In this document: positions 1 through 64,000 of the stretch, piece after piece | How positions within the stretch are numbered: position 1 is the stretch's first letter | How the letters are laid out: each line of letters starts with the position of its first letter | From: Clostridia bacterium | GTDB taxonomy: Bacteria; Bacillota; Clostridia; Oscillospirales; Acutalibacteraceae | Length of the DNA: 64,000 bases | Reading direction: 5' to 3' | Assembly: GCA_017461625.1 (NCBI GenBank) | Contig: JAFTXJ010000005.1 | Coordinates: forward strand, 16,405-80,404 | The notes under the pieces: model-generated | Told to the model about the DNA's origin: nothing | Seen by the model: the letters and a program-made list of their open reading frames with translations, nothing else | Databases searched by the model: none | Program-made: the position numbers and the translations under genes

Positions 1-137
1 GTTCCGTTAAGGGTCATTTTATAAGGGCTATGCTCACCATCAACTGCAGACCGAACATCATCATAAGGCATAGCTATAACGTGACCGTCTTCTTTATTAA
101 TTTTAAAAATTTCAGGATTTTCCCAATTATACTTCAT
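1..137 (-). CDS. GH2 beta-galactosidase, N-terminal fragment (runs off the window)
   Basis: Only the first 45 or so codons are present, starting at ATG 137 and leaving the window at base 1. The protein begins MKYNWENPEIFKINKEDGH, then a VIAMPYDD stretch, a segment ending SPYKMTLNG, and the cut. The W-E-N-P opening, followed by a +PY+D motif and then a 'S...LNG' segment, is the N-terminal signature of large LacZ-type GH2 beta-galactosidases (seen directly; family assignment from known LacZ sequences). It is the last visible gene of the sulfatase operon, 9 bp after the sulfatase-maturing enzyme, so it probably removes galactose from desulfated glycans. The catalytic part lies outside the window, so activity cannot be confirmed. 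Confidence 0.7.
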   Translation of the reverse strand, partial: MKYNWENPEIFKINKEDGHVIAMPYDDVRSAVDGEHSPYKMTLNG

Positions 138-146
138 AGAATTCTC

Positions 147-1178
147 CTATCTTAATGAAAACTCAAAAAATTCTTTATATGATCGGCAGAATTTATTTAA
201 TCCTTCTGCTCTATATCTTTTGCAACCGCCTGCACAAAGAAGAAAGTATTCACACTCTTTACATTTCAAAGTTGTTTGGTTGCTTTTAAAAAACTCTTTC
301 ACCTTTGCCGAATTCATAAGCTCCCACACAGAATGCAAATTTATGTTTCCGAGTGCATATTCGTCAACACAATAAAAGTCGCAGGGGTAAACTGTTCCGT
401 CACCCTCAACAACAAGCTGAACGTTGCAAGTTCCATTCATTCCGCATTGCTCAGCAGGCATACCGTTAAGCTTCATCAAAAGATTATCAAAATATCTGAT
501 TGAAACAGGCACGCCCTTGCTTCGGTCGTTAAAATAAAGGGTGAAAAGTCGTTTTAAAAAATCGCCATAATCTTCACAGCTTAAAACACTTTTTGATGAA
601 TTCATTTCATCAACGCAAGGTATATATTGCTGATAATAAAATCCGTTTTCCAAATAGAAATGATAGATTTCTTCGGTATACTTCACAACCTCGGGAGTAA
701 CCACAGTTAAAATATTAAATTCAATTTTGTTTTTCTCAAGCAACTTTATATTATCAAAAACAGTTTTAAATGTGGGCTCACCGTCAGCTGTTTTTCTGAG
801 ATTGTTATGTACCTGCTCAACCCCATCAAGGGACACACCTAAAAGCACATTATTCTCTTTAAAAAAGCGTATAAAATCTTCATCAATAAGTGTGCCGTTT
901 GTCTGGATTGAATAATGAGCTTTTAAGCCAAGGCTTTTCGCAATTTTCGCAAAATGCTCAAAAAACTCCACACCTGACAGCAGAGGCTCACCGCCCTGAA
1001 AAATAAACATCGCTTCTTTTGAAACTTCACAAGCTTTTTTGATAATATTCTCTGCTGTTTCTTTTTTCATAAAGCCGGCTGATGCCCTCTCTCTGTTTTT
1101 AGCTTCATCACAATAAAAGCAATATGAGCATTTCATATTACACAAAGAAGAAGACGGCTTTATCAGGAAAGAAATCAT
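147..1178 (-). CDS. Anaerobic sulfatase-maturating enzyme (radical SAM, SPASM)
   Basis: 343 residues. A radical-SAM cluster motif C13-x3-C17-x2-C20 sits at the very N-terminus (SLCNMKCSYCFY), followed by the GGEP motif. The C-terminal third carries a SPASM-type Cys array (CGMNGTC, YPCDFYC, CKECEYFLLCAGGCK) that would hold two auxiliary 4Fe-4S clusters. This is the anSME architecture: oxidation of an active-site Cys or Ser of a sulfatase to formylglycine without oxygen. The PCDFY segment matches the region that holds the catalytic Asp in characterised anSMEs. The start overlaps the transporter stop as ATGA, so the two are translationally coupled. The sulfatase two genes upstream has a Cys-type motif and is the obvious client. 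The oxygen-independent route fits a strict anaerobe. Confidence 0.92.
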   Translation of the reverse strand: MISFLIKPSSSLCNMKCSYCFYCDEAKNRERASAGFMKKETAENIIKKACEVSKEAMFIFQGGEPLLSGVEFFEHFAKIAKSLGLKAHYSIQTNGTLIDEDFIRFFKENNVLLGVSLDGVEQVHNNLRKTADGEPTFKTVFDNIKLLEKNKIEFNILTVVTPEVVKYTEEIYHFYLENGFYYQQYIPCVDEMNSSKSVLSCEDYGDFLKRLFTLYFNDRSKGVPVSIRYFDNLLMKLNGMPAEQCGMNGTCNVQLVVEGDGTVYPCDFYCVDEYALGNINLHSVWELMNSAKVKEFFKSNQTTLKCKECEYFLLCAGGCKRYRAEGLNKFCRSYKEFFEFSLR

Positions 1179-2548
1179 TTGTTGACTGCCCTTCTTTCGG
1201 CAAGCTCTTTTTGAATAGACTTTTTCTTTTCGCCTGTGTAATCGTTAAAGAGCATTGGGATAATCGTAAGTGCAAATCCGATAGCAGGGAGAAGAGTAAT
1301 CATAAAGAAAAGCCCCTGCTTAGTGAATTCTGACTGTTGCTGAACAATATCATTTATGGGCTGTTTAAACTCTGTAACAGTTAAGACAACGCTTGTGGCA
1401 AATGTTGCAATACCGCCTGAAACCTGGCTGATAAATGTCTGAAAAGCAAAGCACATACCTTCACATCTTTTGCCTGTTTTCCACTCAATATAATCAACAC
1501 TGTCGGCAATAAGAGCGTATGTAATAACATTATAAACACCGAGAGGAATACCCATAAACACAAAGCAACCAAGAAGAACATAGATATTTGAATAACCAAA
1601 GAACCAAAGTGCAACGTGAGAAACAATACCAAAAAGAGATGAGAAAATGTAGATGGTTTTAAGGTCAAATTTCTTTCTCAATGCGGGAAGGAAAATCATC
1701 GGCGGAATCATACCTGCACCAATGGCAACAGTCATAACCGTAAGAAGAATATTCTGCGGAATTATTCCGCTGTCATCTATAAGATAATTATAAATATAGC
1801 TTGCTGAAACATTAGCCATAACCATTGTTGAGCCGAGAATTGCAGAAAAAACAACAATCATCAGCACCTTATTATGAACGATGAGAGAAACAGTTTCTTT
1901 AAGAGTAAACTTTTCTTTTTCTGCGTTTTCAACTCGCTCTTTTGTATTAAAGAAAGCGAGGCTTGAAAGACTTGCACCAAGCACTGCGAAAATAACGGCA
2001 CCGATGAAAAAGCCCTTCTTTAAGCCAAACATATTATCAGCAATAAAAATAGGAAGAATAAGTGTGGGAAGAATACCACCTGCGGTACTGCCAAGACGAG
2101 CATTTGAAATGAACGAGGTTCTTTCATTTTCATCGGGAGTAACAACAGCACTCATACCCCAGAAAGGAACATCCTGCACAGTGAATGCTATGCTCCAAAG
2201 AATGTATGTTAATGAAGCATAGATAACCTTTGCTGTCATAGTTTCAAAATTCGGAGCAGAAAACAGCAGAATGGTTGCTACAGCAATAGGAATTGGTGAA
2301 TAGAGAAGGTACGGTCGCATCTTGCCCCATTTTGAATGAGTACGGTCAATTATAATTCCCATAAGAGGGTCGATAGCGGCATCAAAAATTCTGCCACCGA
2401 GAATGATATACCCTGCTATAATTGAAGGGATACCCACGGCATCGGTAAAAAACCTGAGTACAAACATAGACATCAGAGTGAATATTCCGCTTCTTCCAAA
2501 GGCGGATACCGTGAAAGAAAGCCTTTCTTTGGTGGTTAAATATTTCAT
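1175..2548 (-). CDS. GPH-family sugar:cation symporter (MelB-like MFS)
   Basis: 457 residues with about twelve hydrophobic segments. It has the GPH (glycoside-pentoside-hexuronide:cation) hallmarks: an N-terminal TTKERLSF, the loop with D-P-L-M-G-x-x-I-D-R around residues 56-66 (the cation/sugar site region in MelB), and WGKMRPYLL soon after. A clear SD (AGGAGGTA) precedes ATG 2548, only a few bases from the sulfatase stop. It likely imports the mono- or oligosaccharide released by the local sulfatase and beta-galactosidase. The substrate cannot be read from sequence; sulfated or unsulfated galactosides, or hexuronides, are possible. Confidence 0.88.
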   Translation of the reverse strand: MKYLTTKERLSFTVSAFGRSGIFTLMSMFVLRFFTDAVGIPSIIAGYIILGGRIFDAAIDPLMGIIIDRTHSKWGKMRPYLLYSPIPIAVATILLFSAPNFETMTAKVIYASLTYILWSIAFTVQDVPFWGMSAVVTPDENERTSFISNARLGSTAGGILPTLILPIFIADNMFGLKKGFFIGAVIFAVLGASLSSLAFFNTKERVENAEKEKFTLKETVSLIVHNKVLMIVVFSAILGSTMVMANVSASYIYNYLIDDSGIIPQNILLTVMTVAIGAGMIPPMIFLPALRKKFDLKTIYIFSSLFGIVSHVALWFFGYSNIYVLLGCFVFMGIPLGVYNVITYALIADSVDYIEWKTGKRCEGMCFAFQTFISQVSGGIATFATSVVLTVTEFKQPINDIVQQQSEFTKQGLFFMITLLPAIGFALTIIPMLFNDYTGEKKKSIQKELAERRAVNK

Positions 2549-2551
2549 ACA

Positions 2552-3865
2552 TTACCTCCTGTTTGCAATAATTGCAGGTAAAACAACAGGTTCTGATTCC
2601 CCTGCTTTGACCATTTGCTCCTTGAGCATTTTTTGAAGCTTTGAACGAACTTCCTTATACTTTGAATCTTTAACCAGGTTAACTTTTTCATAAGGATCAT
2701 TTTTAAGATCATATAAATATGCTTCAAAATAAACTGAACTTTTTGATTTCAGGTAACCTATTCCCGGTGATTGAACACAATATTTGTAATCCTTGGTACG
2801 AATTGCTCTACCAACCTGACCTTCGCTGATTTGCATAAATACACACTCTTTGTCTTTGCCTTCTGCAATGTCATCCCCGACATACTCTTTGGGAATCTCT
2901 ATCCCTGCCATACTCAATAGTGTAGGAGGAATATCTATAAGGCTTGTAAGCTTTTCACACTCTTCGCCGCCGATAAACTCACCACCCTTGATTATCAACG
3001 GTGTGTGGGTTGCACTTTCGTGGCAGGAACGCTTGTATTCAAGATTTCTTGTTTTAAAATGGCAACCGTGGTCACTTGTGTAAACAATAATTGTATCCTC
3101 ATAAATTCCAAGGTGCTTGAGTTTCTCTACAAGCTGACCCACATTATAGTCAAGACGCTGACACGCCGACATATAATCAGGGAATTCCTTATCATAATCG
3201 CCTTTTAAAAATTCAAGGTCTGAGGGAATCGGATAATCCCTAAAACTTTCTACAGTATCGGGATGACCCTCAAAGCGATGAGAAGTGTTTTGATGATGAG
3301 GCTCAAGCTGAGAAACAAACAAAAAAAACGGTTTATCTTTATCTCGGTTTTCAATAAATTCCACCGCAAAATCATTGATACAATCTGAACGGTAACCGTT
3401 AAACTCGATTTTATTGCCGTTTTCGTCAAAAACATATCCGCCCTTGCTGTCGGAAGTAAATTCAAGCACGTCGGCAGCACGCCAATAATCATAACCACCC
3501 TGACGTTCTTTTGGTACAGCGGTTTTTTCACAGTGTAAACCGATATTCGGGAATCGATCAGAAGCAAGATGCCATTTGCCCACATAAGCTGTTTGATAAC
3601 CTGCATCTTTAAAATGATGAGCGATAGTTTTCTGACCGTCTTCAAGAGCAATGCCGTTAAATACGCAACCGTTCTGAGTGGCATAAACACCAGTCTGGAT
3701 ACATGCCCTTGCAGGACCACAAACGGGCTGACAGGTAAAGTTATTATTAAACTTAATGCCCTCTTTGGCAAGGGTCATCAGATTAGGAGTAACTTGTTCA
3801 TTAACAGTGTCCCATCGTTGCTGGTCGCTGAAATAAAAAATTATGTTCTTTTTCACAATTTTCAC
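2552..3865 (-). CDS. Cys-type sulfatase (arylsulfatase/alkaline phosphatase superfamily)
   Basis: 437 residues, no signal peptide. The sulfatase signature C49-G-P-A-R53 followed by TG is present; C49 would be converted to formylglycine. Metal-binding residues are visible in SDQQR (D14, Q15) and in YTSDHG near residue 265. The reading frame opens at GTG 3865; a second in-frame GTG three codons later is also possible, and the SD is weak at both. It heads an operon with a transporter, its own maturase and a GH2 galactosidase, behind a strong promoter at 3895-3923. With no export signal it probably acts on imported sulfated sugars. The exact sulfatase subfamily and sulfate position are not identifiable by eye. 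Confidence 0.9.
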   Translation of the reverse strand: MKIVKKNIIFYFSDQQRWDTVNEQVTPNLMTLAKEGIKFNNNFTCQPVCGPARACIQTGVYATQNGCVFNGIALEDGQKTIAHHFKDAGYQTAYVGKWHLASDRFPNIGLHCEKTAVPKERQGGYDYWRAADVLEFTSDSKGGYVFDENGNKIEFNGYRSDCINDFAVEFIENRDKDKPFFLFVSQLEPHHQNTSHRFEGHPDTVESFRDYPIPSDLEFLKGDYDKEFPDYMSACQRLDYNVGQLVEKLKHLGIYEDTIIVYTSDHGCHFKTRNLEYKRSCHESATHTPLIIKGGEFIGGEECEKLTSLIDIPPTLLSMAGIEIPKEYVGDDIAEGKDKECVFMQISEGQVGRAIRTKDYKYCVQSPGIGYLKSKSSVYFEAYLYDLKNDPYEKVNLVKDSKYKEVRSKLQKMLKEQMVKAGESEPVVLPAIIANRR

Positions 3866-3894
3866 TCGCTTCTAATCTTTAATTACACATATTC

Positions 3895-3923
3895 ATTTTA
3901 GCATATGTTGGTAGATTTATCAA
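3895..3923 (-). promoter_or_regulatory. Sigma-A-type promoter of the sulfatase operon
   Basis: Minus-strand TTGATA (3918-3923), a 17-bp spacer, then TAAAAT (3895-3900), about 30 bp upstream of the sulfatase start. It is back-to-back with the plus-strand promoter at 3931-3959, so the two operons diverge from one short control region. Confidence 0.7.
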
Positions 3924-3930
3924 CAAAATA

Positions 3931-3959
3931 TTGACCTCAGCCAAAAGTTCTGTTATAAT
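3931..3959 (+). promoter_or_regulatory. Sigma-A-type promoter of the acyltransferase gene
   Basis: TTGACC (3931-3936), a 17-bp spacer and a perfect TATAAT (3954-3959). The transcript should start near 3966, which rules out the longer reading frame that begins at 3931: that codon is the -35 box itself. Confidence 0.8.
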
Positions 3960-3993
3960 TTCCAAGAATAATAGACACTTTAAGGAGATTTGT

Positions 3994-4935
3994 ATGTCAC
4001 AGGTTAAAGAATATAAAGGTAAAAAAGGTTTTGACATTATCAAGACCACTCACTTTGATATCCAGAGGAAAATCGTTGCCAATATGACCACTGAGTCATG
4101 GCAGAATATCCCCCATTCAGCTATCAATTATGAGCCTGATGTTACTGATTTTATGGAATACTATAAAACCAACATCAAGCCAAAGGGAATTTCAGTTAAC
4201 TCGCTTCTTCTCAAGGTTATGGTTGAAGGTCTGAAAGCCTGCCCTGAAATGAACGGTCACATTGACTTCAATCGTCGTTTTGTAAAAGGCAAAATCGAAA
4301 TATATAAAGACATCAATATTTCAATGCCTATGATTATGCCAAACGGTGCTATGATGACAATCAATATGCACAATTTTGAAAGCCGAACACTTAAAGAAAT
4401 GCAGGATTACATAGCAGACGTTAAGCGTAAGATGGAAAAGACTAATATGACCGAAGCAATGTTTTCTGTTTCTATGGATAACACCATCAGTGCACTCAAA
4501 AAAGGAAAGTTAATGACTGTTTTCGGCAGACTTCTCGGTGCAAAGGTCGGCAAGCATAAGGTTGTTACCCTCAAAGGCAAAGCTAAAAAAGACTACAAAA
4601 AAATTCCCGAAACTGACAGAATTGTTAAAGGTGACATTGAGCAGGGAACAATCACCATCACAAGCACCGGCTCTGTTTATAACAAAGGTGCTTACTGCGG
4701 AACAACCCTCATTGAGGTTATTCCCCCGCAGATTACAGCTATCGGCATTGGCTCATTCTCTGATAAGCCCGGTGTTGTTGTGAATGAAAACGGTGAAAAG
4801 GTTGTTGCAGTGAGAAATTATCTTCCCATTCTTCTTGCTTTTGACCACAGAGCTCTTGACTTTGGCGAAATGGAGCCTTTCCTTCGCAGACTTGATGATA
4901 TTTTTGCTCACCCCGAGCAGATGGAAAACTGGTAA
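3994..4935 (+). CDS. Free-standing 2-oxoacid dehydrogenase E2-type acyltransferase domain protein
   Basis: 313 residues from ATG 3994 (SD AAGGAG at 3982-3987). The whole protein corresponds to the catalytic (chloramphenicol-acetyltransferase-like) domain of 2-oxoacid dehydrogenase E2. There is no lipoyl domain, linker or subunit-binding domain. The C-terminal catalytic motif is D284-H285-R286-A-L-D289-F-G, matching DHRxxDG. No E1 or E3 genes are nearby. It might be an acyl-CoA-dependent acyltransferase outside the classical complex; substrate unknown. It has its own promoter and a terminator at 4939-4961, so it appears to be monocistronic or loosely linked to the secreted gene downstream. Confidence 0.8.
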   Translation: MSQVKEYKGKKGFDIIKTTHFDIQRKIVANMTTESWQNIPHSAINYEPDVTDFMEYYKTNIKPKGISVNSLLLKVMVEGLKACPEMNGHIDFNRRFVKGKIEIYKDINISMPMIMPNGAMMTINMHNFESRTLKEMQDYIADVKRKMEKTNMTEAMFSVSMDNTISALKKGKLMTVFGRLLGAKVGKHKVVTLKGKAKKDYKKIPETDRIVKGDIEQGTITITSTGSVYNKGAYCGTTLIEVIPPQITAIGIGSFSDKPGVVVNENGEKVVAVRNYLPILLAFDHRALDFGEMEPFLRRLDDIFAHPEQMENW

Positions 4936-4938
4936 AAA

Positions 4939-4961
4939 AAAGGAGGCAATTGCCTCCTTTT
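4939..4961 (+). terminator. Intrinsic terminator-like palindrome after the acyltransferase
   Basis: A perfect inverted repeat, AAAGGAGGC then a short AATT centre then GCCTCCTTT, follows the stop by a few bases and runs into a short T stretch. The T tract is short, so some read-through into 4983 is plausible. Confidence 0.65.
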
Positions 4962-4982
4962 ATCATATTATGAGGTGACAAA

Positions 4983-6866
4983 ATGATAAGACTTCTTTCG
5001 TTTTTATTTGCAAGTGTTTTATTGTTTGTAACAAACATTTTTTCTACCGAAACTCCTGCGGATTTACCACGTTCAAACATTCTTATTGAGCAGATGCCAA
5101 ACGATACATCACTTGATTATGAAGAAATCAATTCTGCAAATGGAGTAAGATTTTATATCGGCAGACCTAAGGAAGAAAGCCTTCGGGTGGTCAATGCTTC
5201 TGATTTTGGACTCAGTCCTGAGAATGATGACAATTTTTATGCATTTGCAGACGCCATAAATTATTGCAAAGAAAACCCCGGCACCAAGCTTGTTTTTGAT
5301 AAAGGCGTGTATAAATTTGCATCACCTTACTCAATATTCATTGACGGATGCGAAAATCTTGTGATTGACGGAAACGGAGCAGAATTTGTTTTCAGCAGAT
5401 GTGAGCAATACCATTTTTTCCGTTTGGTTTATTGCAACGGTGTTGAAATTAAAAATCTTACTATAAACTGGGACTGGGAAAATCAGCGTATAGGCTCGGT
5501 TGTAAAGGTTGTTAACGCAGACCCAAGCAACAATACAATTGACCTTGAGTTCATTGAACTTGATGAGGTCAGTGAAAGCATTCCGCTTAAAGCAATTACT
5601 CAATGTGACAGTAAAACTTACACCTTCGGGGAAGACGGCTCATCTAATGAAAGTTATCTTTATCAGGACCCAACTTCAATTTCTGATGTTAAAAAAATTG
5701 CAAACAACGTTTTGAGAGTTACACATAACGGCTGTATGTCATCTTTTGAAGCAGGTGAAACTTACATTGTTCGTCATTTTGTTTATAATGCAAATGTGTT
5801 TAACATCAGTGCCGAAAGCGAACACGTTACGTTTGATAACATTAAGATTTACGGCAGCCCCGGAATGGCCTTTGTTGCTGACGAGCGTGCTTCCCATTTT
5901 CAGATTCTGAACACATTCATCGGCACTGAACCGGGCTATGAAAACGAAAGGCACGTTTCATTGGGTGCTGATGCTATTCATATTGCAGACACTAACGGTT
6001 GCTTCAAGGTTGACGGATGCGACTTCAGCCGTATGGGTGACGATGCACTGAATGTGCATGATAACCTCGGATATGTTAACTCGGTTATTGACGAAAATAC
6101 CTTGCACGTTACCGCCGCAGCATTGAAATTAAAAGCAGGTTCAGTGGTTGGCTTCAATGATGAAAATTCCATAAAAACTGACTTCTATGCTACAATAACC
6201 GATGCCCGACTTGTAGAAGGCATTATCTATGAAGTTGATTTTGACAAACCTGTTTCCGACTTTGTAAACGAAGGCTTTATTATGTATTATAAAAACTGTA
6301 ACAGCGGGAATTATGTTATATCAAACAACTATTTTCACGAACACCGAGCAAGAGGTGTTTTGCTTCAATCGCCTAACGGACTTTGTGAAAACAACAGATT
6401 TTACAAAACCCAAGGCATGGCAATACGCATTATTCTTGATGTTACAGAAAATCTGTGGCAGGAAGGTACAGGTGTTGATAACCTGGTTATCAGAAACAAT
6501 TCCTTTGAAAACTGTGATTACGGCGGTTGGGGCTGTGTGATTGAAATCGGTGCAAGAATTAACGGCAACTATCCCGATTCTCAGCCATTCACCAATATAG
6601 AAATCAGCAACAATCAATTCGTTAAATTTGACAGTCTGCTTCTGAGTGCTGACAATGTTGACACGATTTCTTTGAGCAACAATTATATTGACTCACAAAA
6701 AGACTATTGTCTTTTTGCTGACAGTCATATGTATTTTAGTGAAACCTGCAAAAATATTTCTATTGAAAATAACTCATATTCTCAGCACGATAAATATTCA
6801 ACTGCCACACTGCCTGAAGTTAAGAACTACAGAAATTGGCTTGATATTTACAGCAATATTTTATAA
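4983..6866 (+). CDS. Secreted right-handed beta-helix glycosidase-like protein (GH110-like)
   Basis: 627 residues with an N-terminal signal-like segment (LLSFLFASVLLFVTNIF, residues 4-20). After about 70 residues comes a long parallel beta-helix with repeated short strands of the type 'NLVIDGNGAEF' and 'GVEIKNLTINWDWE'. The segment SRMGDDALNVHDNLG near residue 350 resembles the D-D-A-x-N-V-H motif of GH110 alpha-1,3-galactosidases, and the early 'TINWDWE' strand fits too. I therefore favour a GH110-related alpha-galactosidase, but other beta-helix enzymes such as polysaccharide lyases or epimerases are not excluded. SD GAGGTGA precedes ATG 4983. It would act outside the cell on galactosylated glycans, in keeping with the sulfatase locus next door. 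Confidence 0.65.
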   Translation: MIRLLSFLFASVLLFVTNIFSTETPADLPRSNILIEQMPNDTSLDYEEINSANGVRFYIGRPKEESLRVVNASDFGLSPENDDNFYAFADAINYCKENPGTKLVFDKGVYKFASPYSIFIDGCENLVIDGNGAEFVFSRCEQYHFFRLVYCNGVEIKNLTINWDWENQRIGSVVKVVNADPSNNTIDLEFIELDEVSESIPLKAITQCDSKTYTFGEDGSSNESYLYQDPTSISDVKKIANNVLRVTHNGCMSSFEAGETYIVRHFVYNANVFNISAESEHVTFDNIKIYGSPGMAFVADERASHFQILNTFIGTEPGYENERHVSLGADAIHIADTNGCFKVDGCDFSRMGDDALNVHDNLGYVNSVIDENTLHVTAAALKLKAGSVVGFNDENSIKTDFYATITDARLVEGIIYEVDFDKPVSDFVNEGFIMYYKNCNSGNYVISNNYFHEHRARGVLLQSPNGLCENNRFYKTQGMAIRIILDVTENLWQEGTGVDNLVIRNNSFENCDYGGWGCVIEIGARINGNYPDSQPFTNIEISNNQFVKFDSLLLSADNVDTISLSNNYIDSQKDYCLFADSHMYFSETCKNISIENNSYSQHDKYSTATLPEVKNYRNWLDIYSNIL

Positions 6867-6871
6867 CAGCA

Positions 6872-6914
6872 AACGCTGTGCAAAGTTAAATGCTTTACAC
6901 AGCGTTCTCTTTTT
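6872..6914 (+). terminator. Terminator between convergent genes
   Basis: Stem AACGCTGTG (6872-6880) pairs with CACAGCGTT (6898-6906), followed by CTCTTTTT. The last codons of the V-ATPase D gene on the other strand lie in the 3' arm. The T-run is on the plus-strand side, so it mainly ends the beta-helix gene. Confidence 0.75.
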
Positions 6915-7509
6915 GTCTTTTGATTACTTTTAATCTTGTGAAATCTTCACGCTCTTTTTCATCAAGAGCATCAGATATAAACTTAATTGTTGAAGTAAAT
7001 TTCGGAATCATTATGTTACTCAGAGCGTTGGTACGTTTCTGAGTTTTTTTAATGGCATCTGCAAGTCGCATAACACCCGACTCAATCTGAGCAAGCTCTA
7101 CGGTAAGCTTTTTCACCTTTTCAAACTGATAAAAAGCTTCATCAAGCTGAGAGTTGGTGTCGTTCATTCCGTAATAAATATACGGCGGATTGCTGTCGAT
7201 TGAAATTTCAGGAAGTTCAACACCCATAACGCTCCTGATTTTGAGGCTTACACTATCGTCTATCGGCACACATTGAGCAAATTTTGAGCAGTCGCCAAGG
7301 GTGACAGTTGCCTTTTCAAGAGCCGCATAAGCCTGAACATAAGCGGCATCAATATCTTTTTGAATGGTTGATGCCTTTTCGGCAAGAGTCAGCATTTCAC
7401 GCACAAGGATATTTCTTTTTTTATCCATCAGATCGTAGCCGAGCTTTGCTAAATCCAATGATTTTTTCTGAGCCGTGAGGTTATTCTTTGTAATAAAAAC
7501 CTGAGCCAA
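6895..7509 (-). CDS. ntpD: V-type ATPase subunit D
   Basis: About 204 residues. The frame extends to TTG 7527, but AAAGGAGGG lies inside it and is ideally spaced for TTG 7509, giving MAQVFITKNN; I use that start. The protein is mostly long alpha-helix (K/E/L-rich at residues 5-60 and 130-195), with a short central segment containing PEISID, as expected for the central-stalk coiled coil of the rotor. It is the last gene of the nine-gene V-ATPase operon, directly behind subunit B. Family assignment rests on position and helix pattern more than on unique motifs. Confidence 0.88.
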   Translation of the reverse strand: MAQVFITKNNLTAQKKSLDLAKLGYDLMDKKRNILVREMLTLAEKASTIQKDIDAAYVQAYAALEKATVTLGDCSKFAQCVPIDDSVSLKIRSVMGVELPEISIDSNPPYIYYGMNDTNSQLDEAFYQFEKVKKLTVELAQIESGVMRLADAIKKTQKRTNALSNIMIPKFTSTIKFISDALDEKEREDFTRLKVIKRQKENAV

Positions 7510-7527
7510 AAGGCACCCTCCTTTCAA

Positions 7528-8898
7528 TTATTTCTGATAATAATATTTTTCAACAGTCTTATCGTCAAGGCGGTCAAGGTCTTCACGAGGTAACATTCTC
7601 AGAAGCTCCCAACCCAAGTCAAGAGTCTGAATAATCGTTCTGTTTTCTGACTGAGTCTGTGAAATAAACTCTTTTTCAAATCGCTTACCGAATTCAAGAA
7701 TACGCTTATCTGCAGGCGAAAGCTCGTCTTCACCGATAACGCTCGCAAGAGATTTTGCATCCTGAACCTTAGCATAGCAAGAAAAGAGCTGGTCCGAAAG
7801 CTTGCTGTGATCCTCCCTTGTGTAGCCGGCACCAACACCGTCTTTCATAAGACGTGAAAGAGAAGAAAGTATACCAACAGGGGGATAAATCCCCTTTGCA
7901 TCAAGGCCCCTGTCAAGCACTATCTGCCCCTCAGTGATATAACCGGTAAGGTCGGGTATAGGGTGGTTAATATCGTCATTCGGCATAGTCAAAATAGGAA
8001 TCTGCGTAACAGAACCTTTTTTACCCTTGATTATACCTGCACGCTCATAAATCGATGCAAAATCAGAATAAAGATAACCGGGGAAACCCTTTCTTGCCGG
8101 AATTTCGCCTTTTGACGAGCTGAATTCACGAAGAGCCTCGGCATAAGAGGTCATATCTGTGAGAATAACAAGAATGTTCATGTTAAGCTCAAAGGCAAGG
8201 TATTCTGCCGCTGTAAGAGCACAGCGTGGGGTCATAATTCTTTCAACAATGGGGTCATTTGAATGGTTGAGGAACATAACAACCTTGTCCATTACATTTG
8301 CCTTTTCAAATGAACGTTTAAAGTAATCAGCAACGTCATTTTTAACACCCATTGCAGCAAAAACAATCGCAAAATCTTCCCCATCGGCAACTGAAGCCTG
8401 CTTAACTATCTGCACTGCAAGCTCGTTGTGCTTCATACCCGATCCTGAAAAAATCGGCAGCTTCTGACCGCGGATAAGGGTTGTGAGAGCATCAATGGCA
8501 GAAATCCCTGTGTTAATATAATTCTTCGGATAAACTCGTGAAACAGGGTTTATGGGGGATGAATTTACATCACGCTTTTCTTTAGGATAAACTTCACCTA
8601 AACCGTCAGCAGGTCTGCCCAAGCCATCAAAAACTCTGCCCAGAATTTCGGGAGCAAGGCTCAGCTCAATCGGGTGACCTGTAAAACGTGACTGCGTATT
8701 AACAAGTGAAATCCCTTTTGTGCCCTCAAAAACCTGAACAACTACCCTTTCGCCATCAATCTGCACCACTCTGCCTGTGCGAGAGGAGCCGTTATCAAGG
8801 CGAATCTCAACCATTTCATCATATGCGGCATCTTTAATGTTATCAAGAACAACAAGCGAACCGTTGATTTCTTTAAGGCCTGAATATTCAATTATCAT
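7528..8898 (-). CDS. ntpB: V-type ATPase subunit B (non-catalytic)
   Basis: 456 residues from ATG 8898; SD AGGAGG sits 7 bp upstream, while the preceding in-frame TTG is too close to it. Typical B-subunit stretches include LGRVFDGLGRPADG, NTGISAIDALTTLIRGQK, the degenerate P-loop region FSGSGMKHN (no GxxxxGKT) and EALREFSSSKGEIPARKG. The altered P-loop marks it as the non-catalytic nucleotide-binding subunit alternating with A in the V1 head. It lies between subunits A and D with gaps of 11 and about 18 bp. Confidence 0.96.
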   Translation of the reverse strand: MIIEYSGLKEINGSLVVLDNIKDAAYDEMVEIRLDNGSSRTGRVVQIDGERVVVQVFEGTKGISLVNTQSRFTGHPIELSLAPEILGRVFDGLGRPADGLGEVYPKEKRDVNSSPINPVSRVYPKNYINTGISAIDALTTLIRGQKLPIFSGSGMKHNELAVQIVKQASVADGEDFAIVFAAMGVKNDVADYFKRSFEKANVMDKVVMFLNHSNDPIVERIMTPRCALTAAEYLAFELNMNILVILTDMTSYAEALREFSSSKGEIPARKGFPGYLYSDFASIYERAGIIKGKKGSVTQIPILTMPNDDINHPIPDLTGYITEGQIVLDRGLDAKGIYPPVGILSSLSRLMKDGVGAGYTREDHSKLSDQLFSCYAKVQDAKSLASVIGEDELSPADKRILEFGKRFEKEFISQTQSENRTIIQTLDLGWELLRMLPREDLDRLDDKTVEKYYYQK

Positions 8899-8909
8899 CA
8901 AATCGCCTC

Positions 8910-10664
8910 CTAAGCCTCAACGGTTGCAAGGGCAGCTCTGATTTGCTGATTATATTCATCAAACATTTCGAGCCTATCGTTGGGGATATTGTTTTTAATC
9001 TGAATAAGCTTATCGAAAATACCTGTTGCAGTGATTTTTGAAAGCGGAATTTGTTTTGTTACCAGTTCTTTTGCAAGATGATGCAAAAGAAGAATGGTCT
9101 GCATCATTTTAAGCTGCTTTGAAAGGGTAACGTATGTGTCAATATCAATAAGTGCATTCTGCTGAAGAAATCCTACCCGGATTACTCGTGCTGTTTCAAT
9201 AATCAGCTTCTGGTCATCAGGCAAAACATCCGAGCCGATAAGCTTTACAATTTCCATAAGATTTTTTTCTTCTGCAAGAATGGTGCAAACTTCATTTCTG
9301 CAAGCGACAAAATCCTCACCCACGTTTTCTGTGTACCATGGTGAAAGGTCGCTTATATATTCGCTGTAGCTGTCGTTCCAGTTGATTGCCGGGTAATGCC
9401 TTGCATATGCAAGGCTCTTGTCAAGTGCCCAGAAGCAACGGATAAATCTTTTTGTGTTTTGAGTAACAGGCTCAGAAAAGTCTGCCCCTTGCGGTGAAAC
9501 CGCACCAACAATTGAAACAGAGCCTTCGGTACCGTTTAAATTCTGTGAATAGCCTGCACGCTCATAAAATTCTGAAAGACGTGACGGCAGATATGCAGGG
9601 AAACCCTCATCAGCAGGCATCTCTTCAAGTCTGCCCGAAATTTCACGCAAAGCCTCAGCCCAACGTGAGGTTGAATCTGCCATCATCGCTGTATGATAAC
9701 CCATATCACGATAATATTCAGCAATAGTTACGCCTGTATAAATTGATGCTTCACGGGCAGCAACAGGCATATTTGAAGTGTTGGCAATAAGCGTTGTTCT
9801 GTTTGTTAGGGGCTTACCCGTCTGCGGATCAATAATCTCTTTGAACTCATTTAACACCTGAGTCATTTCGTTACCGCGCTCACCGCAACCGATATATATA
9901 ATAATATCGGCATCACACCACTTGGCGAGCTGATGCTGAACCACGGTTTTACCTGCACCAAATCCACCGGGAACTGCAGCAGCACCACCCTTAGCAATCG
10001 GAAACAGAGTGTCAATGCTTCGCTGACCTGTTATAAGAGGTTTGGTAGGGAGCTTTCTTTCAGCAATCGGACGTGGGGTTCTGATTGGCCATTTATGGCA
10101 AAGGGTTAGATTTTTCTTTTCTCCCCTGTCGGTTTCAATAACAACAACGGTATCATTCACCTTATATTTACCGTCAGGTTTTGCTTCAATAACTTTACCG
10201 CTTACATCGGGCGGCACCATGATTTTATGCGTGATAACCTGAGTTTCGGGGCAGGTTGCATATATATCCCCACCGCTAAGAACATCACCCGCTTTTGCTG
10301 TTACAGTAACATCCCACAGCTTATTTTCATCAAGGGGAGCAGGACGTACACCCTTTGGAATAAAAGCACCTGCACAATCCGCAATAGCCTCAAGCGGATT
10401 TTCAATTCCGTCAAAGATATTATCAAGAATTCCGGGGCCAAGCGTAACGCTCATAGGCTGACCTGTTGATTTAACAGGTTCACCGGGTTTTAAGCCGGAA
10501 GTCTCTTCATAAACTTGAATAACAGCCTTATCCTTGTCAAGGCGAATAACTTCACCGATGAGACCCTTTTTCCCAACATAAACCATTTCGGACATTGATA
10601 AATCAGTTCTGCCCAAAACAGTTACAACGGGGCCGTTTATGCCAAAAATCTTATTTTCCTGCAT
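8910..10664 (-). CDS. ntpA: V-type ATPase subunit A (catalytic)
   Basis: 584 residues. It has the intact P-loop GGFGAGKTVVQHQLAKW, the catalytic segment GERGNEMTQVL, the SRWAEALREISGRLEEMPA motif, and the A-type non-homologous insertion near residues 110-200 (IPKGVRPAPLDE, 'KIMVPPDVSGKV'). The first P-loop residue after G is G instead of the usual P (GPFGAGKT in most family members), a small deviation. Start ATG 10664 has SD GGGAGG; that SD overlaps the stop of subunit E, so the two are coupled. It is the site of ATP hydrolysis or synthesis in the V1 head. Confidence 0.97.
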   Translation of the reverse strand: MQENKIFGINGPVVTVLGRTDLSMSEMVYVGKKGLIGEVIRLDKDKAVIQVYEETSGLKPGEPVKSTGQPMSVTLGPGILDNIFDGIENPLEAIADCAGAFIPKGVRPAPLDENKLWDVTVTAKAGDVLSGGDIYATCPETQVITHKIMVPPDVSGKVIEAKPDGKYKVNDTVVVIETDRGEKKNLTLCHKWPIRTPRPIAERKLPTKPLITGQRSIDTLFPIAKGGAAAVPGGFGAGKTVVQHQLAKWCDADIIIYIGCGERGNEMTQVLNEFKEIIDPQTGKPLTNRTTLIANTSNMPVAAREASIYTGVTIAEYYRDMGYHTAMMADSTSRWAEALREISGRLEEMPADEGFPAYLPSRLSEFYERAGYSQNLNGTEGSVSIVGAVSPQGADFSEPVTQNTKRFIRCFWALDKSLAYARHYPAINWNDSYSEYISDLSPWYTENVGEDFVACRNEVCTILAEEKNLMEIVKLIGSDVLPDDQKLIIETARVIRVGFLQQNALIDIDTYVTLSKQLKMMQTILLLHHLAKELVTKQIPLSKITATGIFDKLIQIKNNIPNDRLEMFDEYNQQIRAALATVEA

Positions 10665-10668
10665 AATT

Positions 10669-11259
10669 TTAACCTCCCGTTATACTAAGACCTGATGTAG
10701 CGTAAAATTCTTTTTTCTGCTCACTGAATCGAGCGTCAAGGGTGTCATCAGCACGCAAAGAATTTGTATTATTTACACCTTTGCAGCCACCAAAAACAAT
10801 CTCCTTGTCAGTTTCAACACCCTTGCAAAAAGGTGCTAAAGCTTTTGCAAACTTTTCGTCTTCGGGTCTAATAAAAATTATTGTATCTTCCCCAAGAGCA
10901 GCAACTATGTTTTTAACACTTTTTTCAAGGAAAGCCTGATAACTGTCACTGCCGGTGAAGCTAATAATCCCTTGCCTTACCTTATCAAACACTCTGTTTG
11001 AAATTTCATCACGCTTTGAAAAAATTTGCATCATCATTTCACTGCGTGATTTGTATAAATCGGTGTTACTCTGCTCAGAGAGCTTGCTAACTTCAAGTTT
11101 GGCAACAGCTTTAGCGTTTAACTTGGCCGCTTTGCGAACCCTTTTAAGCTCGTAATCTATAAATTTGTCTGTACCTTTTTTAATTCGTTCACAGCGTGCA
11201 TCAGCTTCGGCAGTTATTGTGCTTACAAACTTTGCCGCTTTTTTTGCATTATTAGTCAC
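10669..11259 (-). CDS. ntpE: V-type ATPase subunit E (peripheral stalk)
   Basis: About 196 residues. The open frame starts at GTG 11274, but that codon is part of the AGGAGG SD region; GTG 11259 (MTNNAKKAAKFV) is spaced 6 bp from the SD and is preferred. A long charged helix (residues 5-95, K/R/E/A-rich) is followed by a small globular C-terminus with SGLSITGG at the end, the arrangement of the E stalk subunit. It pairs with the G/H-type subunit encoded at the head of the operon. Confidence 0.85.
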   Translation of the reverse strand: MTNNAKKAAKFVSTITAEADARCERIKKGTDKFIDYELKRVRKAAKLNAKAVAKLEVSKLSEQSNTDLYKSRSEMMMQIFSKRDEISNRVFDKVRQGIISFTGSDSYQAFLEKSVKNIVAALGEDTIIFIRPEDEKFAKALAPFCKGVETDKEIVFGGCKGVNNTNSLRADDTLDARFSEQKKEFYATSGLSITGG

Positions 11260-11270
11260 GAGGATCCTCC

Positions 11271-11579
11271 TCACTCTATGTTAATACCCACGGTTTCTCT
11301 GATATACTTTGCCAATGAATTTCCACCTGCAGAAGATCCTCTGTCAGGAATCTCTACAAGCAGTGGAGAAGTGTGTGATTTTCTGAAAACTTTTATTGAT
11401 TCATCACACATATCAAACAAAGATTTATTCATCAGAACAATGGCAATATCGCCGTCTTTAACGGCAGTTTCAAGAGCCTGAGCCGCAGATTTTTCATCAT
11501 TCACAATAACGCCATCAATCCCTGCAAGACGCATACCCATTACAGTATCGGAATTATTGCTGATTAAAAACAAACGCAT
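11271..11579 (-). CDS. V-type ATPase subunit F
   Basis: 102 residues, the usual size of bacterial subunit F. It shows an alternating strand/helix pattern: an N-terminal MRLFLISNNSDTVMGMRLAG (the 'G-FRLAG' region of the family), DIAIVLMNKSLFD in the middle, and SPLLVEIPDRG. SD GGGTGAT precedes ATG 11579. This small central-stalk subunit binds D and regulates coupling. Its stop overlaps the long form of the subunit E frame. Confidence 0.88.
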   Translation of the reverse strand: MRLFLISNNSDTVMGMRLAGIDGVIVNDEKSAAQALETAVKDGDIAIVLMNKSLFDMCDESIKVFRKSHTSPLLVEIPDRGSSAGGNSLAKYIRETVGINIE

Positions 11580-11591
11580 TTCATCACCCGT

Positions 11592-11954
11592 TTAAATCTT
11601 GTTAAGAATGAGGATTGAAATAACAACGCCGAAAAGTGCAATTGACTCACCCAAAGCAACAAAGATAAGAGATTTACCAAAAGATTTGGGGTCTTCACTT
11701 GTGGCAGCAATAGCAGCGGGGGCAGCAGCAGCAATGGCAATACCGCCACCGATACCTGCAAGACCGGTTACAACTGCGGCTGCAAGGAGTCCGAGACCGT
11801 TTGATGAAGTTTCTGCAGTTTCTTCAGTGGTTTCAGCCTGTGATGCTTCAGCAGCAGGAACTTCTTCAGCAGCCATTGCTGTTATTGAAAATGTGAATGC
11901 AAAAAGCATCATAAGCATAATTGCAACGATTTTTTTAATATCAAACTTTTTCAT
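11592..11954 (-). CDS. ntpK: V-type ATPase membrane rotor subunit K, single hairpin with signal peptide
   Basis: 120 residues. Residues 1-28 form a classical signal peptide (KK, a hydrophobic core MLMMLFAFTF, then TAMA). An acidic Ala/Glu/Thr linker follows at residues 29-52. A single two-helix hairpin spans residues 54-117: a Gly-rich first helix (GLAGIGGGIAIA), a polar SEDPKSFGK loop, and a second helix with the ion carboxylate E103 (VALGESIALFG). Bacterial NtpK is usually a four-helix, roughly 155-residue double hairpin; this one is half that, like an F-type c subunit, and needs signal cleavage or N-terminal insertion. No Gln is evident in helix 1, so the ion (H+ or Na+) cannot be called. 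SD GGAGGA precedes ATG. Confidence 0.88.
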   Translation of the reverse strand: MKKFDIKKIVAIMLMMLFAFTFSITAMAAEEVPAAEASQAETTEETAETSSNGLGLLAAAVVTGLAGIGGGIAIAAAAPAAIAATSEDPKSFGKSLIFVALGESIALFGVVISILILNKI

Positions 11955-11968
11955 AATAATTCCTCCGA

Positions 11969-13987
11969 TTATTTTTTAACTGAAATAATTACCTGAGTGT
12001 CATCTTTTTTGTCAACAGAAAAGGCATTCTTTATTTTAAATAACATACCTCTGTTCTTTCTTCTGCCAACACCCTCAAATGGCTTACCGTCACCTTCATA
12101 GAAACGGCTGAACATTTCATAAAATTCAAGCCTTAATACCTGAATACCTGAAAGCAAACCTTCAAGAGCAATAACGATAACATTGCCCAATACAATAATC
12201 AGCACACTGCCAACCGTCATTTCATCACCTGCAAGTGAGAAGAAAACCATCATCATACCTGCGTGAACGAGCATATATGCACCGATTCGCAAAAATGAAA
12301 CAGTATTGCTGAAATAAGAAAGAATATACTCTATAACTTCAAAGAAATTCTGCATTATAAAGTCGCCCCAGCTTTCGGGCATATATTCGTTTTTATCGTG
12401 GTGGTCAACTTTACCGATTAAAATTTCTTTCATAAACAAAATCGGCAAGCTGATAATTGCCATAGCTATCATAACAGGAACAGGAATAATAGTGATCTTT
12501 GCCATAAAAGCAACCACTGCGCTAACACCTGCAAGATAAAGAATTATACCTGCCACACCGTTTTGGCTGAACAAGGCTTCACCGTATTTTTTCGCCTTTA
12601 AACAAAGGAAAACATTGAGCCCCATTGAAACAATAACCAGTGCAATACCTATGCCGATCGCAAGAATGAGCACCGTATTTATGCTTTCCATAACTTCAAG
12701 AGGCTTGCCCTCCCATCCAAAAGCATGATAAACAGGGTCAAGCAAATGTTCAAAGCCGAACACCGAACCAACCAGGAATCCGAAAAGCATTGACGAAATT
12801 CCGCAAGGAACAACAATCTTGGCAATTTTGATACCTTTTAATTTATATATGATGTATCCGCCCAAGGCAAGCACAAAACCCTGACCCACGTCGGCAAACA
12901 TTATGCCAAAAAGGAGTGTGAATGTTACGGCAACAAATGGGGTTATATCCACACTGCCGTAAGACGGCAAGCCATACATTTCAACAAACATTTCAAACGG
13001 ACGGAAAATTCTTTTATTTTTTAGCTTAACCGGGGGCTTAGAGCGTGTTTCATCCTTCGCTTCAAACACCTCACAAGCTGTATCCGGCAATTCATCTACC
13101 CTTTGCTTAAACCAGGCAAATCCGCTTTCAGGCACCCAACCGACCATAAGGAACATTGAGCCTGTTCGCTTATCTTTAACAGCATAACGGCGAAGATCAA
13201 AGGCTGTGCTTAATATTTTTAAATGAGCGTAAATACTTTCACAGCGTGAGCGACGGCCTGCCCAGAAATTCTGAATTTCACCGTCAATTTCTGCAAGCTC
13301 TTTTTCAAGATTCTTTTTCTCTTCGGTAAGAGTTTCAACAATCTCTTCAGGTGTTCCTTTTTCAAAAGGAATTCTCAACCTTTCAAAATACAGCGTTGCA
13401 AAAATACGGTCAGCCTCGTCAACCCTTGAAACAGGGGCAGTGTAAACTCCCCAATAATTTTTCTCATCCTGAACACAGGGAAAAAACATAAAACTGTCGT
13501 TATCTTCATATGCTTTGAGCTTGGGATAGCAGTCAATGGGAATGCTGCCGAAACGTATCTTCAAAAATCCGCAGGAAAGAATTTCAGCAACCGATATACC
13601 GAGATTTGAAAAATGACTGAATTTCACTATATTCTCTTTACATTCATCCAGCTTGGTCACAATCGGAGTTCGCCTTGACAGAAGTGACTCCATATCCTCA
13701 ACAATTTCGTCAATATACTCTGTTTCCTGCTCTTCGCTAATCATTTCATTACCGTCAAAGGTTTCCTTTAAAACGATACCTGAAATATTGGCAAGGTCCT
13801 CAATTTTTTGAATTGCTGATACATAAGGATTTTCTTTGGACAATGGCACATAACCCATATGAGCCGAAACATAGTTCATTGCATTTTCCGGATGAAAATC
13901 GCCACTGATACAGCACGATGTTATGAAATCATCAATCTGACTTGTTTTGCCAAGCACTCTGACTAATTTCATTTTTTCTATTGCCAC
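11969..13987 (-). CDS. ntpI: V-type ATPase subunit I (membrane a-subunit)
   Basis: 672 residues from GTG 13987 (SD GGAGG 7 bp upstream). The N-terminal half (1-330) is soluble and coiled-coil rich; the C-terminal half has seven to eight membrane segments. Family hallmarks are PFEMFVEMYGLPSYGSVDIT, FGIMFADVGQGF (the 'GxMxGDxGxG' region), and SYFSNTVSFLRIGAYMLVHAG carrying the conserved Arg of the ion half-channels. It is the stator channel subunit that faces the K ring encoded immediately downstream. Confidence 0.95.
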   Translation of the reverse strand: MAIEKMKLVRVLGKTSQIDDFITSCCISGDFHPENAMNYVSAHMGYVPLSKENPYVSAIQKIEDLANISGIVLKETFDGNEMISEEQETEYIDEIVEDMESLLSRRTPIVTKLDECKENIVKFSHFSNLGISVAEILSCGFLKIRFGSIPIDCYPKLKAYEDNDSFMFFPCVQDEKNYWGVYTAPVSRVDEADRIFATLYFERLRIPFEKGTPEEIVETLTEEKKNLEKELAEIDGEIQNFWAGRRSRCESIYAHLKILSTAFDLRRYAVKDKRTGSMFLMVGWVPESGFAWFKQRVDELPDTACEVFEAKDETRSKPPVKLKNKRIFRPFEMFVEMYGLPSYGSVDITPFVAVTFTLLFGIMFADVGQGFVLALGGYIIYKLKGIKIAKIVVPCGISSMLFGFLVGSVFGFEHLLDPVYHAFGWEGKPLEVMESINTVLILAIGIGIALVIVSMGLNVFLCLKAKKYGEALFSQNGVAGIILYLAGVSAVVAFMAKITIIPVPVMIAMAIISLPILFMKEILIGKVDHHDKNEYMPESWGDFIMQNFFEVIEYILSYFSNTVSFLRIGAYMLVHAGMMMVFFSLAGDEMTVGSVLIIVLGNVIVIALEGLLSGIQVLRLEFYEMFSRFYEGDGKPFEGVGRRKNRGMLFKIKNAFSVDKKDDTQVIISVKK

Positions 13988-14000
13988 AATCAGGCCTCCT

Positions 14001-15038
14001 TTAACAATCTGTTCCTATCGGCAAAGCTCCGATAGCTTCGGGGGGCATCCCGTATCGAACGCCCTCAACTATGTGAATAATGTTTTTTACTTCGTTTTCT
14101 GATAAATAGAAATAGCTTATCATAACCGTTATCGGGTCTGTGCTGTAACGAATTTCTTTATGAAATCTATCATAGAGAATTTTTCGTGTAAATGACTCTA
14201 AAGAATCAAAGCTGTGATTTAAAAAGTGCTTTTTATAATATGTCTGTGAAGCTCTTTGAATAACCTCTCTGGCAGTATCGGCATCAAGCATAGAATTAAT
14301 GTCTTTATCTGTAAAATTGGTATAATTCAGATTAAGAAATCTTCGGATTGTTGCTTTTTCTTCATTTGCAAGGCGTTTGAGGCGATAAATGCGAATCAGG
14401 TTTTCCATATCATTCTGATAGCTGATTATCTCTTTAATATGCTTTTTTTCCTTGCCCTTATATTTTCCAACAACATTTTTTTCTGCTTCCCACAGTTTTT
14501 CGTCAAGGGCACACTCCATTCTCATATATGACCGAGGGTCTTTAAATGTGCCTTCAAATGGCTTGAGCACCTTTTGATATGGGGTGCCCTGCAAAGCGGT
14601 AAGCAAATCATCAAAGCTTCGTGCACTTGCCAGCTTATACAAATCAAGCTCAGAATGTTTATTAAAAAACGGCGGCAAAACCTTAAGATATTCCTCGGGC
14701 TTATCAACCATAAGCAACTGCAAAAAACGCAGTATCTGCTGAATATCATTTTTCATAAGAGTCAGCTTATAAAACTGTTCACCTGCGGAAATTTCATATC
14801 TGCTCACTTTTTCAAATGATTTGAGAATATGAATTTTTAAAAGCTCTTCAACCTGAACTGTGCTGATATCTGAGTTTGCATTCTGAAAAGTTTCGCCATA
14901 CGCTGTTTCAGCTTTAAGATAAGATACTATTTCGTTAACACTTTTTGAATTTATCAGGCTGTCATAGTCTTCTTTTTTAAGCCGTTTACCGTAAAGGGCA
15001 CGGCTTTTTGCCATAATTGCATTTTGAGAAAAGTTCAT
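14001..15038 (-). CDS. ntpC: V-type ATPase subunit C
   Basis: 345 residues, all-helical in appearance, the usual length for bacterial/archaeal subunit C (d-type), which docks the V1 stalk onto the K ring. The FSQNAIMAKSRALYGKRL opening and the closing segment NEVKNIIHIVEGVRYGMPPE match the family, whose members end with a 'N+R.I..G...G...E.I' helix. SD GGTGAG precedes ATG 15038. In the commonest Clostridia layout this gene lies between E and F; here it precedes I. Confidence 0.92.
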   Translation of the reverse strand: MNFSQNAIMAKSRALYGKRLKKEDYDSLINSKSVNEIVSYLKAETAYGETFQNANSDISTVQVEELLKIHILKSFEKVSRYEISAGEQFYKLTLMKNDIQQILRFLQLLMVDKPEEYLKVLPPFFNKHSELDLYKLASARSFDDLLTALQGTPYQKVLKPFEGTFKDPRSYMRMECALDEKLWEAEKNVVGKYKGKEKKHIKEIISYQNDMENLIRIYRLKRLANEEKATIRRFLNLNYTNFTDKDINSMLDADTAREVIQRASQTYYKKHFLNHSFDSLESFTRKILYDRFHKEIRYSTDPITVMISYFYLSENEVKNIIHIVEGVRYGMPPEAIGALPIGTDC

Positions 15039-15070
15039 ATTCTCACCACCTTTTTATAATTTAAGGAAAG

Positions 15071-15382
15071 TTACGCTTCAATAATTTTGCTGAGCATCGT
15101 TTCTACCCATTCATCACATTTTTCACTATAAAGCTTTTCCATTTCATCTTCCGCCGCACGATTGCGAGCCTTAGTCTGTTCAAGCTTTTTGGCAGCTGTG
15201 GTAGAAGATGAACGGTTTCTTCTCATAGCTTCATCAATAGCCTTCTGATTTTCTTCTTTTATTATCTGCTCTTTTCTTTGAGGCAAGGATTCCATTTGCT
15301 CTTTTCTGTATGCCTCGGCTTCCTTCAACTTTTCTCTTGCACGGACATCACTTTTAATTACCTGATTAAGCAAATTTTCCAT
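15071..15382 (-). CDS. V-type ATPase subunit G/H-like coiled coil (peripheral stalk)
   Basis: 103 residues, a nearly continuous charged helix (E/K/R/A-rich, heptad-like from residue 8 to 95) without membrane segments. It is the first gene of the operon, with SD AAGGAG before ATG 15382 and a promoter 33 bp upstream. By position and shape it is the G/H (NtpF-type) partner of subunit E in the peripheral stalk. Sequence alone is not diagnostic because such coiled coils diverge quickly. Confidence 0.8.
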   Translation of the reverse strand: MENLLNQVIKSDVRAREKLKEAEAYRKEQMESLPQRKEQIIKEENQKAIDEAMRRNRSSSTTAAKKLEQTKARNRAAEDEMEKLYSEKCDEWVETMLSKIIEA

Positions 15383-15414
15383 AAGTACTACTCCTTTACC
15401 CTTTATGAAAACTC

Positions 15415-15442
15415 ATTATAGCACCACTAAAATAAAAAACAA
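15415..15442 (-). promoter_or_regulatory. Promoter of the V-ATPase operon
   Basis: Minus strand: TTGTTT (15437-15442), 16-bp spacer, extended TGC-TATAAT (-10 at 15415-15420). It diverges from the promoter of the alpha-galactosidase gene. Confidence 0.75.
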
Positions 15443-15495
15443 TAGTAATATTTCACAAATCATATTAACTTTTATTATCCTTTTTTAAAAAATAA

Positions 15496-15524
15496 TTGCA
15501 AATTTTTTCATTATGATATATACT
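15496..15524 (+). promoter_or_regulatory. Promoter of the GH27 gene
   Basis: TTGCAA (15496-15501), 17-bp spacer, TATACT (15519-15524), then SD AGGAGG and ATG 15553. Confidence 0.7.
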
Positions 15525-15552
15525 AAAACATGTAATGTTAGGAGGTATTTTT

Positions 15553-17259
15553 ATGAAGAAAAAGCTTGCTATTTTTGCCGCAGTTGCCGCTGCCGGTGCA
15601 TATATGCTTAAGAAAAAGCAGACTCCTGTTGAAACAGTAAAAAAGCTTTCAAAATATGTTAAACCAAACGATCAAAAAGGTGAACCATATAACAACGGTG
15701 TAGCGCTCACTCCCCCTATGGGTTGGTCAAGCTGGAACACCTTCGGCAGAGGTGTAACCGAAGAAGTTATTTATGAAACAGCCAAAGCTATGAAAGAAAG
15801 CGGGCTCCTTGAAGCAGGCTACAAATATGTTAACATTGATGACTGCTGGCAGTCTGCAATGAGAACCGCTGACGGTGAATTGCAGACAGACCCCGTAAGC
15901 TTCCCTTCAGGAATTAAAGCTCTTGTTGAAAAAATCAACAAACTCGGACTTAAGGTTGGTATTTATTCATCTAACGGTACACTTACTTGTGAAGATATGC
16001 CTGCAAGCCTCGGCAATGAGCTTAAGGATGCACGCACCTTTGCTGACTGGGGTGTAGAATATTTTAAATACGACTTCTGTCACAGAGTTTATATACCGAG
16101 AGTTGCACCACAGATAGAAAAAATCTCTGTTAAAAACGCTTCGATGGAAAAAGAAGACGTTTATTATGCAAGTGCAGCAATCCTTGACGGTGAAGCAAGG
16201 ATTGAAAAAGACGGCAATCTTATGTCCGGCGAATATCTGACAGGTCTTTCAGATAACGGTGGTGTTGCCACTTTTACAAATATTTATGCACCTGAAGACG
16301 GCGAATACATAATTACGTTTTATATTCGCAAAAAAAGCAAAGTTGCCAAACACCTTGAGCTTGACATTAACGGCGGCAAGCATTATGACATTGATTTCCC
16401 CGAAAATAATATTCACCCTCTCGGCAAGCATCATATAACCGTTGAATTAAAGCAAGGTGACAACATCCTCAAAATGTATAACCCTGTTGCATCGGTTATG
16501 GACAGCTCTGCAATCCAATACAAAAAAATGGGTCAATGCCTCAAACAAGCTGTAAAAGAGGTTGCCGAAAAGAATGGCACCGAAGAAAAGCCCATTGTTT
16601 ATTCTATTTGTGAATGGGGCTTCAATATGCCCTGGAACTGGGGAAGCAGTGCAGGTAACCTCTGGCGTACTACACTTGACATTAAGCCTTATTGGTCATC
16701 AATTCTTGCTATTTATGAAATCAACGTAAATCTTTGGAAGCATGCAGGTCCGGGAGGTTGGAATGACCCTGATATGCTTGAGGTTGGCAACGGAAACCTT
16801 ACTTATGAAGAAAACAAGAGCCATTTTGCCCTTTGGTGTATGATGGCGGCTCCGCTTATCCTCGGCAACGATGTAAGGCACTTTGTTTTCCCTGACGGCA
16901 CTGCCGACAAACATGACAAAATCCTGCAGCTCTTAACCAATAAAAAGCTTATCGCAATAAATCAGGACAAGCTTGGTGTTCAGGCAAGACGTATCAAGGC
17001 TTCACCAACAGGAGATATTCTTGTTAAACCCCTTGAAAACGGTGATGTTGCAGTATGCTTCTTTAACAAATCAAATGAAGAAAAGCTCTTTATCCTTACG
17101 ATGAAAGAGCTTATTGAAAAAGACTTTGTTAACCTTGAAAACAAAGAAGTGTATAAAGTTAAAAACATCTGGGAAGAAACAGAGTTTGATGTTGATTATG
17201 CAATCAGCGAATCTGTTGCTCCCCACGGCACAGCAGTTTTTGTAATCAAGAAAGACTAA
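15553..17259 (+). CDS. GH27 alpha-galactosidase with inserted CBM-like domain, N-terminally anchored
   Basis: 568 residues. An upstream in-frame ATG (15535) is ignored because the SD AGGAGG lies between it and ATG 15553. Residues 4-18 are a short hydrophobic stretch between Lys clusters, so the enzyme is exported and perhaps membrane-anchored. GH27 motifs are clear: TPPMGWSSWN, YVNIDDCWQ, nucleophile D174 in KYDFC, CEWG, probable acid/base D376 in WRTTLDI, GPGGWNDPDMLEVGN and IAINQDKLG. Between the nucleophile strand and YSICEWG lies about 145 extra residues (roughly 178-322). Their pattern (GGVATFTNIYAPEDGEY, LELDINGG, TVELKQGDNILKM) looks like a CBM6/CBM35 beta-sandwich. Likely role: release of terminal alpha-galactose outside the cell. 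Confidence 0.93.
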   Translation: MKKKLAIFAAVAAAGAYMLKKKQTPVETVKKLSKYVKPNDQKGEPYNNGVALTPPMGWSSWNTFGRGVTEEVIYETAKAMKESGLLEAGYKYVNIDDCWQSAMRTADGELQTDPVSFPSGIKALVEKINKLGLKVGIYSSNGTLTCEDMPASLGNELKDARTFADWGVEYFKYDFCHRVYIPRVAPQIEKISVKNASMEKEDVYYASAAILDGEARIEKDGNLMSGEYLTGLSDNGGVATFTNIYAPEDGEYIITFYIRKKSKVAKHLELDINGGKHYDIDFPENNIHPLGKHHITVELKQGDNILKMYNPVASVMDSSAIQYKKMGQCLKQAVKEVAEKNGTEEKPIVYSICEWGFNMPWNWGSSAGNLWRTTLDIKPYWSSILAIYEINVNLWKHAGPGGWNDPDMLEVGNGNLTYEENKSHFALWCMMAAPLILGNDVRHFVFPDGTADKHDKILQLLTNKKLIAINQDKLGVQARRIKASPTGDILVKPLENGDVAVCFFNKSNEEKLFILTMKELIEKDFVNLENKEVYKVKNIWEETEFDVDYAISESVAPHGTAVFVIKKD

Positions 17260-17856
17260 TTATTTAAAATATTTTTCAATTATTTCCACAATCTTAAATC
17301 GAGGTTCATACTTTGGGTTTCGGCTCACAAGTTGAACCTCTTTTTCATTGAGCACATCATCAAGCTCTGTTTTGACCGCCGCAGCAGGAAGGCACAGCGA
17401 CGGAAACATTACGCACCACCAATTCTTGCCTTTACCCTCATCAATAATAACTTTCACCGCCAGATATTTGCCTGCAGGGAGGGTAACTTTTTCGTAAGTT
17501 CTTGTAGCAAAAAACTCTTTTGATAAATTGACACTCACATCATAATCAAATCCGTTTTCTTTGACTGTTTTTTCTGCGACCTGCTCAAGATAATTTAACT
17601 CAGGGGTTAATTTTTTAACGGCATTATCAACATTTACACTACCGTCAAAAACCTCTGCACCCGCTTTTAAAACGGCATCACGCACCTTCAGTTTCAGCTG
17701 TTGGTCTTCATCGCTGTCCGAGGCAGCAATAACGTGAAGCCGCAAAATATCCTGCCTCACATTATCACACGTTACGGCAAAGCTGACGATGTTTAACACC
17801 ATCGACAGAATTACACCGATTATAACTGCAAGCTCAATTTTTCGTGATATTTTCAT
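17260..17856 (-). CDS. spoIIR: Stage II sporulation protein R
   Basis: 198 residues with an N-terminal membrane/signal segment (AVIIGVILSMVLNIVSFAV). Family motifs are RQDILRLHVIAASDSDEDQ, LKLKVRDAVL and NWWCVMFPSLC. SpoIIR is secreted from the forespore and triggers SpoIIGA processing of pro-sigma-E, so its presence argues strongly for an endospore former. The gene converges on the alpha-galactosidase with no gap. Its SD region GGGGGATTTT is the 3' arm of a hairpin (17861-17895), so translation from upstream read-through RNA may be damped. Confidence 0.95.
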   Translation of the reverse strand: MKISRKIELAVIIGVILSMVLNIVSFAVTCDNVRQDILRLHVIAASDSDEDQQLKLKVRDAVLKAGAEVFDGSVNVDNAVKKLTPELNYLEQVAEKTVKENGFDYDVSVNLSKEFFATRTYEKVTLPAGKYLAVKVIIDEGKGKNWWCVMFPSLCLPAAAVKTELDDVLNEKEVQLVSRNPKYEPRFKIVEIIEKYFK

Positions 17857-17860
17857 AGCA

Positions 17861-17895
17861 AAATCCCCCTTACTTACTTGAAGTATGGGGGATTT
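17861..17895 (-). terminator. Hairpin terminator after the WYL regulator, overlapping the spoIIR SD
   Basis: On the minus strand AAATCCCCC (17887-17895) pairs with GGGGGATTT (17861-17869), followed by a T and then GCT-ATG of spoIIR. It sits 9 bp after the regulator stop. The T-run is short, and the G-rich arm doubles as the ribosome-binding region. Confidence 0.6.
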
Positions 17896-17904
17896 TTCAT
17901 TTAT

Positions 17905-18903
17905 TTATTCATAAATTTTGTAAATAAGTTTTGCTTTGTCTTTTATTGCTTTTTTCAGCTCGTGAGGGTTAAGAACCTCTATACGCTCGCCAAACTGCAT
18001 AACCCACGAAACAAGACCGTCGCTGAGTTCAACATTTGCTTTAACAACAAAATGATTTTCATCGTCAATTTTAATAGGTACATTTTCGCCGAAGCGTTCA
18101 AGAATTTCTTCAATAATATCATTTGAGCAACGCAGCAACACATTACCGCTTTCACCGCTGAACATATTAAAAAGTCGGTTTGAATAATCAGCTGAATCAA
18201 AATTATCTTTATATTTTGAAACAGCTGAAAAGTGCCTGCATTTGATACCTGTGATATGAATATTACTGATTCGATCAAGCCTTACGTGCATAAGGTTTGA
18301 ATACTTCGGATTATTACAAACAAGGTAATAATGGTCATTTGACCAAATTAGTGCATAGGGATTCACAATGAAAGTTTTGCTTTCTGTTTTACGGACATAC
18401 CTCTTCTGAAGCACTCTTTTTGAATAATCAAACTGCACCTGAACCTTACGTTCAATTGCCTTATGCAAGGTGCTGATTACCTCATAAAGCTCTTCATTAT
18501 CGCACTTAACAGTTGAATTAACATACACTTGCTTGCGAAGCTTTTCTTCCTGACCTTCACTAGCAAGAGAGCCTATTTTATAAACCAGCGACTTTGTTTT
18601 TTGAGGTGAAATAAACTTAGCTGCAAGAACAGCATCGGTCAAAAGCCGAACTTCAGCCATTTCAAACTTTCTGCCTTTGAGGTAATATCCTCTCTTAGGA
18701 GTACGAACATTTACAATATCAAGTCCATATTCTTTCAAAGCTTCAATATCACCGTAAATGGCTTTACGCTCAACTTTTATATTGTAATCCTCAAGCAGAA
18801 TATCGCACAAATCTTCTGCACTAAAAGCATTGTTTTCATCAGAACGGCGAACAAAAATATCTTGTAAAAACAGTATTCTGATTTTTTGTGTATCTTTTCC
18901 CAT
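17905..18903 (-). CDS. HTH/WYL-domain transcriptional regulator
   Basis: 332 residues. The N-terminal winged helix (residues 5-70, with SAEDLCDILLEDYNIKVERKA reading as the recognition region and GYYLKGRKFE after it) is followed by a WYL-type sensor domain (VNPYALIWSNDHYYLVCNN, HVRLDRI) and a C-terminal WCX-like part (VLRC...ILERFGENV..., LVSWVMQFGERIEVL). The ORF starts 4 bp after the stop of the GH2 gene, so it is co-transcribed and is a candidate regulator of that glycosidase. The ligand is unknown. Confidence 0.9.
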   Translation of the reverse strand: MGKDTQKIRILFLQDIFVRRSDENNAFSAEDLCDILLEDYNIKVERKAIYGDIEALKEYGLDIVNVRTPKRGYYLKGRKFEMAEVRLLTDAVLAAKFISPQKTKSLVYKIGSLASEGQEEKLRKQVYVNSTVKCDNEELYEVISTLHKAIERKVQVQFDYSKRVLQKRYVRKTESKTFIVNPYALIWSNDHYYLVCNNPKYSNLMHVRLDRISNIHITGIKCRHFSAVSKYKDNFDSADYSNRLFNMFSGESGNVLLRCSNDIIEEILERFGENVPIKIDDENHFVVKANVELSDGLVSWVMQFGERIEVLNPHELKKAIKDKAKLIYKIYE

Positions 18904-18907
18904 AGCG

Positions 18908-20650
18908 TTAATATTTAAGCTGAGCGTTGATTTCTCTTGCTACATCGGCATCGATTTTAAGAATTTCACGGTCATAAGTAAGAAGTCCGTTAACCTCAAA
19001 CTCAACATCACTCACCTGGGTGTAAACGGTTGCACAAAGTCCTTTTTTAACAAGCGGAATAATCTGCTTTTCAAACATTCGTTTATAAGCCGCAGTGTAT
19101 TTCGCAGGGTCGGTGTAATTAATGTTGTAGCCAAAGCTCTTTTTATCGTCATATACGTGGCCGTCAATCTTATAGCTGAGACCGCCGAATTCACTGAGCA
19201 CAAACGGTCTGCCGTCAAGACGTGGCATTGTTACAGGCACAACATATCTGTGAACACTCTTAAGGTCAGGGCCTTTTTGATCGTGCCAACCGCTTGCGTG
19301 GTCAACTATTCGGCTTGGGTCATAAGCTTTGATTTCTGTGCCGATACGCTTTGCATCAAACTGACCCCAAGCTTCGTTAAATGGAACCCAGCAGCCGATA
19401 CAAGGATAGTTATAAAGATTATCTATCATACGATACATTTCATCTTCAAATTCATCGCGGAAATATTTATCTTTTCTTCCGAACCAGGCATAAAGATTAT
19501 CGGAAACATTGGTAACGGTGATATTAGGCAGACCACCGACGAGAATCATCGGAAGATTCTGAACACCACTTACCATATCCTGCCAAACAATCATTCCAAG
19601 TCGGTCGCAATGATAATACCAACGTGCCGGCTCAACCTTGATATGCTTTCTGAGCATATTGAAGCCAAGGTCCTTCATAGTCTGAATATCATAAATCATA
19701 GCCTCATCGGTGGGTGGAGTAAGTCCGCCGTCAACCCAATAGCCCTGGTCAAGGAGCCCACGCTGGAAATAAGGCTCATTGTTAAGCATAATACGAGGAA
19801 GACCTGCTTTATCCTTACCGATAGAGAATTTTCTCATACCGAAGTAGCTGTCAACACTGTCAATCTCAGTATTGTTTTTATCAAGAACCCTTACAGTTAA
19901 ATCATAAAGGAAAGGATTCTCGGGGCTCCAGAGAATTGCATCGTCAACCGGGATGTTTTCATCAGCAGAAATTCTGCCGTTAAAAACAATAAGGTCACCC
20001 TTTTTAACAGTTGCATGCAAATCAGCCTCACCGTTTAATATTGTTTTAACGTTGATTGAGCCTGCATCAATATCGGGAAGAAGCTTCAATTTTTCAATAT
20101 AAACATCATTCACGGGTTCAAGCCAGACTGTCTGCCAGATACCTGTTGTTGAAGTATACCAGAAACCATGAGATTTTGAAGCCTGTTTACCTCTTGGCTG
20201 CGAGGATTGATCTGTGGGGTCAAAAACACGCAGATTGAGAGTGTTTTCACCGTCAACAAGATAATCGGTTATATCAAAGCTGAAAGGATCGTAACCGCCT
20301 GTGTGCTGACCGATCATTCTGCCGTTAATGTAAACACGGCATTCCCAGTCAACAGCATCAAAATTAAGGCGGACTCTTTTGCCCTTAAAGCAAGGGTCAA
20401 GAGTGAATTTCTTTTCATACCAGAGCAAATCGTCCTTGCTCACTCTTTTGGCAACACGTGAAAGGTCGCTTTCAACAGCAAAGGGAACAAGAATTTCACC
20501 GTCAAACTTTGACGGAATTTTATCTGTTTTACCTGTAATGGCATAATTGAAAATGCCGTTGAGATTTTGCCAATCCTTTCTCACAAGCTGAGGACGAGGA
20601 TATTCCTGCAAAGGAGTTTTAGTAACTTTATCAAACCAACGAGTTTTCAT
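18908..20650 (-). CDS. GH2 glycoside hydrolase (beta-galactosidase/beta-glucuronidase type)
   Basis: 580 residues, no signal peptide. The order is sugar-binding jelly roll (about 15-185: WYEKKF, VDWECRVYINGRMIGQHTGGY), an Ig-like domain (about 185-275) and a TIM barrel. The acid/base is E426 in VPFNEAW and the nucleophile E487 in LSEFGG. It is shorter than LacZ (about 1000) and close to compact GH2 enzymes. Start ATG 20650 has SD AAAGGATGA and a promoter further upstream. With a WYL regulator in the same transcript, it looks like a small self-regulated sugar-use unit. Substrate (beta-galactoside, glucuronide or another) is not determinable by eye. Confidence 0.93.
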   Translation of the reverse strand: MKTRWFDKVTKTPLQEYPRPQLVRKDWQNLNGIFNYAITGKTDKIPSKFDGEILVPFAVESDLSRVAKRVSKDDLLWYEKKFTLDPCFKGKRVRLNFDAVDWECRVYINGRMIGQHTGGYDPFSFDITDYLVDGENTLNLRVFDPTDQSSQPRGKQASKSHGFWYTSTTGIWQTVWLEPVNDVYIEKLKLLPDIDAGSINVKTILNGEADLHATVKKGDLIVFNGRISADENIPVDDAILWSPENPFLYDLTVRVLDKNNTEIDSVDSYFGMRKFSIGKDKAGLPRIMLNNEPYFQRGLLDQGYWVDGGLTPPTDEAMIYDIQTMKDLGFNMLRKHIKVEPARWYYHCDRLGMIVWQDMVSGVQNLPMILVGGLPNITVTNVSDNLYAWFGRKDKYFRDEFEDEMYRMIDNLYNYPCIGCWVPFNEAWGQFDAKRIGTEIKAYDPSRIVDHASGWHDQKGPDLKSVHRYVVPVTMPRLDGRPFVLSEFGGLSYKIDGHVYDDKKSFGYNINYTDPAKYTAAYKRMFEKQIIPLVKKGLCATVYTQVSDVEFEVNGLLTYDREILKIDADVAREINAQLKY

Positions 20651-20677
20651 ATAATCATCCTTTCTGATAACATATCC

Positions 20678-20706
20678 ATTTTAAACCAAAATCGCATAAA
20701 AGTCTA
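20678..20706 (-). promoter_or_regulatory. Probable promoter of the GH2-WYL operon
   Basis: Minus strand TAGACT (20701-20706), 17-bp spacer, TAAAAT (20678-20683). The -35 matches 4 of 6 consensus positions. Confidence 0.55.
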
Positions 20707-20760
20707 TAGCAATAGAAAAGAAAGTGTTAATCAAATTCCATAAGTTACAACTTCTACATA

Positions 20761-20789
20761 TTTACATCATTGCCGTTTTAAGCTATACT
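20761..20789 (+). promoter_or_regulatory. Promoter of the methyltransferase gene
   Basis: TTTACA (20761-20766), 17-bp spacer, TATACT (20784-20789). A start of transcription near 20796 excludes the TTG/ATG codons at 20791-20796 as translation starts. Confidence 0.65.
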
Positions 20790-20826
20790 GTTGATGTTAA
20801 GCTTTAATGAGAAAGAGATGTTCTTT

Positions 20827-21615
20827 ATGAAAGAATCCATTTTAAAACAAAATGAAAAAAGCTGGGATGAATTGGCAGATGATTTTTTCGGTGTAACCGC
20901 ACTTCCGATACTGGGATGTTCAATTCCCACAGAGGATGAGTTACACTTATTTCCTGACTTAAGCGGAAAATGCGTTTTAGAAATGGGTTGCGGCAGCGGT
21001 CATTCTTTAAAATGGTGTGCAGAACACGGAGCAACAGAGCTTTTCGGTATTGATATTTCAGAAAAGCAACTCTGCACCACCCAAAAACTGCTTGAAGAAA
21101 GCGGTTATACTTGTACCTTGTTTCATCAGCCTATGGAAGATAACAGCAATATTCCGCAAAATTATTTTGATGTGGTTTATTCCATCTATGCCATTGGTTG
21201 GTCAACTGACCTTGAAGCCACAATTCAAAATGCCGCTTCTTATTTAAAGCAAGGCGGAACATATATTTTCTCTTGGGACCACCCTCTTTTGCATTGTGTT
21301 GATTTAGAAACAGTTGCCATTTCCGGCGGCAACCGAACAACAACGATGAAAGAAAGAATTATTTTCAGCGGAAATTATCTTGAAGAAGATTACTATACTT
21401 TTGAAAAGCACGGAAACGCTCTTACGTTGCAAAACCGTAAAATTTCGACTTATGTCAACGCTCTTGCAAAAGCAGGCTTTGCTGTTGAAAAAATAGTTGA
21501 AGAAACAAACACAAAAGTGTTAGAAAAATCCTCTGACTTCGGCTCAGGATATTATGCCGATTTTAAAGCAAAACATTTCCCGCTTTCTATTGTTTTCAAA
21601 GCGAAAAAACTGTAA
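20827..21615 (+). CDS. Class I SAM-dependent methyltransferase
   Basis: About 262 residues from ATG 20827 (MKESILKQNEKSWDELADDF); an in-frame ATG at 20818 is an alternative, since the SD (GAGAAAGAGA) is weak for both. Motif I is VLEMGCGSGHS; the acidic residue after strand 2 is in LFGIDISEKQL; motif IV-like DVVYSIYAIGW follows. The N-terminal 'WDELADDFFG' and the barrel-like order fit small-molecule methyltransferases of the UbiE/MT11-12 type. Substrate unknown. It stands alone with its own promoter. Confidence 0.85.
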   Translation: MKESILKQNEKSWDELADDFFGVTALPILGCSIPTEDELHLFPDLSGKCVLEMGCGSGHSLKWCAEHGATELFGIDISEKQLCTTQKLLEESGYTCTLFHQPMEDNSNIPQNYFDVVYSIYAIGWSTDLEATIQNAASYLKQGGTYIFSWDHPLLHCVDLETVAISGGNRTTTMKERIIFSGNYLEEDYYTFEKHGNALTLQNRKISTYVNALAKAGFAVEKIVEETNTKVLEKSSDFGSGYYADFKAKHFPLSIVFKAKKL

Positions 21616-21704
21616 AATAAAAAGTTTCACTGTGCACAAGCCTTAGTTTATCGGCATTTTGTATTTAACTGTTTCGCTACTCTTTATAAGCACAACAAAT
21701 TTTT

Positions 21705-21734
21705 TTGACACAAGACATATTATTATGCTATTAT
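21705..21734 (+). promoter_or_regulatory. Promoter of the secreted EEP-family gene
   Basis: Perfect TTGACA (21705-21710), 18-bp spacer, extended TGC-TATTAT (-10 at 21729-21734). The nominal reading frame starts inside this -35 box, so a downstream start is required. Confidence 0.75.
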
Positions 21735-21770
21735 GTAATTAAAACACACTGTTTAAGAGGAGGAAATGTT

Positions 21771-23351
21771 GTGAAAAAAGTATTTTGTTTAATTCTCACA
21801 CTTATAATTACCTTGGGAAGCTTTTGCTATGTGCCATTTTCATCCGGCATAATTGCTCACGCCAAAAGCTTTGAAACCGAAAATGGTGTTCAGGTTGAAA
21901 CAGCACCGTTTCTTTACAAATCTACTCTTTATCAGATGGAGTTTCCCAGCCATCAGTCATATGAAATCAAAGAAAAAAGTGCCGAGGGCGATTATGCCAT
22001 ATCTCGTGAGCTTAACGATCTTTCATATACCTTTGTTTTTCCTGCAGGAACAACAAAAATAGAGTGTCATCTATCCTTAGATGGTGAAACCAATTGGCGT
22101 GGCTTTAACATTAACTCCACAGATAATCCGTCTTTTTGGCCAAAAGATGCTAACGGTAATGTTGATTACAGTCAGCCTTTGACATTTAAACGCAACGAAA
22201 TAACAGCCGAGCGTGATGAATACGGAGTTTTATACAGAGATTATCTTAAAGATAAAGATGTTAACGGTTTCAAAAACTATGATAAGATTTATTGGAGACT
22301 TACCTACACCTGTAACGAAGAAATCTTCAGAGACTACTTTGATATAAATCTTTACGATTACGATACAGCCGAAAAGCATACCCTAAAAGCCGTTAATTTC
22401 AATGTTGCAGGTTTGCCGTTTGCAGCCTTAACCGGTACCGATGTTGCCGCCAACCAAAAAATTGCAGGTAAATATCTTTCGCAAAACAATTTTGATATTG
22501 TTGCCGTTCAAGAGGATTTCGGTTATCACAAACAGCTTGTTGATAATATGAACGGCTTCTCACATATGACAAGCCACACGGGCGGTATTCCCGGAGGCGA
22601 CGGGCTTAACATATTTACAAAGAATATGCCCATCTATAATGAAACAAGAGTTACCTGGAATGAGGCTTGCGGTATTCTTTCAGACGGTTCAGATGAGCTT
22701 ACTCCTAAAGGATTTGTTTATTCTGTTATTGATGTCGGCAACGGAATTTATGTCGATTTTTATAATTTACACGCAGACGCTTATGGCGGTGAGGGTTCAA
22801 TCGCCGCAAGAACAAGTCAGTACAAACAGCTTGCCGAATTTATTCAGGCTCGCTCTGCCGAAAACGACAGACCGGTAATTGTAACCGGTGATTTTAACAA
22901 CTATATGCACACCCACGAAGATGACGGTGCACTTTATAAAACTCTCTATCTTGAGTGTGGATTGAAAGATGCATGGATTGAATTTCACAACAACGGTGAC
23001 TATTTTAATCTGTACAATTGGCACATAACCGGTCTCCCTGCATGGGGAAATTGGGACTCGGTTGAGAGATTTATGTATAAGCCCGGTGGTGGTGTTGATG
23101 TTGTAATAAGCGATTTCAGATATGTTGAAGTTTGTAACGATAACTCCGAAGCTGTTTCCGACCATTCCTCCGCAGAATGTGAGTTTACATTTATTAAAAC
23201 AGCTGATTTTGTTGAAAACACTCAAGAACTTCAGATAACTGAAAAAACTGAAAACAATTTCGTCTATCAGCTCAAGTGGATTTTTAAAGCCCTGATTATG
23301 GTTCTTTCGGATATCGGCAATCTTCCTGAACTGCTGAAAGAATTAGTTTAA
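21771..23351 (+). CDS. Secreted endonuclease/exonuclease/phosphatase (DNase I-fold) protein
   Basis: 526 residues from GTG 21771 (SD AGAGGAGG, 7 bp spacing). A signal peptide occupies residues 1-27 (VFCLILTLIITLGSFCYV...AHA). Residues about 30-185 are an unassigned beta-rich region. The EEP fold follows: LKAVNFNVAGLPF (Asn of the metal site), FDIVAVQE (catalytic Glu), DFYNLHADA (His), VIVTGDFNN (Asp/Asn), and SDHSSAECEF (Asp-His pair). This catalytic set supports a Mg-dependent phosphodiesterase. Targets in this fold include DNA, sphingomyelin and phosphoinositides, and nothing here decides between them. The C-terminus ends in an amphipathic/hydrophobic stretch. Confidence 0.85.
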   Translation: MKKVFCLILTLIITLGSFCYVPFSSGIIAHAKSFETENGVQVETAPFLYKSTLYQMEFPSHQSYEIKEKSAEGDYAISRELNDLSYTFVFPAGTTKIECHLSLDGETNWRGFNINSTDNPSFWPKDANGNVDYSQPLTFKRNEITAERDEYGVLYRDYLKDKDVNGFKNYDKIYWRLTYTCNEEIFRDYFDINLYDYDTAEKHTLKAVNFNVAGLPFAALTGTDVAANQKIAGKYLSQNNFDIVAVQEDFGYHKQLVDNMNGFSHMTSHTGGIPGGDGLNIFTKNMPIYNETRVTWNEACGILSDGSDELTPKGFVYSVIDVGNGIYVDFYNLHADAYGGEGSIAARTSQYKQLAEFIQARSAENDRPVIVTGDFNNYMHTHEDDGALYKTLYLECGLKDAWIEFHNNGDYFNLYNWHITGLPAWGNWDSVERFMYKPGGGVDVVISDFRYVEVCNDNSEAVSDHSSAECEFTFIKTADFVENTQELQITEKTENNFVYQLKWIFKALIMVLSDIGNLPELLKELV

Positions 23352-23366
23352 CAATAATAATATAAT

Positions 23367-23408
23367 ACGCCATCCTAAAACTATAGTTTCAAGGATGGCG
23401 TTAATTTT
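23367..23408 (+). terminator. Terminator of the EEP-family gene
   Basis: Ten-base-pair stem ACGCCATCCT (23367-23376) with AGGATGGCGT (23392-23401), then TAATTTT. Confidence 0.8.
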
Positions 23409-23452
23409 AAAAAAACGAGTATTCATAGGTTAAGTTCCTTATGAATACTCGT
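23408..23452 (-). terminator. Terminator of tRNA-Leu
   Basis: Perfect 12-bp stem ACGAGTATTCAT (on either strand, arms 23415-23426 and 23441-23452), with a minus-strand T-run (23408-23414) right after it and the tRNA 3' end one base before it. Confidence 0.88.
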
Positions 23453-23453
23453 C

Positions 23454-23538
23454 TGGTGCGGGTAACAGGGGTCGAACCTGCACGCTGTGAGGCACAAGAT
23501 CCTAAATCTTGCGTGTCTGCCAATTCCACCATACCCGC
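23454..23538 (-). tRNA. tRNA-Leu (anticodon UAG)
   Basis: 85 nt including an encoded CCA. Acceptor GCGGGTA (23532-23538) pairs with TACCCGC; discriminator A; T-arm with GGTTCGACCCC; anticodon stem CAAGA/TCTTG around a TTTAGGA loop, giving anticodon TAG. A long variable arm (GCCTCACAGCGTGC region) marks a type II tRNA, as expected for Leu. Confidence 0.96.
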
Positions 23539-23548
23539 ATAGGTGTTT

Positions 23549-23576
23549 ATTATATCACAAATTAAAATAAATTCAA
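23549..23576 (-). promoter_or_regulatory. Promoter of tRNA-Leu
   Basis: Minus strand TTGAAT (23571-23576), 16-bp spacer, perfect TATAAT (23549-23554), with the tRNA beginning 11 bp downstream. Confidence 0.75.
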
Positions 23577-23589
23577 GAGGCAATATATA

Positions 23590-23618
23590 TTGATTTTTGC
23601 ATTTTCAGTTGCTATACT
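23590..23618 (+). promoter_or_regulatory. Promoter of the SGNH hydrolase pair
   Basis: TTGATT (23590-23595), 17-bp spacer, extended TGC-TATACT (-10 at 23613-23618). Confidence 0.7.
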
Positions 23619-23643
23619 TTTAAAAAAGCTTTTGAGGTGGATT

Positions 23644-24438
23644 ATGGATTTCAGAGATTTTTTTAACGAAAGCGAAAAAACGTTGGACAAGCTTGTTGAC
23701 GATGGAGGTTTTTGTTCAATTTTCAGAACAATTGCCTGTGTTGGCGACAGCCTTTCTTCAGGCGAATTTGAGCATAAATGGATAGAAGGACATCATCTGT
23801 TTCTTGATATGTTTGAATATTCCTGGGGGCAATTTATGGCTCGCACCTTGGGAAGCACCGTTTACAATTTTTCTCGTGGGGGTATGACTGCCGGCGAATA
23901 CCTTGATTCTTTTGCCGAGGAAAAAGGATTTTGGGATAAAGATAAGGCTTGCCAGGCTTACATTTTTGCATTAGGTGTTAATGACATCATGAATTGCGGC
24001 ATCGAGGTAGGTACGATTGACGACATCAAAGACGACTACCGTAAAAACTCCAAGACCTTTGCAGGTCAGTACGGTGCGATTATTCAGCGATACAAAGAAA
24101 TTCAACCGAACGCAAAGTTCTTTTTGATAACTATGCCCAAGGACATCAAATACCATCCCGATGAAAAGAAAAAAGAAGTCGCAGACCTTCTACACAGTAT
24201 TTCCGAAAAGTTTGACAACTGTTATGTGCTTGATTTTTATAAATACGCTCCTGTTTATGATGAATTTTTCCAAGAGAAGTTTATGCTTCACGGTCATCTG
24301 AACCCTTGCGGATATGCGTTGACAGCTAAAATGGTTATGAGCTACATTGACTATATAATTCGTCACAATATTCAGGACTTTACAAAAGTCGGTTTCATCG
24401 GCAAAGAACATCTTACGGAGGAAAGCCTATATGATTAA
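23644..24438 (+). CDS. SGNH/GDSL-family hydrolase
   Basis: 264 residues from ATG 23644 (SD GAGGTG); the longer frame starts in the promoter and is rejected. Block I is CVGDSLSSG (catalytic Ser in GDSL context), block III is ALGVNDIMN (Gly/Asn oxyanion residues), and block V is HGHLNPCGY (the HxxxxxxG region with His). No signal peptide. Such enzymes deacetylate sugars or lipids. It overlaps the next SGNH gene by 8 bp, suggesting a co-produced esterase pair. Confidence 0.85.
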   Translation: MDFRDFFNESEKTLDKLVDDGGFCSIFRTIACVGDSLSSGEFEHKWIEGHHLFLDMFEYSWGQFMARTLGSTVYNFSRGGMTAGEYLDSFAEEKGFWDKDKACQAYIFALGVNDIMNCGIEVGTIDDIKDDYRKNSKTFAGQYGAIIQRYKEIQPNAKFFLITMPKDIKYHPDEKKKEVADLLHSISEKFDNCYVLDFYKYAPVYDEFFQEKFMLHGHLNPCGYALTAKMVMSYIDYIIRHNIQDFTKVGFIGKEHLTEESLYD

Positions 24439-25429
24439 GTATGATATAAAAGATTCGCCACTTTCAGTTCACGGTGCACCATTTTGGGAAGAAGAAAAAA
24501 CGCTCCGCCGTCTCCCTGAAAAACTTATGGAAGAGTTACCTAATCTTTCTTTTTTCGGAAGAAGATGTCCGGGAGCAAGAGTAAGATTTAAAACAAATTC
24601 CAAAAACATAAGAATCCGCTTTGAATTGGAAAAAGCAGAACATGATGCCGGAATGTCATTGTTTGCATGCCTTGCGGCAAACATCCTGGTTGGTGACGGC
24701 AAGTACGGTGACTTTATGGGTATGATTTGCCCGCCCCATTACGATGAAACCATAGCTGACGGAGTTCTTGAAAAAAGCGGTGATATGGAAAACGTAACCA
24801 TTCACCTGCCAAGAAACGAAATTATTAAAAGCTTTGAAGTTTATATTGATGACGATGCTGAAATTCTCCCCGCTGACCCATATAAATATGAAAAGCCCGT
24901 TGTTTATTACGGCTCATCTATTACCGAAGGCGGTTGCTGTTGCAACATAATCAACGCTTACACTTCAATTCTTTCCCGTCACCTTGATTTTGATTATATC
25001 AACCTTGGTTTTTCAGGCAATGCCAAAGGAGAACAGCAAATGGCAGATTTTATCAAGGAACTTGACATGAATGTTTTTGTTTTTGACTATGACCATAATG
25101 CCGACTCACCTGAACACCTTGAGGCGACTCACGAACCGTTTTTCAAAACTATCAGAAAAGCAAACCCTGATTTGCCTGTTATTATGATGACAAGACCTAA
25201 AAATAACTATAACGATGAAGAAAAACAGCGTCGCGAAATCGTAAAGAGAACTTATCAAAATGCTGTTGACTCAGGAGATAAAAATGTATACTTCATTGAC
25301 GGAGAAACATTTTTCGGCAAAGCTGACGGCAACTCTTGCCTGATTGACGGGCTTCATCCCAACGATTTAGGTTTCCACCGAATGGCAGAGAAAATTGAGC
25401 CACTGATGAAGGAAATATTGGAAGGTTAA
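24431..25429 (+). CDS. Two-domain SGNH hydrolase (carbohydrate-esterase-like)
   Basis: 332 residues. Residues about 1-145 form a beta-rich N-terminal domain (RCPGARVRFKTNSKNIRIRF, VYIDDDAEIL), which resembles the jelly roll placed before the catalytic domain in some acetyl-xylan/carbohydrate esterases. The catalytic domain has VVYYGSSITEGGC (Ser in block I), LGFSGNAKGE (block II Gly), VFDYDHNAD (block III) and GLHPNDLGFHRM (Asp/His). The start overlaps the upstream hydrolase. Probably intracellular, removing acyl groups from imported oligosaccharides (inference). Confidence 0.85.
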   Translation: MIKYDIKDSPLSVHGAPFWEEEKTLRRLPEKLMEELPNLSFFGRRCPGARVRFKTNSKNIRIRFELEKAEHDAGMSLFACLAANILVGDGKYGDFMGMICPPHYDETIADGVLEKSGDMENVTIHLPRNEIIKSFEVYIDDDAEILPADPYKYEKPVVYYGSSITEGGCCCNIINAYTSILSRHLDFDYINLGFSGNAKGEQQMADFIKELDMNVFVFDYDHNADSPEHLEATHEPFFKTIRKANPDLPVIMMTRPKNNYNDEEKQRREIVKRTYQNAVDSGDKNVYFIDGETFFGKADGNSCLIDGLHPNDLGFHRMAEKIEPLMKEILEG

Positions 25430-25432
25430 CAA

Positions 25433-25466
25433 AAAGGATTACCTCGTTTCATGGAGGTAATCCTTT
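25433..25466 (+). terminator. Bidirectional terminator between SGNH genes and mnmA
   Basis: Stem AAAGGATTACCTC (25433-25445) with GAGGTAATCCTTT (25454-25466), 8-nt loop, in the 40-bp gap between convergent stops; A-rich and T-rich flanks allow use in both directions. Confidence 0.85.
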
Positions 25467-25469
25467 AAT

Positions 25470-26516
25470 TTATTTTATTATTCCACCGCCAAGGACAACA
25501 TCACCGTCATAAAAAACAACAGACTGTCCCGGGGTTATGGCTCTTTGCGGAACATCAAAAACGACTTTTACATCACCGTTTTCAATAGGATAAATTGTGG
25601 CATCGGTTTCTTTTTGCTTATAGCGTACTTTTGCTTTAACCTTCATTGGTTCAGTCAGGCTTTCGATGCTTATAAAATTAACATCAGTTGCTTCAAGAGT
25701 ATCAAGGAACAAATCATCATTGCTGCCGAGAATAACCTTGTTTGTTTCAGCATCTTTTTTGAGCACGTAATACGGTGCAGGGGCTGCAATTCCAAGGCCT
25801 TTGCGCTGACCAATTGTGTAATTGATAAGCCCTTTATGCTCAGCTATAAACTCCCCTGCTTTGTTGACAAATTCACCTTTTTCAAATTTCTTGCCACACC
25901 ATCGCTCAATAAAAGCGGCATATTCACCATCAGGGATAAAACATATATCCTGACTGTCGTGCTTATCGGCATTGTCAAAGCCTACCTTACGAGCTATATC
26001 TCGGGCAGAATTTTTTGAATAACCGCCCAACGGCAACAGTACTTTGCTCAACTGCTGTTGAGTAAGAGAATAAAGCATATAGCTCTGGTCTTTTGATTCG
26101 TCGTCAGCTTTTTTTACTGTGTATCGGTTTGTATCTTCGTTATACTCAACCTTGGCATAGTGACCTGTTGCCACATAATCAAAACCAAGCTCCACAGCCT
26201 TATCAAGGAATACTCCGAACTTTATATACTTATTACACACAACACATGGATTTGGAGTGAGTGCATTTTTATAAGCCTCAACAAAATCAGTTATTACATA
26301 CTTTTTAAAATCTTCACTAAAATTAAAAACATAAAAAGGCATACCGAGGCTGTCGGCAACACGTTTTGCATCTGCAATATCTTCAGGCTTACCACTGCCT
26401 TTGTCACCGTAGAGAGACATAATTGCCCCTGAGGTTTCGTAGCCTTGGGATTTTATTATTTCTGCCGCTACCGAGGAGTCCACTCCCCCACTCATAGCAA
26501 TTAAAACTTTAGCCAT
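25470..26516 (-). CDS. mnmA: tRNA-specific 2-thiouridylase MnmA
   Basis: 348 residues from ATG 26516 (AGGG SD 8 bp upstream; the frame also runs to GTG 26525). The PP-loop is S9-GGVDSS. The two catalytic cysteines are C91 (NPCVVC) and C192 (SQDICF). RKGLG and 'GQSVVFYDGDVVLGGGII' at the end are typical. It installs the 2-thio group of U34 in Lys, Glu and Gln tRNAs, taking sulfur from a cysteine desulfurase. It is the third gene of iscS-iscU-mnmA, so sulfur donor and acceptor are co-expressed. Confidence 0.97.
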   Translation of the reverse strand: MAKVLIAMSGGVDSSVAAEIIKSQGYETSGAIMSLYGDKGSGKPEDIADAKRVADSLGMPFYVFNFSEDFKKYVITDFVEAYKNALTPNPCVVCNKYIKFGVFLDKAVELGFDYVATGHYAKVEYNEDTNRYTVKKADDESKDQSYMLYSLTQQQLSKVLLPLGGYSKNSARDIARKVGFDNADKHDSQDICFIPDGEYAAFIERWCGKKFEKGEFVNKAGEFIAEHKGLINYTIGQRKGLGIAAPAPYYVLKKDAETNKVILGSNDDLFLDTLEATDVNFISIESLTEPMKVKAKVRYKQKETDATIYPIENGDVKVVFDVPQRAITPGQSVVFYDGDVVLGGGIIK

Positions 26517-26537
26517 ATTTTTCACCCTAAAAAATAT

Positions 26538-26558
26538 GGGACGATTAAAAATCGTCCC
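26538..26558 (-). terminator. Hairpin between iscU and mnmA, probable partial terminator
   Basis: Stem GGGACGAT / ATCGTCCC with a 5-nt loop; on the minus strand it is followed by ATATTTTTT. It lies 7 bp after iscU and about 20 bp before mnmA, so it may reduce mnmA expression relative to iscSU. Confidence 0.65.
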
Positions 26559-26564
26559 TTAAAA

Positions 26565-27002
26565 TTAACCGCAATGGTCACAATGGTCGCAACCGCCTGA
26601 GCATGAGCCGAAAATTGCAGGGTCAAGCTCTATTCCGTTTTTTGTGTAATAATCAGCGATAGCGGCCTTAACAGCTTCTTCAGCAAGCACTGAGCAATGA
26701 ATTTTTGCGGGTGGAAGTCCGTCAAGGGCTTCAACAACTGCTTTGTTGCTGAGTTCAAGGGCATCTTCAACCTTCTGACCTTTGATGAGCTCAGTTGCCA
26801 TTGAGCTGGTTGCAATAGCAGAAGCACAACCGAATGTGTTAAATTTAACGTCAGTTATAATTCCGTCATTAATTTTAAGATATATTTTCATAATATCGCC
26901 GCATTTTGCGTTGCCAACTTCGCCAACACCGTCTGCGTCATCCATTTTGCCGAGATTTCTCGGATTTTCAAAATGGTCCATAACTTTTTTACTGTATGCC
27001 AT
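26565..27002 (-). CDS. iscU: Fe-S cluster scaffold IscU/NifU-N type
   Basis: 145 residues. It starts MAYSKKVMDHFENPRNLG, and the three cluster-binding cysteines are C34 (NAKCGD), C59 (FGCASA) and C103 (IHCSVL). After residue 130 there is a Cys/His-rich tail (GSCSGGCDHCDHCG) beyond the core fold. The scaffold receives sulfur from the desulfurase encoded upstream; the two genes overlap by 14 bp. The tail could bind metal or simply be lineage-specific. Confidence 0.95.
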   Translation of the reverse strand: MAYSKKVMDHFENPRNLGKMDDADGVGEVGNAKCGDIMKIYLKINDGIITDVKFNTFGCASAIATSSMATELIKGQKVEDALELSNKAVVEALDGLPPAKIHCSVLAEEAVKAAIADYYTKNGIELDPAIFGSCSGGCDHCDHCG

Positions 27003-28185
27003 TTTCGCTTTCCTCCTTCATAATTCGTTCCCAAACAGGGGACATATCACGCAATCTGTTAACTACCTTTGGCAGTTCTTCAATAATATATTCAGCTTCT
27101 TCAACTGTGTTGTATTCGCTGAGTGAAATTCTCAATGAGCCGTGAGCAATCTCGTGAGGGAGACCTAACGCAAGAAGAACGTGGCTTGGATCAAGGGAGC
27201 CTGAAGTGCAGGCTGAGCCCGATGAACCGCAAATTCCTTTTAAATCAAGATAAAGAAGAAGTGACTCACCTTCAATACCTTCAAAGCAGAAGCTTATATT
27301 GCCGGGAAGTCTTGCCTCTCTTCCCCCATTAAGCCTTGCTCTGGGAACAACAGGAAGAACTCCGTCTATAATTTTATCTCTCAAAGAGCTGATGTATGCT
27401 GAATTTTTATCAATCTCTGCACATGCCTTTTTAAGTGCAGCTGCCATACCTGCAACAGCAGGGATATTCTCTGTGCCGGGACGCTTGTTTTTTTCTTGTG
27501 CACCACCCTGCATAATTCCTAAAAGTGAGATACCTTTTTTGCAGTAAAGTGCACCAACTCCCTTGGGACCGTGGAACTTATGGCCTGAAAGAGAGAGCAT
27601 ATCTATGTTTTGCTCATTCACATCTATAGCAATGTGACCCACTGCCTGAACGGCATCGGTATGAAACAAAACACCTTTATCACGGCAAACCTTACCGATT
27701 TCTTTAACAGGCTGAACTGTGCCGATTTCATTATTGGCATACATTATTGTAACAAGGCATGTTTCATCTTTAATTGCATTTGCAACCTGCTCGGGTGCAA
27801 CATAACCATCCGAGCTAACTTCAAGATAAGTTACCTCAAAGCCCTCTTTTTCAAGCTTTTTAAGTGTGTGCAAAACTGCATGATGCTCAAATGCTGTTGA
27901 AATAATGTGATTTTTGTTCTTCTTACTGCCCAATCTTGCAGCATTTCGGATTGCCCAGTTATCAGCTTCTGTTCCGCCTGATGTGAAATAAATTTCATTT
28001 ACTTCAGCATTGAGGCAATCAGCAATATCCTGCCTTGCCTGCAAAAGAACCTCTGCAGCCTCCTGACCGATATGATGAAGGCTTGAAGCATTACCGTATG
28101 TGGCTGACATGCAATCCGTCATTGCCTTTATTGCCTCAGGGCACATTGCGGTAGTTGCCGCATTATCAACATAAACTGTTTTCAT
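26989..28185 (-). CDS. iscS: Cysteine desulfurase IscS/NifS
   Basis: 398 residues from ATG 28185 (MKTVYVDNAATT); the longer frame has no SD and crosses the leader. The PLP Lys is in SLSGHKFHGPKG and the sulfur-carrying Cys is in SGSACTSG. TSGGTEADN and MYANNEIGTVQP are family motifs. It supplies sulfur for IscU assembly and for MnmA. It heads the operon behind a strong promoter with an Rrf2-like operator. Confidence 0.96.
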   Translation of the reverse strand: MKTVYVDNAATTAMCPEAIKAMTDCMSATYGNASSLHHIGQEAAEVLLQARQDIADCLNAEVNEIYFTSGGTEADNWAIRNAARLGSKKNKNHIISTAFEHHAVLHTLKKLEKEGFEVTYLEVSSDGYVAPEQVANAIKDETCLVTIMYANNEIGTVQPVKEIGKVCRDKGVLFHTDAVQAVGHIAIDVNEQNIDMLSLSGHKFHGPKGVGALYCKKGISLLGIMQGGAQEKNKRPGTENIPAVAGMAAALKKACAEIDKNSAYISSLRDKIIDGVLPVVPRARLNGGREARLPGNISFCFEGIEGESLLLYLDLKGICGSSGSACTSGSLDPSHVLLALGLPHEIAHGSLRISLSEYNTVEEAEYIIEELPKVVNRLRDMSPVWERIMKEESENGIQ

Positions 28186-28238
28186 TTTTACAATCGCCTG
28201 ACTTTCAAAAACTATATATCTTAAAAGTATAAACAACT

Positions 28239-28262
28239 ATACCTATCTACTCAGTAGGTATT
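28239..28262 (-). promoter_or_regulatory. Probable Rrf2/IscR-type operator before iscS
   Basis: ATACCTATCTACTCAGTAGGTATT: outer arms TACCTA and TAGGTA, inner CTACT/AGTAG. It abuts the -10 box on its downstream side. The 'ATACCTA...TAGGTAT' shape matches what I recall of Firmicutes IscR-type sites; the regulator gene is not in the window. Confidence 0.6.
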
Positions 28263-28288
28263 ATACAACATAACCGAACTATGTTCAA
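28260..28288 (-). promoter_or_regulatory. Promoter of iscS-iscU-mnmA
   Basis: Minus strand TTGAAC (28283-28288), 17-bp spacer, perfect TATAAT (28260-28265). Confidence 0.85.
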
Positions 28289-28297
28289 TAGTGAACA
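28276..28297. repeat. GAAC/GTTC half-site array over the iscS -35
   Basis: The stretch GAAC-TAT-GTTC-AATAGT-GAAC contains three alternating half-sites; TGTTCA-ATAG-TGAACA (28282-28297) is a perfect palindrome. It covers the -35 box of the iscS promoter. Confidence 0.5.
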
Positions 28298-28333
28298 ATA
28301 TAGAAAAGGGATAGTCGAGTATCGTTTTTTTTG

Positions 28334-29041
28334 TTAGTCTTTCCTAATTTTGGCAGTCAATGACACACTTTGCTCGATATTTTCCATACCGTAAACAGTT
28401 TCACCCTGATACTGCCAACCTTCAAAATGATACCCGTCATCACAATATGCACCTGCATTGGGCATATCGGCTGAATCAATATCTGCACCTACGGGGACCT
28501 TAACAATATCTATAACCTTACCGTCAGGAAGGCAGAAATAAACATTACAATCAGTTCTGTTTTTAAGCACTATTTTTGATGCCTTAACCTGTGCCGGATA
28601 TGTTTCCATTACTGTGCCGTCATAAATAACAGTGACATTTTTAAAATTGACCACATCGTCAGCTTTAACCGAATTACCTTTCGAATCAATTATTTCAACT
28701 TCATCAAAGTTAACGGTGACTTTATCTGCTGATTTTGCAACATCACTATCCTCATCAACTTTAAGAGTCATAACTGTATCCGATATATTGTCAATTTCAG
28801 CATCAAATGTATACTCTTTTTCATTATCTTCAACGTCTTCGGCAGAACTACTCTGCGTAACATCATTATTGACAGCTACACCGCCTTGGGTATAGCTGTC
28901 ATTATTTTGCACATAAGAAGATGTTGACGATGTTGTTGTCTGCTCTGTTGCAGAATCTGTATCCATTTTTTGGTTAACATACAGCACACCTGCCGAACCA
29001 ACAACAGCAAGAGCCACGAGGGCTGCAACATGTTTTTTCAT
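28334..29041 (-). CDS. Membrane-anchored or secreted protein with C-terminal InlB-like repeat, function unknown
   Basis: 235 residues. Residues 5-21 are a hydrophobic signal/anchor (VAALVALAVVGSAGVLYV), followed by a Ser/Thr-rich linker to about residue 75. The middle (75-165) is a small beta domain (DAEIDNISDTVMTLKV, KVTVNF, VTVIYDG). The C-terminus (VPVGADIDSADMPNAG, CDDGYHFEGWQ) resembles one InlB/Listeria-Bacteroides surface repeat ('G.+F.GW....'). It follows the M20 peptidase by 13 bp with SD GAGGAT, so it is in the same transcript. I do not recognise a specific function. Confidence 0.75.
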   Translation of the reverse strand: MKKHVAALVALAVVGSAGVLYVNQKMDTDSATEQTTTSSTSSYVQNNDSYTQGGVAVNNDVTQSSSAEDVEDNEKEYTFDAEIDNISDTVMTLKVDEDSDVAKSADKVTVNFDEVEIIDSKGNSVKADDVVNFKNVTVIYDGTVMETYPAQVKASKIVLKNRTDCNVYFCLPDGKVIDIVKVPVGADIDSADMPNAGAYCDDGYHFEGWQYQGETVYGMENIEQSVSLTAKIRKD

Positions 29042-29054
29042 ATTATAATCCTCT

Positions 29055-30530
29055 TTAGTTTTCCTTAGAAACCTGACGAATATACGACTTGAAGAAAGCT
29101 ACACCATCTTTAAGCACAGCGATTGGGCAACGCTCGTTTGTGCCGTGAGAGGTAGCAATAAGCTCAACAGAAAGTCTGAACGGAGCAAAACGCAAAACAT
29201 TTTCACTGATTTCTTCATAGAAATATGCATCAGTGCCACCCATAACAAGGTAAGGAACAACTGCTGTTGCCTTATCTTTATACATAGCACCTGCTACATC
29301 GTCAATGGCATTGAAGGCTCTTGAGTCAGTTGGAGAAAATCTTGAAGGCTCTTTTGCTCTGAGGCATTCAATTTCAGCATCTTTATATCTGATAACCTCA
29401 CGAAGGTGTGCTTCAACATCCTTTGAAGTTTCACCAAAAATGGGGCGGAAGTTAACGGTTGTGCTTGCTCTCTGAGGAAGAACGTTAGGTGCAGGGCTAC
29501 CTTCACACATTGTAACAGCTGTAACTGTACGCACAAGGCAAGCGAGGAAAGGAATTCTCTTACCGAGGAACTTGATCAGCGGACCAAAAAGCTTATAGTT
29601 ACACATAATCATACGGGCAGGGAAAGACGCTGTTTTGCCAACACGTTCAAGAAGAGTGTAAATAAAGGGAAGAATCTTGATTTTGAACTGATTGTTTTCA
29701 ATATCAAGAATAGTGTTTGCAAGCTTACCGAGACCGTTGTGGTCAGGAGCCTGTGAAGAGTGACCGCCTTTATCGGTAACTGTGATTTTGAAATCGCAAT
29801 AGCCTTTTTCAGCCATACCAATAGCAAGAATGTTAGTTTTGATAAGGCCTTTCATGTCAAGCGAAATAATAGCACCGCCCTCATCAAGAACACTGTCAAG
29901 ATGAATGCCTCTGTTTTTAAGAGTTTCAACTATTGCACTTGCACCGGGGTCATTTGCACAAACAACCTCTTCATTATGACCAAAGCAGAGATATACATCT
30001 CTCTCAGGCTCAAAACCCTCTTCAAGAAGAGTTTCAACAGCTTCCATAACGCAGATAAGGTGGTTTTTCATATCAACAGTGCCACGACCCCAGATGTATT
30101 CACCGTCATTGTGACCTTCAAACGGGTCATGTTTCCAATCTCCCTCTGTGCCTGCGGTAACAGGCACAACATCCTGATGAGCAAGAAGTGCCATTGGCTC
30201 AAGGTTGGGGTTCTTACCCTTCCATCTGAACACAAGGCTTGCAGCAGAAATAACTTCTTTTTCAAGCTTTGAGTGAATCTGCGGATATGCTTCTTCAAGA
30301 AAAGCATGGAACTTTTCAAACTCTGACCAATCAGTTAAAGACGGATCATCGTGAGAAACAGTCTTACACTGAATAGCTTTTGAAAGATTTTTTTGAACAC
30401 GCTCAAAATCAACCTTTTCTTCAGGGATTTCGGGACGGTCTTTCTTTTCGGGAACAAATTTTGCAGCTCTGATTGCTGTAACAATAACCAAAACAGCAAT
30501 AACTGCAAGAACAATTAACAAAACTTCCAT
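29055..30530 (-). CDS. Membrane-anchored M20 family metallopeptidase (carboxypeptidase S / PM20D1-like)
   Basis: 491 residues. One N-terminal transmembrane helix (residues 3-20). Metal ligands and catalytic residues appear in LLAHQDVVPV (His-x-Asp), WGRGTVDMKNH (bridging Asp), FGHNEEV (Glu pair) and near the C-terminus ATSHGTNE (His). The dimerisation/lid domain lies between about 240 and 370. This order fits M20A carboxypeptidase S/PM20D1 enzymes, which cleave N-acyl or Gly-Xaa dipeptides. The active domain position relative to the membrane is not certain. Confidence 0.9.
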   Translation of the reverse strand: MEVLLIVLAVIAVLVIVTAIRAAKFVPEKKDRPEIPEEKVDFERVQKNLSKAIQCKTVSHDDPSLTDWSEFEKFHAFLEEAYPQIHSKLEKEVISAASLVFRWKGKNPNLEPMALLAHQDVVPVTAGTEGDWKHDPFEGHNDGEYIWGRGTVDMKNHLICVMEAVETLLEEGFEPERDVYLCFGHNEEVVCANDPGASAIVETLKNRGIHLDSVLDEGGAIISLDMKGLIKTNILAIGMAEKGYCDFKITVTDKGGHSSQAPDHNGLGKLANTILDIENNQFKIKILPFIYTLLERVGKTASFPARMIMCNYKLFGPLIKFLGKRIPFLACLVRTVTAVTMCEGSPAPNVLPQRASTTVNFRPIFGETSKDVEAHLREVIRYKDAEIECLRAKEPSRFSPTDSRAFNAIDDVAGAMYKDKATAVVPYLVMGGTDAYFYEEISENVLRFAPFRLSVELIATSHGTNERCPIAVLKDGVAFFKSYIRQVSKEN

Positions 30531-30565
30531 AATATTACTCCTTTTGTTAACAAATTAACAGATTT

Positions 30566-30594
30566 ATTATACACTCATATATGTAATAAATCAA
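30566..30594 (-). promoter_or_regulatory. Promoter of the M20 peptidase operon
   Basis: Minus strand TTGATT (30589-30594), 17-bp spacer, perfect TATAAT (30566-30571), directly after the polC stop. Confidence 0.8.
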
Positions 30595-30596
30595 GG

Positions 30597-33500
30597 TTAA
30601 AATCCGAATAAACTCATCTGTGCACTTTCAGGCAGTCCCTTCAAGGCACCTGCATTTCTCAGAGTTTCTATAACAGATTTACTTACACCGGCACGTTGCT
30701 GAAGCTCTTCAATTGAGGCGAACTCACCCTGACCGTCATTTTTAGCTTCAGCAAGGGCCTTGGCTGCACTTTCGCCTGTACCCGCCATCGACAAAAACGG
30801 CAAACGGATTTTTCCGTCTTCAATTTTATAAACAGTAGCCTCTGATTTGTAAATATCCACAGGTAAGAATTCAACACCTCTCACCATCATTTCATTTACA
30901 ACCTGCATGGCAACATACATATTTTCTTCTTTAGCTGTGGCTTCGTTACCTTTGGCTTTAATTTCATTCATAACAGCCTTAACAGCCTGCCTGCCGTTCA
31001 TAATTGCCACAGTATCAAGGTCTTCACCTCGAACAGTCATATACGTTGCATAGTATTCTTTGGGATAATAAATTTTATACCACGCAAGACGCATTGCGGC
31101 AATAACATAAGCAGCTGCATGAGCTTTGGGGAACATGTATTTAATCTTCATACAAGAATCTATATACCATTGCGGCACACCGTGGTCTTTCATTGCTTTA
31201 AAATGAACCTCGGTAAGAAGCTTGGTGGCATTACCCTTACGGACTATTTCCATAATTTTAAATGCCATATCAGGCTCAAGACCTTTATGCATAAGGTAAA
31301 CCATAATGCTGTCACGAGTACCGATAACATCAGAAATTGTACAGGTTCCGTCTTTAATCAAATCCTGTGCATTACCCAGCCAAACGTCAGTACCGTGAGA
31401 AAGGCCTGAAATCTGAAGCATATCCGAAAAATTCTTCGGTTGAGCGTCAATAAGCATCTGGCGAACAAACGGTGTTCCCAATTCAGGGAGTGAAAGCGTT
31501 CCTGTTTCACAGTCAATGTCTTCACAAGTTACACCCAATGGTTCGGGAGAAGTGAGAAGCTGATAAACCTTGGGGTCGCACACATCAGCATCCATAACAG
31601 AAATTCCCGTAGCATCTTCAAGATGCTTATAAATTGTGGGCACATCATGACCCAGGTTATCAAGTTTCAAAATCGTATCATGCAAAGCGTGGAAGTCAAA
31701 GTGAGTGGTACGAAGACCTTTATCAGCATCGTCTGCCGGATGCTGAATGGGAGTAAAATCCTCCGCCTCCATATCACCGGGAACAACAACCATTCCTCCC
31801 GGGTGCTGACCGGTTGTGCGTTTAACACCTACACAACCGCGGGTAAGCCTGTCTTCTTCTGCACGGTGAAGCGTTTTCCCTTTATCGTCGAGCCATTTTT
31901 TAACAAAGCCGTAAGCAGTTTTGTCGGCAAGGGTACCTATTGTGCCCGCTTTGAACGTGTGAGTTATACCAAAAAGAGTTTCAGTATAACGGTGAGCATA
32001 GAATTGGTATTCACCGCTGAAGTTAAGGTCGATATCGGGCTGTTTGTCGCCTTTGAATCCGAGGAAAGTTTCAAAAGGAATATCGTGACCTTCTCTGATC
32101 ATAAGCACATCACAAGTGGGGCAATTTTTGGGTGGAAGGTCAAAACCTGAACCAACACTACCATCGTTAAAAAATTCACTGTGCTTACACTTGGGGCAAA
32201 CATAGTGCGGCGGTAACGGGTTAACCTCAGAAATACCTGCTGCGTGAGCTACAAACGAAGAACCAACACTTCCTCGTGAGCCAACATAATAGCCATGCTC
32301 TTCAGAGTTGTGAACAAGCTTTTGAGCAATCATATAAAGCACGCCGAAACCGTTGGATATAATTGATTTTAGCTCTTTTTCAAGGCGGTTACTTATAAGC
32401 TCGGGCAATGGGTCTCCGTACTGTTCTTTTGTTCTTCGCCAGCAGATTTCAGTAAGTTCTTCATCTGCTCCCTCAATTGACGGAGGAAAAGTTCCGTAAG
32501 GAATAGGACGGATTCTTTCACACATATCTGCAATTTTATTGGGATTGGTGATAACAACTTCTTTGGCTGTTTCTTCACCGAGATACGCAAATTCATCAAG
32601 CATCTCCTGAGTGGTGCGAAGGAATAGAGGTGCTTGCTGTGAAGCATCTTGGAATCCCTGACCGGCCATAAGAATTTCACGAAAAATCGCATCACCTTTG
32701 TCAAGAAAATGAACGTCACCTGTTGCCACAACAGGTTTGCCTAATTTGTCGGCAATTGCAATAATTTTGCGATTTATATTTTCAATATCGGCAACAGAAG
32801 TGATGTCAGAATATTCTTCACGCTGACTTCTTATCATAAACTCATTATTGCCGTTTGGCTGAATTTCAAGGTAATCATAAAATTCAGCAATTTCCATTAT
32901 TCTTTCTTCACTCTCGCCAAAAACAATGGCTCGGTAAAGTTCACCTGCTTCACAGGCACTGCCAACAAGAATACCCTCACGATGCTCTATCAACATACTT
33001 TTTGGTATTCTCGGTCGTCTTTTGTAAAACTGCAAATTGGATGCAGTAATCAATTTATAAAGATTTTTAAGACCAACGTTGTTTTTAGCAATTAAAATTT
33101 GGTGGTATGTATTTTTGATTTCTTTTGGGTCAACACCTTCTTCTTTGGTGTCGTCTACAAAGTAGCCCTCCATACCGTAGAGGATTTTAATACCTGCTTT
33201 ATCTGCAGTATTCATTGCCTCGGGAAAAGCCTGAACAACACCGTGGTCGGTTATGGCTATTGCCTTGTGCCCCCACTTTGCTGCACGGCTGACCAGATCT
33301 TTGGCACTTGTCATACCGTCCATTGATGACATATTTGTATGCAGATGAAGCTCAACACGCTTTTCGGGAGCATCATCTTTTCTTGTTTCAATTTTTTCAA
33401 TAAGAGTAACTGCTTTTGTATCAATTACATAACAGCGCATATAAGGGTCATGAGTAACAAAACCACGCAAAAGCACAGTTACTCCGTCTTTAACTTTTTC

Positions 33501-34346
33501 TATCAGCTCTTTACAAACTGCTTTTTCACCAAAAATCTTGGCTGAATAAGATGAGGTGTAGTCGGTAAAATTGAATGAAATTATGTTCTTTTTTCCGTCT
33601 CGGGTTTCTCTTGAGTCAAAGCCGAACACATCACCCCACACAACAACGGTGCCGTCTTCGGGAGTAACCTCGGCAATTGGCTTCGGTTTTACTTTAATAA
33701 GATTTCCCAAAACAGGCTTTGCATTTGAAAGAGAAATCGGCAAATCATCAAAGGTTTTTTCGCTCGGTTTTTTGGGTACATCTGACTTTGGCTTTTCAAC
33801 AGGCAGTTTCACCTTTGAGGCTTCCTGCTGTTGCAATTGTTCAAGAGCTTTCTTTTCATCAAACTCTCCGCCTTCAGCAGAGGATTCAATGTGAACATTT
33901 ACTGCTTTTGAAAACTTCTGGCGAACGGTTTTGACAATGTACTCTTCAACACCTAACTGTTTTAAGATGTCCTTACCGTTACGTTTTAAAACTATTTTTA
34001 TATTGTCATTTGTTATAATATATTCTGCATTTTCAAGGAATGAATTACCCGCACTGAAAGTATCTTTTATATCATTAGCAAGCACCGGTAAAAAATCTTC
34101 ACTAAAAAGCTCAGGTTCAAAATAATACTCTGCCTTAATATCACTAAGGTTCATAAATGCCTTTATTTGTGAAAGTGCAGCATCAAATTCCTTTTTATAA
34201 ATAAAGCGACTGAACCGTACAACCATCGAGATTGTACGGTTTTCGAGGGTTGCATTGATTGTGGCAACCTGTGCATCTTCAAATTTTGCATACAAATTTT
34301 TATCAAGGCACTCTGAAAAGAGCGATAAAAATTTAACGTCCTGCAT
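30597..34346 (-). CDS. polC: DNA polymerase III alpha subunit PolC lacking the inserted 3'-5' exonuclease
   Basis: 1249 residues against about 1430 for typical PolC. Domain order: N-terminal region (1-230), OB fold (about 235-325, VVWGDVFGFDSRETRDGKK), PHP (H334-L-H336, AITDHGVVQAFPEA), then PolC-type polymerase with GSRGSVGSSF, PHYVCPKCKHSEFF, PDIDLNFSGEY, KRTTGQHPGG, GLSHGTDVWLGNAQ and MFPKAHAAAY. In standard PolC a DnaQ-type exonuclease of roughly 185 residues interrupts PHP right after the 'YG+E....DD' segment. Here GMEGYFVDDT is joined to YHQILIAKNN by about 15 residues (397-414), and no DxETTG motif exists anywhere in the protein. All polymerase motifs are intact, so it should be the main replicase but without intrinsic proofreading. 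It is the last gene of the pyrH-polC operon. Confidence 0.96.
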   Translation of the reverse strand: MQDVKFLSLFSECLDKNLYAKFEDAQVATINATLENRTISMVVRFSRFIYKKEFDAALSQIKAFMNLSDIKAEYYFEPELFSEDFLPVLANDIKDTFSAGNSFLENAEYIITNDNIKIVLKRNGKDILKQLGVEEYIVKTVRQKFSKAVNVHIESSAEGGEFDEKKALEQLQQQEASKVKLPVEKPKSDVPKKPSEKTFDDLPISLSNAKPVLGNLIKVKPKPIAEVTPEDGTVVVWGDVFGFDSRETRDGKKNIISFNFTDYTSSYSAKIFGEKAVCKELIEKVKDGVTVLLRGFVTHDPYMRCYVIDTKAVTLIEKIETRKDDAPEKRVELHLHTNMSSMDGMTSAKDLVSRAAKWGHKAIAITDHGVVQAFPEAMNTADKAGIKILYGMEGYFVDDTKEEGVDPKEIKNTYHQILIAKNNVGLKNLYKLITASNLQFYKRRPRIPKSMLIEHREGILVGSACEAGELYRAIVFGESEERIMEIAEFYDYLEIQPNGNNEFMIRSQREEYSDITSVADIENINRKIIAIADKLGKPVVATGDVHFLDKGDAIFREILMAGQGFQDASQQAPLFLRTTQEMLDEFAYLGEETAKEVVITNPNKIADMCERIRPIPYGTFPPSIEGADEELTEICWRRTKEQYGDPLPELISNRLEKELKSIISNGFGVLYMIAQKLVHNSEEHGYYVGSRGSVGSSFVAHAAGISEVNPLPPHYVCPKCKHSEFFNDGSVGSGFDLPPKNCPTCDVLMIREGHDIPFETFLGFKGDKQPDIDLNFSGEYQFYAHRYTETLFGITHTFKAGTIGTLADKTAYGFVKKWLDDKGKTLHRAEEDRLTRGCVGVKRTTGQHPGGMVVVPGDMEAEDFTPIQHPADDADKGLRTTHFDFHALHDTILKLDNLGHDVPTIYKHLEDATGISVMDADVCDPKVYQLLTSPEPLGVTCEDIDCETGTLSLPELGTPFVRQMLIDAQPKNFSDMLQISGLSHGTDVWLGNAQDLIKDGTCTISDVIGTRDSIMVYLMHKGLEPDMAFKIMEIVRKGNATKLLTEVHFKAMKDHGVPQWYIDSCMKIKYMFPKAHAAAYVIAAMRLAWYKIYYPKEYYATYMTVRGEDLDTVAIMNGRQAVKAVMNEIKAKGNEATAKEENMYVAMQVVNEMMVRGVEFLPVDIYKSEATVYKIEDGKIRLPFLSMAGTGESAAKALAEAKNDGQGEFASIEELQQRAGVSKSVIETLRNAGALKGLPESAQMSLFGF

Positions 34347-34359
34347 AATCTTTCCTCTT

Positions 34360-35409
34360 TTATAACTTATCTATTTCTTCAAGAAGTGCTGAAACAATTT
34401 CACTTTCAGGCACCTTCCTTAAAATTTCTCCCTTTTTAAAAAGCATTCCGCAACCGTCACCACCTGCAACACCGATGTCAGCTTCTTTGGCTTCACCCGG
34501 TCCGTTAACAATACAGCCCATAACCGCAACCTTTATGGGTTTTTCACATTTTTCAAGAGCTGACTCAACCTGATTTGCAAGACTAATCAAGTCAATTTTT
34601 GTTCTGCCGCATGTGGGACAAGCCACTATCTGCACAGCATTCTTTTTAAGACCGATTGCTTTTAAAATATCGTATCCTGCTGAAATCTCTTTAACAGGGT
34701 CATCAGTGAGGGAGACACGGATTGTATCGCCGATTCCCTTAAGAAGAAGAGAACCGATACCAACGCTTGATTTGACAATGCCCATTCGAGAAGTGCCTGC
34801 TTCGGTAACACCGAGGTGCAACGGATAATCACATTTTTCACTTGCAAGGGTATAGGCATTAACCATATTTTCAACATCAGATGATTTGATTGAAATTACA
34901 ATATCATCAAAGTCAAATTTATTAAGTAGTGATGCGTGATACATTGCACTTTCGACCAATGCTTCGGGCGTAGGTGCACCGTATTTTGCAAGAATTTCTT
35001 TTTCAACAGAGCCTGAATTTACACCGATTCTGATTGGGATATTCTTTTGCTTACATATATCGGCAACAGCTTTAACTCTGTCATCTGAGCCGATATTGCC
35101 GGGGTTTATACGGATTTTATCAACGCCTGCCTCGGCACATTCGATAGCCAAACGGTAATCAAAATGAATGTCTGCAACCACAGGGATTGACAAATTTTCT
35201 TTAAGTGCCGCAATAAGCTTAACTGCATTTTTATCGGGAACGGCACTTCTTATAATCTGACAGCCGGCATTCTGCAGTTCAAGAGCCTGCTTCACACCTG
35301 CTTCAATATCTTCCGCAGGCTTATTGAGCATTGACTGAACACTGATGGGTGCACCGCCACCTATTAAAACGTTACCGACTTTAACCTGTCTTGTGATTTT
35401 TCTTTCCAT
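34360..35409 (-). CDS. ispG: 4-hydroxy-3-methylbut-2-en-1-yl diphosphate synthase (flavodoxin)
   Basis: 349 residues, normal bacterial length. It has the TIM-barrel start VGGVPIGGG-like 'VLIGGGAPISVQSM', a Cys pair in CPTCGRT and a third Cys in MGCIVNGPGEAKEADIG for the 4Fe-4S cluster. It catalyses the penultimate MEP-pathway step. It is 13 bp upstream of polC and 3 bp after rseP, in the same operon as dxr, the second MEP enzyme here. Confidence 0.97.
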   Translation of the reverse strand: MERKITRQVKVGNVLIGGGAPISVQSMLNKPAEDIEAGVKQALELQNAGCQIIRSAVPDKNAVKLIAALKENLSIPVVADIHFDYRLAIECAEAGVDKIRINPGNIGSDDRVKAVADICKQKNIPIRIGVNSGSVEKEILAKYGAPTPEALVESAMYHASLLNKFDFDDIVISIKSSDVENMVNAYTLASEKCDYPLHLGVTEAGTSRMGIVKSSVGIGSLLLKGIGDTIRVSLTDDPVKEISAGYDILKAIGLKKNAVQIVACPTCGRTKIDLISLANQVESALEKCEKPIKVAVMGCIVNGPGEAKEADIGVAGGDGCGMLFKKGEILRKVPESEIVSALLEEIDKL

Positions 35410-35412
35410 AAT

Positions 35413-36492
35413 TTAACCACCTGTCACCAAAACCCAGATATCTTTAAAGCAGATAAACACCATAAATGTGAGAAGCAATGCCATACCCACACCATGAATA
35501 ATTGCTTCATATTTTGGGTTAATGGGTTTTCTTAAAATAAGCTCAATAAACAAGAACAACAGTCTGCCACCGTCAAGGGCGGGGATGGGTAAAAGATTAA
35601 ATAATCCGATATTGATTGTGATTAAAGCCATCATTCTGAAAAGTGCTGTGTAATCTGCCGCTTCTTTTGAAGCTTCAGCTGTTTGTGAAACAACATCAAC
35701 CACACCAATAGGACCAGACACATCTTTAATGGAATATTTGCCCGTTATCATATCAAAAAGACTTAAATAGACCATTCTGCACACAGAAATTGATTGCTTG
35801 AAAGTATCTTTAAAAATAGTGCCCGGAGTTGTTTCAACACCAACGATTATGAGATTTTTTAAAACATCGGTGCTGATTGACTCAACGGCAACACTTTCAC
35901 CCTCACGCTCAACTATAGCAGAAAACTTTCCGTCACCATCAAAATCCCTTGAAGCTAAATAATAAATATCTTCGTAATAAAAAACATTTTTGCCGTCAAT
36001 TTTTTTGAATTTATCGCCTGATTTGAGACCCTCATACTCTTTAATCTGCTTAATTTCTTTACTCTCGGCAGAAACGGGAACATTGAAATAATTTACATAA
36101 TTTGTTGCCGACAGTTCATCACTGTTTACCGCAAGAATGCAACCGATGATTATCAGGCCCAACAAAATATTGATAATTGCACCGGCAGCCACAATAATTA
36201 TCCTCTGCCAACAAGGCTTGTTGCTGAAAGCGTGTTCATCGTCACTTTTTTCATCTTCGCCCTCCATACTGACAAAGCCGCCTATGGGAAGCAGACGCCA
36301 CGAATAAGTTGTGTCGCCTTTTTTGCGACTGATAAGCTTAGGACCCATACCCATTGAAAATTCATTCACCTTAACCTTAAAAAACTTGGCAAATGAAAAA
36401 TGGCCGAATTCATGAAACATTATAATAATGCCAAAAAAGAGAATTGCAACAAGTATTGTCCATTTACTTGCAATCCATGAGAGAATTTCCAA
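35413..36492 (-). CDS. rseP: RIP site-2 metalloprotease RseP/RasP
   Basis: 359 residues with four or so membrane segments. The zinc motif H27-E-F-G-H31 lies in the first one, a PDZ domain spans about 120-215, and the C-terminal motif NLLPIPALDGGRL supplies the third zinc ligand (Asp). This intramembrane protease clears signal-peptide remnants and cleaves anti-sigma factors. Position between dxr and ispG is the common Firmicutes arrangement. Confidence 0.96.
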   Translation of the reverse strand: MEILSWIASKWTILVAILFFGIIIMFHEFGHFSFAKFFKVKVNEFSMGMGPKLISRKKGDTTYSWRLLPIGGFVSMEGEDEKSDDEHAFSNKPCWQRIIIVAAGAIINILLGLIIIGCILAVNSDELSATNYVNYFNVPVSAESKEIKQIKEYEGLKSGDKFKKIDGKNVFYYEDIYYLASRDFDGDGKFSAIVEREGESVAVESISTDVLKNLIIVGVETTPGTIFKDTFKQSISVCRMVYLSLFDMITGKYSIKDVSGPIGVVDVVSQTAEASKEAADYTALFRMMALITINIGLFNLLPIPALDGGRLLFLFIELILRKPINPKYEAIIHGVGMALLLTFMVFICFKDIWVLVTGG

Positions 36493-36543
36493 ATCAGTTT
36501 CACCTCTTAGGTTATTTCTAAAAGTTTATGTTATTTCAAGAAA

Positions 36544-37686
36544 TTATATCCTGCTTAAAACATAATTTCTTGCCCATTTATCTGTTTCATTAACATCTTG
36601 GAGAGAGTAGTCATCTTTGCTTTGTGCATTAGCAACAGCTTCACCTACAAGCTCTTCGATCTGTAAGAATTTTATTTTACCCTGACGAAAAGCAAGATTT
36701 GCAGCTTCATTGGCTGAATTTGCCACTGCAGGATAAAGTCCACCTTTTCCTATAGCCTCGCGGCAGATATTTATACAACCGAAGGTCTCATAGTCAGGCT
36801 TTTCAAATGTAAGCGTACCATAATCTGTTAAAGAAAGCTGTTTAACGGGTGACACAATACGATTCGGATATGTTAACGCATATTGAATGGGAATACGCAT
36901 ATCCGGCACACCAAGCTGAGCAATAACGGAATTATCACAATATTCAACTAAAGAATGAATAACGCTCTGACGGTGAACCACAATATCAATATCTGCAGGG
37001 TTCATATCAAAAAGCCATACGGCTTCTATAAGCTCAAGACCCTTATTCATCATTGAAGCAGAGTCAATGGTTATTTTTGCACCCATGCTCCAGTTGGGAT
37101 GAGCCAGCGCCTGCTCAACTGTTACACCCTCAAGGTCAGCTCTCTTCCTTCCGAAGAAAGGTCCGCCTGACGCAGTAAGAATAAGACGTTTGATTTCTTT
37201 TTTATCAGCACACCCTTGCAACGACTGAAAAATTGCAGAATGCTCGCTGTCAACCGGTAAAATGTTTACCCTTTTATTTTTTGCATTTTTAGTAACCAAT
37301 GCACCGCCTGCAACTAAAGTTTCTTTATTGGCAAGGGCAATTTCATTACCGGCTTCAATAGCCGCCAGGGTTGGTTCAAGACCTGCCATACCTACAATAC
37401 TGTTTAAAACATAGTCAGCCTTAAGACCTGCACAATAACACACGCCCTCAAGACCCGAAAGCACCTTTGTGGAAGTGTCAGAAACCTTTGTTTTAAGTTC
37501 TTCTGCTGATTTTTCGTCAGCTAAGGCAGCGTATTTCGGCTTGTATTTTCTGATTTGCTGCTCAATAATTTCAACATTACTTCCTGCAGTAAGAGCAAGA
37601 ACTTCATAGCCCTGCAAATCAACAACTTCAAGAGCCTGAGTGCCGATTGAACCTGTTGAACCGAGAATTGTAAGAAGCTTTTTCAC
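36544..37686 (-). CDS. dxr: 1-deoxy-D-xylulose 5-phosphate reductoisomerase
   Basis: 380 residues from GTG 37686 (SD GGAGGTG overlaps the uppS stop). NADPH site GSTGSIGTQ, NKETLVAGG, LPVDSEHSA, SGGPF, HPNWSMGAKITIDSASMMNKG and the EAANLAF closing region are all present. It is the first committed step of the MEP isoprenoid pathway, co-transcribed with ispG and uppS, which feed undecaprenyl phosphate for cell wall. Confidence 0.97.
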   Translation of the reverse strand: MKKLLTILGSTGSIGTQALEVVDLQGYEVLALTAGSNVEIIEQQIRKYKPKYAALADEKSAEELKTKVSDTSTKVLSGLEGVCYCAGLKADYVLNSIVGMAGLEPTLAAIEAGNEIALANKETLVAGGALVTKNAKNKRVNILPVDSEHSAIFQSLQGCADKKEIKRLILTASGGPFFGRKRADLEGVTVEQALAHPNWSMGAKITIDSASMMNKGLELIEAVWLFDMNPADIDIVVHRQSVIHSLVEYCDNSVIAQLGVPDMRIPIQYALTYPNRIVSPVKQLSLTDYGTLTFEKPDYETFGCINICREAIGKGGLYPAVANSANEAANLAFRQGKIKFLQIEELVGEAVANAQSKDDYSLQDVNETDKWARNYVLSRI

Positions 37687-37687
37687 C

Positions 37688-38401
37688 TTACACACCTCCG
37701 AAGCGACGGTTTCGGTTATTATAATCATCAATTGCTTTTTCTAAATCATCAGATGTAAAATCAGGCCAAAGAATGTCTGAAAACCAGAATTCAGAATATG
37801 CTGACTGCCACAAAAGGAAGTTTGAAAGTCTGTATTCACCGCTTGGTCTGATAATTAAATCAGGGTCGGGCTGACCTGCGGTATAAATATTATCTGAAAT
37901 ATCGTCCTCAGTAATATCTTCGGGATTTATCTCACCGTTTTTAACTTTTTGGGCTAATTTTTTAACAGCATCCACTATCTCAAGCCTTCCGCCATAATTG
38001 ATAGCAATATTTACATCAATTTTGGTTGCGTCTTTTGAGTTCTCTTCGGCAGTCTCCATAAGGCTTACTATATCATCAGGCATGTCATCACGTCTGCCGA
38101 TAAAGTGCATACACATACCCTTTTGAATGTTTTCGTTTTCTCTGTCTTCAGCTTCACCGAGATACTCCCTGAAAAGCTCCATAATCGCCGCTACCTCTTC
38201 AGGAGGTCTGCGCCAGTTTTCTGTAGAAAAAGCGTAAAAGGTTATGCTTTCAATTCCGATTTCACAAGCGTAATCACAAATTTTACGAAATACATTGGCA
38301 CCTTCTTTATGACCGTCCCAACGGTTAAGCCCTCTCTGCTTTGCCCAGCGACCGTTGCCGTCCATAATTATGCCAATATGTTTTGGCAGTTTTCTTTCCA
38401 T
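37688..38401 (-). CDS. uppS: Undecaprenyl diphosphate synthase (isoprenyl transferase)
   Basis: 237 residues from ATG 38401 (SD AAAGGAG, 8 bp). The catalytic D14 is in IIMDGNGRWA; FYAFSTENW, NIAINYGGR and DLIIRPSGEYRLSNFL follow, all standard UppS motifs. It makes the lipid carrier for peptidoglycan and exopolysaccharide. The usual next gene cdsA is absent: dxr follows directly. Confidence 0.97.
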   Translation of the reverse strand: MERKLPKHIGIIMDGNGRWAKQRGLNRWDGHKEGANVFRKICDYACEIGIESITFYAFSTENWRRPPEEVAAIMELFREYLGEAEDRENENIQKGMCMHFIGRRDDMPDDIVSLMETAEENSKDATKIDVNIAINYGGRLEIVDAVKKLAQKVKNGEINPEDITEDDISDNIYTAGQPDPDLIIRPSGEYRLSNFLLWQSAYSEFWFSDILWPDFTSDDLEKAIDDYNNRNRRFGGV

Positions 38402-38426
38402 AAAAGCATCTCCTTTTAAAGTATGC

Positions 38427-38447
38427 AAGGGGAGCAATGCTCCCCTT
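38427..38447 (-). other. Intercistronic hairpin between frr and uppS
   Basis: AAGGGGAGC and GCTCCCCTT arms around a 3-nt centre, between the frr stop and the uppS SD. No good T-run follows on the minus strand, so it is more likely an RNA-stability or weak pausing element than a terminator. Confidence 0.5.
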
Positions 38448-38453
38448 TGGCAA

Positions 38454-39008
38454 TCAGATTTCCATAACTTCCTTTTCTTTTGCGGAAGCAATTTTGTCAA
38501 TTTCTTTTATGTTGGTGTCAGTAATTTTCTGGATTTCTTCTTCTCCGTTTTTAAGGTCATCCTCTGTAATTTCAGAAGCCTTCTGCATTTTCTTAAGCTT
38601 ATCCATAGCATCACGACGGATTGAACGAACCGCAACCTTTGAATCTTCAGCCATTTTGCTTACATCTTTAACGATAACTTTTCTGTTTTCTTCTGTAAGC
38701 TTGGGGAAAGTAAGGCGGATAACAACACCGTCATTCTGAGGGTTAATACCGATGTCAGAAGCCTGAATAGCTTTTTCAATTGCATTGAGAACAGATTTAT
38801 CCCAAGGTTGAATTGTAAGAATTCTTGCCTCTGCAACAGAAACTGATGCGAGCTGATTGATAGGAGTAGGGGTGCCGTAATAATCAACAGTTACTTTGTC
38901 AAGCACAGCAGCATTTGCTCTGCCTGCACGGATTGCACCGTAATCTCTTTTAAGTACGTCAATGGTTTTGCCCATTTTTTCTCTGGTATTTGCATAAAGT
39001 TCTTTCAT
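38454..39008 (-). CDS. frr: Ribosome recycling factor
   Basis: 184 residues, standard length. GRANAAVLDKVTVDYYGTPT, LTIQPWDKS, NDGVVIRLTFPKLTEENR and RSIRRDAMDKLK are typical. It splits terminated ribosomes together with EF-G. It lies 26 bp after pyrH, the near-universal partner. Confidence 0.98.
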   Translation of the reverse strand: MKELYANTREKMGKTIDVLKRDYGAIRAGRANAAVLDKVTVDYYGTPTPINQLASVSVAEARILTIQPWDKSVLNAIEKAIQASDIGINPQNDGVVIRLTFPKLTEENRKVIVKDVSKMAEDSKVAVRSIRRDAMDKLKKMQKASEITEDDLKNGEEEIQKITDTNIKEIDKIASAKEKEVMEI

Positions 39009-39034
39009 AATGAAATCTCCTTTTAAAATTATTT

Positions 39035-39733
39035 TTATTCTTTTACTATTGTTCCGATATTTTCACCTTTAACAGCTCTGATAATATTTTCAGGGTCTTC
39101 AAGGTTAAAAACTAGAATTGAAATTCCGTTATCTCTGCAAAGGGAAGCAGCAGTGCTGTCCATAACTTTAAGGCCTTTTGCAAGCACTTCAGAATGAGAA
39201 AGCACATCATACTTAACAGCATCACTGAATTTATTGGGGTCTTTGTCATATACACCGTCAACATTTGTGGCTTTAAAAATAACATCTGCTTCAATTTCGG
39301 CTGCTCTTAAAGCTGCAGTTGTGTCTGTTGAGAAGAAGGGGCAACCTGTTCCGCAACCGAAAATAACCACCTCACCGTTTTCAAGGTGTTTAACGGCATC
39401 ACGAGCAACAAACTGCTCGGCAATCGGCTGCATTGCTACTGCAGACATAACTCTAGCTTTGACACCTAACTGTTCAAGTGCTTCACAAAGTGCAAGAGAG
39501 TTCATAACAGTTGCAAGCATTCCCATATTATCGGCTCTTGTTCTGTTCATTGAGCCTGAGGAACGACCACGCCAGAAATTTCCGCCGCCAACAACAAGAC
39601 CAACCTGAACACCCATCTCCGCAACCTTTTTAACATATGAGCAGACATTGGTAACCATATCAAAATCTATACCATGACCTGCTTCGCCGGCGAGAACCTC
39701 GCCACTTAACTTAAGAAGTATTCTTTTATACAT
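39035..39733 (-). CDS. pyrH: UMP kinase
   Basis: 232 residues from ATG 39733 ([19 protein letters not shown] 7 bp upstream). [23 protein letters not shown], and [17 protein letters not shown] are diagnostic. It phosphorylates UMP in pyrimidine synthesis. It heads the pyrH-frr-uppS-dxr-rseP-ispG-polC operon, with a promoter about 35 bp upstream. Confidence 0.98.
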
Positions 39734-39766
39734 TAACAACCCTCCGATTGTATTTCTATTCATTTT

Positions 39767-39795
39767 ATTTTAACTTAAAATAATGTTTATGTAAA
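39767..39795 (-). promoter_or_regulatory. Promoter of the pyrH-polC operon
   Basis: Minus strand TTTACA (39790-39795), 17-bp spacer, TAAAAT (39767-39772). Confidence 0.7.
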
Positions 39796-39862
39796 GAGAA
39801 TTTTAAATAAAATTTATATATTTTTAACATCGGTTAAAGTAACCTGCATAAAATATATTTAA

Positions 39863-39896
39863 TATCAAAAAAGCGATAGATTTTTCTTTTTTGATA
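39863..39896. repeat. Inverted repeat before the exopolysaccharide promoter
   Basis: TATCAAAAAAG (39863-39873) and CTTTTTTGATA (39886-39896), 12-bp loop, ending right at the -35 box of the polysaccharide cluster. It may be an operator or a weak terminator. Confidence 0.5.
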
Positions 39897-39925
39897 TAGA
39901 CAAAAAACGATAAAAATAGTATAAT
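39897..39925 (+). promoter_or_regulatory. Promoter of the exopolysaccharide cluster
   Basis: TAGACA (39897-39902), 17-bp spacer, perfect TATAAT (39920-39925). Confidence 0.75.
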
Positions 39926-39965
39926 AATATGAAAAATATTGCAGTCTGATAAAGGAGGAGTATGG

Positions 39966-41225
39966 TTGCCTTTAGTAAAAAACAACAGAAGAAACGCATC
40001 TATTGAAGGCAATACGCTCTTCAAACGAATTTATGAAATATGCTTATTCATTCTCATAGTTGGTTATTTTTTGTTTTATGAAACAAGAATGTTCCAAATT
40101 GCGTTTGTAGGTGTTGGTCTTGCGGGTTCATTGATTATTACAGCAAGTAAAATTTACATTTCAAGATTCAAGCTACCTCTTAACACAATATGGTATTTTA
40201 TATTTTTTGTCTTAACTGAAATATCGGCAATCTGGGCATATTCGCCTGACAACGCAACAAGTAACTACTTTCGATTAATGGTCATTCTTCTGTTTATCTC
40301 CTTAGGTATTACCCAATATGTCGACTCCACAACAGACGCAGAGGTCTTGTTGAAGATTTTCACTTGCAGTGCTCTGCTCGTGGCATTAATTCAATTGTTT
40401 TCTACCCCTATCAGTGAATGGGGAGCCGGATATTTCGGCTCAAAAATCGGCGGACATAACTCCAACACATTTGGTTTCGTTTGCTCAATGTCTTCTGTAA
40501 TATCTTTTTATCTCGGATACATCAAAAACAAACACTATCATTACATTTTTGTTTTGGTGTTTGTTGTCTGTTGCCTTCTCACAAGTTCAAGAAAAGCTTT
40601 TGCTATCAGTTTTGTCGGCTTTTTGCTTATAATTCTGTTAGCCCGTAAAAAAAAGCATCATTTAATACACTTTGCTGTAGCAATGGGAATATCTTTTTTT
40701 GCATTAGTTTTAATCATTGTTGACCAAACACTTTATTCAATAGTGGGATATCGCTTTGAGAGTACGTTTGATTTTATGTCCTCAGGAACTACGGACGAAA
40801 CCAGTCTCTTCCTACGTGAGTATTTCATTAATTTTGCGAAAATACTTTTTTTCGAAAAGCCTATAATCGGTCATGGTTTTGCAAACTTTTCTATTATTCT
40901 CGCTGCTGAAGGAGATGTAAGCAAAGAAGTTTATGCCCATAACAATTATTGGGAAATACTTGCTGATTTGGGTATAGTCGGTTTCATTACGTACTACTGG
41001 TTTTATGCCGTTATTCTTATCAAACTGATTATCAGGTTTTTTAAAGAAAAGAGTAACTCACTTTCTATTTTAGCTCTTGCTATGATTATATCTCAGCTCA
41101 TTCTTGAATTTGGTCTTGTTTCTATGACATCTTTTTACCCACAAATTCTTTTGTCGTTGATATATGTATGCTCTTATGCCTCCTCTTCAAAACGACAATA
41201 TCACTATTCCCCACTACAGATTTGA
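39966..41225 (+). CDS. O-antigen ligase/polymerase family membrane protein
   Basis: 419 residues from TTG 39966, 7 bp after AAAGGAGG. An ATG at 39962 is in another frame and closes after 14 codons, so TTG is preferred. The protein has about ten to eleven hydrophobic segments and a large outer loop near residues 270-320. GHGFANFSIILA and YAHNNYWEILADLG give the Wzy_C/WaaL loop pattern with a conserved His-Asn ('HN.....L...G'). It probably polymerises or ligates the repeat units whose export is controlled by the kinase two genes on. Confidence 0.82.
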   Translation: MPLVKNNRRNASIEGNTLFKRIYEICLFILIVGYFLFYETRMFQIAFVGVGLAGSLIITASKIYISRFKLPLNTIWYFIFFVLTEISAIWAYSPDNATSNYFRLMVILLFISLGITQYVDSTTDAEVLLKIFTCSALLVALIQLFSTPISEWGAGYFGSKIGGHNSNTFGFVCSMSSVISFYLGYIKNKHYHYIFVLVFVVCCLLTSSRKAFAISFVGFLLIILLARKKKHHLIHFAVAMGISFFALVLIIVDQTLYSIVGYRFESTFDFMSSGTTDETSLFLREYFINFAKILFFEKPIIGHGFANFSIILAAEGDVSKEVYAHNNYWEILADLGIVGFITYYWFYAVILIKLIIRFFKEKSNSLSILALAMIISQLILEFGLVSMTSFYPQILLSLIYVCSYASSSKRQYHYSPLQI

Positions 41226-41233
41226 GGTAAAAT

Positions 41234-42337
41234 ATGAAAAACGTTTTATTTGTTTTAAATTTCAATAACTCTTTTGAAGGCAGTTTTATGCGTTCAATTC
41301 TGGCTTTAAGTGAGCAGATTCAAAACGAAAACGGTAAGGTTGTCTTCCTCATTCCCGAAAATTCAATGCAAAACGATTGGGCAACCCACCTGAAAGAAAC
41401 AGGATCAGAAGTTTACGGGTTCGTTGACGGAGTTGCAGGAATTATAAAAAACACCTTGAAAATAAAAGAAATCATTAAAAAGCATAATATTGAGATAATC
41501 CATTCTCATTTTTGTGATTATTGTCAACACATTCCGATTGCTTTAGCAAAAGCTAATCAAAAAAACATTGACTATATTGTCCACGCTCATAAAAACCCGC
41601 CTCGAAGAACCCCTTTATACGAAAAGCTTGCTACACTTCTGATTAACGCCACGGTTTATGTCAGCGTAAGTGATTCAATTCACAACACTCTCACCATCAA
41701 CGGTAAGCCGTCTGTAACAATCTGCAATGCGGTTGATTTTTCAAGGCTGGAATTTGCTGATGAATCAGTCAAGAAAGATGATTATTTATCAGAAGGCTGC
41801 GAAAAATCCTTATTAATGTTTGGTCAGGATTTTGAAGAAAAAGGAGTAAACTCCGTTATAAGAATGCTCACTGATTATGACAAAGAGCATAAAATTCAGC
41901 TGCTTATTGCTGTTGGTGAAAATGCAGAAGAAGCTACCCGATCACTCAAAGAGCTATTTGAAGACCTGCCCGGCTGGATTAAGCTTCTGCCCGCAAGAAA
42001 CGATATTGCCACATATTTTAAACTTGCAGATGCTTTTATTCTTGCAAATCAGACCGAAGGCAGCCCGTACACCATGATTGAGAGTGCATATCTTGGCGTA
42101 CCGATTGTTTATTACGACATTCCCGGTCAAAACGAAATGTGCATTCCGTGGTCGGTAAAAGTTAAGCCCGATGATTCAAAAGAGCTTTATAACGCAATTT
42201 GTGAAATCTTCAAAGAAGATAAGCAAGAAACTAAAACTATGGGGCTTGAATCAAAGGATTATGTTGTTGAAAATTATTCTTTAGGCACATGGGTCTACGA
42301 GATAATTGATTTATATAAGAATATTCACAAGATATGA
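41234..42337 (+). CDS. GT4-type glycosyltransferase
   Basis: 367 residues with a GT-B layout. The N-terminal half has SFEGSFMRSILALSEQI and IIHSHFCDYCQHIPIALA (acceptor side). The C-terminal half has LLMFGQDFEEKGVNSVI, YFKLADAFILANQTEGSPYTMIESAYLGVPIVYYD, the E-x7-E donor motif region. SD GAGGTAAAAT precedes ATG. The stop overlaps the upstream edge of the kinase frame (TGA within ATGACAGG). Sugar donor unknown. Confidence 0.85.
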   Translation: MKNVLFVLNFNNSFEGSFMRSILALSEQIQNENGKVVFLIPENSMQNDWATHLKETGSEVYGFVDGVAGIIKNTLKIKEIIKKHNIEIIHSHFCDYCQHIPIALAKANQKNIDYIVHAHKNPPRRTPLYEKLATLLINATVYVSVSDSIHNTLTINGKPSVTICNAVDFSRLEFADESVKKDDYLSEGCEKSLLMFGQDFEEKGVNSVIRMLTDYDKEHKIQLLIAVGENAEEATRSLKELFEDLPGWIKLLPARNDIATYFKLADAFILANQTEGSPYTMIESAYLGVPIVYYDIPGQNEMCIPWSVKVKPDDSKELYNAICEIFKEDKQETKTMGLESKDYVVENYSLGTWVYEIIDLYKNIHKI

Positions 42338-42351
42338 CAGGAGGTTTTATT

Positions 42352-43821
42352 GTGAATTACGAAAATCAGGAAAACAAAGGATTTCAAATCAATATAATGG
42401 CATTCCTTCGCCTTGCAATGAAAAAAATATGGATCATATTAGTGCTTGCTGTTGTGTTGGCGGTTGCAGGCTTCGGTATGTCAACAGTGGCCATTGAACA
42501 CACCTACACATCAAAAATTTCTTTTGTTGTTAACACTATCGGCGATTCAACTTTTGCTGAAAACTCTGACGTTTCAGCTTCAATCAACATCGCATCAACT
42601 TATAAATACATTCTTGAAAGCCGTTCGGTTATTGAGTCTGTTGTTGAAAACAGTGTTATCCCCGTTACCTACACAGAAGTTGATGAAGCAATGACTGTTC
42701 AGGCTATTACAGCCTCCAGCGTTATTGAAATGACAATAACAACAAACGACCCTCAGAAATCTTATTCAATAGCCAAAGCAGTTGTTGAAAACTACAATGA
42801 CATTGTTTCTGAAATCTATTCTAATGCTGATCTTAAAGTTTGCGACTATCCTGTTCAGGCACAGATGCCTGACTCTAACGCAGCCAGAACCCTCATCACT
42901 TTGATTGCATTCGTGTTAGGTGCCGTATTAGGACTTACAATCATCTTTATTCTTTATATTATTAACGATACCATCCGTGATGTTGACGAAATAGCAAACA
43001 AAGTCGGTCTTAACATTCTCGGCACTATCAGCAAAATTGAAAAGAAATCATCCAAAGGTCTTCTTGTTACAGACAAAAAGGTTGGATTCGCCTTCACCGA
43101 AACTTTCAAAGCAATCAGAACCAAGGTTGAAAGTAACGCAATTAAAGAAGGTAACAATGTATATATGGTAACAAGTGCCTGCGAAAACGAAGGTAAAACT
43201 ACCATTTCAAGTAACCTTGCCATTACCCTTGCACAAAACGGAAAAACAGTTCTTCTTATTGATGCCGACTTACGTAAACCGGCTGTTGCAAATATCCTTG
43301 AGCTTGAAAAGAATCAGACCAAGGGCCTCGCGGGTGTAATAACAGGTAAAGACTCTCTTGAATCAACAATCAAATACATTGAAAAATATAATATTTTTGT
43401 TATCGCAGGTACCCACGCTTCAGATAACCCCTCAGAGCTTCTTTCTACTCAAAAAATGGCAGACATTATCAAAGCTGTTCGCAATGAATTTGACTTTGTA
43501 ATCATTGACACAGCCCCTGCAAGCGTTGTAACAGATGCAAGCGTTATCTCTTCACTTTCTGATGCAGCAATTCTTGTTATATGTGAAAACAGAGCTCCTG
43601 TCAGCCGAATCAGAATGTCTATCGATGACATTAATAATAGCGGTGCCGAAGTTATTGGTTGTGTTTATAACAACACAGTAACCGGTGCAGTCAAGAAATA
43701 CGGCAAAAAATACGGTAAATACGGCTACGGCAAATATGGCTACGGTTCTTACGGCTACGGCTCATATGGTTATGGCTACGGCTATGGTTACGGCTACGGT
43801 CAAAACAAAAACTCAAAATAA
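42352..43821 (+). CDS. Wzz-domain polysaccharide co-polymerase fused to a BY-type tyrosine kinase
   Basis: 489 residues from GTG 42352 (SD AGGAGG, 7 bp). Transmembrane helix 1 (about 27-46) and helix 2 (about 180-202) enclose a Wzz outer domain. The cytoplasmic kinase has Walker A ENEGKTTISSN, Walker A' VLLIDADLRKP and Walker B FVIIDTAPA. The C-terminal tail (from about residue 448) is an extreme Tyr/Gly/Lys run with some fifteen tyrosines in YG units, which is the autophosphorylation cluster. In Firmicutes the two halves are often separate (CapA/CapB); here they are fused. It controls chain length and export. Confidence 0.93.
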   Translation: MNYENQENKGFQINIMAFLRLAMKKIWIILVLAVVLAVAGFGMSTVAIEHTYTSKISFVVNTIGDSTFAENSDVSASINIASTYKYILESRSVIESVVENSVIPVTYTEVDEAMTVQAITASSVIEMTITTNDPQKSYSIAKAVVENYNDIVSEIYSNADLKVCDYPVQAQMPDSNAARTLITLIAFVLGAVLGLTIIFILYIINDTIRDVDEIANKVGLNILGTISKIEKKSSKGLLVTDKKVGFAFTETFKAIRTKVESNAIKEGNNVYMVTSACENEGKTTISSNLAITLAQNGKTVLLIDADLRKPAVANILELEKNQTKGLAGVITGKDSLESTIKYIEKYNIFVIAGTHASDNPSELLSTQKMADIIKAVRNEFDFVIIDTAPASVVTDASVISSLSDAAILVICENRAPVSRIRMSIDDINNSGAEVIGCVYNNTVTGAVKKYGKKYGKYGYGKYGYGSYGYGSYGYGYGYGYGYGQNKNSK

Positions 43822-43830
43822 TCAATCAAC

Positions 43831-43872
43831 AAAAAACCTCCTTCGCATACAATAAAGCGAAGGAGGTTTTTT
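43831..43872 (+). terminator. Terminator whose 3' arm is the SD of the next gene
   Basis: Perfect 16-bp stem AAAAAACCTCCTTCGC (43831-43846) with GCGAAGGAGGTTTTTT (43857-43872), 10-nt loop ATACAATAAA. AGGAGG (43861-43866) is the SD for ATG 43873, 6 bp away. The loop side also contains CATACAATA (43846-43854), like a sporulation -10. Confidence 0.9.
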
Positions 43873-44532
43873 ATGGACGATATTGAAAACATAATAAAGC
43901 GATACCAACAGGAGCTGCTTGATTTTTCTTATCAGAACCAATCAGCTGTTCCTCATGTGATTCCCACCTTGTCGCCACAGGTTAGGCAGGAGCCTGCTCC
44001 TGAAACATTTATTGAAAATCCGCAACCTGTGGTTGAGCAAGAAACCAAAAGAGATGTTTTCCCAAGGTATTCAACCTATGATGAATTTTTGAGGGCAAAT
44101 ACAGAAGAGGGCTTACTCAGAGTTCAGGTGTTTGGCGGTAACCAATTTTTCCCTATTTCAGGTGCAAGGGTACGAGTATCTCTTCCGTTAGCTAATGGTA
44201 GTGATATTCAACAATTTGACGGATTGACAGATATAAACGGAGTTGTTGACAATATTCCCCTGCCTGCTCCACCAAACTCTCTGTCTCAAACCCCGGATCC
44301 CACACAAGTTCGTCCGTTTGCCTATTACACCATTTTAATTGAGCACCCGAGATACGCGAGCTCACGATTTTTAAATGTTCCTGTGTTTTCAGAAGTTAAG
44401 TCGGTGCAGAATGTTCAGCTTGTTCCTCTTGTAGGAACAGGAGAAACACCTGACACAACTATTCAGTTTCAAACAGAACCTTTTTTAAATATAAGGGGGT
44501 TAGATGAAAATGGCAACACCGATCGTTCCTGA
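43873..44532 (+). CDS. Spore-locus protein with carboxypeptidase-regulatory-like domain, unknown function
   Basis: 219 residues, no signal peptide. A short N-terminal helix (DDIENIIKRYQQELLDF) is followed by a Pro/Glu-rich linker (about 25-60). A beta-sandwich domain follows at about 75-200: LLRVQVFGGNQFFPISGARVRV, 'GLTDINGVVDNIPLPAP', 'YTILIEHPRY'. That is the transthyretin/CarboxypepD_reg pattern found in some spore coat and cortex proteins. It overlaps the peptidoglycan-binding gene by 29 bp and precedes a SpoVAF-like gene, so a spore role is inferred from context. Confidence 0.75.
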   Translation: MDDIENIIKRYQQELLDFSYQNQSAVPHVIPTLSPQVRQEPAPETFIENPQPVVEQETKRDVFPRYSTYDEFLRANTEEGLLRVQVFGGNQFFPISGARVRVSLPLANGSDIQQFDGLTDINGVVDNIPLPAPPNSLSQTPDPTQVRPFAYYTILIEHPRYASSRFLNVPVFSEVKSVQNVQLVPLVGTGETPDTTIQFQTEPFLNIRGLDENGNTDRS

Positions 44533-45853
44533 ATTTATTACGGTTCATCTCGGCCCACCCAATTCTGATGCACGTAATGTTACAATCCCTTTTCCCGATT
44601 ACATTAAAAATGTTGCCTCAAGTGAAATATATCCCACCTGGCCCGAAAACGCTATCAGAGCCAATGTTTATGCCCAAACTACTTTTGCTCTTAACAGAAT
44701 TTTTAACGAATTTTACCGTTCTCAAGGGTATGACTTTGATATTACAAGCTCCACACAATACGACCAAGCTTATCGCCACGAAAGAGATATTTTTGAAAAT
44801 GTAAGCCGTATAGTCGATGAGCTCTTCAACGATTATGTTGTTCGTCAAGGTCAGATTCAACCTTATTTCACGCAGTATTGCAACGGAACAACAGTAACTT
44901 GTGACGGACTTTCACAATGGGGAACGGTACCTCTTGCAAACAGAGGCTTATTGCCATATGAAATTTTGCAAAACTATTACGGTGACGATATAAACCTTGT
45001 GTTTAATGCACCAATCAAAGGTAACATACCGTCATACCCCGGTGCTCCGTTAAGGCTTGGCAGTGCAGGCGAAGATGTAAGAACCATTCAACGTCAGCTT
45101 AACAGAATCAGTCGCAACTACCCTGCTATTCCGAGAATCAGTAATACAAACGGCATTTTTGACAGGCAGACGGAAGAAGCCGTCCGCACTTTTCAGCGTG
45201 TGTTTAACCTTGCTCAGGACGGCATAGTGGGAAAAAACACATGGTACAAAATCAAATACATTTACAACGGAGTAAAAAGTCTTTCGGAACTTTATACCGA
45301 GGGTATTTCAATCAGTGAAGCGGATAGGATTTTTTCAACCGTTGTTCGTCGTGGCGACAGAGGTATTCCTGTTCAGACAATACAATACTATCTCAACTTT
45401 TTGGCATTTTTCAATCCGAAGCTAAGTCCTGTAAATGTTGACGGGATTTTTGGTCAGCAAACTTACGATGCTGTTCTGACTTTTCAAAATCAGTATGGAC
45501 TGAACGTTGACGGCATTGTTGGCAGAGACACATGGAACATGCTTCAAAATGCATATCAAGGTGTTTTAAGAGCTTTACCTAATGAATTTCAAAACTATGT
45601 ATCACTGATTTATCCGGGATATTTTGTAACAAACGGTGCAACCGGTCCTGCTGTGTATCAAGTTCAAAGATTTATTCAGAGAATAGCCGCCAACGACCCC
45701 ACCATTCCGTCCGTGGCAGTTGACGGAGTATACGGAAACCTTACTGAAGAAGCAGTAAGGGCAATTCAATCTCAGGCAGGATTGCCTCAGACAGGTCAGG
45801 TGGGTCCTCAGACTTGGCTTTATATGGCCGACCTATATAACGAATATTCATAA
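44504..45853 (+). CDS. SpoIID-like N-terminus with three peptidoglycan-binding domains
   Basis: 449 residues (ATG 44504; a second ATG two codons on is also possible). Residues about 1-175 resemble SpoIID/LytB (TIPFPDYIKNVASSEIYPTWPENAIRANVYAQ; CDGLSQWG). Three PG_binding_1 repeats follow near 190-255 (GSAGEDVRTIQRQLNRI, DGIVGKNTW), 285-350 (VDGIFGQQTYDAVLTFQ, DGIVGRDTW) and 370-445 (VDGVYGNLTEEAVRAIQ, GQVGPQTW). No signal peptide, so it would be a cytosolic (mother-cell or forespore) protein acting on cortex or coat. The catalytic Glu of true SpoIID is in 'ASEM': here ASEIY keeps Glu. Confidence 0.85.
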   Translation: MKMATPIVPEFITVHLGPPNSDARNVTIPFPDYIKNVASSEIYPTWPENAIRANVYAQTTFALNRIFNEFYRSQGYDFDITSSTQYDQAYRHERDIFENVSRIVDELFNDYVVRQGQIQPYFTQYCNGTTVTCDGLSQWGTVPLANRGLLPYEILQNYYGDDINLVFNAPIKGNIPSYPGAPLRLGSAGEDVRTIQRQLNRISRNYPAIPRISNTNGIFDRQTEEAVRTFQRVFNLAQDGIVGKNTWYKIKYIYNGVKSLSELYTEGISISEADRIFSTVVRRGDRGIPVQTIQYYLNFLAFFNPKLSPVNVDGIFGQQTYDAVLTFQNQYGLNVDGIVGRDTWNMLQNAYQGVLRALPNEFQNYVSLIYPGYFVTNGATGPAVYQVQRFIQRIAANDPTIPSVAVDGVYGNLTEEAVRAIQSQAGLPQTGQVGPQTWLYMADLYNEYS

Positions 45854-45914
45854 AGAATAAACCGACTAAAATAGCAGATAATAGTTATAAATATTTTGAA
45901 AAAGGGTATATGCA

Positions 45915-47342
45915 ATGAACAACAAAATTCCTTTTAAAGATAGTTATAACGATAATGTTGCTTTCCTTGATGACTATCTCAGAGTTAACGATAACTTTGA
46001 TTTGGTTGCAAGAGAAATTAAAATAGGCTCCAGACCGGCAAAAATGTATTTTGTTGACGGCTTTGCCAAAGATGAAATACTTGAAAAAGTTATGGAATTT
46101 ATTATGCGTCTTACAGATGAAGACCTTGAGCCATACAAATCAACAAGAGAATTTGCCAATAAATTTTTGCCGTATATTGAGGTTGACGTTCACAGTGAGG
46201 TTGAAACCTTTTCAACTTTCATTTATGCAGGAGCAATCGGTCTGATTGTTGACGGTTGCAAGGGTGGCATTTTAATTGATGCAAGAACTTACCCTGTCAG
46301 AAGCGTTGAAGAACCGGATAACGACAGAGTTTTAAGAGGCAGCAGAGAAGGTTTTGTTGAGACCGTTATTTTTAACACAGCCCTTATCCGCAGAAAAATA
46401 CGCAACCGTGACCTAACAATGGAGATACATCAGGTGGGCAAACGCTCAAAAACAGATATTGTTTTGTGTTATCTTAACAACAAAGTTGACAAAAAACTTC
46501 TGAAGCACTTACAAAAAAACTTGAGTAAAATCAATGTTAATGCTCTTGCTATGAGCCAGGAAAGTCTTGCAGAATGTCTGGTAAAAAAACAGCATTTCAA
46601 CCCTTTTCCTAAAGTGAGATATACTGAGCGTCCCGACTCTGCAGCGGCCTGCATTTATGAAGGTGACATAATTGTTCTTGTTGACGGCTCACCTGCAGCA
46701 ATGATTGTTCCAACAAGCTTTTTTGAGTTTTTACAAGACACAAATGATTTTTATTTTCCGCCTATTGTTGGGTCATATTTGCGAATTGTAAGAGCAATCA
46801 TTTTCGGGCTCGCTCTCTTACTGACCCCTGTTTGGTATCTGCTGATTCAAAATCAGCAACTGATTCCGGAGTGGCTTGCCTTTATTAAAATTGATGAACC
46901 CTATACCATACCCGTTTTTGCACAATTGATGATGATTGAATTGGTTGTTGATGCACTTAAGCTTGCATCATTAAACACACCAAGCTCCCTGAGTAACTCA
47001 TTAAGCATTATCGGTGCATTGGTGCTTGGTGAACTAGCTGTTTCAGCACAGCTGTTTTCATCAGAGGTTGTTTTGTTCATGGCTTTTGTTGCAATCGCCA
47101 ACTTCGCTCAGCCAAGCATAGAATTGGGGTATGCTTTTAAACTATCACGTGTATTTATTCTTGTAATGACAGCATTCTTCAACATCGTAGGTTTCTGCGT
47201 TGCATTGATTCTCACCATTCTTATGATAGCTTTCACCGGCACCGTTTCAGGCAAAAGTTATCTATATCCCTTGATTCCATTTAACGGAAAGGCACTGTTA
47301 AGCTTATTTTTCAGACTTCCGATTAATAATGAAAATAATTGA
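45915..47342 (+). CDS. SpoVAF/GerA-family spore membrane protein
   Basis: 475 residues. The cytosolic N-terminal half (1-275) includes REIKIGSRPAKMYFVDGF, ARTYPVRSVEEPDNDRVLRGSREGFVETVIFNTALIRR and RYTERPDSAAACIYEGDIIVLVDGSP. Five or so membrane helices follow (290-460) with SYLRIVRAI and LYPLIPFNGKALLSLFFR. The 'EP..++V+RGSR+GFVET' and 'TERPD.AAA' segments are specifically SpoVAF-like rather than a nutrient-receptor A subunit. No GerB/GerC or spoVAA-E genes are adjacent. It would affect germination-channel function. Confidence 0.88.
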   Translation: MNNKIPFKDSYNDNVAFLDDYLRVNDNFDLVAREIKIGSRPAKMYFVDGFAKDEILEKVMEFIMRLTDEDLEPYKSTREFANKFLPYIEVDVHSEVETFSTFIYAGAIGLIVDGCKGGILIDARTYPVRSVEEPDNDRVLRGSREGFVETVIFNTALIRRKIRNRDLTMEIHQVGKRSKTDIVLCYLNNKVDKKLLKHLQKNLSKINVNALAMSQESLAECLVKKQHFNPFPKVRYTERPDSAAACIYEGDIIVLVDGSPAAMIVPTSFFEFLQDTNDFYFPPIVGSYLRIVRAIIFGLALLLTPVWYLLIQNQQLIPEWLAFIKIDEPYTIPVFAQLMMIELVVDALKLASLNTPSSLSNSLSIIGALVLGELAVSAQLFSSEVVLFMAFVAIANFAQPSIELGYAFKLSRVFILVMTAFFNIVGFCVALILTILMIAFTGTVSGKSYLYPLIPFNGKALLSLFFRLPINNENN

Positions 47343-47343
47343 A

Positions 47344-47374
47344 AAAGCTGTACCGCTAATCACGGTACAGCTTT
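47344..47374. terminator. Bidirectional terminator
   Basis: AAAGCTGTACCG / CGGTACAGCTTT, 7-nt loop, between two converging stops. The minus-strand side continues CTTTTTC and is the stronger terminator. Confidence 0.85.
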
Positions 47375-47378
47375 ACAA

Positions 47379-49478
47379 TTAAAACTCAACAATTATAGGC
47401 TCATATTTTTCAATAAGTTCTTTTATAACTTCAATAACATCCTCTTCGCCTATTCCGCTCGGTCTTGGAATATAATCTTTAATCCACTCGTTTTCAGCGT
47501 ATTCAAAGCGTTGTGTCAAAAGAGTTCCTGAAAATTCATTTCTATCATAAGGTCTGCGTTTTGACATATCTTTAAACTTTTTGGGTTTATCAAAATATGA
47601 TGCCATCATTCTGAAGAAAATATACCATCTCTTCAAATATAAATCCTTGACCACTCCGCCCCATTCACGCCAGTTTGTGTCGTAGATAACAGAATTTTTG
47701 ATTGGACCGAAAGTTGTATGATACATCATAAAGTTAACTTCCAGATTCTGAGTGACCTCTTTTGTGTCACCCAACTGCCTTGCAGACTGAATATGCGTGA
47801 ACATATTTGTTTCAGGTACGGTTTTAAGCAATCGGTCAATATCTGACATAATTTCAACAAAGGCATTGGTTGTTTTTTCAAACGGTTCAACGGCTTTGTT
47901 TTTAAAACAAGCCACTGCCTGGCGGTAAATCGGATAAAGAACATTGCTCAACACCTGACGCATAACATCCTGAATATCTTTTCTGAAAAAGTCATTCATT
48001 TTGATATCCGAATCGACCACTGTTTTAATCAATTCAAGTAAATCCTTATTATTATAAGGTAATTCAAAAGTGTCAAACGGAGCAGTGTGTTCAAGCTCAG
48101 TACACGGTCTTGCACAAACAGCAGAAGCAAGATTCAGAACACTGTTCTTGTTATAACATAATGCCTGAAGATTACACAAAAAATCAGTAAAAGCTTCGGT
48201 GCCGTAACGGCATTTAGAATAAGCTGTGAAATATTCTCTCAAATCAACAGCTGTATCGCAAGTGAGCATATCCGCAGCAAGATTATAAAACAGAGAATTG
48301 CAGCCGTCGCTATCAAAAAATAAACCTGTTCCCACTGCATTGTTGAACTGTCCTTTAGCTTTAAGATACGGGTTTTCGCTCAAAGTCTGCATATTACCGC
48401 AAATCACAGTTCGTCCGTTAAGATTACCCTTATATCCCACAACAAAGTCATTGCCGTTAAAGCCATCAGATGAAGCAGCTTTATCCCCTGCTTCATCAAT
48501 TATAACCATGCCTTCAATTCGTTCAGGGTACTGATGCAAAGCATCTGAATGAACAAACCATGTAGCCTCAGGGTCAACACCCTTAATGAGATTAATATAC
48601 ATTGAGATACTTTTTTCAATAAACGAGTTGTACCCCTTAAAATCAACATCTATAAGCGGATCAAACAGATAATTATGCACTTCACCCAGTAGCTCTTTCT
48701 GTTTTTCAAGGAATGCTTTTTGAAAAACAGAAATGTGAACACTGTCGGTTGGTTCAATCGTCATCGCGGGCGGAAACTGATTCCACACCTTTCTTTTAAT
48801 AAGATCGGTCTTTGTATAATTCCTTCTGAAAGAAAATGGAATTGCAGAGATGAAGCCCTGATGAATCGGCGACATTCCTAACTCTTTGGCTCTTTCGGTT
48901 GCTTTTTTTCCAACTTCAATTTTTTTATCAAAATAATCTACACTGTAAATAGGCAAATAACCAAAAAGATTACCTTTTAACTGGTGGTAAAAATACTGAG
49001 AACCTGCAACAAATTCAAGTGCATTCTCTTTTTTGAAACGGAATTCCATAAGTGTCTTATATAAAACTCCGTCAGTGCCTGTTAAAATTATCGGAGCATT
49101 TACACCATGCATGGCCAAAAAGTCAAGCTCTTTCTCCCAACGGTCAAATCCCCAACTGTCAACCTCTGCTGAATAACGTTCATAGGTAAACGCAAGCCTT
49201 AATTTTTGAGGAACAGAGTATGCAATTTTTCTGTCCGGTAGCGGAGCTGTCTTGATATAGGAAATATCATAATTACCGCTTGTTATCAAAACATTACAGT
49301 ATTCTTTAAGATATCTGTAATATCCCATAGCTTTAGCAATTTCATTGCTACCGGCAATTACAATTTGCTTCTCTCTCGAGTATAGCTCATATGTGTCATT
49401 ATTATTTAACTTGTCACAATCTTCAAAGACGAAAAGATCGGCAATTTTAGGGGTATTTCTAAGGACAAATTCAGTCAT
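47379..49478 (-). CDS. GH89-like alpha-N-acetylglucosaminidase homologue with altered catalytic residues
   Basis: 699 residues, no signal peptide. The N-terminal domain precedes a TIM barrel beginning RLAFTYERYSAEVDSWGFDRWEKELDFLAMHGVNAPIILTG, a close match to NAGLU/GH89 ('W+RWE+E+DWMAL+G+N.PL..TG'). Alignment by hand to human NAGLU puts catalytic FNE(E316) on L-I-D277, and PEG(E446) in GTGMAPEGISQN on GTGLFFDSDGCN, i.e. D389. The HNFGGN loop is also replaced (CGNMQTL). So both Glu positions appear to be Asp. The protein may be a GH89 relative with different specificity, or inactive. It is the last gene of the dockerin cluster but itself has no dockerin or export signal. Confidence 0.75.
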   Translation of the reverse strand: MTEFVLRNTPKIADLFVFEDCDKLNNNDTYELYSREKQIVIAGSNEIAKAMGYYRYLKEYCNVLITSGNYDISYIKTAPLPDRKIAYSVPQKLRLAFTYERYSAEVDSWGFDRWEKELDFLAMHGVNAPIILTGTDGVLYKTLMEFRFKKENALEFVAGSQYFYHQLKGNLFGYLPIYSVDYFDKKIEVGKKATERAKELGMSPIHQGFISAIPFSFRRNYTKTDLIKRKVWNQFPPAMTIEPTDSVHISVFQKAFLEKQKELLGEVHNYLFDPLIDVDFKGYNSFIEKSISMYINLIKGVDPEATWFVHSDALHQYPERIEGMVIIDEAGDKAASSDGFNGNDFVVGYKGNLNGRTVICGNMQTLSENPYLKAKGQFNNAVGTGLFFDSDGCNSLFYNLAADMLTCDTAVDLREYFTAYSKCRYGTEAFTDFLCNLQALCYNKNSVLNLASAVCARPCTELEHTAPFDTFELPYNNKDLLELIKTVVDSDIKMNDFFRKDIQDVMRQVLSNVLYPIYRQAVACFKNKAVEPFEKTTNAFVEIMSDIDRLLKTVPETNMFTHIQSARQLGDTKEVTQNLEVNFMMYHTTFGPIKNSVIYDTNWREWGGVVKDLYLKRWYIFFRMMASYFDKPKKFKDMSKRRPYDRNEFSGTLLTQRFEYAENEWIKDYIPRPSGIGEEDVIEVIKELIEKYEPIIVEF

Positions 49479-49494
49479 AAAAGGAGCACTTCCA

Positions 49495-50331
49495 TTAAAT
49501 ATTTAAAATATCGTTTATTGTTCTTATTCCGGCAGAGATCTGTAAAATCGCAAGCCCGTCTGATGAATTGACTTTTCCGTTTGAATCAACGTCTGCAACT
49601 ATAGCCTGATGAGAATCAAGTGATTTAATTCCCGTTGCCATTTGCATAATCAACAACGAATCTGACGAAGTAATACGCTTATCGCTATTCACATCACCTG
49701 AATCGGTAATCTTAAATTTTATTGATGCTTTAGAAAAATCTAAATATATTTCGCTGCCAAAATCATATCTGTTTCCTGCTAAATCACCATTATCTGTGTA
49801 ACAAGCAAAATATGTTGAACCAAATGGGTTGCTTCGATTTCTTATTGTTGATTCATCCAGATAAACCTGAGCAACATCATCACGCTTGCCGTTTGCAACA
49901 AGCTGTATATTAATCAGACATTCATTCAATAGATTTGGTGCCTTAACACAGTCATCTGTTGTCGGAATCATATCGAGCTTTAAAAATGAAATCTCTTCTT
50001 GATACAGTGAAAGATTGCTGTACGATTTGCAAGCTGAGTAAAATCTGCTATATTCATTCCAATCAAAATCATTGTATTCCAAAAAGCTGTCAGTGTAGTG
50101 AATCTCTGCACTCAAAGGACCTGCATAAAAATCTTCATTAGTTTTTAAATTCAACCCAACATCCAACACATCGGTATCATATACATAAATATAATCTTTA
50201 ATGGTTTTAACCTCTGCACCGTTTACAGAAACAGTCAGCGAAAAATCTGCTTCATAACGAGGCTGTGCAATAACTAAAACAGGTATAAAAGCAATGCACA
50301 GAACTAACAAAGCTATCAAAATTTTTTTCAT
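49495..50331 (-). CDS. Secreted cohesin-like/dockerin protein
   Basis: 278 residues. Signal peptide 1-21 (IALLVLCIAFIPVLVIA). Residues about 25-205 form a cohesin-like beta sandwich (DVLDVGLNLKTNEDFYAGPLS; SAEIHYTDSFLEYN). The C-terminal dockerin has two calcium-binding segments, GDVNSDKRITSSD (about 217-229) and ADVDSNGKVNSSD (about 251-263), each with the following helix LLIMQMATG and LAILQISAG. It is separated from the FIVAR gene upstream by a strong terminator (50349-50381) and from the GH89-like gene by only 16 bp. It should be part of a surface protein assembly. Confidence 0.87.
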   Translation of the reverse strand: MKKILIALLVLCIAFIPVLVIAQPRYEADFSLTVSVNGAEVKTIKDYIYVYDTDVLDVGLNLKTNEDFYAGPLSAEIHYTDSFLEYNDFDWNEYSRFYSACKSYSNLSLYQEEISFLKLDMIPTTDDCVKAPNLLNECLINIQLVANGKRDDVAQVYLDESTIRNRSNPFGSTYFACYTDNGDLAGNRYDFGSEIYLDFSKASIKFKITDSGDVNSDKRITSSDSLLIMQMATGIKSLDSHQAIVADVDSNGKVNSSDGLAILQISAGIRTINDILNI

Positions 50332-50348
50332 TGCACAACCTCCTTTTG

Positions 50349-50381
50349 AAAAAAGGGGTCACAGGATGACCCGTGACCCCT
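50349..50381 (-). terminator. Strong intrinsic terminator after the FIVAR protein gene
   Basis: Minus strand AGGGGTCAC / GTGACCCCT (50373-50381 and 50354-50362), followed by TTTTTT. It would reduce transcription into the dockerin gene downstream, whose start is 18 bp beyond. Confidence 0.88.
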
Positions 50382-50411
50382 CGGATAAATTAGCTTAATC
50401 AGTAAATCTGA

Positions 50412-53400
50412 TTATTCAGCAACTACGCCTGTAACAACTACAGATGCATCTGCTGCTTCCCAACCGTCTGCTGTCTTAATGTTAACAGAGATTGTGTTTT
50501 CGCCTTCTGCATAAAGCTTAGCTGCAACTTCAAATGTTACTTTGCCGTCTTCGCCAGCTACGCCGTTGTTATAAGTTGCAATTGCATTGCCGTTAACAAC
50601 TACCTGAACCTTAAGAACGTCAGCACCGGTAACAACTGTTACAGGAACGAATTCACCAACGTTTGCTGATTCAGCACCAGCTGTGATTGACTCTACAGCC
50701 TTATCATCTGTTGAATACTTGTATTCATAGATGTAAGAGAGTGAGAGATCTTCCCAACCGTCGTTGTCTTTAGCGTTTACATAATATGTGCCTGCATTGA
50801 ATGTAGCAGTAACTGTCCAGATTTCGTAAGCGATATCTCTTGAAAGATCGTTTACAACTTCGCCAGCTGCATTGTAGCTAACGATTGAGCCAGCAGCTCT
50901 TGCTGCTTCTCTTGTGAATGTAACTGTAAGATCGTTGTTGTTAACGTCTACGAAACGAACCTTATTAGGTCTGCCTGTTACCTTGATTGTGAAGGTGTTA
51001 GCTGCATAAGGAGCATCTGTTGATGTTGTCTCCTGAACATAACCTTCTGTTGGCTTAAGCTGAAGAGCTGCAAGAGCTGCTTCTATAGCTGCTGCCATAG
51101 CATCAACTTCTGCCTGAGCAGAAATCTTCTTGCCTTCAACAACCTGTGATACTGCATAGTCAACATCTGCAAGTGATGCTGCTGTGTAGAGAGCTCTGTT
51201 GAGAGCCTCAACCTTAGTAAGAGCTGCGTCAACTGCTGTGTAGTCAGCGTCTTTCTCAACAAGGCCTGTAACTGCTGTGTTGATAGCTACTGCCATAGCG
51301 TCAACATCTGCCTGCTTTGTTTCGCCAAGGCCGTAAACAACTGCTGCAACAGCATCGTTAACTGCCTTAACTGAATCGTCTGTGTAGATTGAAAGGTCAG
51401 CAGGAACTGAAGCCTTAGCAGCCTCAACTGCTTCGTAGTTAGCAAGAGCTTCAAGAGCTGCTACTGCATCTTCAATAGCCTTAGCCATTGCGTCAACATC
51501 AGCCTGTTCTGTCTTAAGCTTGCCTTCAACTACTGCTGCAACTGCATCTTCAACTGCTTTAGCTGAATCTGCTGTATAACCTGAAAGGTCAGCAGGAACT
51601 GATTCCTTAGCTGCTACAACTGCTGAGTAATCAGCAGGAGCAACTGTAAGAGCTGCCTTAGCTGCTACAAGAGCATCTGTAGCTGCGTCAACTGCATCCT
51701 GAGTTGCGTTAGCGTCTGCATCAACATCGTTAGCTGTTGCAAGAGCTGTTGCATATGCATCCCAGTTTGAATACATAACAGCATCAAGTTCGGGAACGTC
51801 TGCGATAGCTGCTTTAAGAGCTGCCTTATCAGCAACTGCTGCAAGAGAATCGATAGCTGCCTGAAGAGCATCTGCTGCTGCGTCAAGAGCTGCCTGATCC
51901 TTAGCTGCTACTGCTGAATCATAAGCTGACTCAGCTGCTGCTTTAGCTGTTTCATAAGCTGAAACAGAAGCAGGTGTATAACCTGAAAGGTCTGCAGGAA
52001 TGTTAGCTACTGCTGCATTCCACTTAGTGTAGTCAAGAGTTACTTCTTTCTCAAGGCCGTCGATAGCTGCTACGAGTGCATCGTATGCTGCGTTAACCTG
52101 AGCCTGAGCTGAGATAGCTGTTTCATCCTGATCGAATGACTGTGCTGTTGCGATAGCAGTCTGGAGAGCTGCCCAAGAATCTGCTGTGTAACCAGCGTCA
52201 ACGATAGCTGTTGCTTCGTCAAGAGCTGAGTTGAGGTTTGTGAAGTTAGCCTTCTGAGCAAGAGCTGCTACCGCTTCGTTAAGAGCTGTAGCTGCGTTGT
52301 CAAGCTCTGTCTGAGTTGTAGCAGAAGCCTTAACAGATTCTGCTGAAGCAAGAGCAGTTGAAACTGCGTTTGCTGTTGATGTTGTGTAACCTGAAAGATC
52401 AGCAGGAACAGAAGCGATAGCTGCGTTGATGCCGTCATAGTTAAGAACTACTTTTTCTTCAAGGTCTGCAAGAGCTGCTTCAAGAGCTGCTGCTGCTTCG
52501 TCAATAGCTGTCTGCTCTGTAGCTGAAGCCTTAGCTTCTACTGCTGCGTTGTAAGCTGTTGTAGCTGCTGCCCATGTTTCTGTTGTATAAGCGTCAGCGT
52601 CACGGCCTTCATAGTCAGCGATCTGAGCATCGATAGCTGTGTAATCAAGATCTGCTGCATCGCCAGCAACTACGAATGTAAGCTCAGCACCTGTAAGGTC
52701 GAACATTTCGGGACCATATCCTATAGGTGTTTCATAGATGTCACCCATATCATACTCTGCTGAATAGTCAGAAGCTGGAAGGTATGTACCTGAAAGCTTT
52801 GCATAGTTGTATGTGAAGATCTTAGCAGTTGTACCGGGTTGTGCATCTGTTCTTACATATACGGGGAATGTAACGAGGTCGCTGTTCTGAGCAGCTACCA
52901 TTTCAGGATACTCTTCGTTAGCCATAACTGCACTTGGGTCAACACAAGTAAACCATGTGTACTGGTTGTACTGAGCATTCTGAGCATCTGTAAAATCAGA
53001 AGGTGTGTATTCATCACGGAAATCCTGAGTAGCTCTACCGTAGATAACACCACCTGAAAGTGTTGAGTTAGAGTGTTTGTAGATTTCGTTATCTGCATTC
53101 CAAATGTAGGCATTTGTAACTAATGCAGCAACTGTTGTGAACACATTTGTGTCATAGAAAACCTGACCCTGAACAGCATCGGGGTAAACTCCGCCAGTTG
53201 ATTTCATACTTGTTGTAATCCAAATCATCTGACCAGGCTTAACTTCGATTACATCTGATGAATCGTAGTACTCTAATGAGCTACCTGATGATTTGTAAGT
53301 GTTGATGTCTGTTGTCTGCTTGCTGAAAGCAGATGCGCGGATTGTGCCTGGAACTGTGTTGTCGAGATCAAGAGCCTCAGACTGTGCTGCACCGGCTGTA

Positions 53401-53540
53401 TCGTCAACGCCATCCATAACCTGTGCTTTAAGAGTGAGGTAAATCTTCTTGTCGTCTGCTGCGCTTGTTGCGATTACGAATGAACCAACAACCAAAACGA
53501 TTGAGAGAACGATAGCAAGAACTCTTTTTGCAATTCTCAT
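50412..53540 (-). CDS. Large secreted FIVAR-repeat surface protein
   Basis: 1042 residues from ATG 53540. Signal peptide at 1-28 (VLAIVLSIVLVVGSFVIATSA). Residues about 30-300 form an N-terminal beta domain with a cohesin-like look (GQMIWITTSMKSTGGVYP; TFPVYVRTDAQPGTTAKIF). About eight helical FIVAR repeats of 65-70 residues follow (roughly 300-830), many with a 'VPADLSGYT' and 'A.A.Y..A.A.A.....' pattern. Two C-terminal beta-sandwich domains complete it (about 840-1042). No LPxTG motif and no dockerin is visible. FIVAR repeats are usually sugar- or cell-wall-binding stalks. Repeats are very Ala-rich and recent-looking, so copy number may vary between strains. Confidence 0.85.
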   Translation of the reverse strand: MRIAKRVLAIVLSIVLVVGSFVIATSAADDKKIYLTLKAQVMDGVDDTAGAAQSEALDLDNTVPGTIRASAFSKQTTDINTYKSSGSSLEYYDSSDVIEVKPGQMIWITTSMKSTGGVYPDAVQGQVFYDTNVFTTVAALVTNAYIWNADNEIYKHSNSTLSGGVIYGRATQDFRDEYTPSDFTDAQNAQYNQYTWFTCVDPSAVMANEEYPEMVAAQNSDLVTFPVYVRTDAQPGTTAKIFTYNYAKLSGTYLPASDYSAEYDMGDIYETPIGYGPEMFDLTGAELTFVVAGDAADLDYTAIDAQIADYEGRDADAYTTETWAAATTAYNAAVEAKASATEQTAIDEAAAALEAALADLEEKVVLNYDGINAAIASVPADLSGYTTSTANAVSTALASAESVKASATTQTELDNAATALNEAVAALAQKANFTNLNSALDEATAIVDAGYTADSWAALQTAIATAQSFDQDETAISAQAQVNAAYDALVAAIDGLEKEVTLDYTKWNAAVANIPADLSGYTPASVSAYETAKAAAESAYDSAVAAKDQAALDAAADALQAAIDSLAAVADKAALKAAIADVPELDAVMYSNWDAYATALATANDVDADANATQDAVDAATDALVAAKAALTVAPADYSAVVAAKESVPADLSGYTADSAKAVEDAVAAVVEGKLKTEQADVDAMAKAIEDAVAALEALANYEAVEAAKASVPADLSIYTDDSVKAVNDAVAAVVYGLGETKQADVDAMAVAINTAVTGLVEKDADYTAVDAALTKVEALNRALYTAASLADVDYAVSQVVEGKKISAQAEVDAMAAAIEAALAALQLKPTEGYVQETTSTDAPYAANTFTIKVTGRPNKVRFVDVNNNDLTVTFTREAARAAGSIVSYNAAGEVVNDLSRDIAYEIWTVTATFNAGTYYVNAKDNDGWEDLSLSYIYEYKYSTDDKAVESITAGAESANVGEFVPVTVVTGADVLKVQVVVNGNAIATYNNGVAGEDGKVTFEVAAKLYAEGENTISVNIKTADGWEAADASVVVTGVVAE
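51050..52652 (-). repeat. FIVAR repeat array (about 8 units of roughly 200 bp)
   Basis: Protein-level tandem repeats within the surface protein gene. Each unit starts with a short 'Y..+..A' segment and contains a 'ADLSGYT' or 'ADSWAAL' core followed by an Ala-rich helix pair. The units are diverged at DNA level, so this is not a simple tandem DNA repeat. Confidence 0.75.
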
Positions 53541-53597
53541 CTTGGAATTTTCCTCCTTAAAATAAATATATTTCAAAAGCAAAGCTTTGAAACCGTA

Positions 53598-54653
53598 TTA
53601 AAGTGTCTGGTCGATTACTGATGTATTAGAAAGATGACGAGTCATGACTGACATATCACTAATATCAACATCGCCTGACTGGTTTGTATCTAAGGCTGTT
53701 ACAAAAATATCCTCAAGTGTATCAAGATTACCCAAGGTACGTGCTGATACACTAAGGTCAGAAACAGTGATAGAACCATCACCGTCAACATCGCCATAGA
53801 TAAGGATGTAATAATCATCAAGAAGGGCACCGTCTAACCAAACTCTTACCTTAGCACCTGTACCATAAGTACCTGCAGAACCTGTGGAAACAGCGTAAGT
53901 GAGTGTGGCATCGCCGAGAGGCTGAACATTGGCTTTGATTGTAGCCAATGACATTGTGAGACCTGCCCAGTTTTTGATTACTTTGTTATTATAGTCAATA
54001 ATAACCTGTGAACCTGCATAGGTTGTGATACCATCAGATCCGCCGGCATCGATTTCAACATCGAGGCCTTCGAAAGTGAGGGTAGTGTTGATGCGACAAA
54101 TTGTTGTTGCATCAGTTACGTCAGTAACAGCCTGGTTATAGAAAAGGGTTGATTCTGACGGAATAAAGATTGAACCTGTTGTGCCGCCAGCTGTTGATTT
54201 AACCTTCAACTGGAACGAGAAACACTTAACAGACTCTGCACTGTTGAAGCAACCGATATTTGTAGATGTTACAGAGGCAGTCCACTGAACAAGAACACAA
54301 CCGTAAGCTGATGGATCATACTCAACAGGATAGAGAGATTCATCGTTGCTTGTGTTGGCTTCAAGTGAGCCTTTATAAGTGAGACAATCGTCGTAAGCGG
54401 TCAGTTTGACACCTGTTGTGGGAACTTCAAAAACGTCTGCACTATAAAGAACAGGGAAACGCAAGCAAGTTGCGTTATAATCATTTTTAAGGTAAATGTT
54501 AACAGTAACAGTATCACCTGCTGCATAGTTTGTTGAATCAGCAACAACAGTATATGTCATTGAACCATCAACGGCGAAAGCGGAGACAGCAAAAACAGAG
54601 AAAGCAAGAACCACTGCTAAAAAAACAGCTAAAATTCTTTTTGAAGTTTTCAT
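53598..54653 (-). CDS. Secreted cohesin-like protein with C-terminal dockerin
   Basis: 351 residues. Signal peptide 1-27 (ILAVFLAVVLAFSVFAVSAFA). Residues about 30-195 show a cohesin-like pattern (TNYAAGDTVTVNIYLKNDYNATCLRFPVLYSADVFEV). A second beta segment follows (about 200-285). The dockerin is at the C-terminus: GDVDGDGSITVSDLSVSART and DTNQSGDVDISDMSVMTRHL. The dockerin calcium loops are intact (D-x-D/N-x-D/S-G). A hairpin (54682-54707) and strong SD (AGGAGG, 54662-54667) separate it from the 1324-residue gene. Confidence 0.88.
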   Translation of the reverse strand: MKTSKRILAVFLAVVLAFSVFAVSAFAVDGSMTYTVVADSTNYAAGDTVTVNIYLKNDYNATCLRFPVLYSADVFEVPTTGVKLTAYDDCLTYKGSLEANTSNDESLYPVEYDPSAYGCVLVQWTASVTSTNIGCFNSAESVKCFSFQLKVKSTAGGTTGSIFIPSESTLFYNQAVTDVTDATTICRINTTLTFEGLDVEIDAGGSDGITTYAGSQVIIDYNNKVIKNWAGLTMSLATIKANVQPLGDATLTYAVSTGSAGTYGTGAKVRVWLDGALLDDYYILIYGDVDGDGSITVSDLSVSARTLGNLDTLEDIFVTALDTNQSGDVDISDMSVMTRHLSNTSVIDQTL

Positions 54654-54681
54654 CTGTGATACCTCCTATTTTCTTTGGGAT

Positions 54682-54707
54682 ATCCCGGGCGTTTTCACAC
54701 CCGGGAT
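54682..54707. other. GC-rich intercistronic hairpin
   Basis: Palindrome ATCCCGGG / CCCGGGAT with a 10-nt loop between two dockerin genes, without a minus-strand T-run. It may stabilise or process the mRNA. Confidence 0.6.
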
Positions 54708-54721
54708 TTATTAAATTTTAA

Positions 54722-57700
54722 TTATTCAGCTGTACCAGCTGCAAAGTTAATTGTTGAAAGACCACCAAGTACACGAGAGATTGAGCTTAAGTCTGAAACA
54801 CCAATGTCACCTGAAGCATCAAAGTCACCAGCATATGTTGAAGCTGAATCAAGTGCTGTGAGGTTAGTCATTGAACGTGCAAGAGTTGACATATCAGAAA
54901 CAGTAACTCCACCTGAAGCATCAAGGTCACCCGTAATAACAAGAACATATTCAGCTACTACTTCACCTGCTGCATCATAGATGGTAACTGTTGAGCCTGT
55001 TGCGATTGATTCGCACTCAACTGTTGCATCACCTGTGATGTCGAAGTATGAAGCAACATCAGCTACATTAGCCTCCGGGAATACACCAAGAAGGAGGTTT
55101 ACACCAGATACTACTTCTGAACGAACAGCGTAAGCTGAGTCACCAGGGTTAGCACCTGCAAGAGCAATGATGAGTTCTTCGATGATTTCGCCTGCAGCTT
55201 TCATAAGTCTCTTCTGAGCTTCGATAAGCTGAACATAAGCTTCGTTGATCTTTGTCTGTCTTGGAGCTGATTCATTGTTTACGCTTGTTGCGAAAGCAAT
55301 AGCTCTCTCATAAGCTGCCCATGACTCTGCTTCATAGTCAGTTGAAACATAACCTGCTGCGTTAGCCTCTGCTACTGCACGGTTAAGGTTTGTCTTCAAG
55401 CTGCCTGATACAAGAAGTCTGTCAGCATAGAGTGAAAGACGATGGTTTGTATAAGCAACTGAAAGTGCGTCTACAGGACCGTATGTGAAGTCTTCCCAAT
55501 CAGGAACATATTCTTCACCTGTTTCTTCGTCGATAGCTGTCTTATAGATCTTGCTGCCTTCAATAAGGTCATAAGCTTCATCACGAGCTGCTTCGTAGTT
55601 TTCGTATGTATATGCTACATAGTCATCTCTTCCGAAGTAGTTGTAAGCTGCGTCATCATATTCAACGCCGTCTTCGTTAGGAGCCTGGATGCTATCAAGA
55701 AGAGCCTTTGTTGACTGAGCACCACCTGCTGCTGCTGTTGCTTCAAGAGCTTCAACTGCTGCCTGAAGGTCTGCTGCTGCTGCTTCATACTTGTTAGCGA
55801 TACCAACTGCTGTTGTAAGGCAGTAAGTTGTTGCCTTCTTAACGCCGTTAACAACCTGGTTAGCATAAGTCATAGCTGCGATGTAAGCATTCCATGCGTC
55901 TGCTGATGTGTAGTCAGATGCCTGACGCTGAGCATTAGCTTCTGAATTGAAGAGATCAACAAGACCGTAGTCTCTATAGAGACAAACGCCTGCTGAAACA
56001 TAGATGTTAGTGCCGTTAACAGTAACACCTGTGTTACCATAGTAACGTTTGAAGCCGTTAGAAGTGAAAGCTTCTTCTTCAGCGGCTAATTTCTGCTCAT
56101 CAGTATAGCTGTCATACTCATCAATGAACTTGAAGATCTGGATACCTGCACGGAAACTTGCACGGATGTCAGTTGTTTCAGTAACATTTTCCATGAATGA
56201 AAGCTTGTTGATAGCAGTTGCTGCTGTAGCTGCATAAGGAGTAACAGTAATCATACCAACGTCAGGATTGTTTTCATCAAGCTCTGCAAGGTTTTCAACT
56301 GTAAGTTCGATGTCATCCAAACCGCTGATTGATGTTCTGTAAAGGTTGATTTCACCATCAACGATGCTTGCTGCAGTACCTGTCTTAGAAGCTACTTTAT
56401 CTTCGTCTGTATCTGATTTTGAGAATACAGTGTAGATACGAGCATCAAGAGGTTCTGATGTAAGCTTTGTTCCGTCTTCTACAAGTACATCGTAGTTAAC
56501 TGTGATAGTATCGTACTGAGTACCTGAGAAAGAACCGGTAACTTTAACTGTTACAGATTCACCACCGTCAAGAACGGGGTTAGAAGGTGTAGCAATTGAA
56601 ATACCTGAAAGTGTTGAAGTGATTGAGTTAATCTTAATAGCATAACGAGCATCCTGATGGAATACGCCGTTAGCATCTGTGTAACCGGTGTTGATACCTG
56701 ATGACGGGTTAGTAATTGTCAAGTCAAGGTTAGGAGCACCTGTTGAAATGTAGTTAAATGCAGGGATGTCAAACTCAGGAGCTTCGAATTCCTGGCTGTT
56801 TGTAAGGCTAAGCATAGGACAAACAATAGGAAGAACAGCTGCTGCAAGAGTTGCACGATAGTTGTAAAGGTCTGAGAAAAGAGCATTTACAGTGTTAGCA
56901 AGGTTAGTCTTAGAAATAATTTCTTCCAATGTGGTCATGTTTGTAGCAAAGAGACCGGGGAAGATAATATTGATTGTTCTTGGAAGAACATTAAGGATAA
57001 CCTGCTTAATGGGCTGCTGAAGTTCAGAACCGGGAACTTCTTCAGTAAGAATTGAAACGAAATCGTCAAAGTTGAGTTCAAGAATGTTTTCAAGAACAAC
57101 TTCTTTAACAAGAGCTTCAAATGTAACTACGCCATCATCAAAGAGTGAAGCGTTGATCCAGTTCTTATTGATGATTGTGAAGAAGATCTTTTCAAGGTTA
57201 ACCCAACCTGAGTCTCTTGTGCTGAGGTTAATACCGCTGAGAAGACCAGCATAGTTTGTAATAGCCCAGTTAGCGAGTTCTGTGAACACGCCGTCGATGC
57301 CTACGCCATATTCAATGCCAAGGCCGAGAAGGTCATTAAGAGCTTCTGCAGCATAGTCACCAAGGATAGCATAGATTGTTTCAACGTTATCATTGGGATA
57401 AAGAGCTGTGTCACTGTAATCCATACCGGGAAGGTCAATAGCAACGATGCCTTTAACTGTGTAGTTAGCTACTTCTGTAAGAGTATCTGCTGATTCGGGA
57501 ACCCATACACCGTCAACTGAAGAGTTGATGATTGCACGAGCAACATAAGAAATAACTTCCATGTCGGTCATAGCGTCAAGCTCTTCTCTTGTCTTAACTT
57601 CTACGAAAGAAGCGAAGAATGTATCACCTGTCTGGCAAAGAACTTCTCTACCAAATTTGATGAGGTTAGGAACGATCTGAGTGTTGTCACCTGTTGACCA

Positions 57701-58696
57701 GTCGAAACCAAGTTCATCAGTGATAGCAAGATTGATAATTGAAGCAAGGATGTTGTTGAGTTCGCCCATGAATGTTTCGTCAGCTGCAAATTCATATGTC
57801 TGGAAAGCGAAGTTACATTTTCCGTCAGCTGTAAGATTGAAGAATGATTTGTACTGTTCGATTGCATCCATGTTTTCAGCCAACATTTCGTCGATAGCAC
57901 CGATCCACTTTTCGTTAGCTGTGGGAACGATCCATTCATTGTAAAGAACTTTGAGGATGTTGTCAACGAAATCATAAGCTGAACCTGTTGAAATGTCTGT
58001 ATAACCTTCAAGTGCAGGCATAAGGCCGGGCTCTTCTTCTGTACCGATAACAAGTTTATCGATAAGATCCTGAGCCATCTGGTCAACTGTTTCGTTGATT
58101 ACTTCGGGAGCATCTGTTTCATAAACAAGATCGTAAAGCAAGCCTTTTACAAGGGGAGTTACGTCAAGTTCGCCACCGAGGAGATCCTCGAGAAGGGGAC
58201 CAACGAGAGTACCTAAATCAAGAGTACCGTCGATAAGGCCTGTGAAGATACCTTTGTTGTCATAGAGGAACTCAAGCAAAGCATAGATAACTTTAAGGTC
58301 TGAATCAGTTGTGTTAGCTGAACGACGAGGAGTCGCAAGAGCTGAAGCATCTAAGTTTGCAAGGTCACCAAGCATTGGTGAGAACTGAGTCCAGAGAGAA
58401 CCACCTAAAAGGGTCTGGATACTGTCGAGAGCAGCATCAATAGATGTAAGGTTAAGTTCACCTACAAAAATGTCGTCTGCTGTCAACATAATCTGCTCTT
58501 CGTTGAGCATACGGTCAACTTCATCAAGTGCTGCTGAAGCATACTGTTCTGTTGTGAGAACAGGCTTATCAAGGCTGTCATAATTAGTGATAGCCTCATC
58601 CTTCCAAGGAGCATAAGCACTGGCTGCGATTGCAACTGTTGAGAAAACCATAATTACTGCAAGAAGAACGCTGAGCAATTTTTTTGACTGTCTCAT
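54722..58696 (-). CDS. Very large secreted dockerin protein, otherwise unassigned
   Basis: 1324 residues. Signal peptide 1-27 (LLSVLLAVIMVFSTVAIAASA). Residues about 28-640 are mostly helical and unlike any family I recognise (LTADDIFVGELNLTSIDAALDSI; VYETDAPEVINETVDQMAQDLIDK). Residues about 640-830 read as beta sheet (LDLTITNPSSGINTGYTD; VTVKVTGSFSGTQYDTITV). Two FIVAR-like helical segments follow (about 960-1045 and 1130-1210). A C-terminal dockerin is at about 1250-1320: GDLDASGGVTVSDMS, GDFDASGDIGVSDLS. It is the first gene of the cluster, with a structured leader of about 277 nt. Function unknown; by size it could be a surface scaffold or adhesin. Confidence 0.85.
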   Translation of the reverse strand: MRQSKKLLSVLLAVIMVFSTVAIAASAYAPWKDEAITNYDSLDKPVLTTEQYASAALDEVDRMLNEEQIMLTADDIFVGELNLTSIDAALDSIQTLLGGSLWTQFSPMLGDLANLDASALATPRRSANTTDSDLKVIYALLEFLYDNKGIFTGLIDGTLDLGTLVGPLLEDLLGGELDVTPLVKGLLYDLVYETDAPEVINETVDQMAQDLIDKLVIGTEEEPGLMPALEGYTDISTGSAYDFVDNILKVLYNEWIVPTANEKWIGAIDEMLAENMDAIEQYKSFFNLTADGKCNFAFQTYEFAADETFMGELNNILASIINLAITDELGFDWSTGDNTQIVPNLIKFGREVLCQTGDTFFASFVEVKTREELDAMTDMEVISYVARAIINSSVDGVWVPESADTLTEVANYTVKGIVAIDLPGMDYSDTALYPNDNVETIYAILGDYAAEALNDLLGLGIEYGVGIDGVFTELANWAITNYAGLLSGINLSTRDSGWVNLEKIFFTIINKNWINASLFDDGVVTFEALVKEVVLENILELNFDDFVSILTEEVPGSELQQPIKQVILNVLPRTINIIFPGLFATNMTTLEEIISKTNLANTVNALFSDLYNYRATLAAAVLPIVCPMLSLTNSQEFEAPEFDIPAFNYISTGAPNLDLTITNPSSGINTGYTDANGVFHQDARYAIKINSITSTLSGISIATPSNPVLDGGESVTVKVTGSFSGTQYDTITVNYDVLVEDGTKLTSEPLDARIYTVFSKSDTDEDKVASKTGTAASIVDGEINLYRTSISGLDDIELTVENLAELDENNPDVGMITVTPYAATAATAINKLSFMENVTETTDIRASFRAGIQIFKFIDEYDSYTDEQKLAAEEEAFTSNGFKRYYGNTGVTVNGTNIYVSAGVCLYRDYGLVDLFNSEANAQRQASDYTSADAWNAYIAAMTYANQVVNGVKKATTYCLTTAVGIANKYEAAAADLQAAVEALEATAAAGGAQSTKALLDSIQAPNEDGVEYDDAAYNYFGRDDYVAYTYENYEAARDEAYDLIEGSKIYKTAIDEETGEEYVPDWEDFTYGPVDALSVAYTNHRLSLYADRLLVSGSLKTNLNRAVAEANAAGYVSTDYEAESWAAYERAIAFATSVNNESAPRQTKINEAYVQLIEAQKRLMKAAGEIIEELIIALAGANPGDSAYAVRSEVVSGVNLLLGVFPEANVADVASYFDITGDATVECESIATGSTVTIYDAAGEVVAEYVLVITGDLDASGGVTVSDMSTLARSMTNLTALDSASTYAGDFDASGDIGVSDLSSISRVLGGLSTINFAAGTAE

Positions 58697-58973
58697 TTTT
58701 GGATTGCACCTCCATTAAATTTACATTTCATAATGAAATGCATTGGTTGCACATTTACGGCTGTACACACCGGATTGACACCCACTGACTTACCGAGCTG
58801 ACCGAGCGCCGTCAAGGCCACGCCTTGATGCTCAATCATCAGTTCGGCGATGGCTGCCGTTCTCTGCTCCGCGGCAGGGGTAACCATTTACCGCGAAAGC
58901 GGAGTCTGGTGTAATTTGAAATATGCACAACAGCTGAAATGCGCACATTAGCCTATACACCATTATTATGGTT
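58697..58973 (-). promoter_or_regulatory. Structured 5' leader RNA of the large dockerin gene, class unknown
   Basis: From the predicted transcription start (about 58973) to ATG 58696 there is about 277 nt, visibly GC-richer than its surroundings. Helices visible on the minus strand: CTCCGC/GCGGAG (arms 58899-58904 and 58867-58872) enclosing GGTAA/TTACC; GCCA+CGCC with GGCG+TGGC (58846-58854 and 58817-58824) enclosing TGATG/CATCA; and CATTTCAT/ATGAAATG near 58722-58742. A CCGAGC motif is duplicated (58793-58798, 58802-58807). I checked for c-di-AMP (ydaO), c-di-GMP, cobalamin and lysine class signatures and found none convincing. Confidence 0.55.
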
Positions 58974-58979
58974 AGTATA

Positions 58980-59008
58980 AATATACCCCACCTTTTAGCA
59001 TTTGTCAA
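58980..59008 (-). promoter_or_regulatory. Promoter of the dockerin cluster
   Basis: Minus strand TTGACA (59003-59008, perfect), 17-bp spacer, TATATT (58980-58985). Confidence 0.8.
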
Positions 59009-59113
59009 TAAATTTTTGGAAATAAAATACCTCCTTTCAGCAGATTTGTGCAGATTATACATAAAGCTTGTTTTCAATTTGTTAACATCTTTAAATTCAC
59101 ATTTTTTATCTTT

Positions 59114-59132
59114 GTAAAGCAATTTTCTTTAC
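59114..59132. promoter_or_regulatory. Operator-like palindrome GTAAAG-N7-CTTTAC, copy 1
   Basis: Perfect inverted repeat GTAAAG-caatttt-CTTTAC. A minus-strand TTTACG-17-TATAAG promoter candidate lies between this copy and copy 2, sharing bases with both palindromes. The rest of 59009-59282 is AT-rich and I see no gene in it. Confidence 0.6.
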
Positions 59133-59155
59133 TTATAATATTTACTGTATATTTC

Positions 59156-59174
59156 GTAAAGTTGATCTCTTTAC
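59156..59174. promoter_or_regulatory. Operator-like palindrome GTAAAG-N7-CTTTAC, copy 2
   Basis: GTAAAG-ttgatct-CTTTAC, with identical arms and spacing to copy 1, exactly 42 bp away (four helical turns). Confidence 0.6.
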
Positions 59175-59282
59175 AGAGGCAAAATTCGTATACATTTATA
59201 ATATATAGAAGCTTTAATGGGGTCATTTTGTACGGAATTTTGCAATCTTAACGGCAAAATATATAAAATATGGTAAAAACGC

Positions 59283-59311
59283 TTGATTTTCGCTCAAATT
59301 TAATCTATAAT
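59283..59311 (+). promoter_or_regulatory. Promoter of the BMP lipoprotein gene
   Basis: TTGATT (59283-59288), 17-bp spacer, perfect TATAAT (59306-59311), 35 bp before ATG. Confidence 0.8.
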
Positions 59312-59345
59312 TTAAGCGTATCTATTTATATAGGAGGTAAGATGT

Positions 59346-60365
59346 ATGAGTCTTACAAAGAAAATCACAGCAATTTTACTTGTACTGGTTATGATGCTTG
59401 CTTTTGCATCCTGCTCAACCGAGGAAGAAACCTCTGAGCTTGATATCGGTACAATCAACATCGGTGTTATTTACAACGGCACTATGGATGAAGAAGGCAC
59501 TCTTGCCAACAAACATTATGCCGCTTTTGAAAACGCTTACGGATCTGCAGGTGCAGGTGGCAGCCAGATTAACCAGCGTGACGGCGTTGTTCCCGGCGAT
59601 GCTGATGCAATGGCAACAACTATGGCTGACCTTATTGCAAGAGGATGTAAGCTCATTGTTACAACTGACCCCGGCTATTATGCTGATGCAGTTGAATACG
59701 CAAAGAAGAACCCTGACATTTTCTTTGCCGCTATGGCAAACTATGGTGAGCTTCAGCAGGAGCTCAGCAACCTTGCAACATTTGATGTAAGAACTTTTGA
59801 ATCAGAATATCTCGCAGGTATGATGGCAGGCTCCGCATCAGCAAACGGCAAGATCGGCTATGTTGTCGATGCTGAAAACGCAACCGAAGTTAATTCTTTC
59901 GCAGCAGGTGCCAAGGCAACCAATCCTGCCGCTACAGTTTCTCTTGTTGCAACAGATGACGTCAAAGCCGGTGTTGAAAAGATTGAAGCAGCAGGTTGTG
60001 ACACAGTTTATTCAAGAAACTTTGCAGTTGACGAAGAAGGCACAATGTACTTTGATGTTCCCAACTCAGTTGCAAACGATATGTGTGTTAACACACTCGG
60101 CGAAAACGGCAAGTTTATCACAGCTTCTTGCATGAACCTTGAAAGAGTTTACACCAAAATTATTACAGACACAGTTAACGAGAAGTTTGACGATGTCAAA
60201 GGTTACTCTACAGGTGTTGCAGAAGGTTCAATTGATGTTCGCCCTGCAGAAGACGAAGCTGTTAAGGCTAAGGTTAACGCTGAAAAAGATAAGCTCTTTG
60301 CAGGTGAAAGCGATATTGCAAAGCTTACCATGTCAAGCGTTCTTAACTACACAGTAATTAAATAA
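59346..60365 (+). CDS. BMP-family (PnrA-like) substrate-binding lipoprotein
   Basis: 339 residues. Lipoprotein signal peptide with lipobox Ala-Ser-C23 (LAFASC). The BMP fold motifs include IGVIYNGTMDEEGTLANKHYAAFENA, GCKLIVTTDPGYYADAVEYAKK, TFDVRTFESEYLAGMMAG and KIGYVVDAENATEVNSFAAGA. PnrA homologues bind nucleosides in ABC importers, but no ATPase or permease is adjacent; only a terminator and rhamnose isomerase follow. It could capture a sugar or nucleoside for a transporter elsewhere. SD AGGAGG, ATG 59346. Confidence 0.88.
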   Translation: MSLTKKITAILLVLVMMLAFASCSTEEETSELDIGTINIGVIYNGTMDEEGTLANKHYAAFENAYGSAGAGGSQINQRDGVVPGDADAMATTMADLIARGCKLIVTTDPGYYADAVEYAKKNPDIFFAAMANYGELQQELSNLATFDVRTFESEYLAGMMAGSASANGKIGYVVDAENATEVNSFAAGAKATNPAATVSLVATDDVKAGVEKIEAAGCDTVYSRNFAVDEEGTMYFDVPNSVANDMCVNTLGENGKFITASCMNLERVYTKIITDTVNEKFDDVKGYSTGVAEGSIDVRPAEDEAVKAKVNAEKDKLFAGESDIAKLTMSSVLNYTVIK

Positions 60366-60366
60366 C

Positions 60367-60391
60367 AAAAGTCCCTTTACGGGACTTTTTT
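60367..60391 (+). terminator. Terminator after the BMP lipoprotein
   Basis: AAAAGTCCC (60367-60375), small loop, GGGACTTTT (60381-60389) and continuing T-run. Read-through into rhaA would depend on its efficiency. Confidence 0.88.
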
Positions 60392-60414
60392 GATACACCT
60401 ATGGAGGTTTTATT

Positions 60415-61656
60415 ATGAACTTAAGATATGAATATGCAAAAGAATGTTACGCTAAAATTGGAATTGACACCGAGGCTGTTTTAAACAAGCTTGCTGGGGT
60501 TCCAGTTTCAATTCACTGCTGGCAGGGTGACGATGTTGGCGGATTTGAAAACAACGCTGACTTAAGCGGCGGAATTATGGCAACAGGTAACTACCCCGGC
60601 AAAGCAAGAAACGCTGAAGAGCTTATGGCAGACATTGAAAAAGTGCTTTCAATGGTACCCGGCAAGCATAAAATCAATCTTCACGCGATTTATGCCGTTA
60701 CCGATACCCCTGTTGACCGCGACAAGCTCGAGCCCAAGCATTTTGAAAAATGGGTTGAATTTGCCAAGAAAAACAACATCGGTCTTGATATTAATCCAAC
60801 TCTTTTCTCTCATCCTATGGCTGCAGACGGACTTACACTCTCTCATCCTGATGAAAAGGTTCGCCGCTTCTGGATCGACCATTGCAAAGCAATGAGAGAA
60901 ATCGGTGCATACTTCGGAAAAGAGCTCGGCATCACCTGCGTTAACAATATCTGGATTCCTGACGGATATAAAGAAATCCCTGCAGACAGAATGGGCCCAC
61001 GTCAGCGACTTAAAGATGCTCTTGATGAAATTCTCAGCGTTAAATATGATAAGCAGTATCTCATTGACACCGTTGAATCAAAGGTTTTCGGTATAGGTGT
61101 TGAAGCTTACACCGTAGGTTCACACGAGTTTTATATGAACTATGCCGCAAAGAACGATTGCCTTTGCCTTTTAGATAACGGTCATTATCACCCAACTGAA
61201 ATGGTAAGTGACAAAATTCCGTCAATGCTCCTTTTCGCTGACAAGGTTGCTCTGCACGTTACAAGGCCTATGAGATGGGACAGTGACCATGTGGTTATTT
61301 TTGATGACGAGCTTAAAGAAATTGCAAAAGAAATTGTTCGCTGTGATGCTCTTGATAAGGTTATTATCGGTCTTGACTATTTTGACGCATCAATCAACCG
61401 CATTGCCGCCTGGGTTGTAGGCACAAGAAATATGAGAAAGGCTTTGCTTTTTGCAATGCTCCTCCCCCACGACGAGTTAAAGAAATGCCAAAACGAAGGC
61501 AACTTCACAAAAATGCTTGCAATGAGTGAAGAATATAAATTCTATCCCTTTGCAGATGTGTGGGATGAATTCTGCTGCAGAAATGATGCACCTCAGGGTG
61601 AAAGCTGGTATGCTCAGGTTGAAGAATACGAAAAAGAAGTTCTTTCAAAAAGATAA
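60415..61656 (+). CDS. rhaA: L-rhamnose isomerase
   Basis: 413 residues, close to 419 in E. coli Rha[15 protein letters not shown] near the N-terminus, [40 protein letters not shown] and [13 protein letters not shown] are RhaA-specific, and the Mn-binding Asp/His residues sit in these segments. It converts L-rhamnose to L-rhamnulose. SD GGAGGT precedes ATG 60415. No rhaB or rhaD is in the window. The AraC regulator is convergent downstream. Confidence 0.95.
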
Positions 61657-61704
61657 AAATAAAATTCGGTGCAACTTTTATGGATTGTACCGAATTTTAT
61701 TTTT
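61655..61704. terminator. Bidirectional terminator between rhaA and the AraC gene
   Basis: Long stem AAAAATAAAATTCGGT (61655-61670) with ACCGAATTTTATTTTT (61689-61704), with T-rich and A-rich flanks in both directions. It overlaps the 3' end of the AraC gene. Confidence 0.85.
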
Positions 61705-62487
61705 AACATACTCCATCGGAGTTTTACCTGTTTCCCTTTTAAAAATTCTTGCAAAGTTGCAAGGGTCAAGACCTGTTGCCGCTGCCGCCTCTGATATGTT
61801 ACAGTGCTCTTTTTCTATCAGATCACATGCTTGTTTTATGCGCAATGATGTCAAATATTTGTGCGGAGAAACTGATGTTTTCTCCTTAAATAAAATTGAA
61901 AAATAGCTTCTTTCAAGCCCCACTTCACGAGCAATTTCATCAACACTCAGTTGTTCATGAAACCTTGCCTCCATAAGACCGAGTGCACGCTCAATTCTGT
62001 CATCATATACAGCCGGTTTCTTATTTTTCATCAATATACCAAGAAATTCATAAATGCGAGAGGTTGCTCTCAAAGATTTTCCTCCGTCATCACAATTCCA
62101 ATCATCAACCATTTTCTTAAGGCAGGCACATAACTCGTCAAAAGATTCTTCAGGTGCAAAAGGTGTTTGTGCAGAAATCCCTGCATCTTTGAATATCTGA
62201 CCAAGATTAAGTCCGTCAACAGCACACCAATAGCCTTTCCTTGGCTCTTTTGAGTCTGCAGTGTGAATAACGACATCGCCCGGAAGCAGAACATAACAAT
62301 CACCCGGAGAAATCAAAAATTCCTGCCCATTTATAATAACCGAACCATATCCCTCTATACAACACTCAACAATATACACTTTACGTTTGATTGGTCCATA
62401 ACACTGCCCCGGTAACAAATCATATTCTTTTTCACAGTAAAGGACAACAGGTTCTCGCCTACTAATATATAAATTCGCATTACCCAT
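61678..62487 (-). CDS. AraC-family transcriptional regulator
   Basis: 269 residues from ATG 62487 (SD GGAGG; the longer frame is rejected). N-terminal cupin-like sensor (about 10-110: RKVYIVECCIEGYGSVIINGQEFLIS, VLLPGDVVIH) and two helix-turn-helix motifs (about 165-265: LSVDEIAREVGLERSYFSILFKEKTSVSPHKYL, NISEAAAATGLDPCNFARIFKRETGKTP). It diverges from the Gfo/Idh/MocA gene across about 150 bp and converges on rhaA, so it probably controls the rhamnose or related sugar genes. The ligand is not known. Confidence 0.92.
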   Translation of the reverse strand: MGNANLYISRREPVVLYCEKEYDLLPGQCYGPIKRKVYIVECCIEGYGSVIINGQEFLISPGDCYVLLPGDVVIHTADSKEPRKGYWCAVDGLNLGQIFKDAGISAQTPFAPEESFDELCACLKKMVDDWNCDDGGKSLRATSRIYEFLGILMKNKKPAVYDDRIERALGLMEARFHEQLSVDEIAREVGLERSYFSILFKEKTSVSPHKYLTSLRIKQACDLIEKEHCNISEAAAATGLDPCNFARIFKRETGKTPMEYVKNKIRYNP

Positions 62488-62560
62488 TAGACAAACCTCC
62501 AACAAAATGAAGATAATTCCACACAAAGCTTACTTGTAATTTTGGTTTAATTTCAATAGA

Positions 62561-62589
62561 ATTATAGCACAGCATTAAACTATCATCAA
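62561..62589 (-). promoter_or_regulatory. Promoter of the AraC regulator
   Basis: Minus strand TTGATG (62584-62589), 17-bp spacer, extended TGC-TATAAT (62561-62566). Confidence 0.8.
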
Positions 62590-62639
62590 GCATTCAGAAA
62601 CAAATTGAATATTGATGCATTAAAATTAAGGAGTAGAAT

Positions 62640-63647
62640 ATGAAAAAGAATTTAAAAGTTGCAAATATCGGAATGATGTTCGGAATGTGTCATGTTGAGG
62701 GAGCAATGGGTTACGGTGCTGAAATTGCCGTAATCTGTGACAGCAACCCGGACACACTCCGTGCAGCAGGCGAAAGATATAATATCCCCGAAGAAAAATG
62801 GGTCACAGATTATATGGACATTGCAAACAACGATGAAATTGATGTAGTCACCGTTGCAATCCCTGACCAACAGCACAAAAAGGTTTGTTGTGATCTGCTC
62901 AAAGCAGGCAAACACGTGCTTTGTGAAAAACCTCTTGCCCTTACAAGAGAAGATGTAGCTGAAATTATAAAGGTTGCAGAAGAATCAAACCGCAAATTTA
63001 TGGTTGGCCAAATCTGCAGATTTACACCCTCTTTTGAAAAAGCAAAAGAAATCATTGAATCAGGCGAAATTGGCGAGCTTTATTTTATCGAGTCTGAATA
63101 TGCCCACGACTATATGACTTTCCTTAAAGAATGGAGAGCTGATCCAAAACGCCACGGTGTAATCGGCGGTGGCTGCCACGCAGTAGATCTTATCCGATGG
63201 CTCGCAGGTGACCCTTCAGAAGTTTTCGCTTATGGTACACACAAGCTATTGCCGATGGTTGAATATGATGATGCAACAATTGCGATTATGAAGTTTGATG
63301 ATAATCTTGCCGGCAAAGTTTTTGTTTCAACAGGTTGTAAAAGAGATTACACAATGCGCACCGTTATTTACGGCACCAAGGGCACACTGATTTGTGATAA
63401 CACTTCACCTACTATGACCCTTTTCACAACTGATGAAAGCGGCATTACGCAAGACCCTCAGACAATTGAGGTTGAGGTTAACAATCACAACGCTGTTAAG
63501 GAATTTGCTGTTTTTGCAGATGCAATACTTAACGACCGTGAGATAATGACAGATGCCCTTGAAGGTGCAAAAACAGTTGAAGTTTGCCTTGCGATTATCG
63601 AATCAACAAAAACAGGCAAAATAGTAAAACCAAACTACGAATTCTAA
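62640..63647 (+). CDS. Gfo/Idh/MocA-family oxidoreductase
   Basis: 335 residues. N-terminal Rossmann fold (KVANIGMMFGMCHVEGAMG: the usual GxGxxG is degraded to GMMFG). Then 'DVVTVAIPDQQHKK', the EKP motif LCEKPLALTREDVAEI, and GGGCHAVDLIRWLAGDPSEVFAYG in the C-terminal domain, with GCHAVDLIRW matching the family's 'D.G.H.+D..RW'. It likely oxidises or epimerises a sugar. Divergent from the AraC regulator, so it is probably regulated by it. Confidence 0.9.
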   Translation: MKKNLKVANIGMMFGMCHVEGAMGYGAEIAVICDSNPDTLRAAGERYNIPEEKWVTDYMDIANNDEIDVVTVAIPDQQHKKVCCDLLKAGKHVLCEKPLALTREDVAEIIKVAEESNRKFMVGQICRFTPSFEKAKEIIESGEIGELYFIESEYAHDYMTFLKEWRADPKRHGVIGGGCHAVDLIRWLAGDPSEVFAYGTHKLLPMVEYDDATIAIMKFDDNLAGKVFVSTGCKRDYTMRTVIYGTKGTLICDNTSPTMTLFTTDESGITQDPQTIEVEVNNHNAVKEFAVFADAILNDREIMTDALEGAKTVEVCLAIIESTKTGKIVKPNYEF

Positions 63648-63705
63648 GCAAAGATAAAGAGAGAAGCCGATGGGCACGCCCCATAAGGATGTTTTTTTGA
63701 GAGAT

Positions 63706-63740
63706 ACGGTGTAACCCCGTTTTGGGGTTGCACCGTTTTT
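63706..63740 (+). terminator. Terminator after the oxidoreductase
   Basis: ACGGTGTAACCCC (63706-63718) with GGGGTTGCACCGT (63724-63736), one mismatch, then TTTTT. Confidence 0.88.
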
Positions 63741-63747
63741 CTCTTTG

Positions 63748-64000
63748 TTAAGCTACAATGCGGTATTCTTGAGGATTTCTTCTTGCTTCTTCCATAATAG
63801 CAATTACTTCTTCCTCTGTGGGAATACAAATCATTCCGACACCTGTAAAATAAATATCCACCTTTACAAAACAGTGACCGCTTGATTTATCATTGTTATG
63901 AACCTCAATACGCTCAATAAGTGAATTGACAAGTGTATGTGTAAGCTCCTGTATATCCGTCATATTTCTGAAAGTACGAAGAAGCAACCTCAAATCAACA
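63748..64000 (-). CDS. Large serine recombinase, C-terminal fragment (gene continues past the window)
   Basis: About 84 C-terminal residues are visible and the frame stays open to base 64000, so the start lies beyond it. The stretch RNMTDIQELTHTLVNSLIERIEVHNND, with the following VDIYFTGVG and PTEEEVIAIMEE, matches the C-terminal DUF4368-type region of TnpX/Tn4451- and Tn5397-like large serine recombinases ('+.YT+I..LT..L+..+I+RI.VH'). These enzymes excise and insert conjugative or mobilisable transposons. So this edge may be one end of a mobile element; its other end and any attachment site are not visible. Confidence 0.8.
   Translation of the reverse strand, partial: VDLRLLLRTFRNMTDIQELTHTLVNSLIERIEVHNNDKSSGHCFVKVDIYFTGVGMICIPTEEEVIAIMEEARRNPQEYRIVA

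Follow-up and report, generated by a model that had tools for sequence, protein, structure and literature searches.

An exonuclease-less PolC as a stable trait of a genus of Clostridia, in which proofreading may rest on PHP nucleases

Background

The canonical PolC, represented by the solved Geobacillus enzyme (PDB 3f2b) and the 1474-residue enzyme 9qpc, carries a DnaQ-type exonuclease domain (Exo) inside its PHP domain. A PolC type without this insertion is already known; it was reported in 2013 by Timinskas et al. (PMC3919608), excerpts of which give the share of PolC sequences without Exo as 6%, all from Clostridia or Negativicutes save one extra copy in Thermotogae, and as 16% in systems combining PolC with DnaE1. 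The earlier note on the DNA analysed here had asked whether such a clade was already described, and as a type it was. The PolC of the present study resembles that type in that the Exo insertion is absent from PHP, and the bacteria of that type have a DnaE1 partner. The count of independent losses, the tally of stand-alone DnaQ proteins and the decayed Exo are given here and not in those excerpts; the survey of PHP and DnaE ligands and the mutS survey are also contributed here.

Another closely related system is the DnaE1 of Mycobacterium tuberculosis, whose proofreading exonuclease is the PHP site itself, with a trinuclear zinc centre and nine conserved residues (PMC5636811, excerpts). In the literature covered, PHP proofreading is demonstrated only for replicases other than PolC. 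According to excerpts of PMC12926913, Clostridia mostly have three active proofreaders, namely the PHP of PolC, the PHP of DnaE1 and the DnaQ domain in PolC, and in bacteria with PolC and DnaE3 the PHP domains are often inactive. B. subtilis with a proofreading-deficient polC allele is a hypermutator (PMC11890065, excerpts), yet whole groups of gut Clostridia are without the domain, and therefore a direct test of PolC PHP proofreading is possible. There is also a practical consequence. In a study of ibezapolstat, a drug directed at PolC, in Lachnospiraceae and Oscillospiraceae, PolC was accepted only with RNase_T inside PHP, and 620 of 1,158 candidates were kept (PMC11963600, excerpts); this rule would omit every exo-less PolC, and the omitted set would also include DnaE and others.

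Results and discussion

A PolC with an uninterrupted PHP domain

The window, which is the whole stretch of 64,000 nucleotides analysed, contains a polC gene with the following features and neighbours.

polC, 30597..34346, minus strand: ORF from ATG, 1249 aa; above the cut-offs of NCBIfam equivalogs; without RNase_T
PHP domain, 32859..33353, minus strand: residues 332-496 by Pfam, uninterrupted
Exonuclease insertion site, 33105..33158, minus strand: residues 397-414; by alignment, a short linker here and a DnaQ-type exonuclease in PolCs that carry Exo
C-terminal QMSLFGF, 30600..30620, minus strand: by sequence, clamp-binding-like QMSLF at residues 1243-1247
ispG, 34360..35409, minus strand: directly upstream of polC; NCBIfam TIGR00612 and PRK00366 above cut-off
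rseP, 35413..36492, minus strand: in the same gene string as ispG and polC; NCBIfam TIGR00054 above cut-off
ORF 36544-37731: between rseP and uppS; resembles ispC by eye
uppS, 37688-38500: next after rseP and the preceding ORF; NCBIfam TIGR00055 above cut-off

The polC product scored 1495.9 bits against PRK00448 (cut-off 873) and 1352.3 bits against TIGR01405 (cut-off 1043.45). At E<=1, the Pfam matches were PHP in one unbroken stretch, DNA_pol3_alpha, the finger domain, HHH_6 and weak N-terminal PolC domains, the latter all below their cut-offs (NII, 24.4 bits against 26.3; NI, 14.1 against 22; OB, 14.0 against 27). The protein is classed only as an exo-less (exo-) variant of PolC, because there was no RNase_T match at E<=1 and the spacing from D399 to Y414 is 14 residues. 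This spacing is 183-218 residues (median 206) in 68 PolCs that carry the domain (exo+) and 5-36 residues (median 16) in 66 exo- PolCs. The reading of the earlier note, a PolC of 1249 aa without its inserted exonuclease, is therefore borne out, its placing of the junction was correct in both residues and nucleotides, and the Pfam check that it had proposed gave the same answer.

The protein is of the same family and domain order as canonical PolC. Geobacillus PolC aligned with it in a single stretch (window residues 226-1248) beginning ahead of PHP; the 3f2b structure is without NTD and Exo, according to a figure legend in PMC3919608. The alignment with 9qpc was broken into two pieces, with about 190 extra residues of 9qpc at the exonuclease site. 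The C-terminal motif resembles the clamp-binding consensus QL[S/D]LF quoted in excerpts of PMC3919608, and its Q1243, S1245 and F1247 are invariant in an alignment of 15 exo- PolCs.

A location beside ispG is the usual one for polC. Since ispG lies directly upstream, the gene of the window is in its usual neighbourhood.

Genus-wide absence of the insert

Relatives were compared, as the earlier note had suggested, in a set of 40 genomes including the window's own, 18 of which belong to the window's genus. The short PolC was found in 17 of these 18 (own included), and no PolC was found in the remaining one, G012, which is 77% complete. In 15 same-genus genomes the short PolC lies in one frame of 1252-1295 aa, among them G001, whose gene has one reported stop and a longest open piece of 1273 aa; those of G007 and G017 are split in two pieces, G007 being counted as exo- from two ORFs. 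Both states occur within the family, G020, G021 and G023 being exo- and G018, G019, G022 and G024 exo+. The nearest named loci come mostly from MAGs of gut and rumen origin that carry the labels Clostridia, Oscillospiraceae or Ruminococcus. We concluded that the missing insert is a stable trait of the window's genus.

The earlier note had named an assembly deletion of about 560 bp as a possible objection, and the window's assembly is indeed only 86.6% complete, in 21 contigs. Such a deletion is excluded by two separate genomes, G005 (96% identical) and G009 (94%), which share the junction, with one residue changed in G009. The insert is absent from the remaining same-genus PolCs too, and the exo-less type was already reported from an earlier genome set (excerpts of PMC3919608), so that the chance of an assembly or annotation artefact is negligible.

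Apparently recurrent loss among sampled Clostridia

The first PolC set, composed of the window and 104 others (28 loci of the 40-genome set and 76 of 80 named loci), comprised 46 exo- and 59 exo+ rows; L029, L124 and L132, which were split or short, and L063 and L113, which were judged to duplicate L014 and L024, had been removed prior to counting. The exo- rows include two named isolates, Cuneatibacter sp. NSJ-177 and Desulfosporosinus fructosivorans. A clean recent case was seen in the 105-row tree of this set, in which exo- L064 paired with exo+ L075 with full support. Addition of 29 class-sample PolCs gave an enlarged set of 134 rows, of which 66 are exo- and 68 are exo+. On the FastTree of this set (977 columns, insert excluded), the exo state requires at least 10 changes, with starred branches forcing 8 of these; a mean of 45 changes was needed when the labels were shuffled. 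The direction of change is not given by the tree itself. All the inserts share a single site and are homologous to one another, from which we infer that the changes are losses, and Exo loss seems to be recurrent among the sampled Clostridia.

The class sample, requested at 90% completeness, comprised 196 genomes including the window's own, of which 183 gave a PolC match at E<=1e-120 and 13 gave none at this threshold. Among the best 149 of the 183, ordered by their similarity to an exo- query, 26 are exo-; 20 exo- class genomes and the window were confirmed by sequence, and the state of G151, G088, G098, G177 and G272 was taken from the match table only. The exo- share is 26/183 if all class genomes outside the best 149 are exo+.

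The PHP site as a candidate proofreader

The nine PHP metal ligands of the window PolC are H334, H336, D343, H368, E393, H415, C465, D544 and H546, the last two lying beyond the Pfam stretch. Read in order, HHDHEHCDH, they fit the nine-ligand pattern HHDHEH[C/H]DH of PHP-proofreading replicases. All nine are invariant in 15 aligned exo- PolCs, and the same string occurs in 66/66 exo- rows. The ligands are equally intact in exo+ PolCs (67 of 68 rows; the remaining row is truncated at the first H), and therefore their retention is not specific to exo- PolCs and is no proof of a PHP takeover. As a discriminator within Clostridia the PHP state was rejected for this lack of contrast. Conservation of PHP relative to the polymerase part was hardly higher in exo- (0.977) than in exo+ PolCs (0.949).

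A model of window residues 318-718, made with 26 other exo- sequences, had a mean pLDDT of 90. The best PDB match of this 401-residue PHP part was 3f2b (50% identical); the matches also included 7pu7, which is M. tuberculosis DnaE1, and 5lew, which we take to be the same enzyme. Like that DnaE1, as it appears in excerpts of PMC5636811, the window enzyme has no DEDD exonuclease in cis and has a nine-ligand PHP site; unlike it, the window enzyme is a PolC, and its PHP exonuclease is a prediction where that of DnaE1 is experimental. Both solved PolCs, 3f2b and 9qpc, differ from the window in having N at the position of the ligand D544, and both enzymes naturally carry Exo. Two sequences are few, but frequent PHP inactivity in bacteria with PolC and DnaE3 is described in PMC12926913. 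From the comparison with M. tuberculosis DnaE1, we infer that the PHP domain of the window PolC may itself proofread. This nuclease, the likeliest proofreading candidate, was not named in the earlier note.

Stand-alone DnaQ-like nucleases show no consistent link with the loss

The earlier note had proposed that proofreading could be supplied in trans, and had called for a genome search for a stand-alone dnaQ or exonuclease. No RNase_T match was found at E<=10 in the window's own assembly, incomplete as it is (86.6%); the same search was positive in 13 of 14 control genomes. To separate stronger DnaQ-like from KapD-like proteins, a threshold of 71 bits was used, which was set after the tables had been seen. 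Proteins reaching it were found in 5/21 exo- (own included) and 5/16 exo+ genomes of the 40-genome set, in which G012, G028 and G033 were left out for want of a usable PolC and G025 was placed as exo-, and in 13/27 exo- and 6/21 exo+ genomes of a second set, made up of 48 of the 80 named loci with genome completeness not given. Pooled, the counts are 18/48 exo- vs 11/37 exo+, same-clade genomes not being independent. Among nine exo- relatives that are at least 90% complete, five lack any DnaQ-like protein reaching 71 bits, and four of the 27 exo- genomes of the second set (G040, G063, G071 and G086; completeness not given) have no RNase_T at all. Stand-alone DnaQ-like nucleases are thus no systematic accompaniment of exo loss, and supply in trans by such a protein finds no support as the general solution. 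One exo+ genome, G072, has a protein of 206 aa just below the line (70.7 bits).

The possibility that the stand-alone proteins are escaped PolC exonucleases was rejected, since 24 of 25 fell outside the PolC group in a tree with 34 PolC exonucleases (every second of the 68). The sole one inside, that of G042, is doubtful, being a 170-aa open piece on a long branch.

How the loss may be tolerated

The explanation we favour, and hold to be fairly probable, is that the window encodes an ordinary, vertically inherited PolC whose exonuclease was lost in an ancestor, and that the loss is tolerated because proofreading is redundant in bacteria with PolC and DnaE1. The ancestor of this gut and rumen genus would have lost the inserted DnaQ-type domain in one of the at least 10 state changes. 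The type of PHP metal site that is the proofreader of mycobacterial DnaE1 would remain complete in both PolC and DnaE1, and mismatch repair would be retained as well, so that proofreading most likely rests on these PHP nucleases plus mismatch repair. Once unneeded, the DnaQ site might either decay in place, as in the five-species clade described below, or be excised to leave a short PHP loop. Whether this extends to PolC + DnaE1 Clostridia at large, with selection protecting the PHP nuclease and the DnaQ domain dispensable and repeatedly lost by excision or decay, seems to us evenly balanced. The mutS1 gene was present in 40/40 genomes (39 above cut-off), and the DnaE PHP ligands read HHDHEHCDH in 13/13 relatives examined (10 exo- and 3 exo+), with a full-length DnaE and intact PHP, as in DnaE1, in the 10 exo- relatives. 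No second C-family polymerase was found in the window's own assembly, nor any match to the sister's 10-kb DnaE locus, in a search without a positive control. Real loss of DnaE was not accepted; the sister's whole locus is absent from an assembly that is 86.6% complete, and therefore this is probably an assembly gap.

Counting against the favoured explanation, the ten highest-scoring stand-alone DnaQs, all at 112 bits or above, comprise eight from exo- genomes (G015, G017, G025, G042, G079, G081, G085 and G087) and two from exo+ genomes (G031 and G066). A separate DEDDh nuclease acting in trans is nevertheless unlikely, given that stronger DnaQs are not clearly more frequent in exo- genomes, and given the four exo- genomes of the second set without any RNase_T. 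Its common candidate would be a KapD/ERI1-like exonuclease of about 300 aa with a C-terminal zinc ribbon: an RNase_T protein with an open frame of 287-351 aa occurs in 16 of the 18 same-genus genomes (not in G000 and G011), its D-E, D and H-D residues are present by eye, and eight of nine loci matched that of G005 at 27-60% identity, seven of them nearly full length. This protein was, however, also present in all three exo+ relatives checked (G018, G019 and G024; 38-43% identical), and therefore does not track exo loss; as a genus-specific replacement it was rejected. It was not found in the window's own incomplete genome, and its best NCBIfam match, KapD at 79 bits, is under the cut-off of 169. 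Equally improbable, in our judgement, is that DnaE1 makes the bulk of the DNA, leaving PolC a restricted role in which its fidelity has little weight, a role posed as a question in excerpts of PMC3919608. The full-length DnaE with intact PHP in all 13 relatives examined would agree with this, as would the 13 of 196 class genomes in which a PolC is seemingly lacking at E<=1e-120; against it, 15 exo- PolCs share an invariant clamp-like motif at the C terminus and many invariant polymerase residues, and polC retains its usual neighbourhood. Least expected of these biological readings is that the lineage lost replicative proofreading and tolerates a raised mutation rate, which the earlier note had offered and which we regard as very unlikely. 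The B. subtilis hypermutator speaks for it, and the exo- PolC branches were longer than those of exo+ neighbours in 3/5 comparisons. They were shorter in 2/5, including the window's genus (0.316 vs 0.409 in exo+ sisters), a mixed outcome of a weak test that used the PolC protein only, with one row a side or non-sister rows in some comparisons, and so gives the mutator reading no clear support. Moreover, the exo loss has persisted over whole genera, and mutS is kept.

A clade with a decayed exonuclease

The catalytic residues D, E, D, H and D are all present in 67 of the 68 exo+ rows. The exception is L122, from uncultured Ruminococcus sp. RUG13219, in which these positions read H, D, A, A and G and the other two frames contain stops. 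When 14 (L210-L223) of 23 loci from a search for its relatives were examined, G291, G292, G293 and G296 were found to share this state, with inserts of 182-184 residues, the DEDDh site lost and PHP intact, the insert of G293 retaining one of the five catalytic residues; all five were present in the nine other relatives examined. The five species form one clade (SH-aLRT 100). In the literature searched, which covered few subscription journals, no description of a decayed PolC exonuclease was found. In chosen pairs, inserts of this clade are 35-76% identical and the core 84-97%, as against 61-84% and 77-93% in active relatives. All five dead inserts are still recognised by a profile built from the 67 active domains (E 9e-28 to 2e-12 among the 20 sequences searched) and are therefore decayed homologues of the PolC exonuclease. 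The sole RNase_T match in the L122 genome is a stand-alone protein of 182 aa.

Decayed and additional PolC forms

In a clade of five species (L122, from uncultured Ruminococcus sp. RUG13219, and L210-L214), the inserted exonuclease of PolC is retained but has lost either four or all of its five catalytic residues, and we describe this clade as an intermediate. A second, broken-looking PolC relative was observed in genome G031 as pieces, with frames of 212 and 703 aa and one stop; this genome also has a normal polC, on contig C13.

L122, 5971-10380, +: PolC
G031, contig C2, 64636-67217, -: second PolC relative

Other exonucleases and polymerases

A conserved protein of about 300 aa, a predicted DEDDh exonuclease resembling KapD/ERI1, was found in relatives whose PolC lacks the inserted exonuclease as well as in those that carry it. 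It scores under the KapD cut-off, and its C-terminal part is zinc-ribbon-like.

L057, 1438-2307, and relatives: KapD/ERI1-like protein

No PolC match at E<=1e-120 was obtained in 13 of the 196 genomes of the Clostridia class sample, which are perhaps DnaE-only Clostridia; five carry the family code f22, with genome sizes of 0.8-1.1 Mb. In the 86.6%-complete assembly of the window's own genome, no DnaE was found, and the 10-kb locus that holds DnaE in the close sister G005 had no match there either, most likely because of a gap in the assembly.

Glycan-related block in the window

One block of the window looks like a glycan-degrading set: besides an alpha-N-acetylglucosaminidase (NAGLU) of 699 aa, it encodes two proteins with dockerins, as well as two others, both large (1056 and 1324 aa), whose sole match is FIVAR, below the FIVAR cut-off.

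47379-58696, -: whole block
49495-50331: dockerin-bearing protein
53598-54653: dockerin-bearing protein
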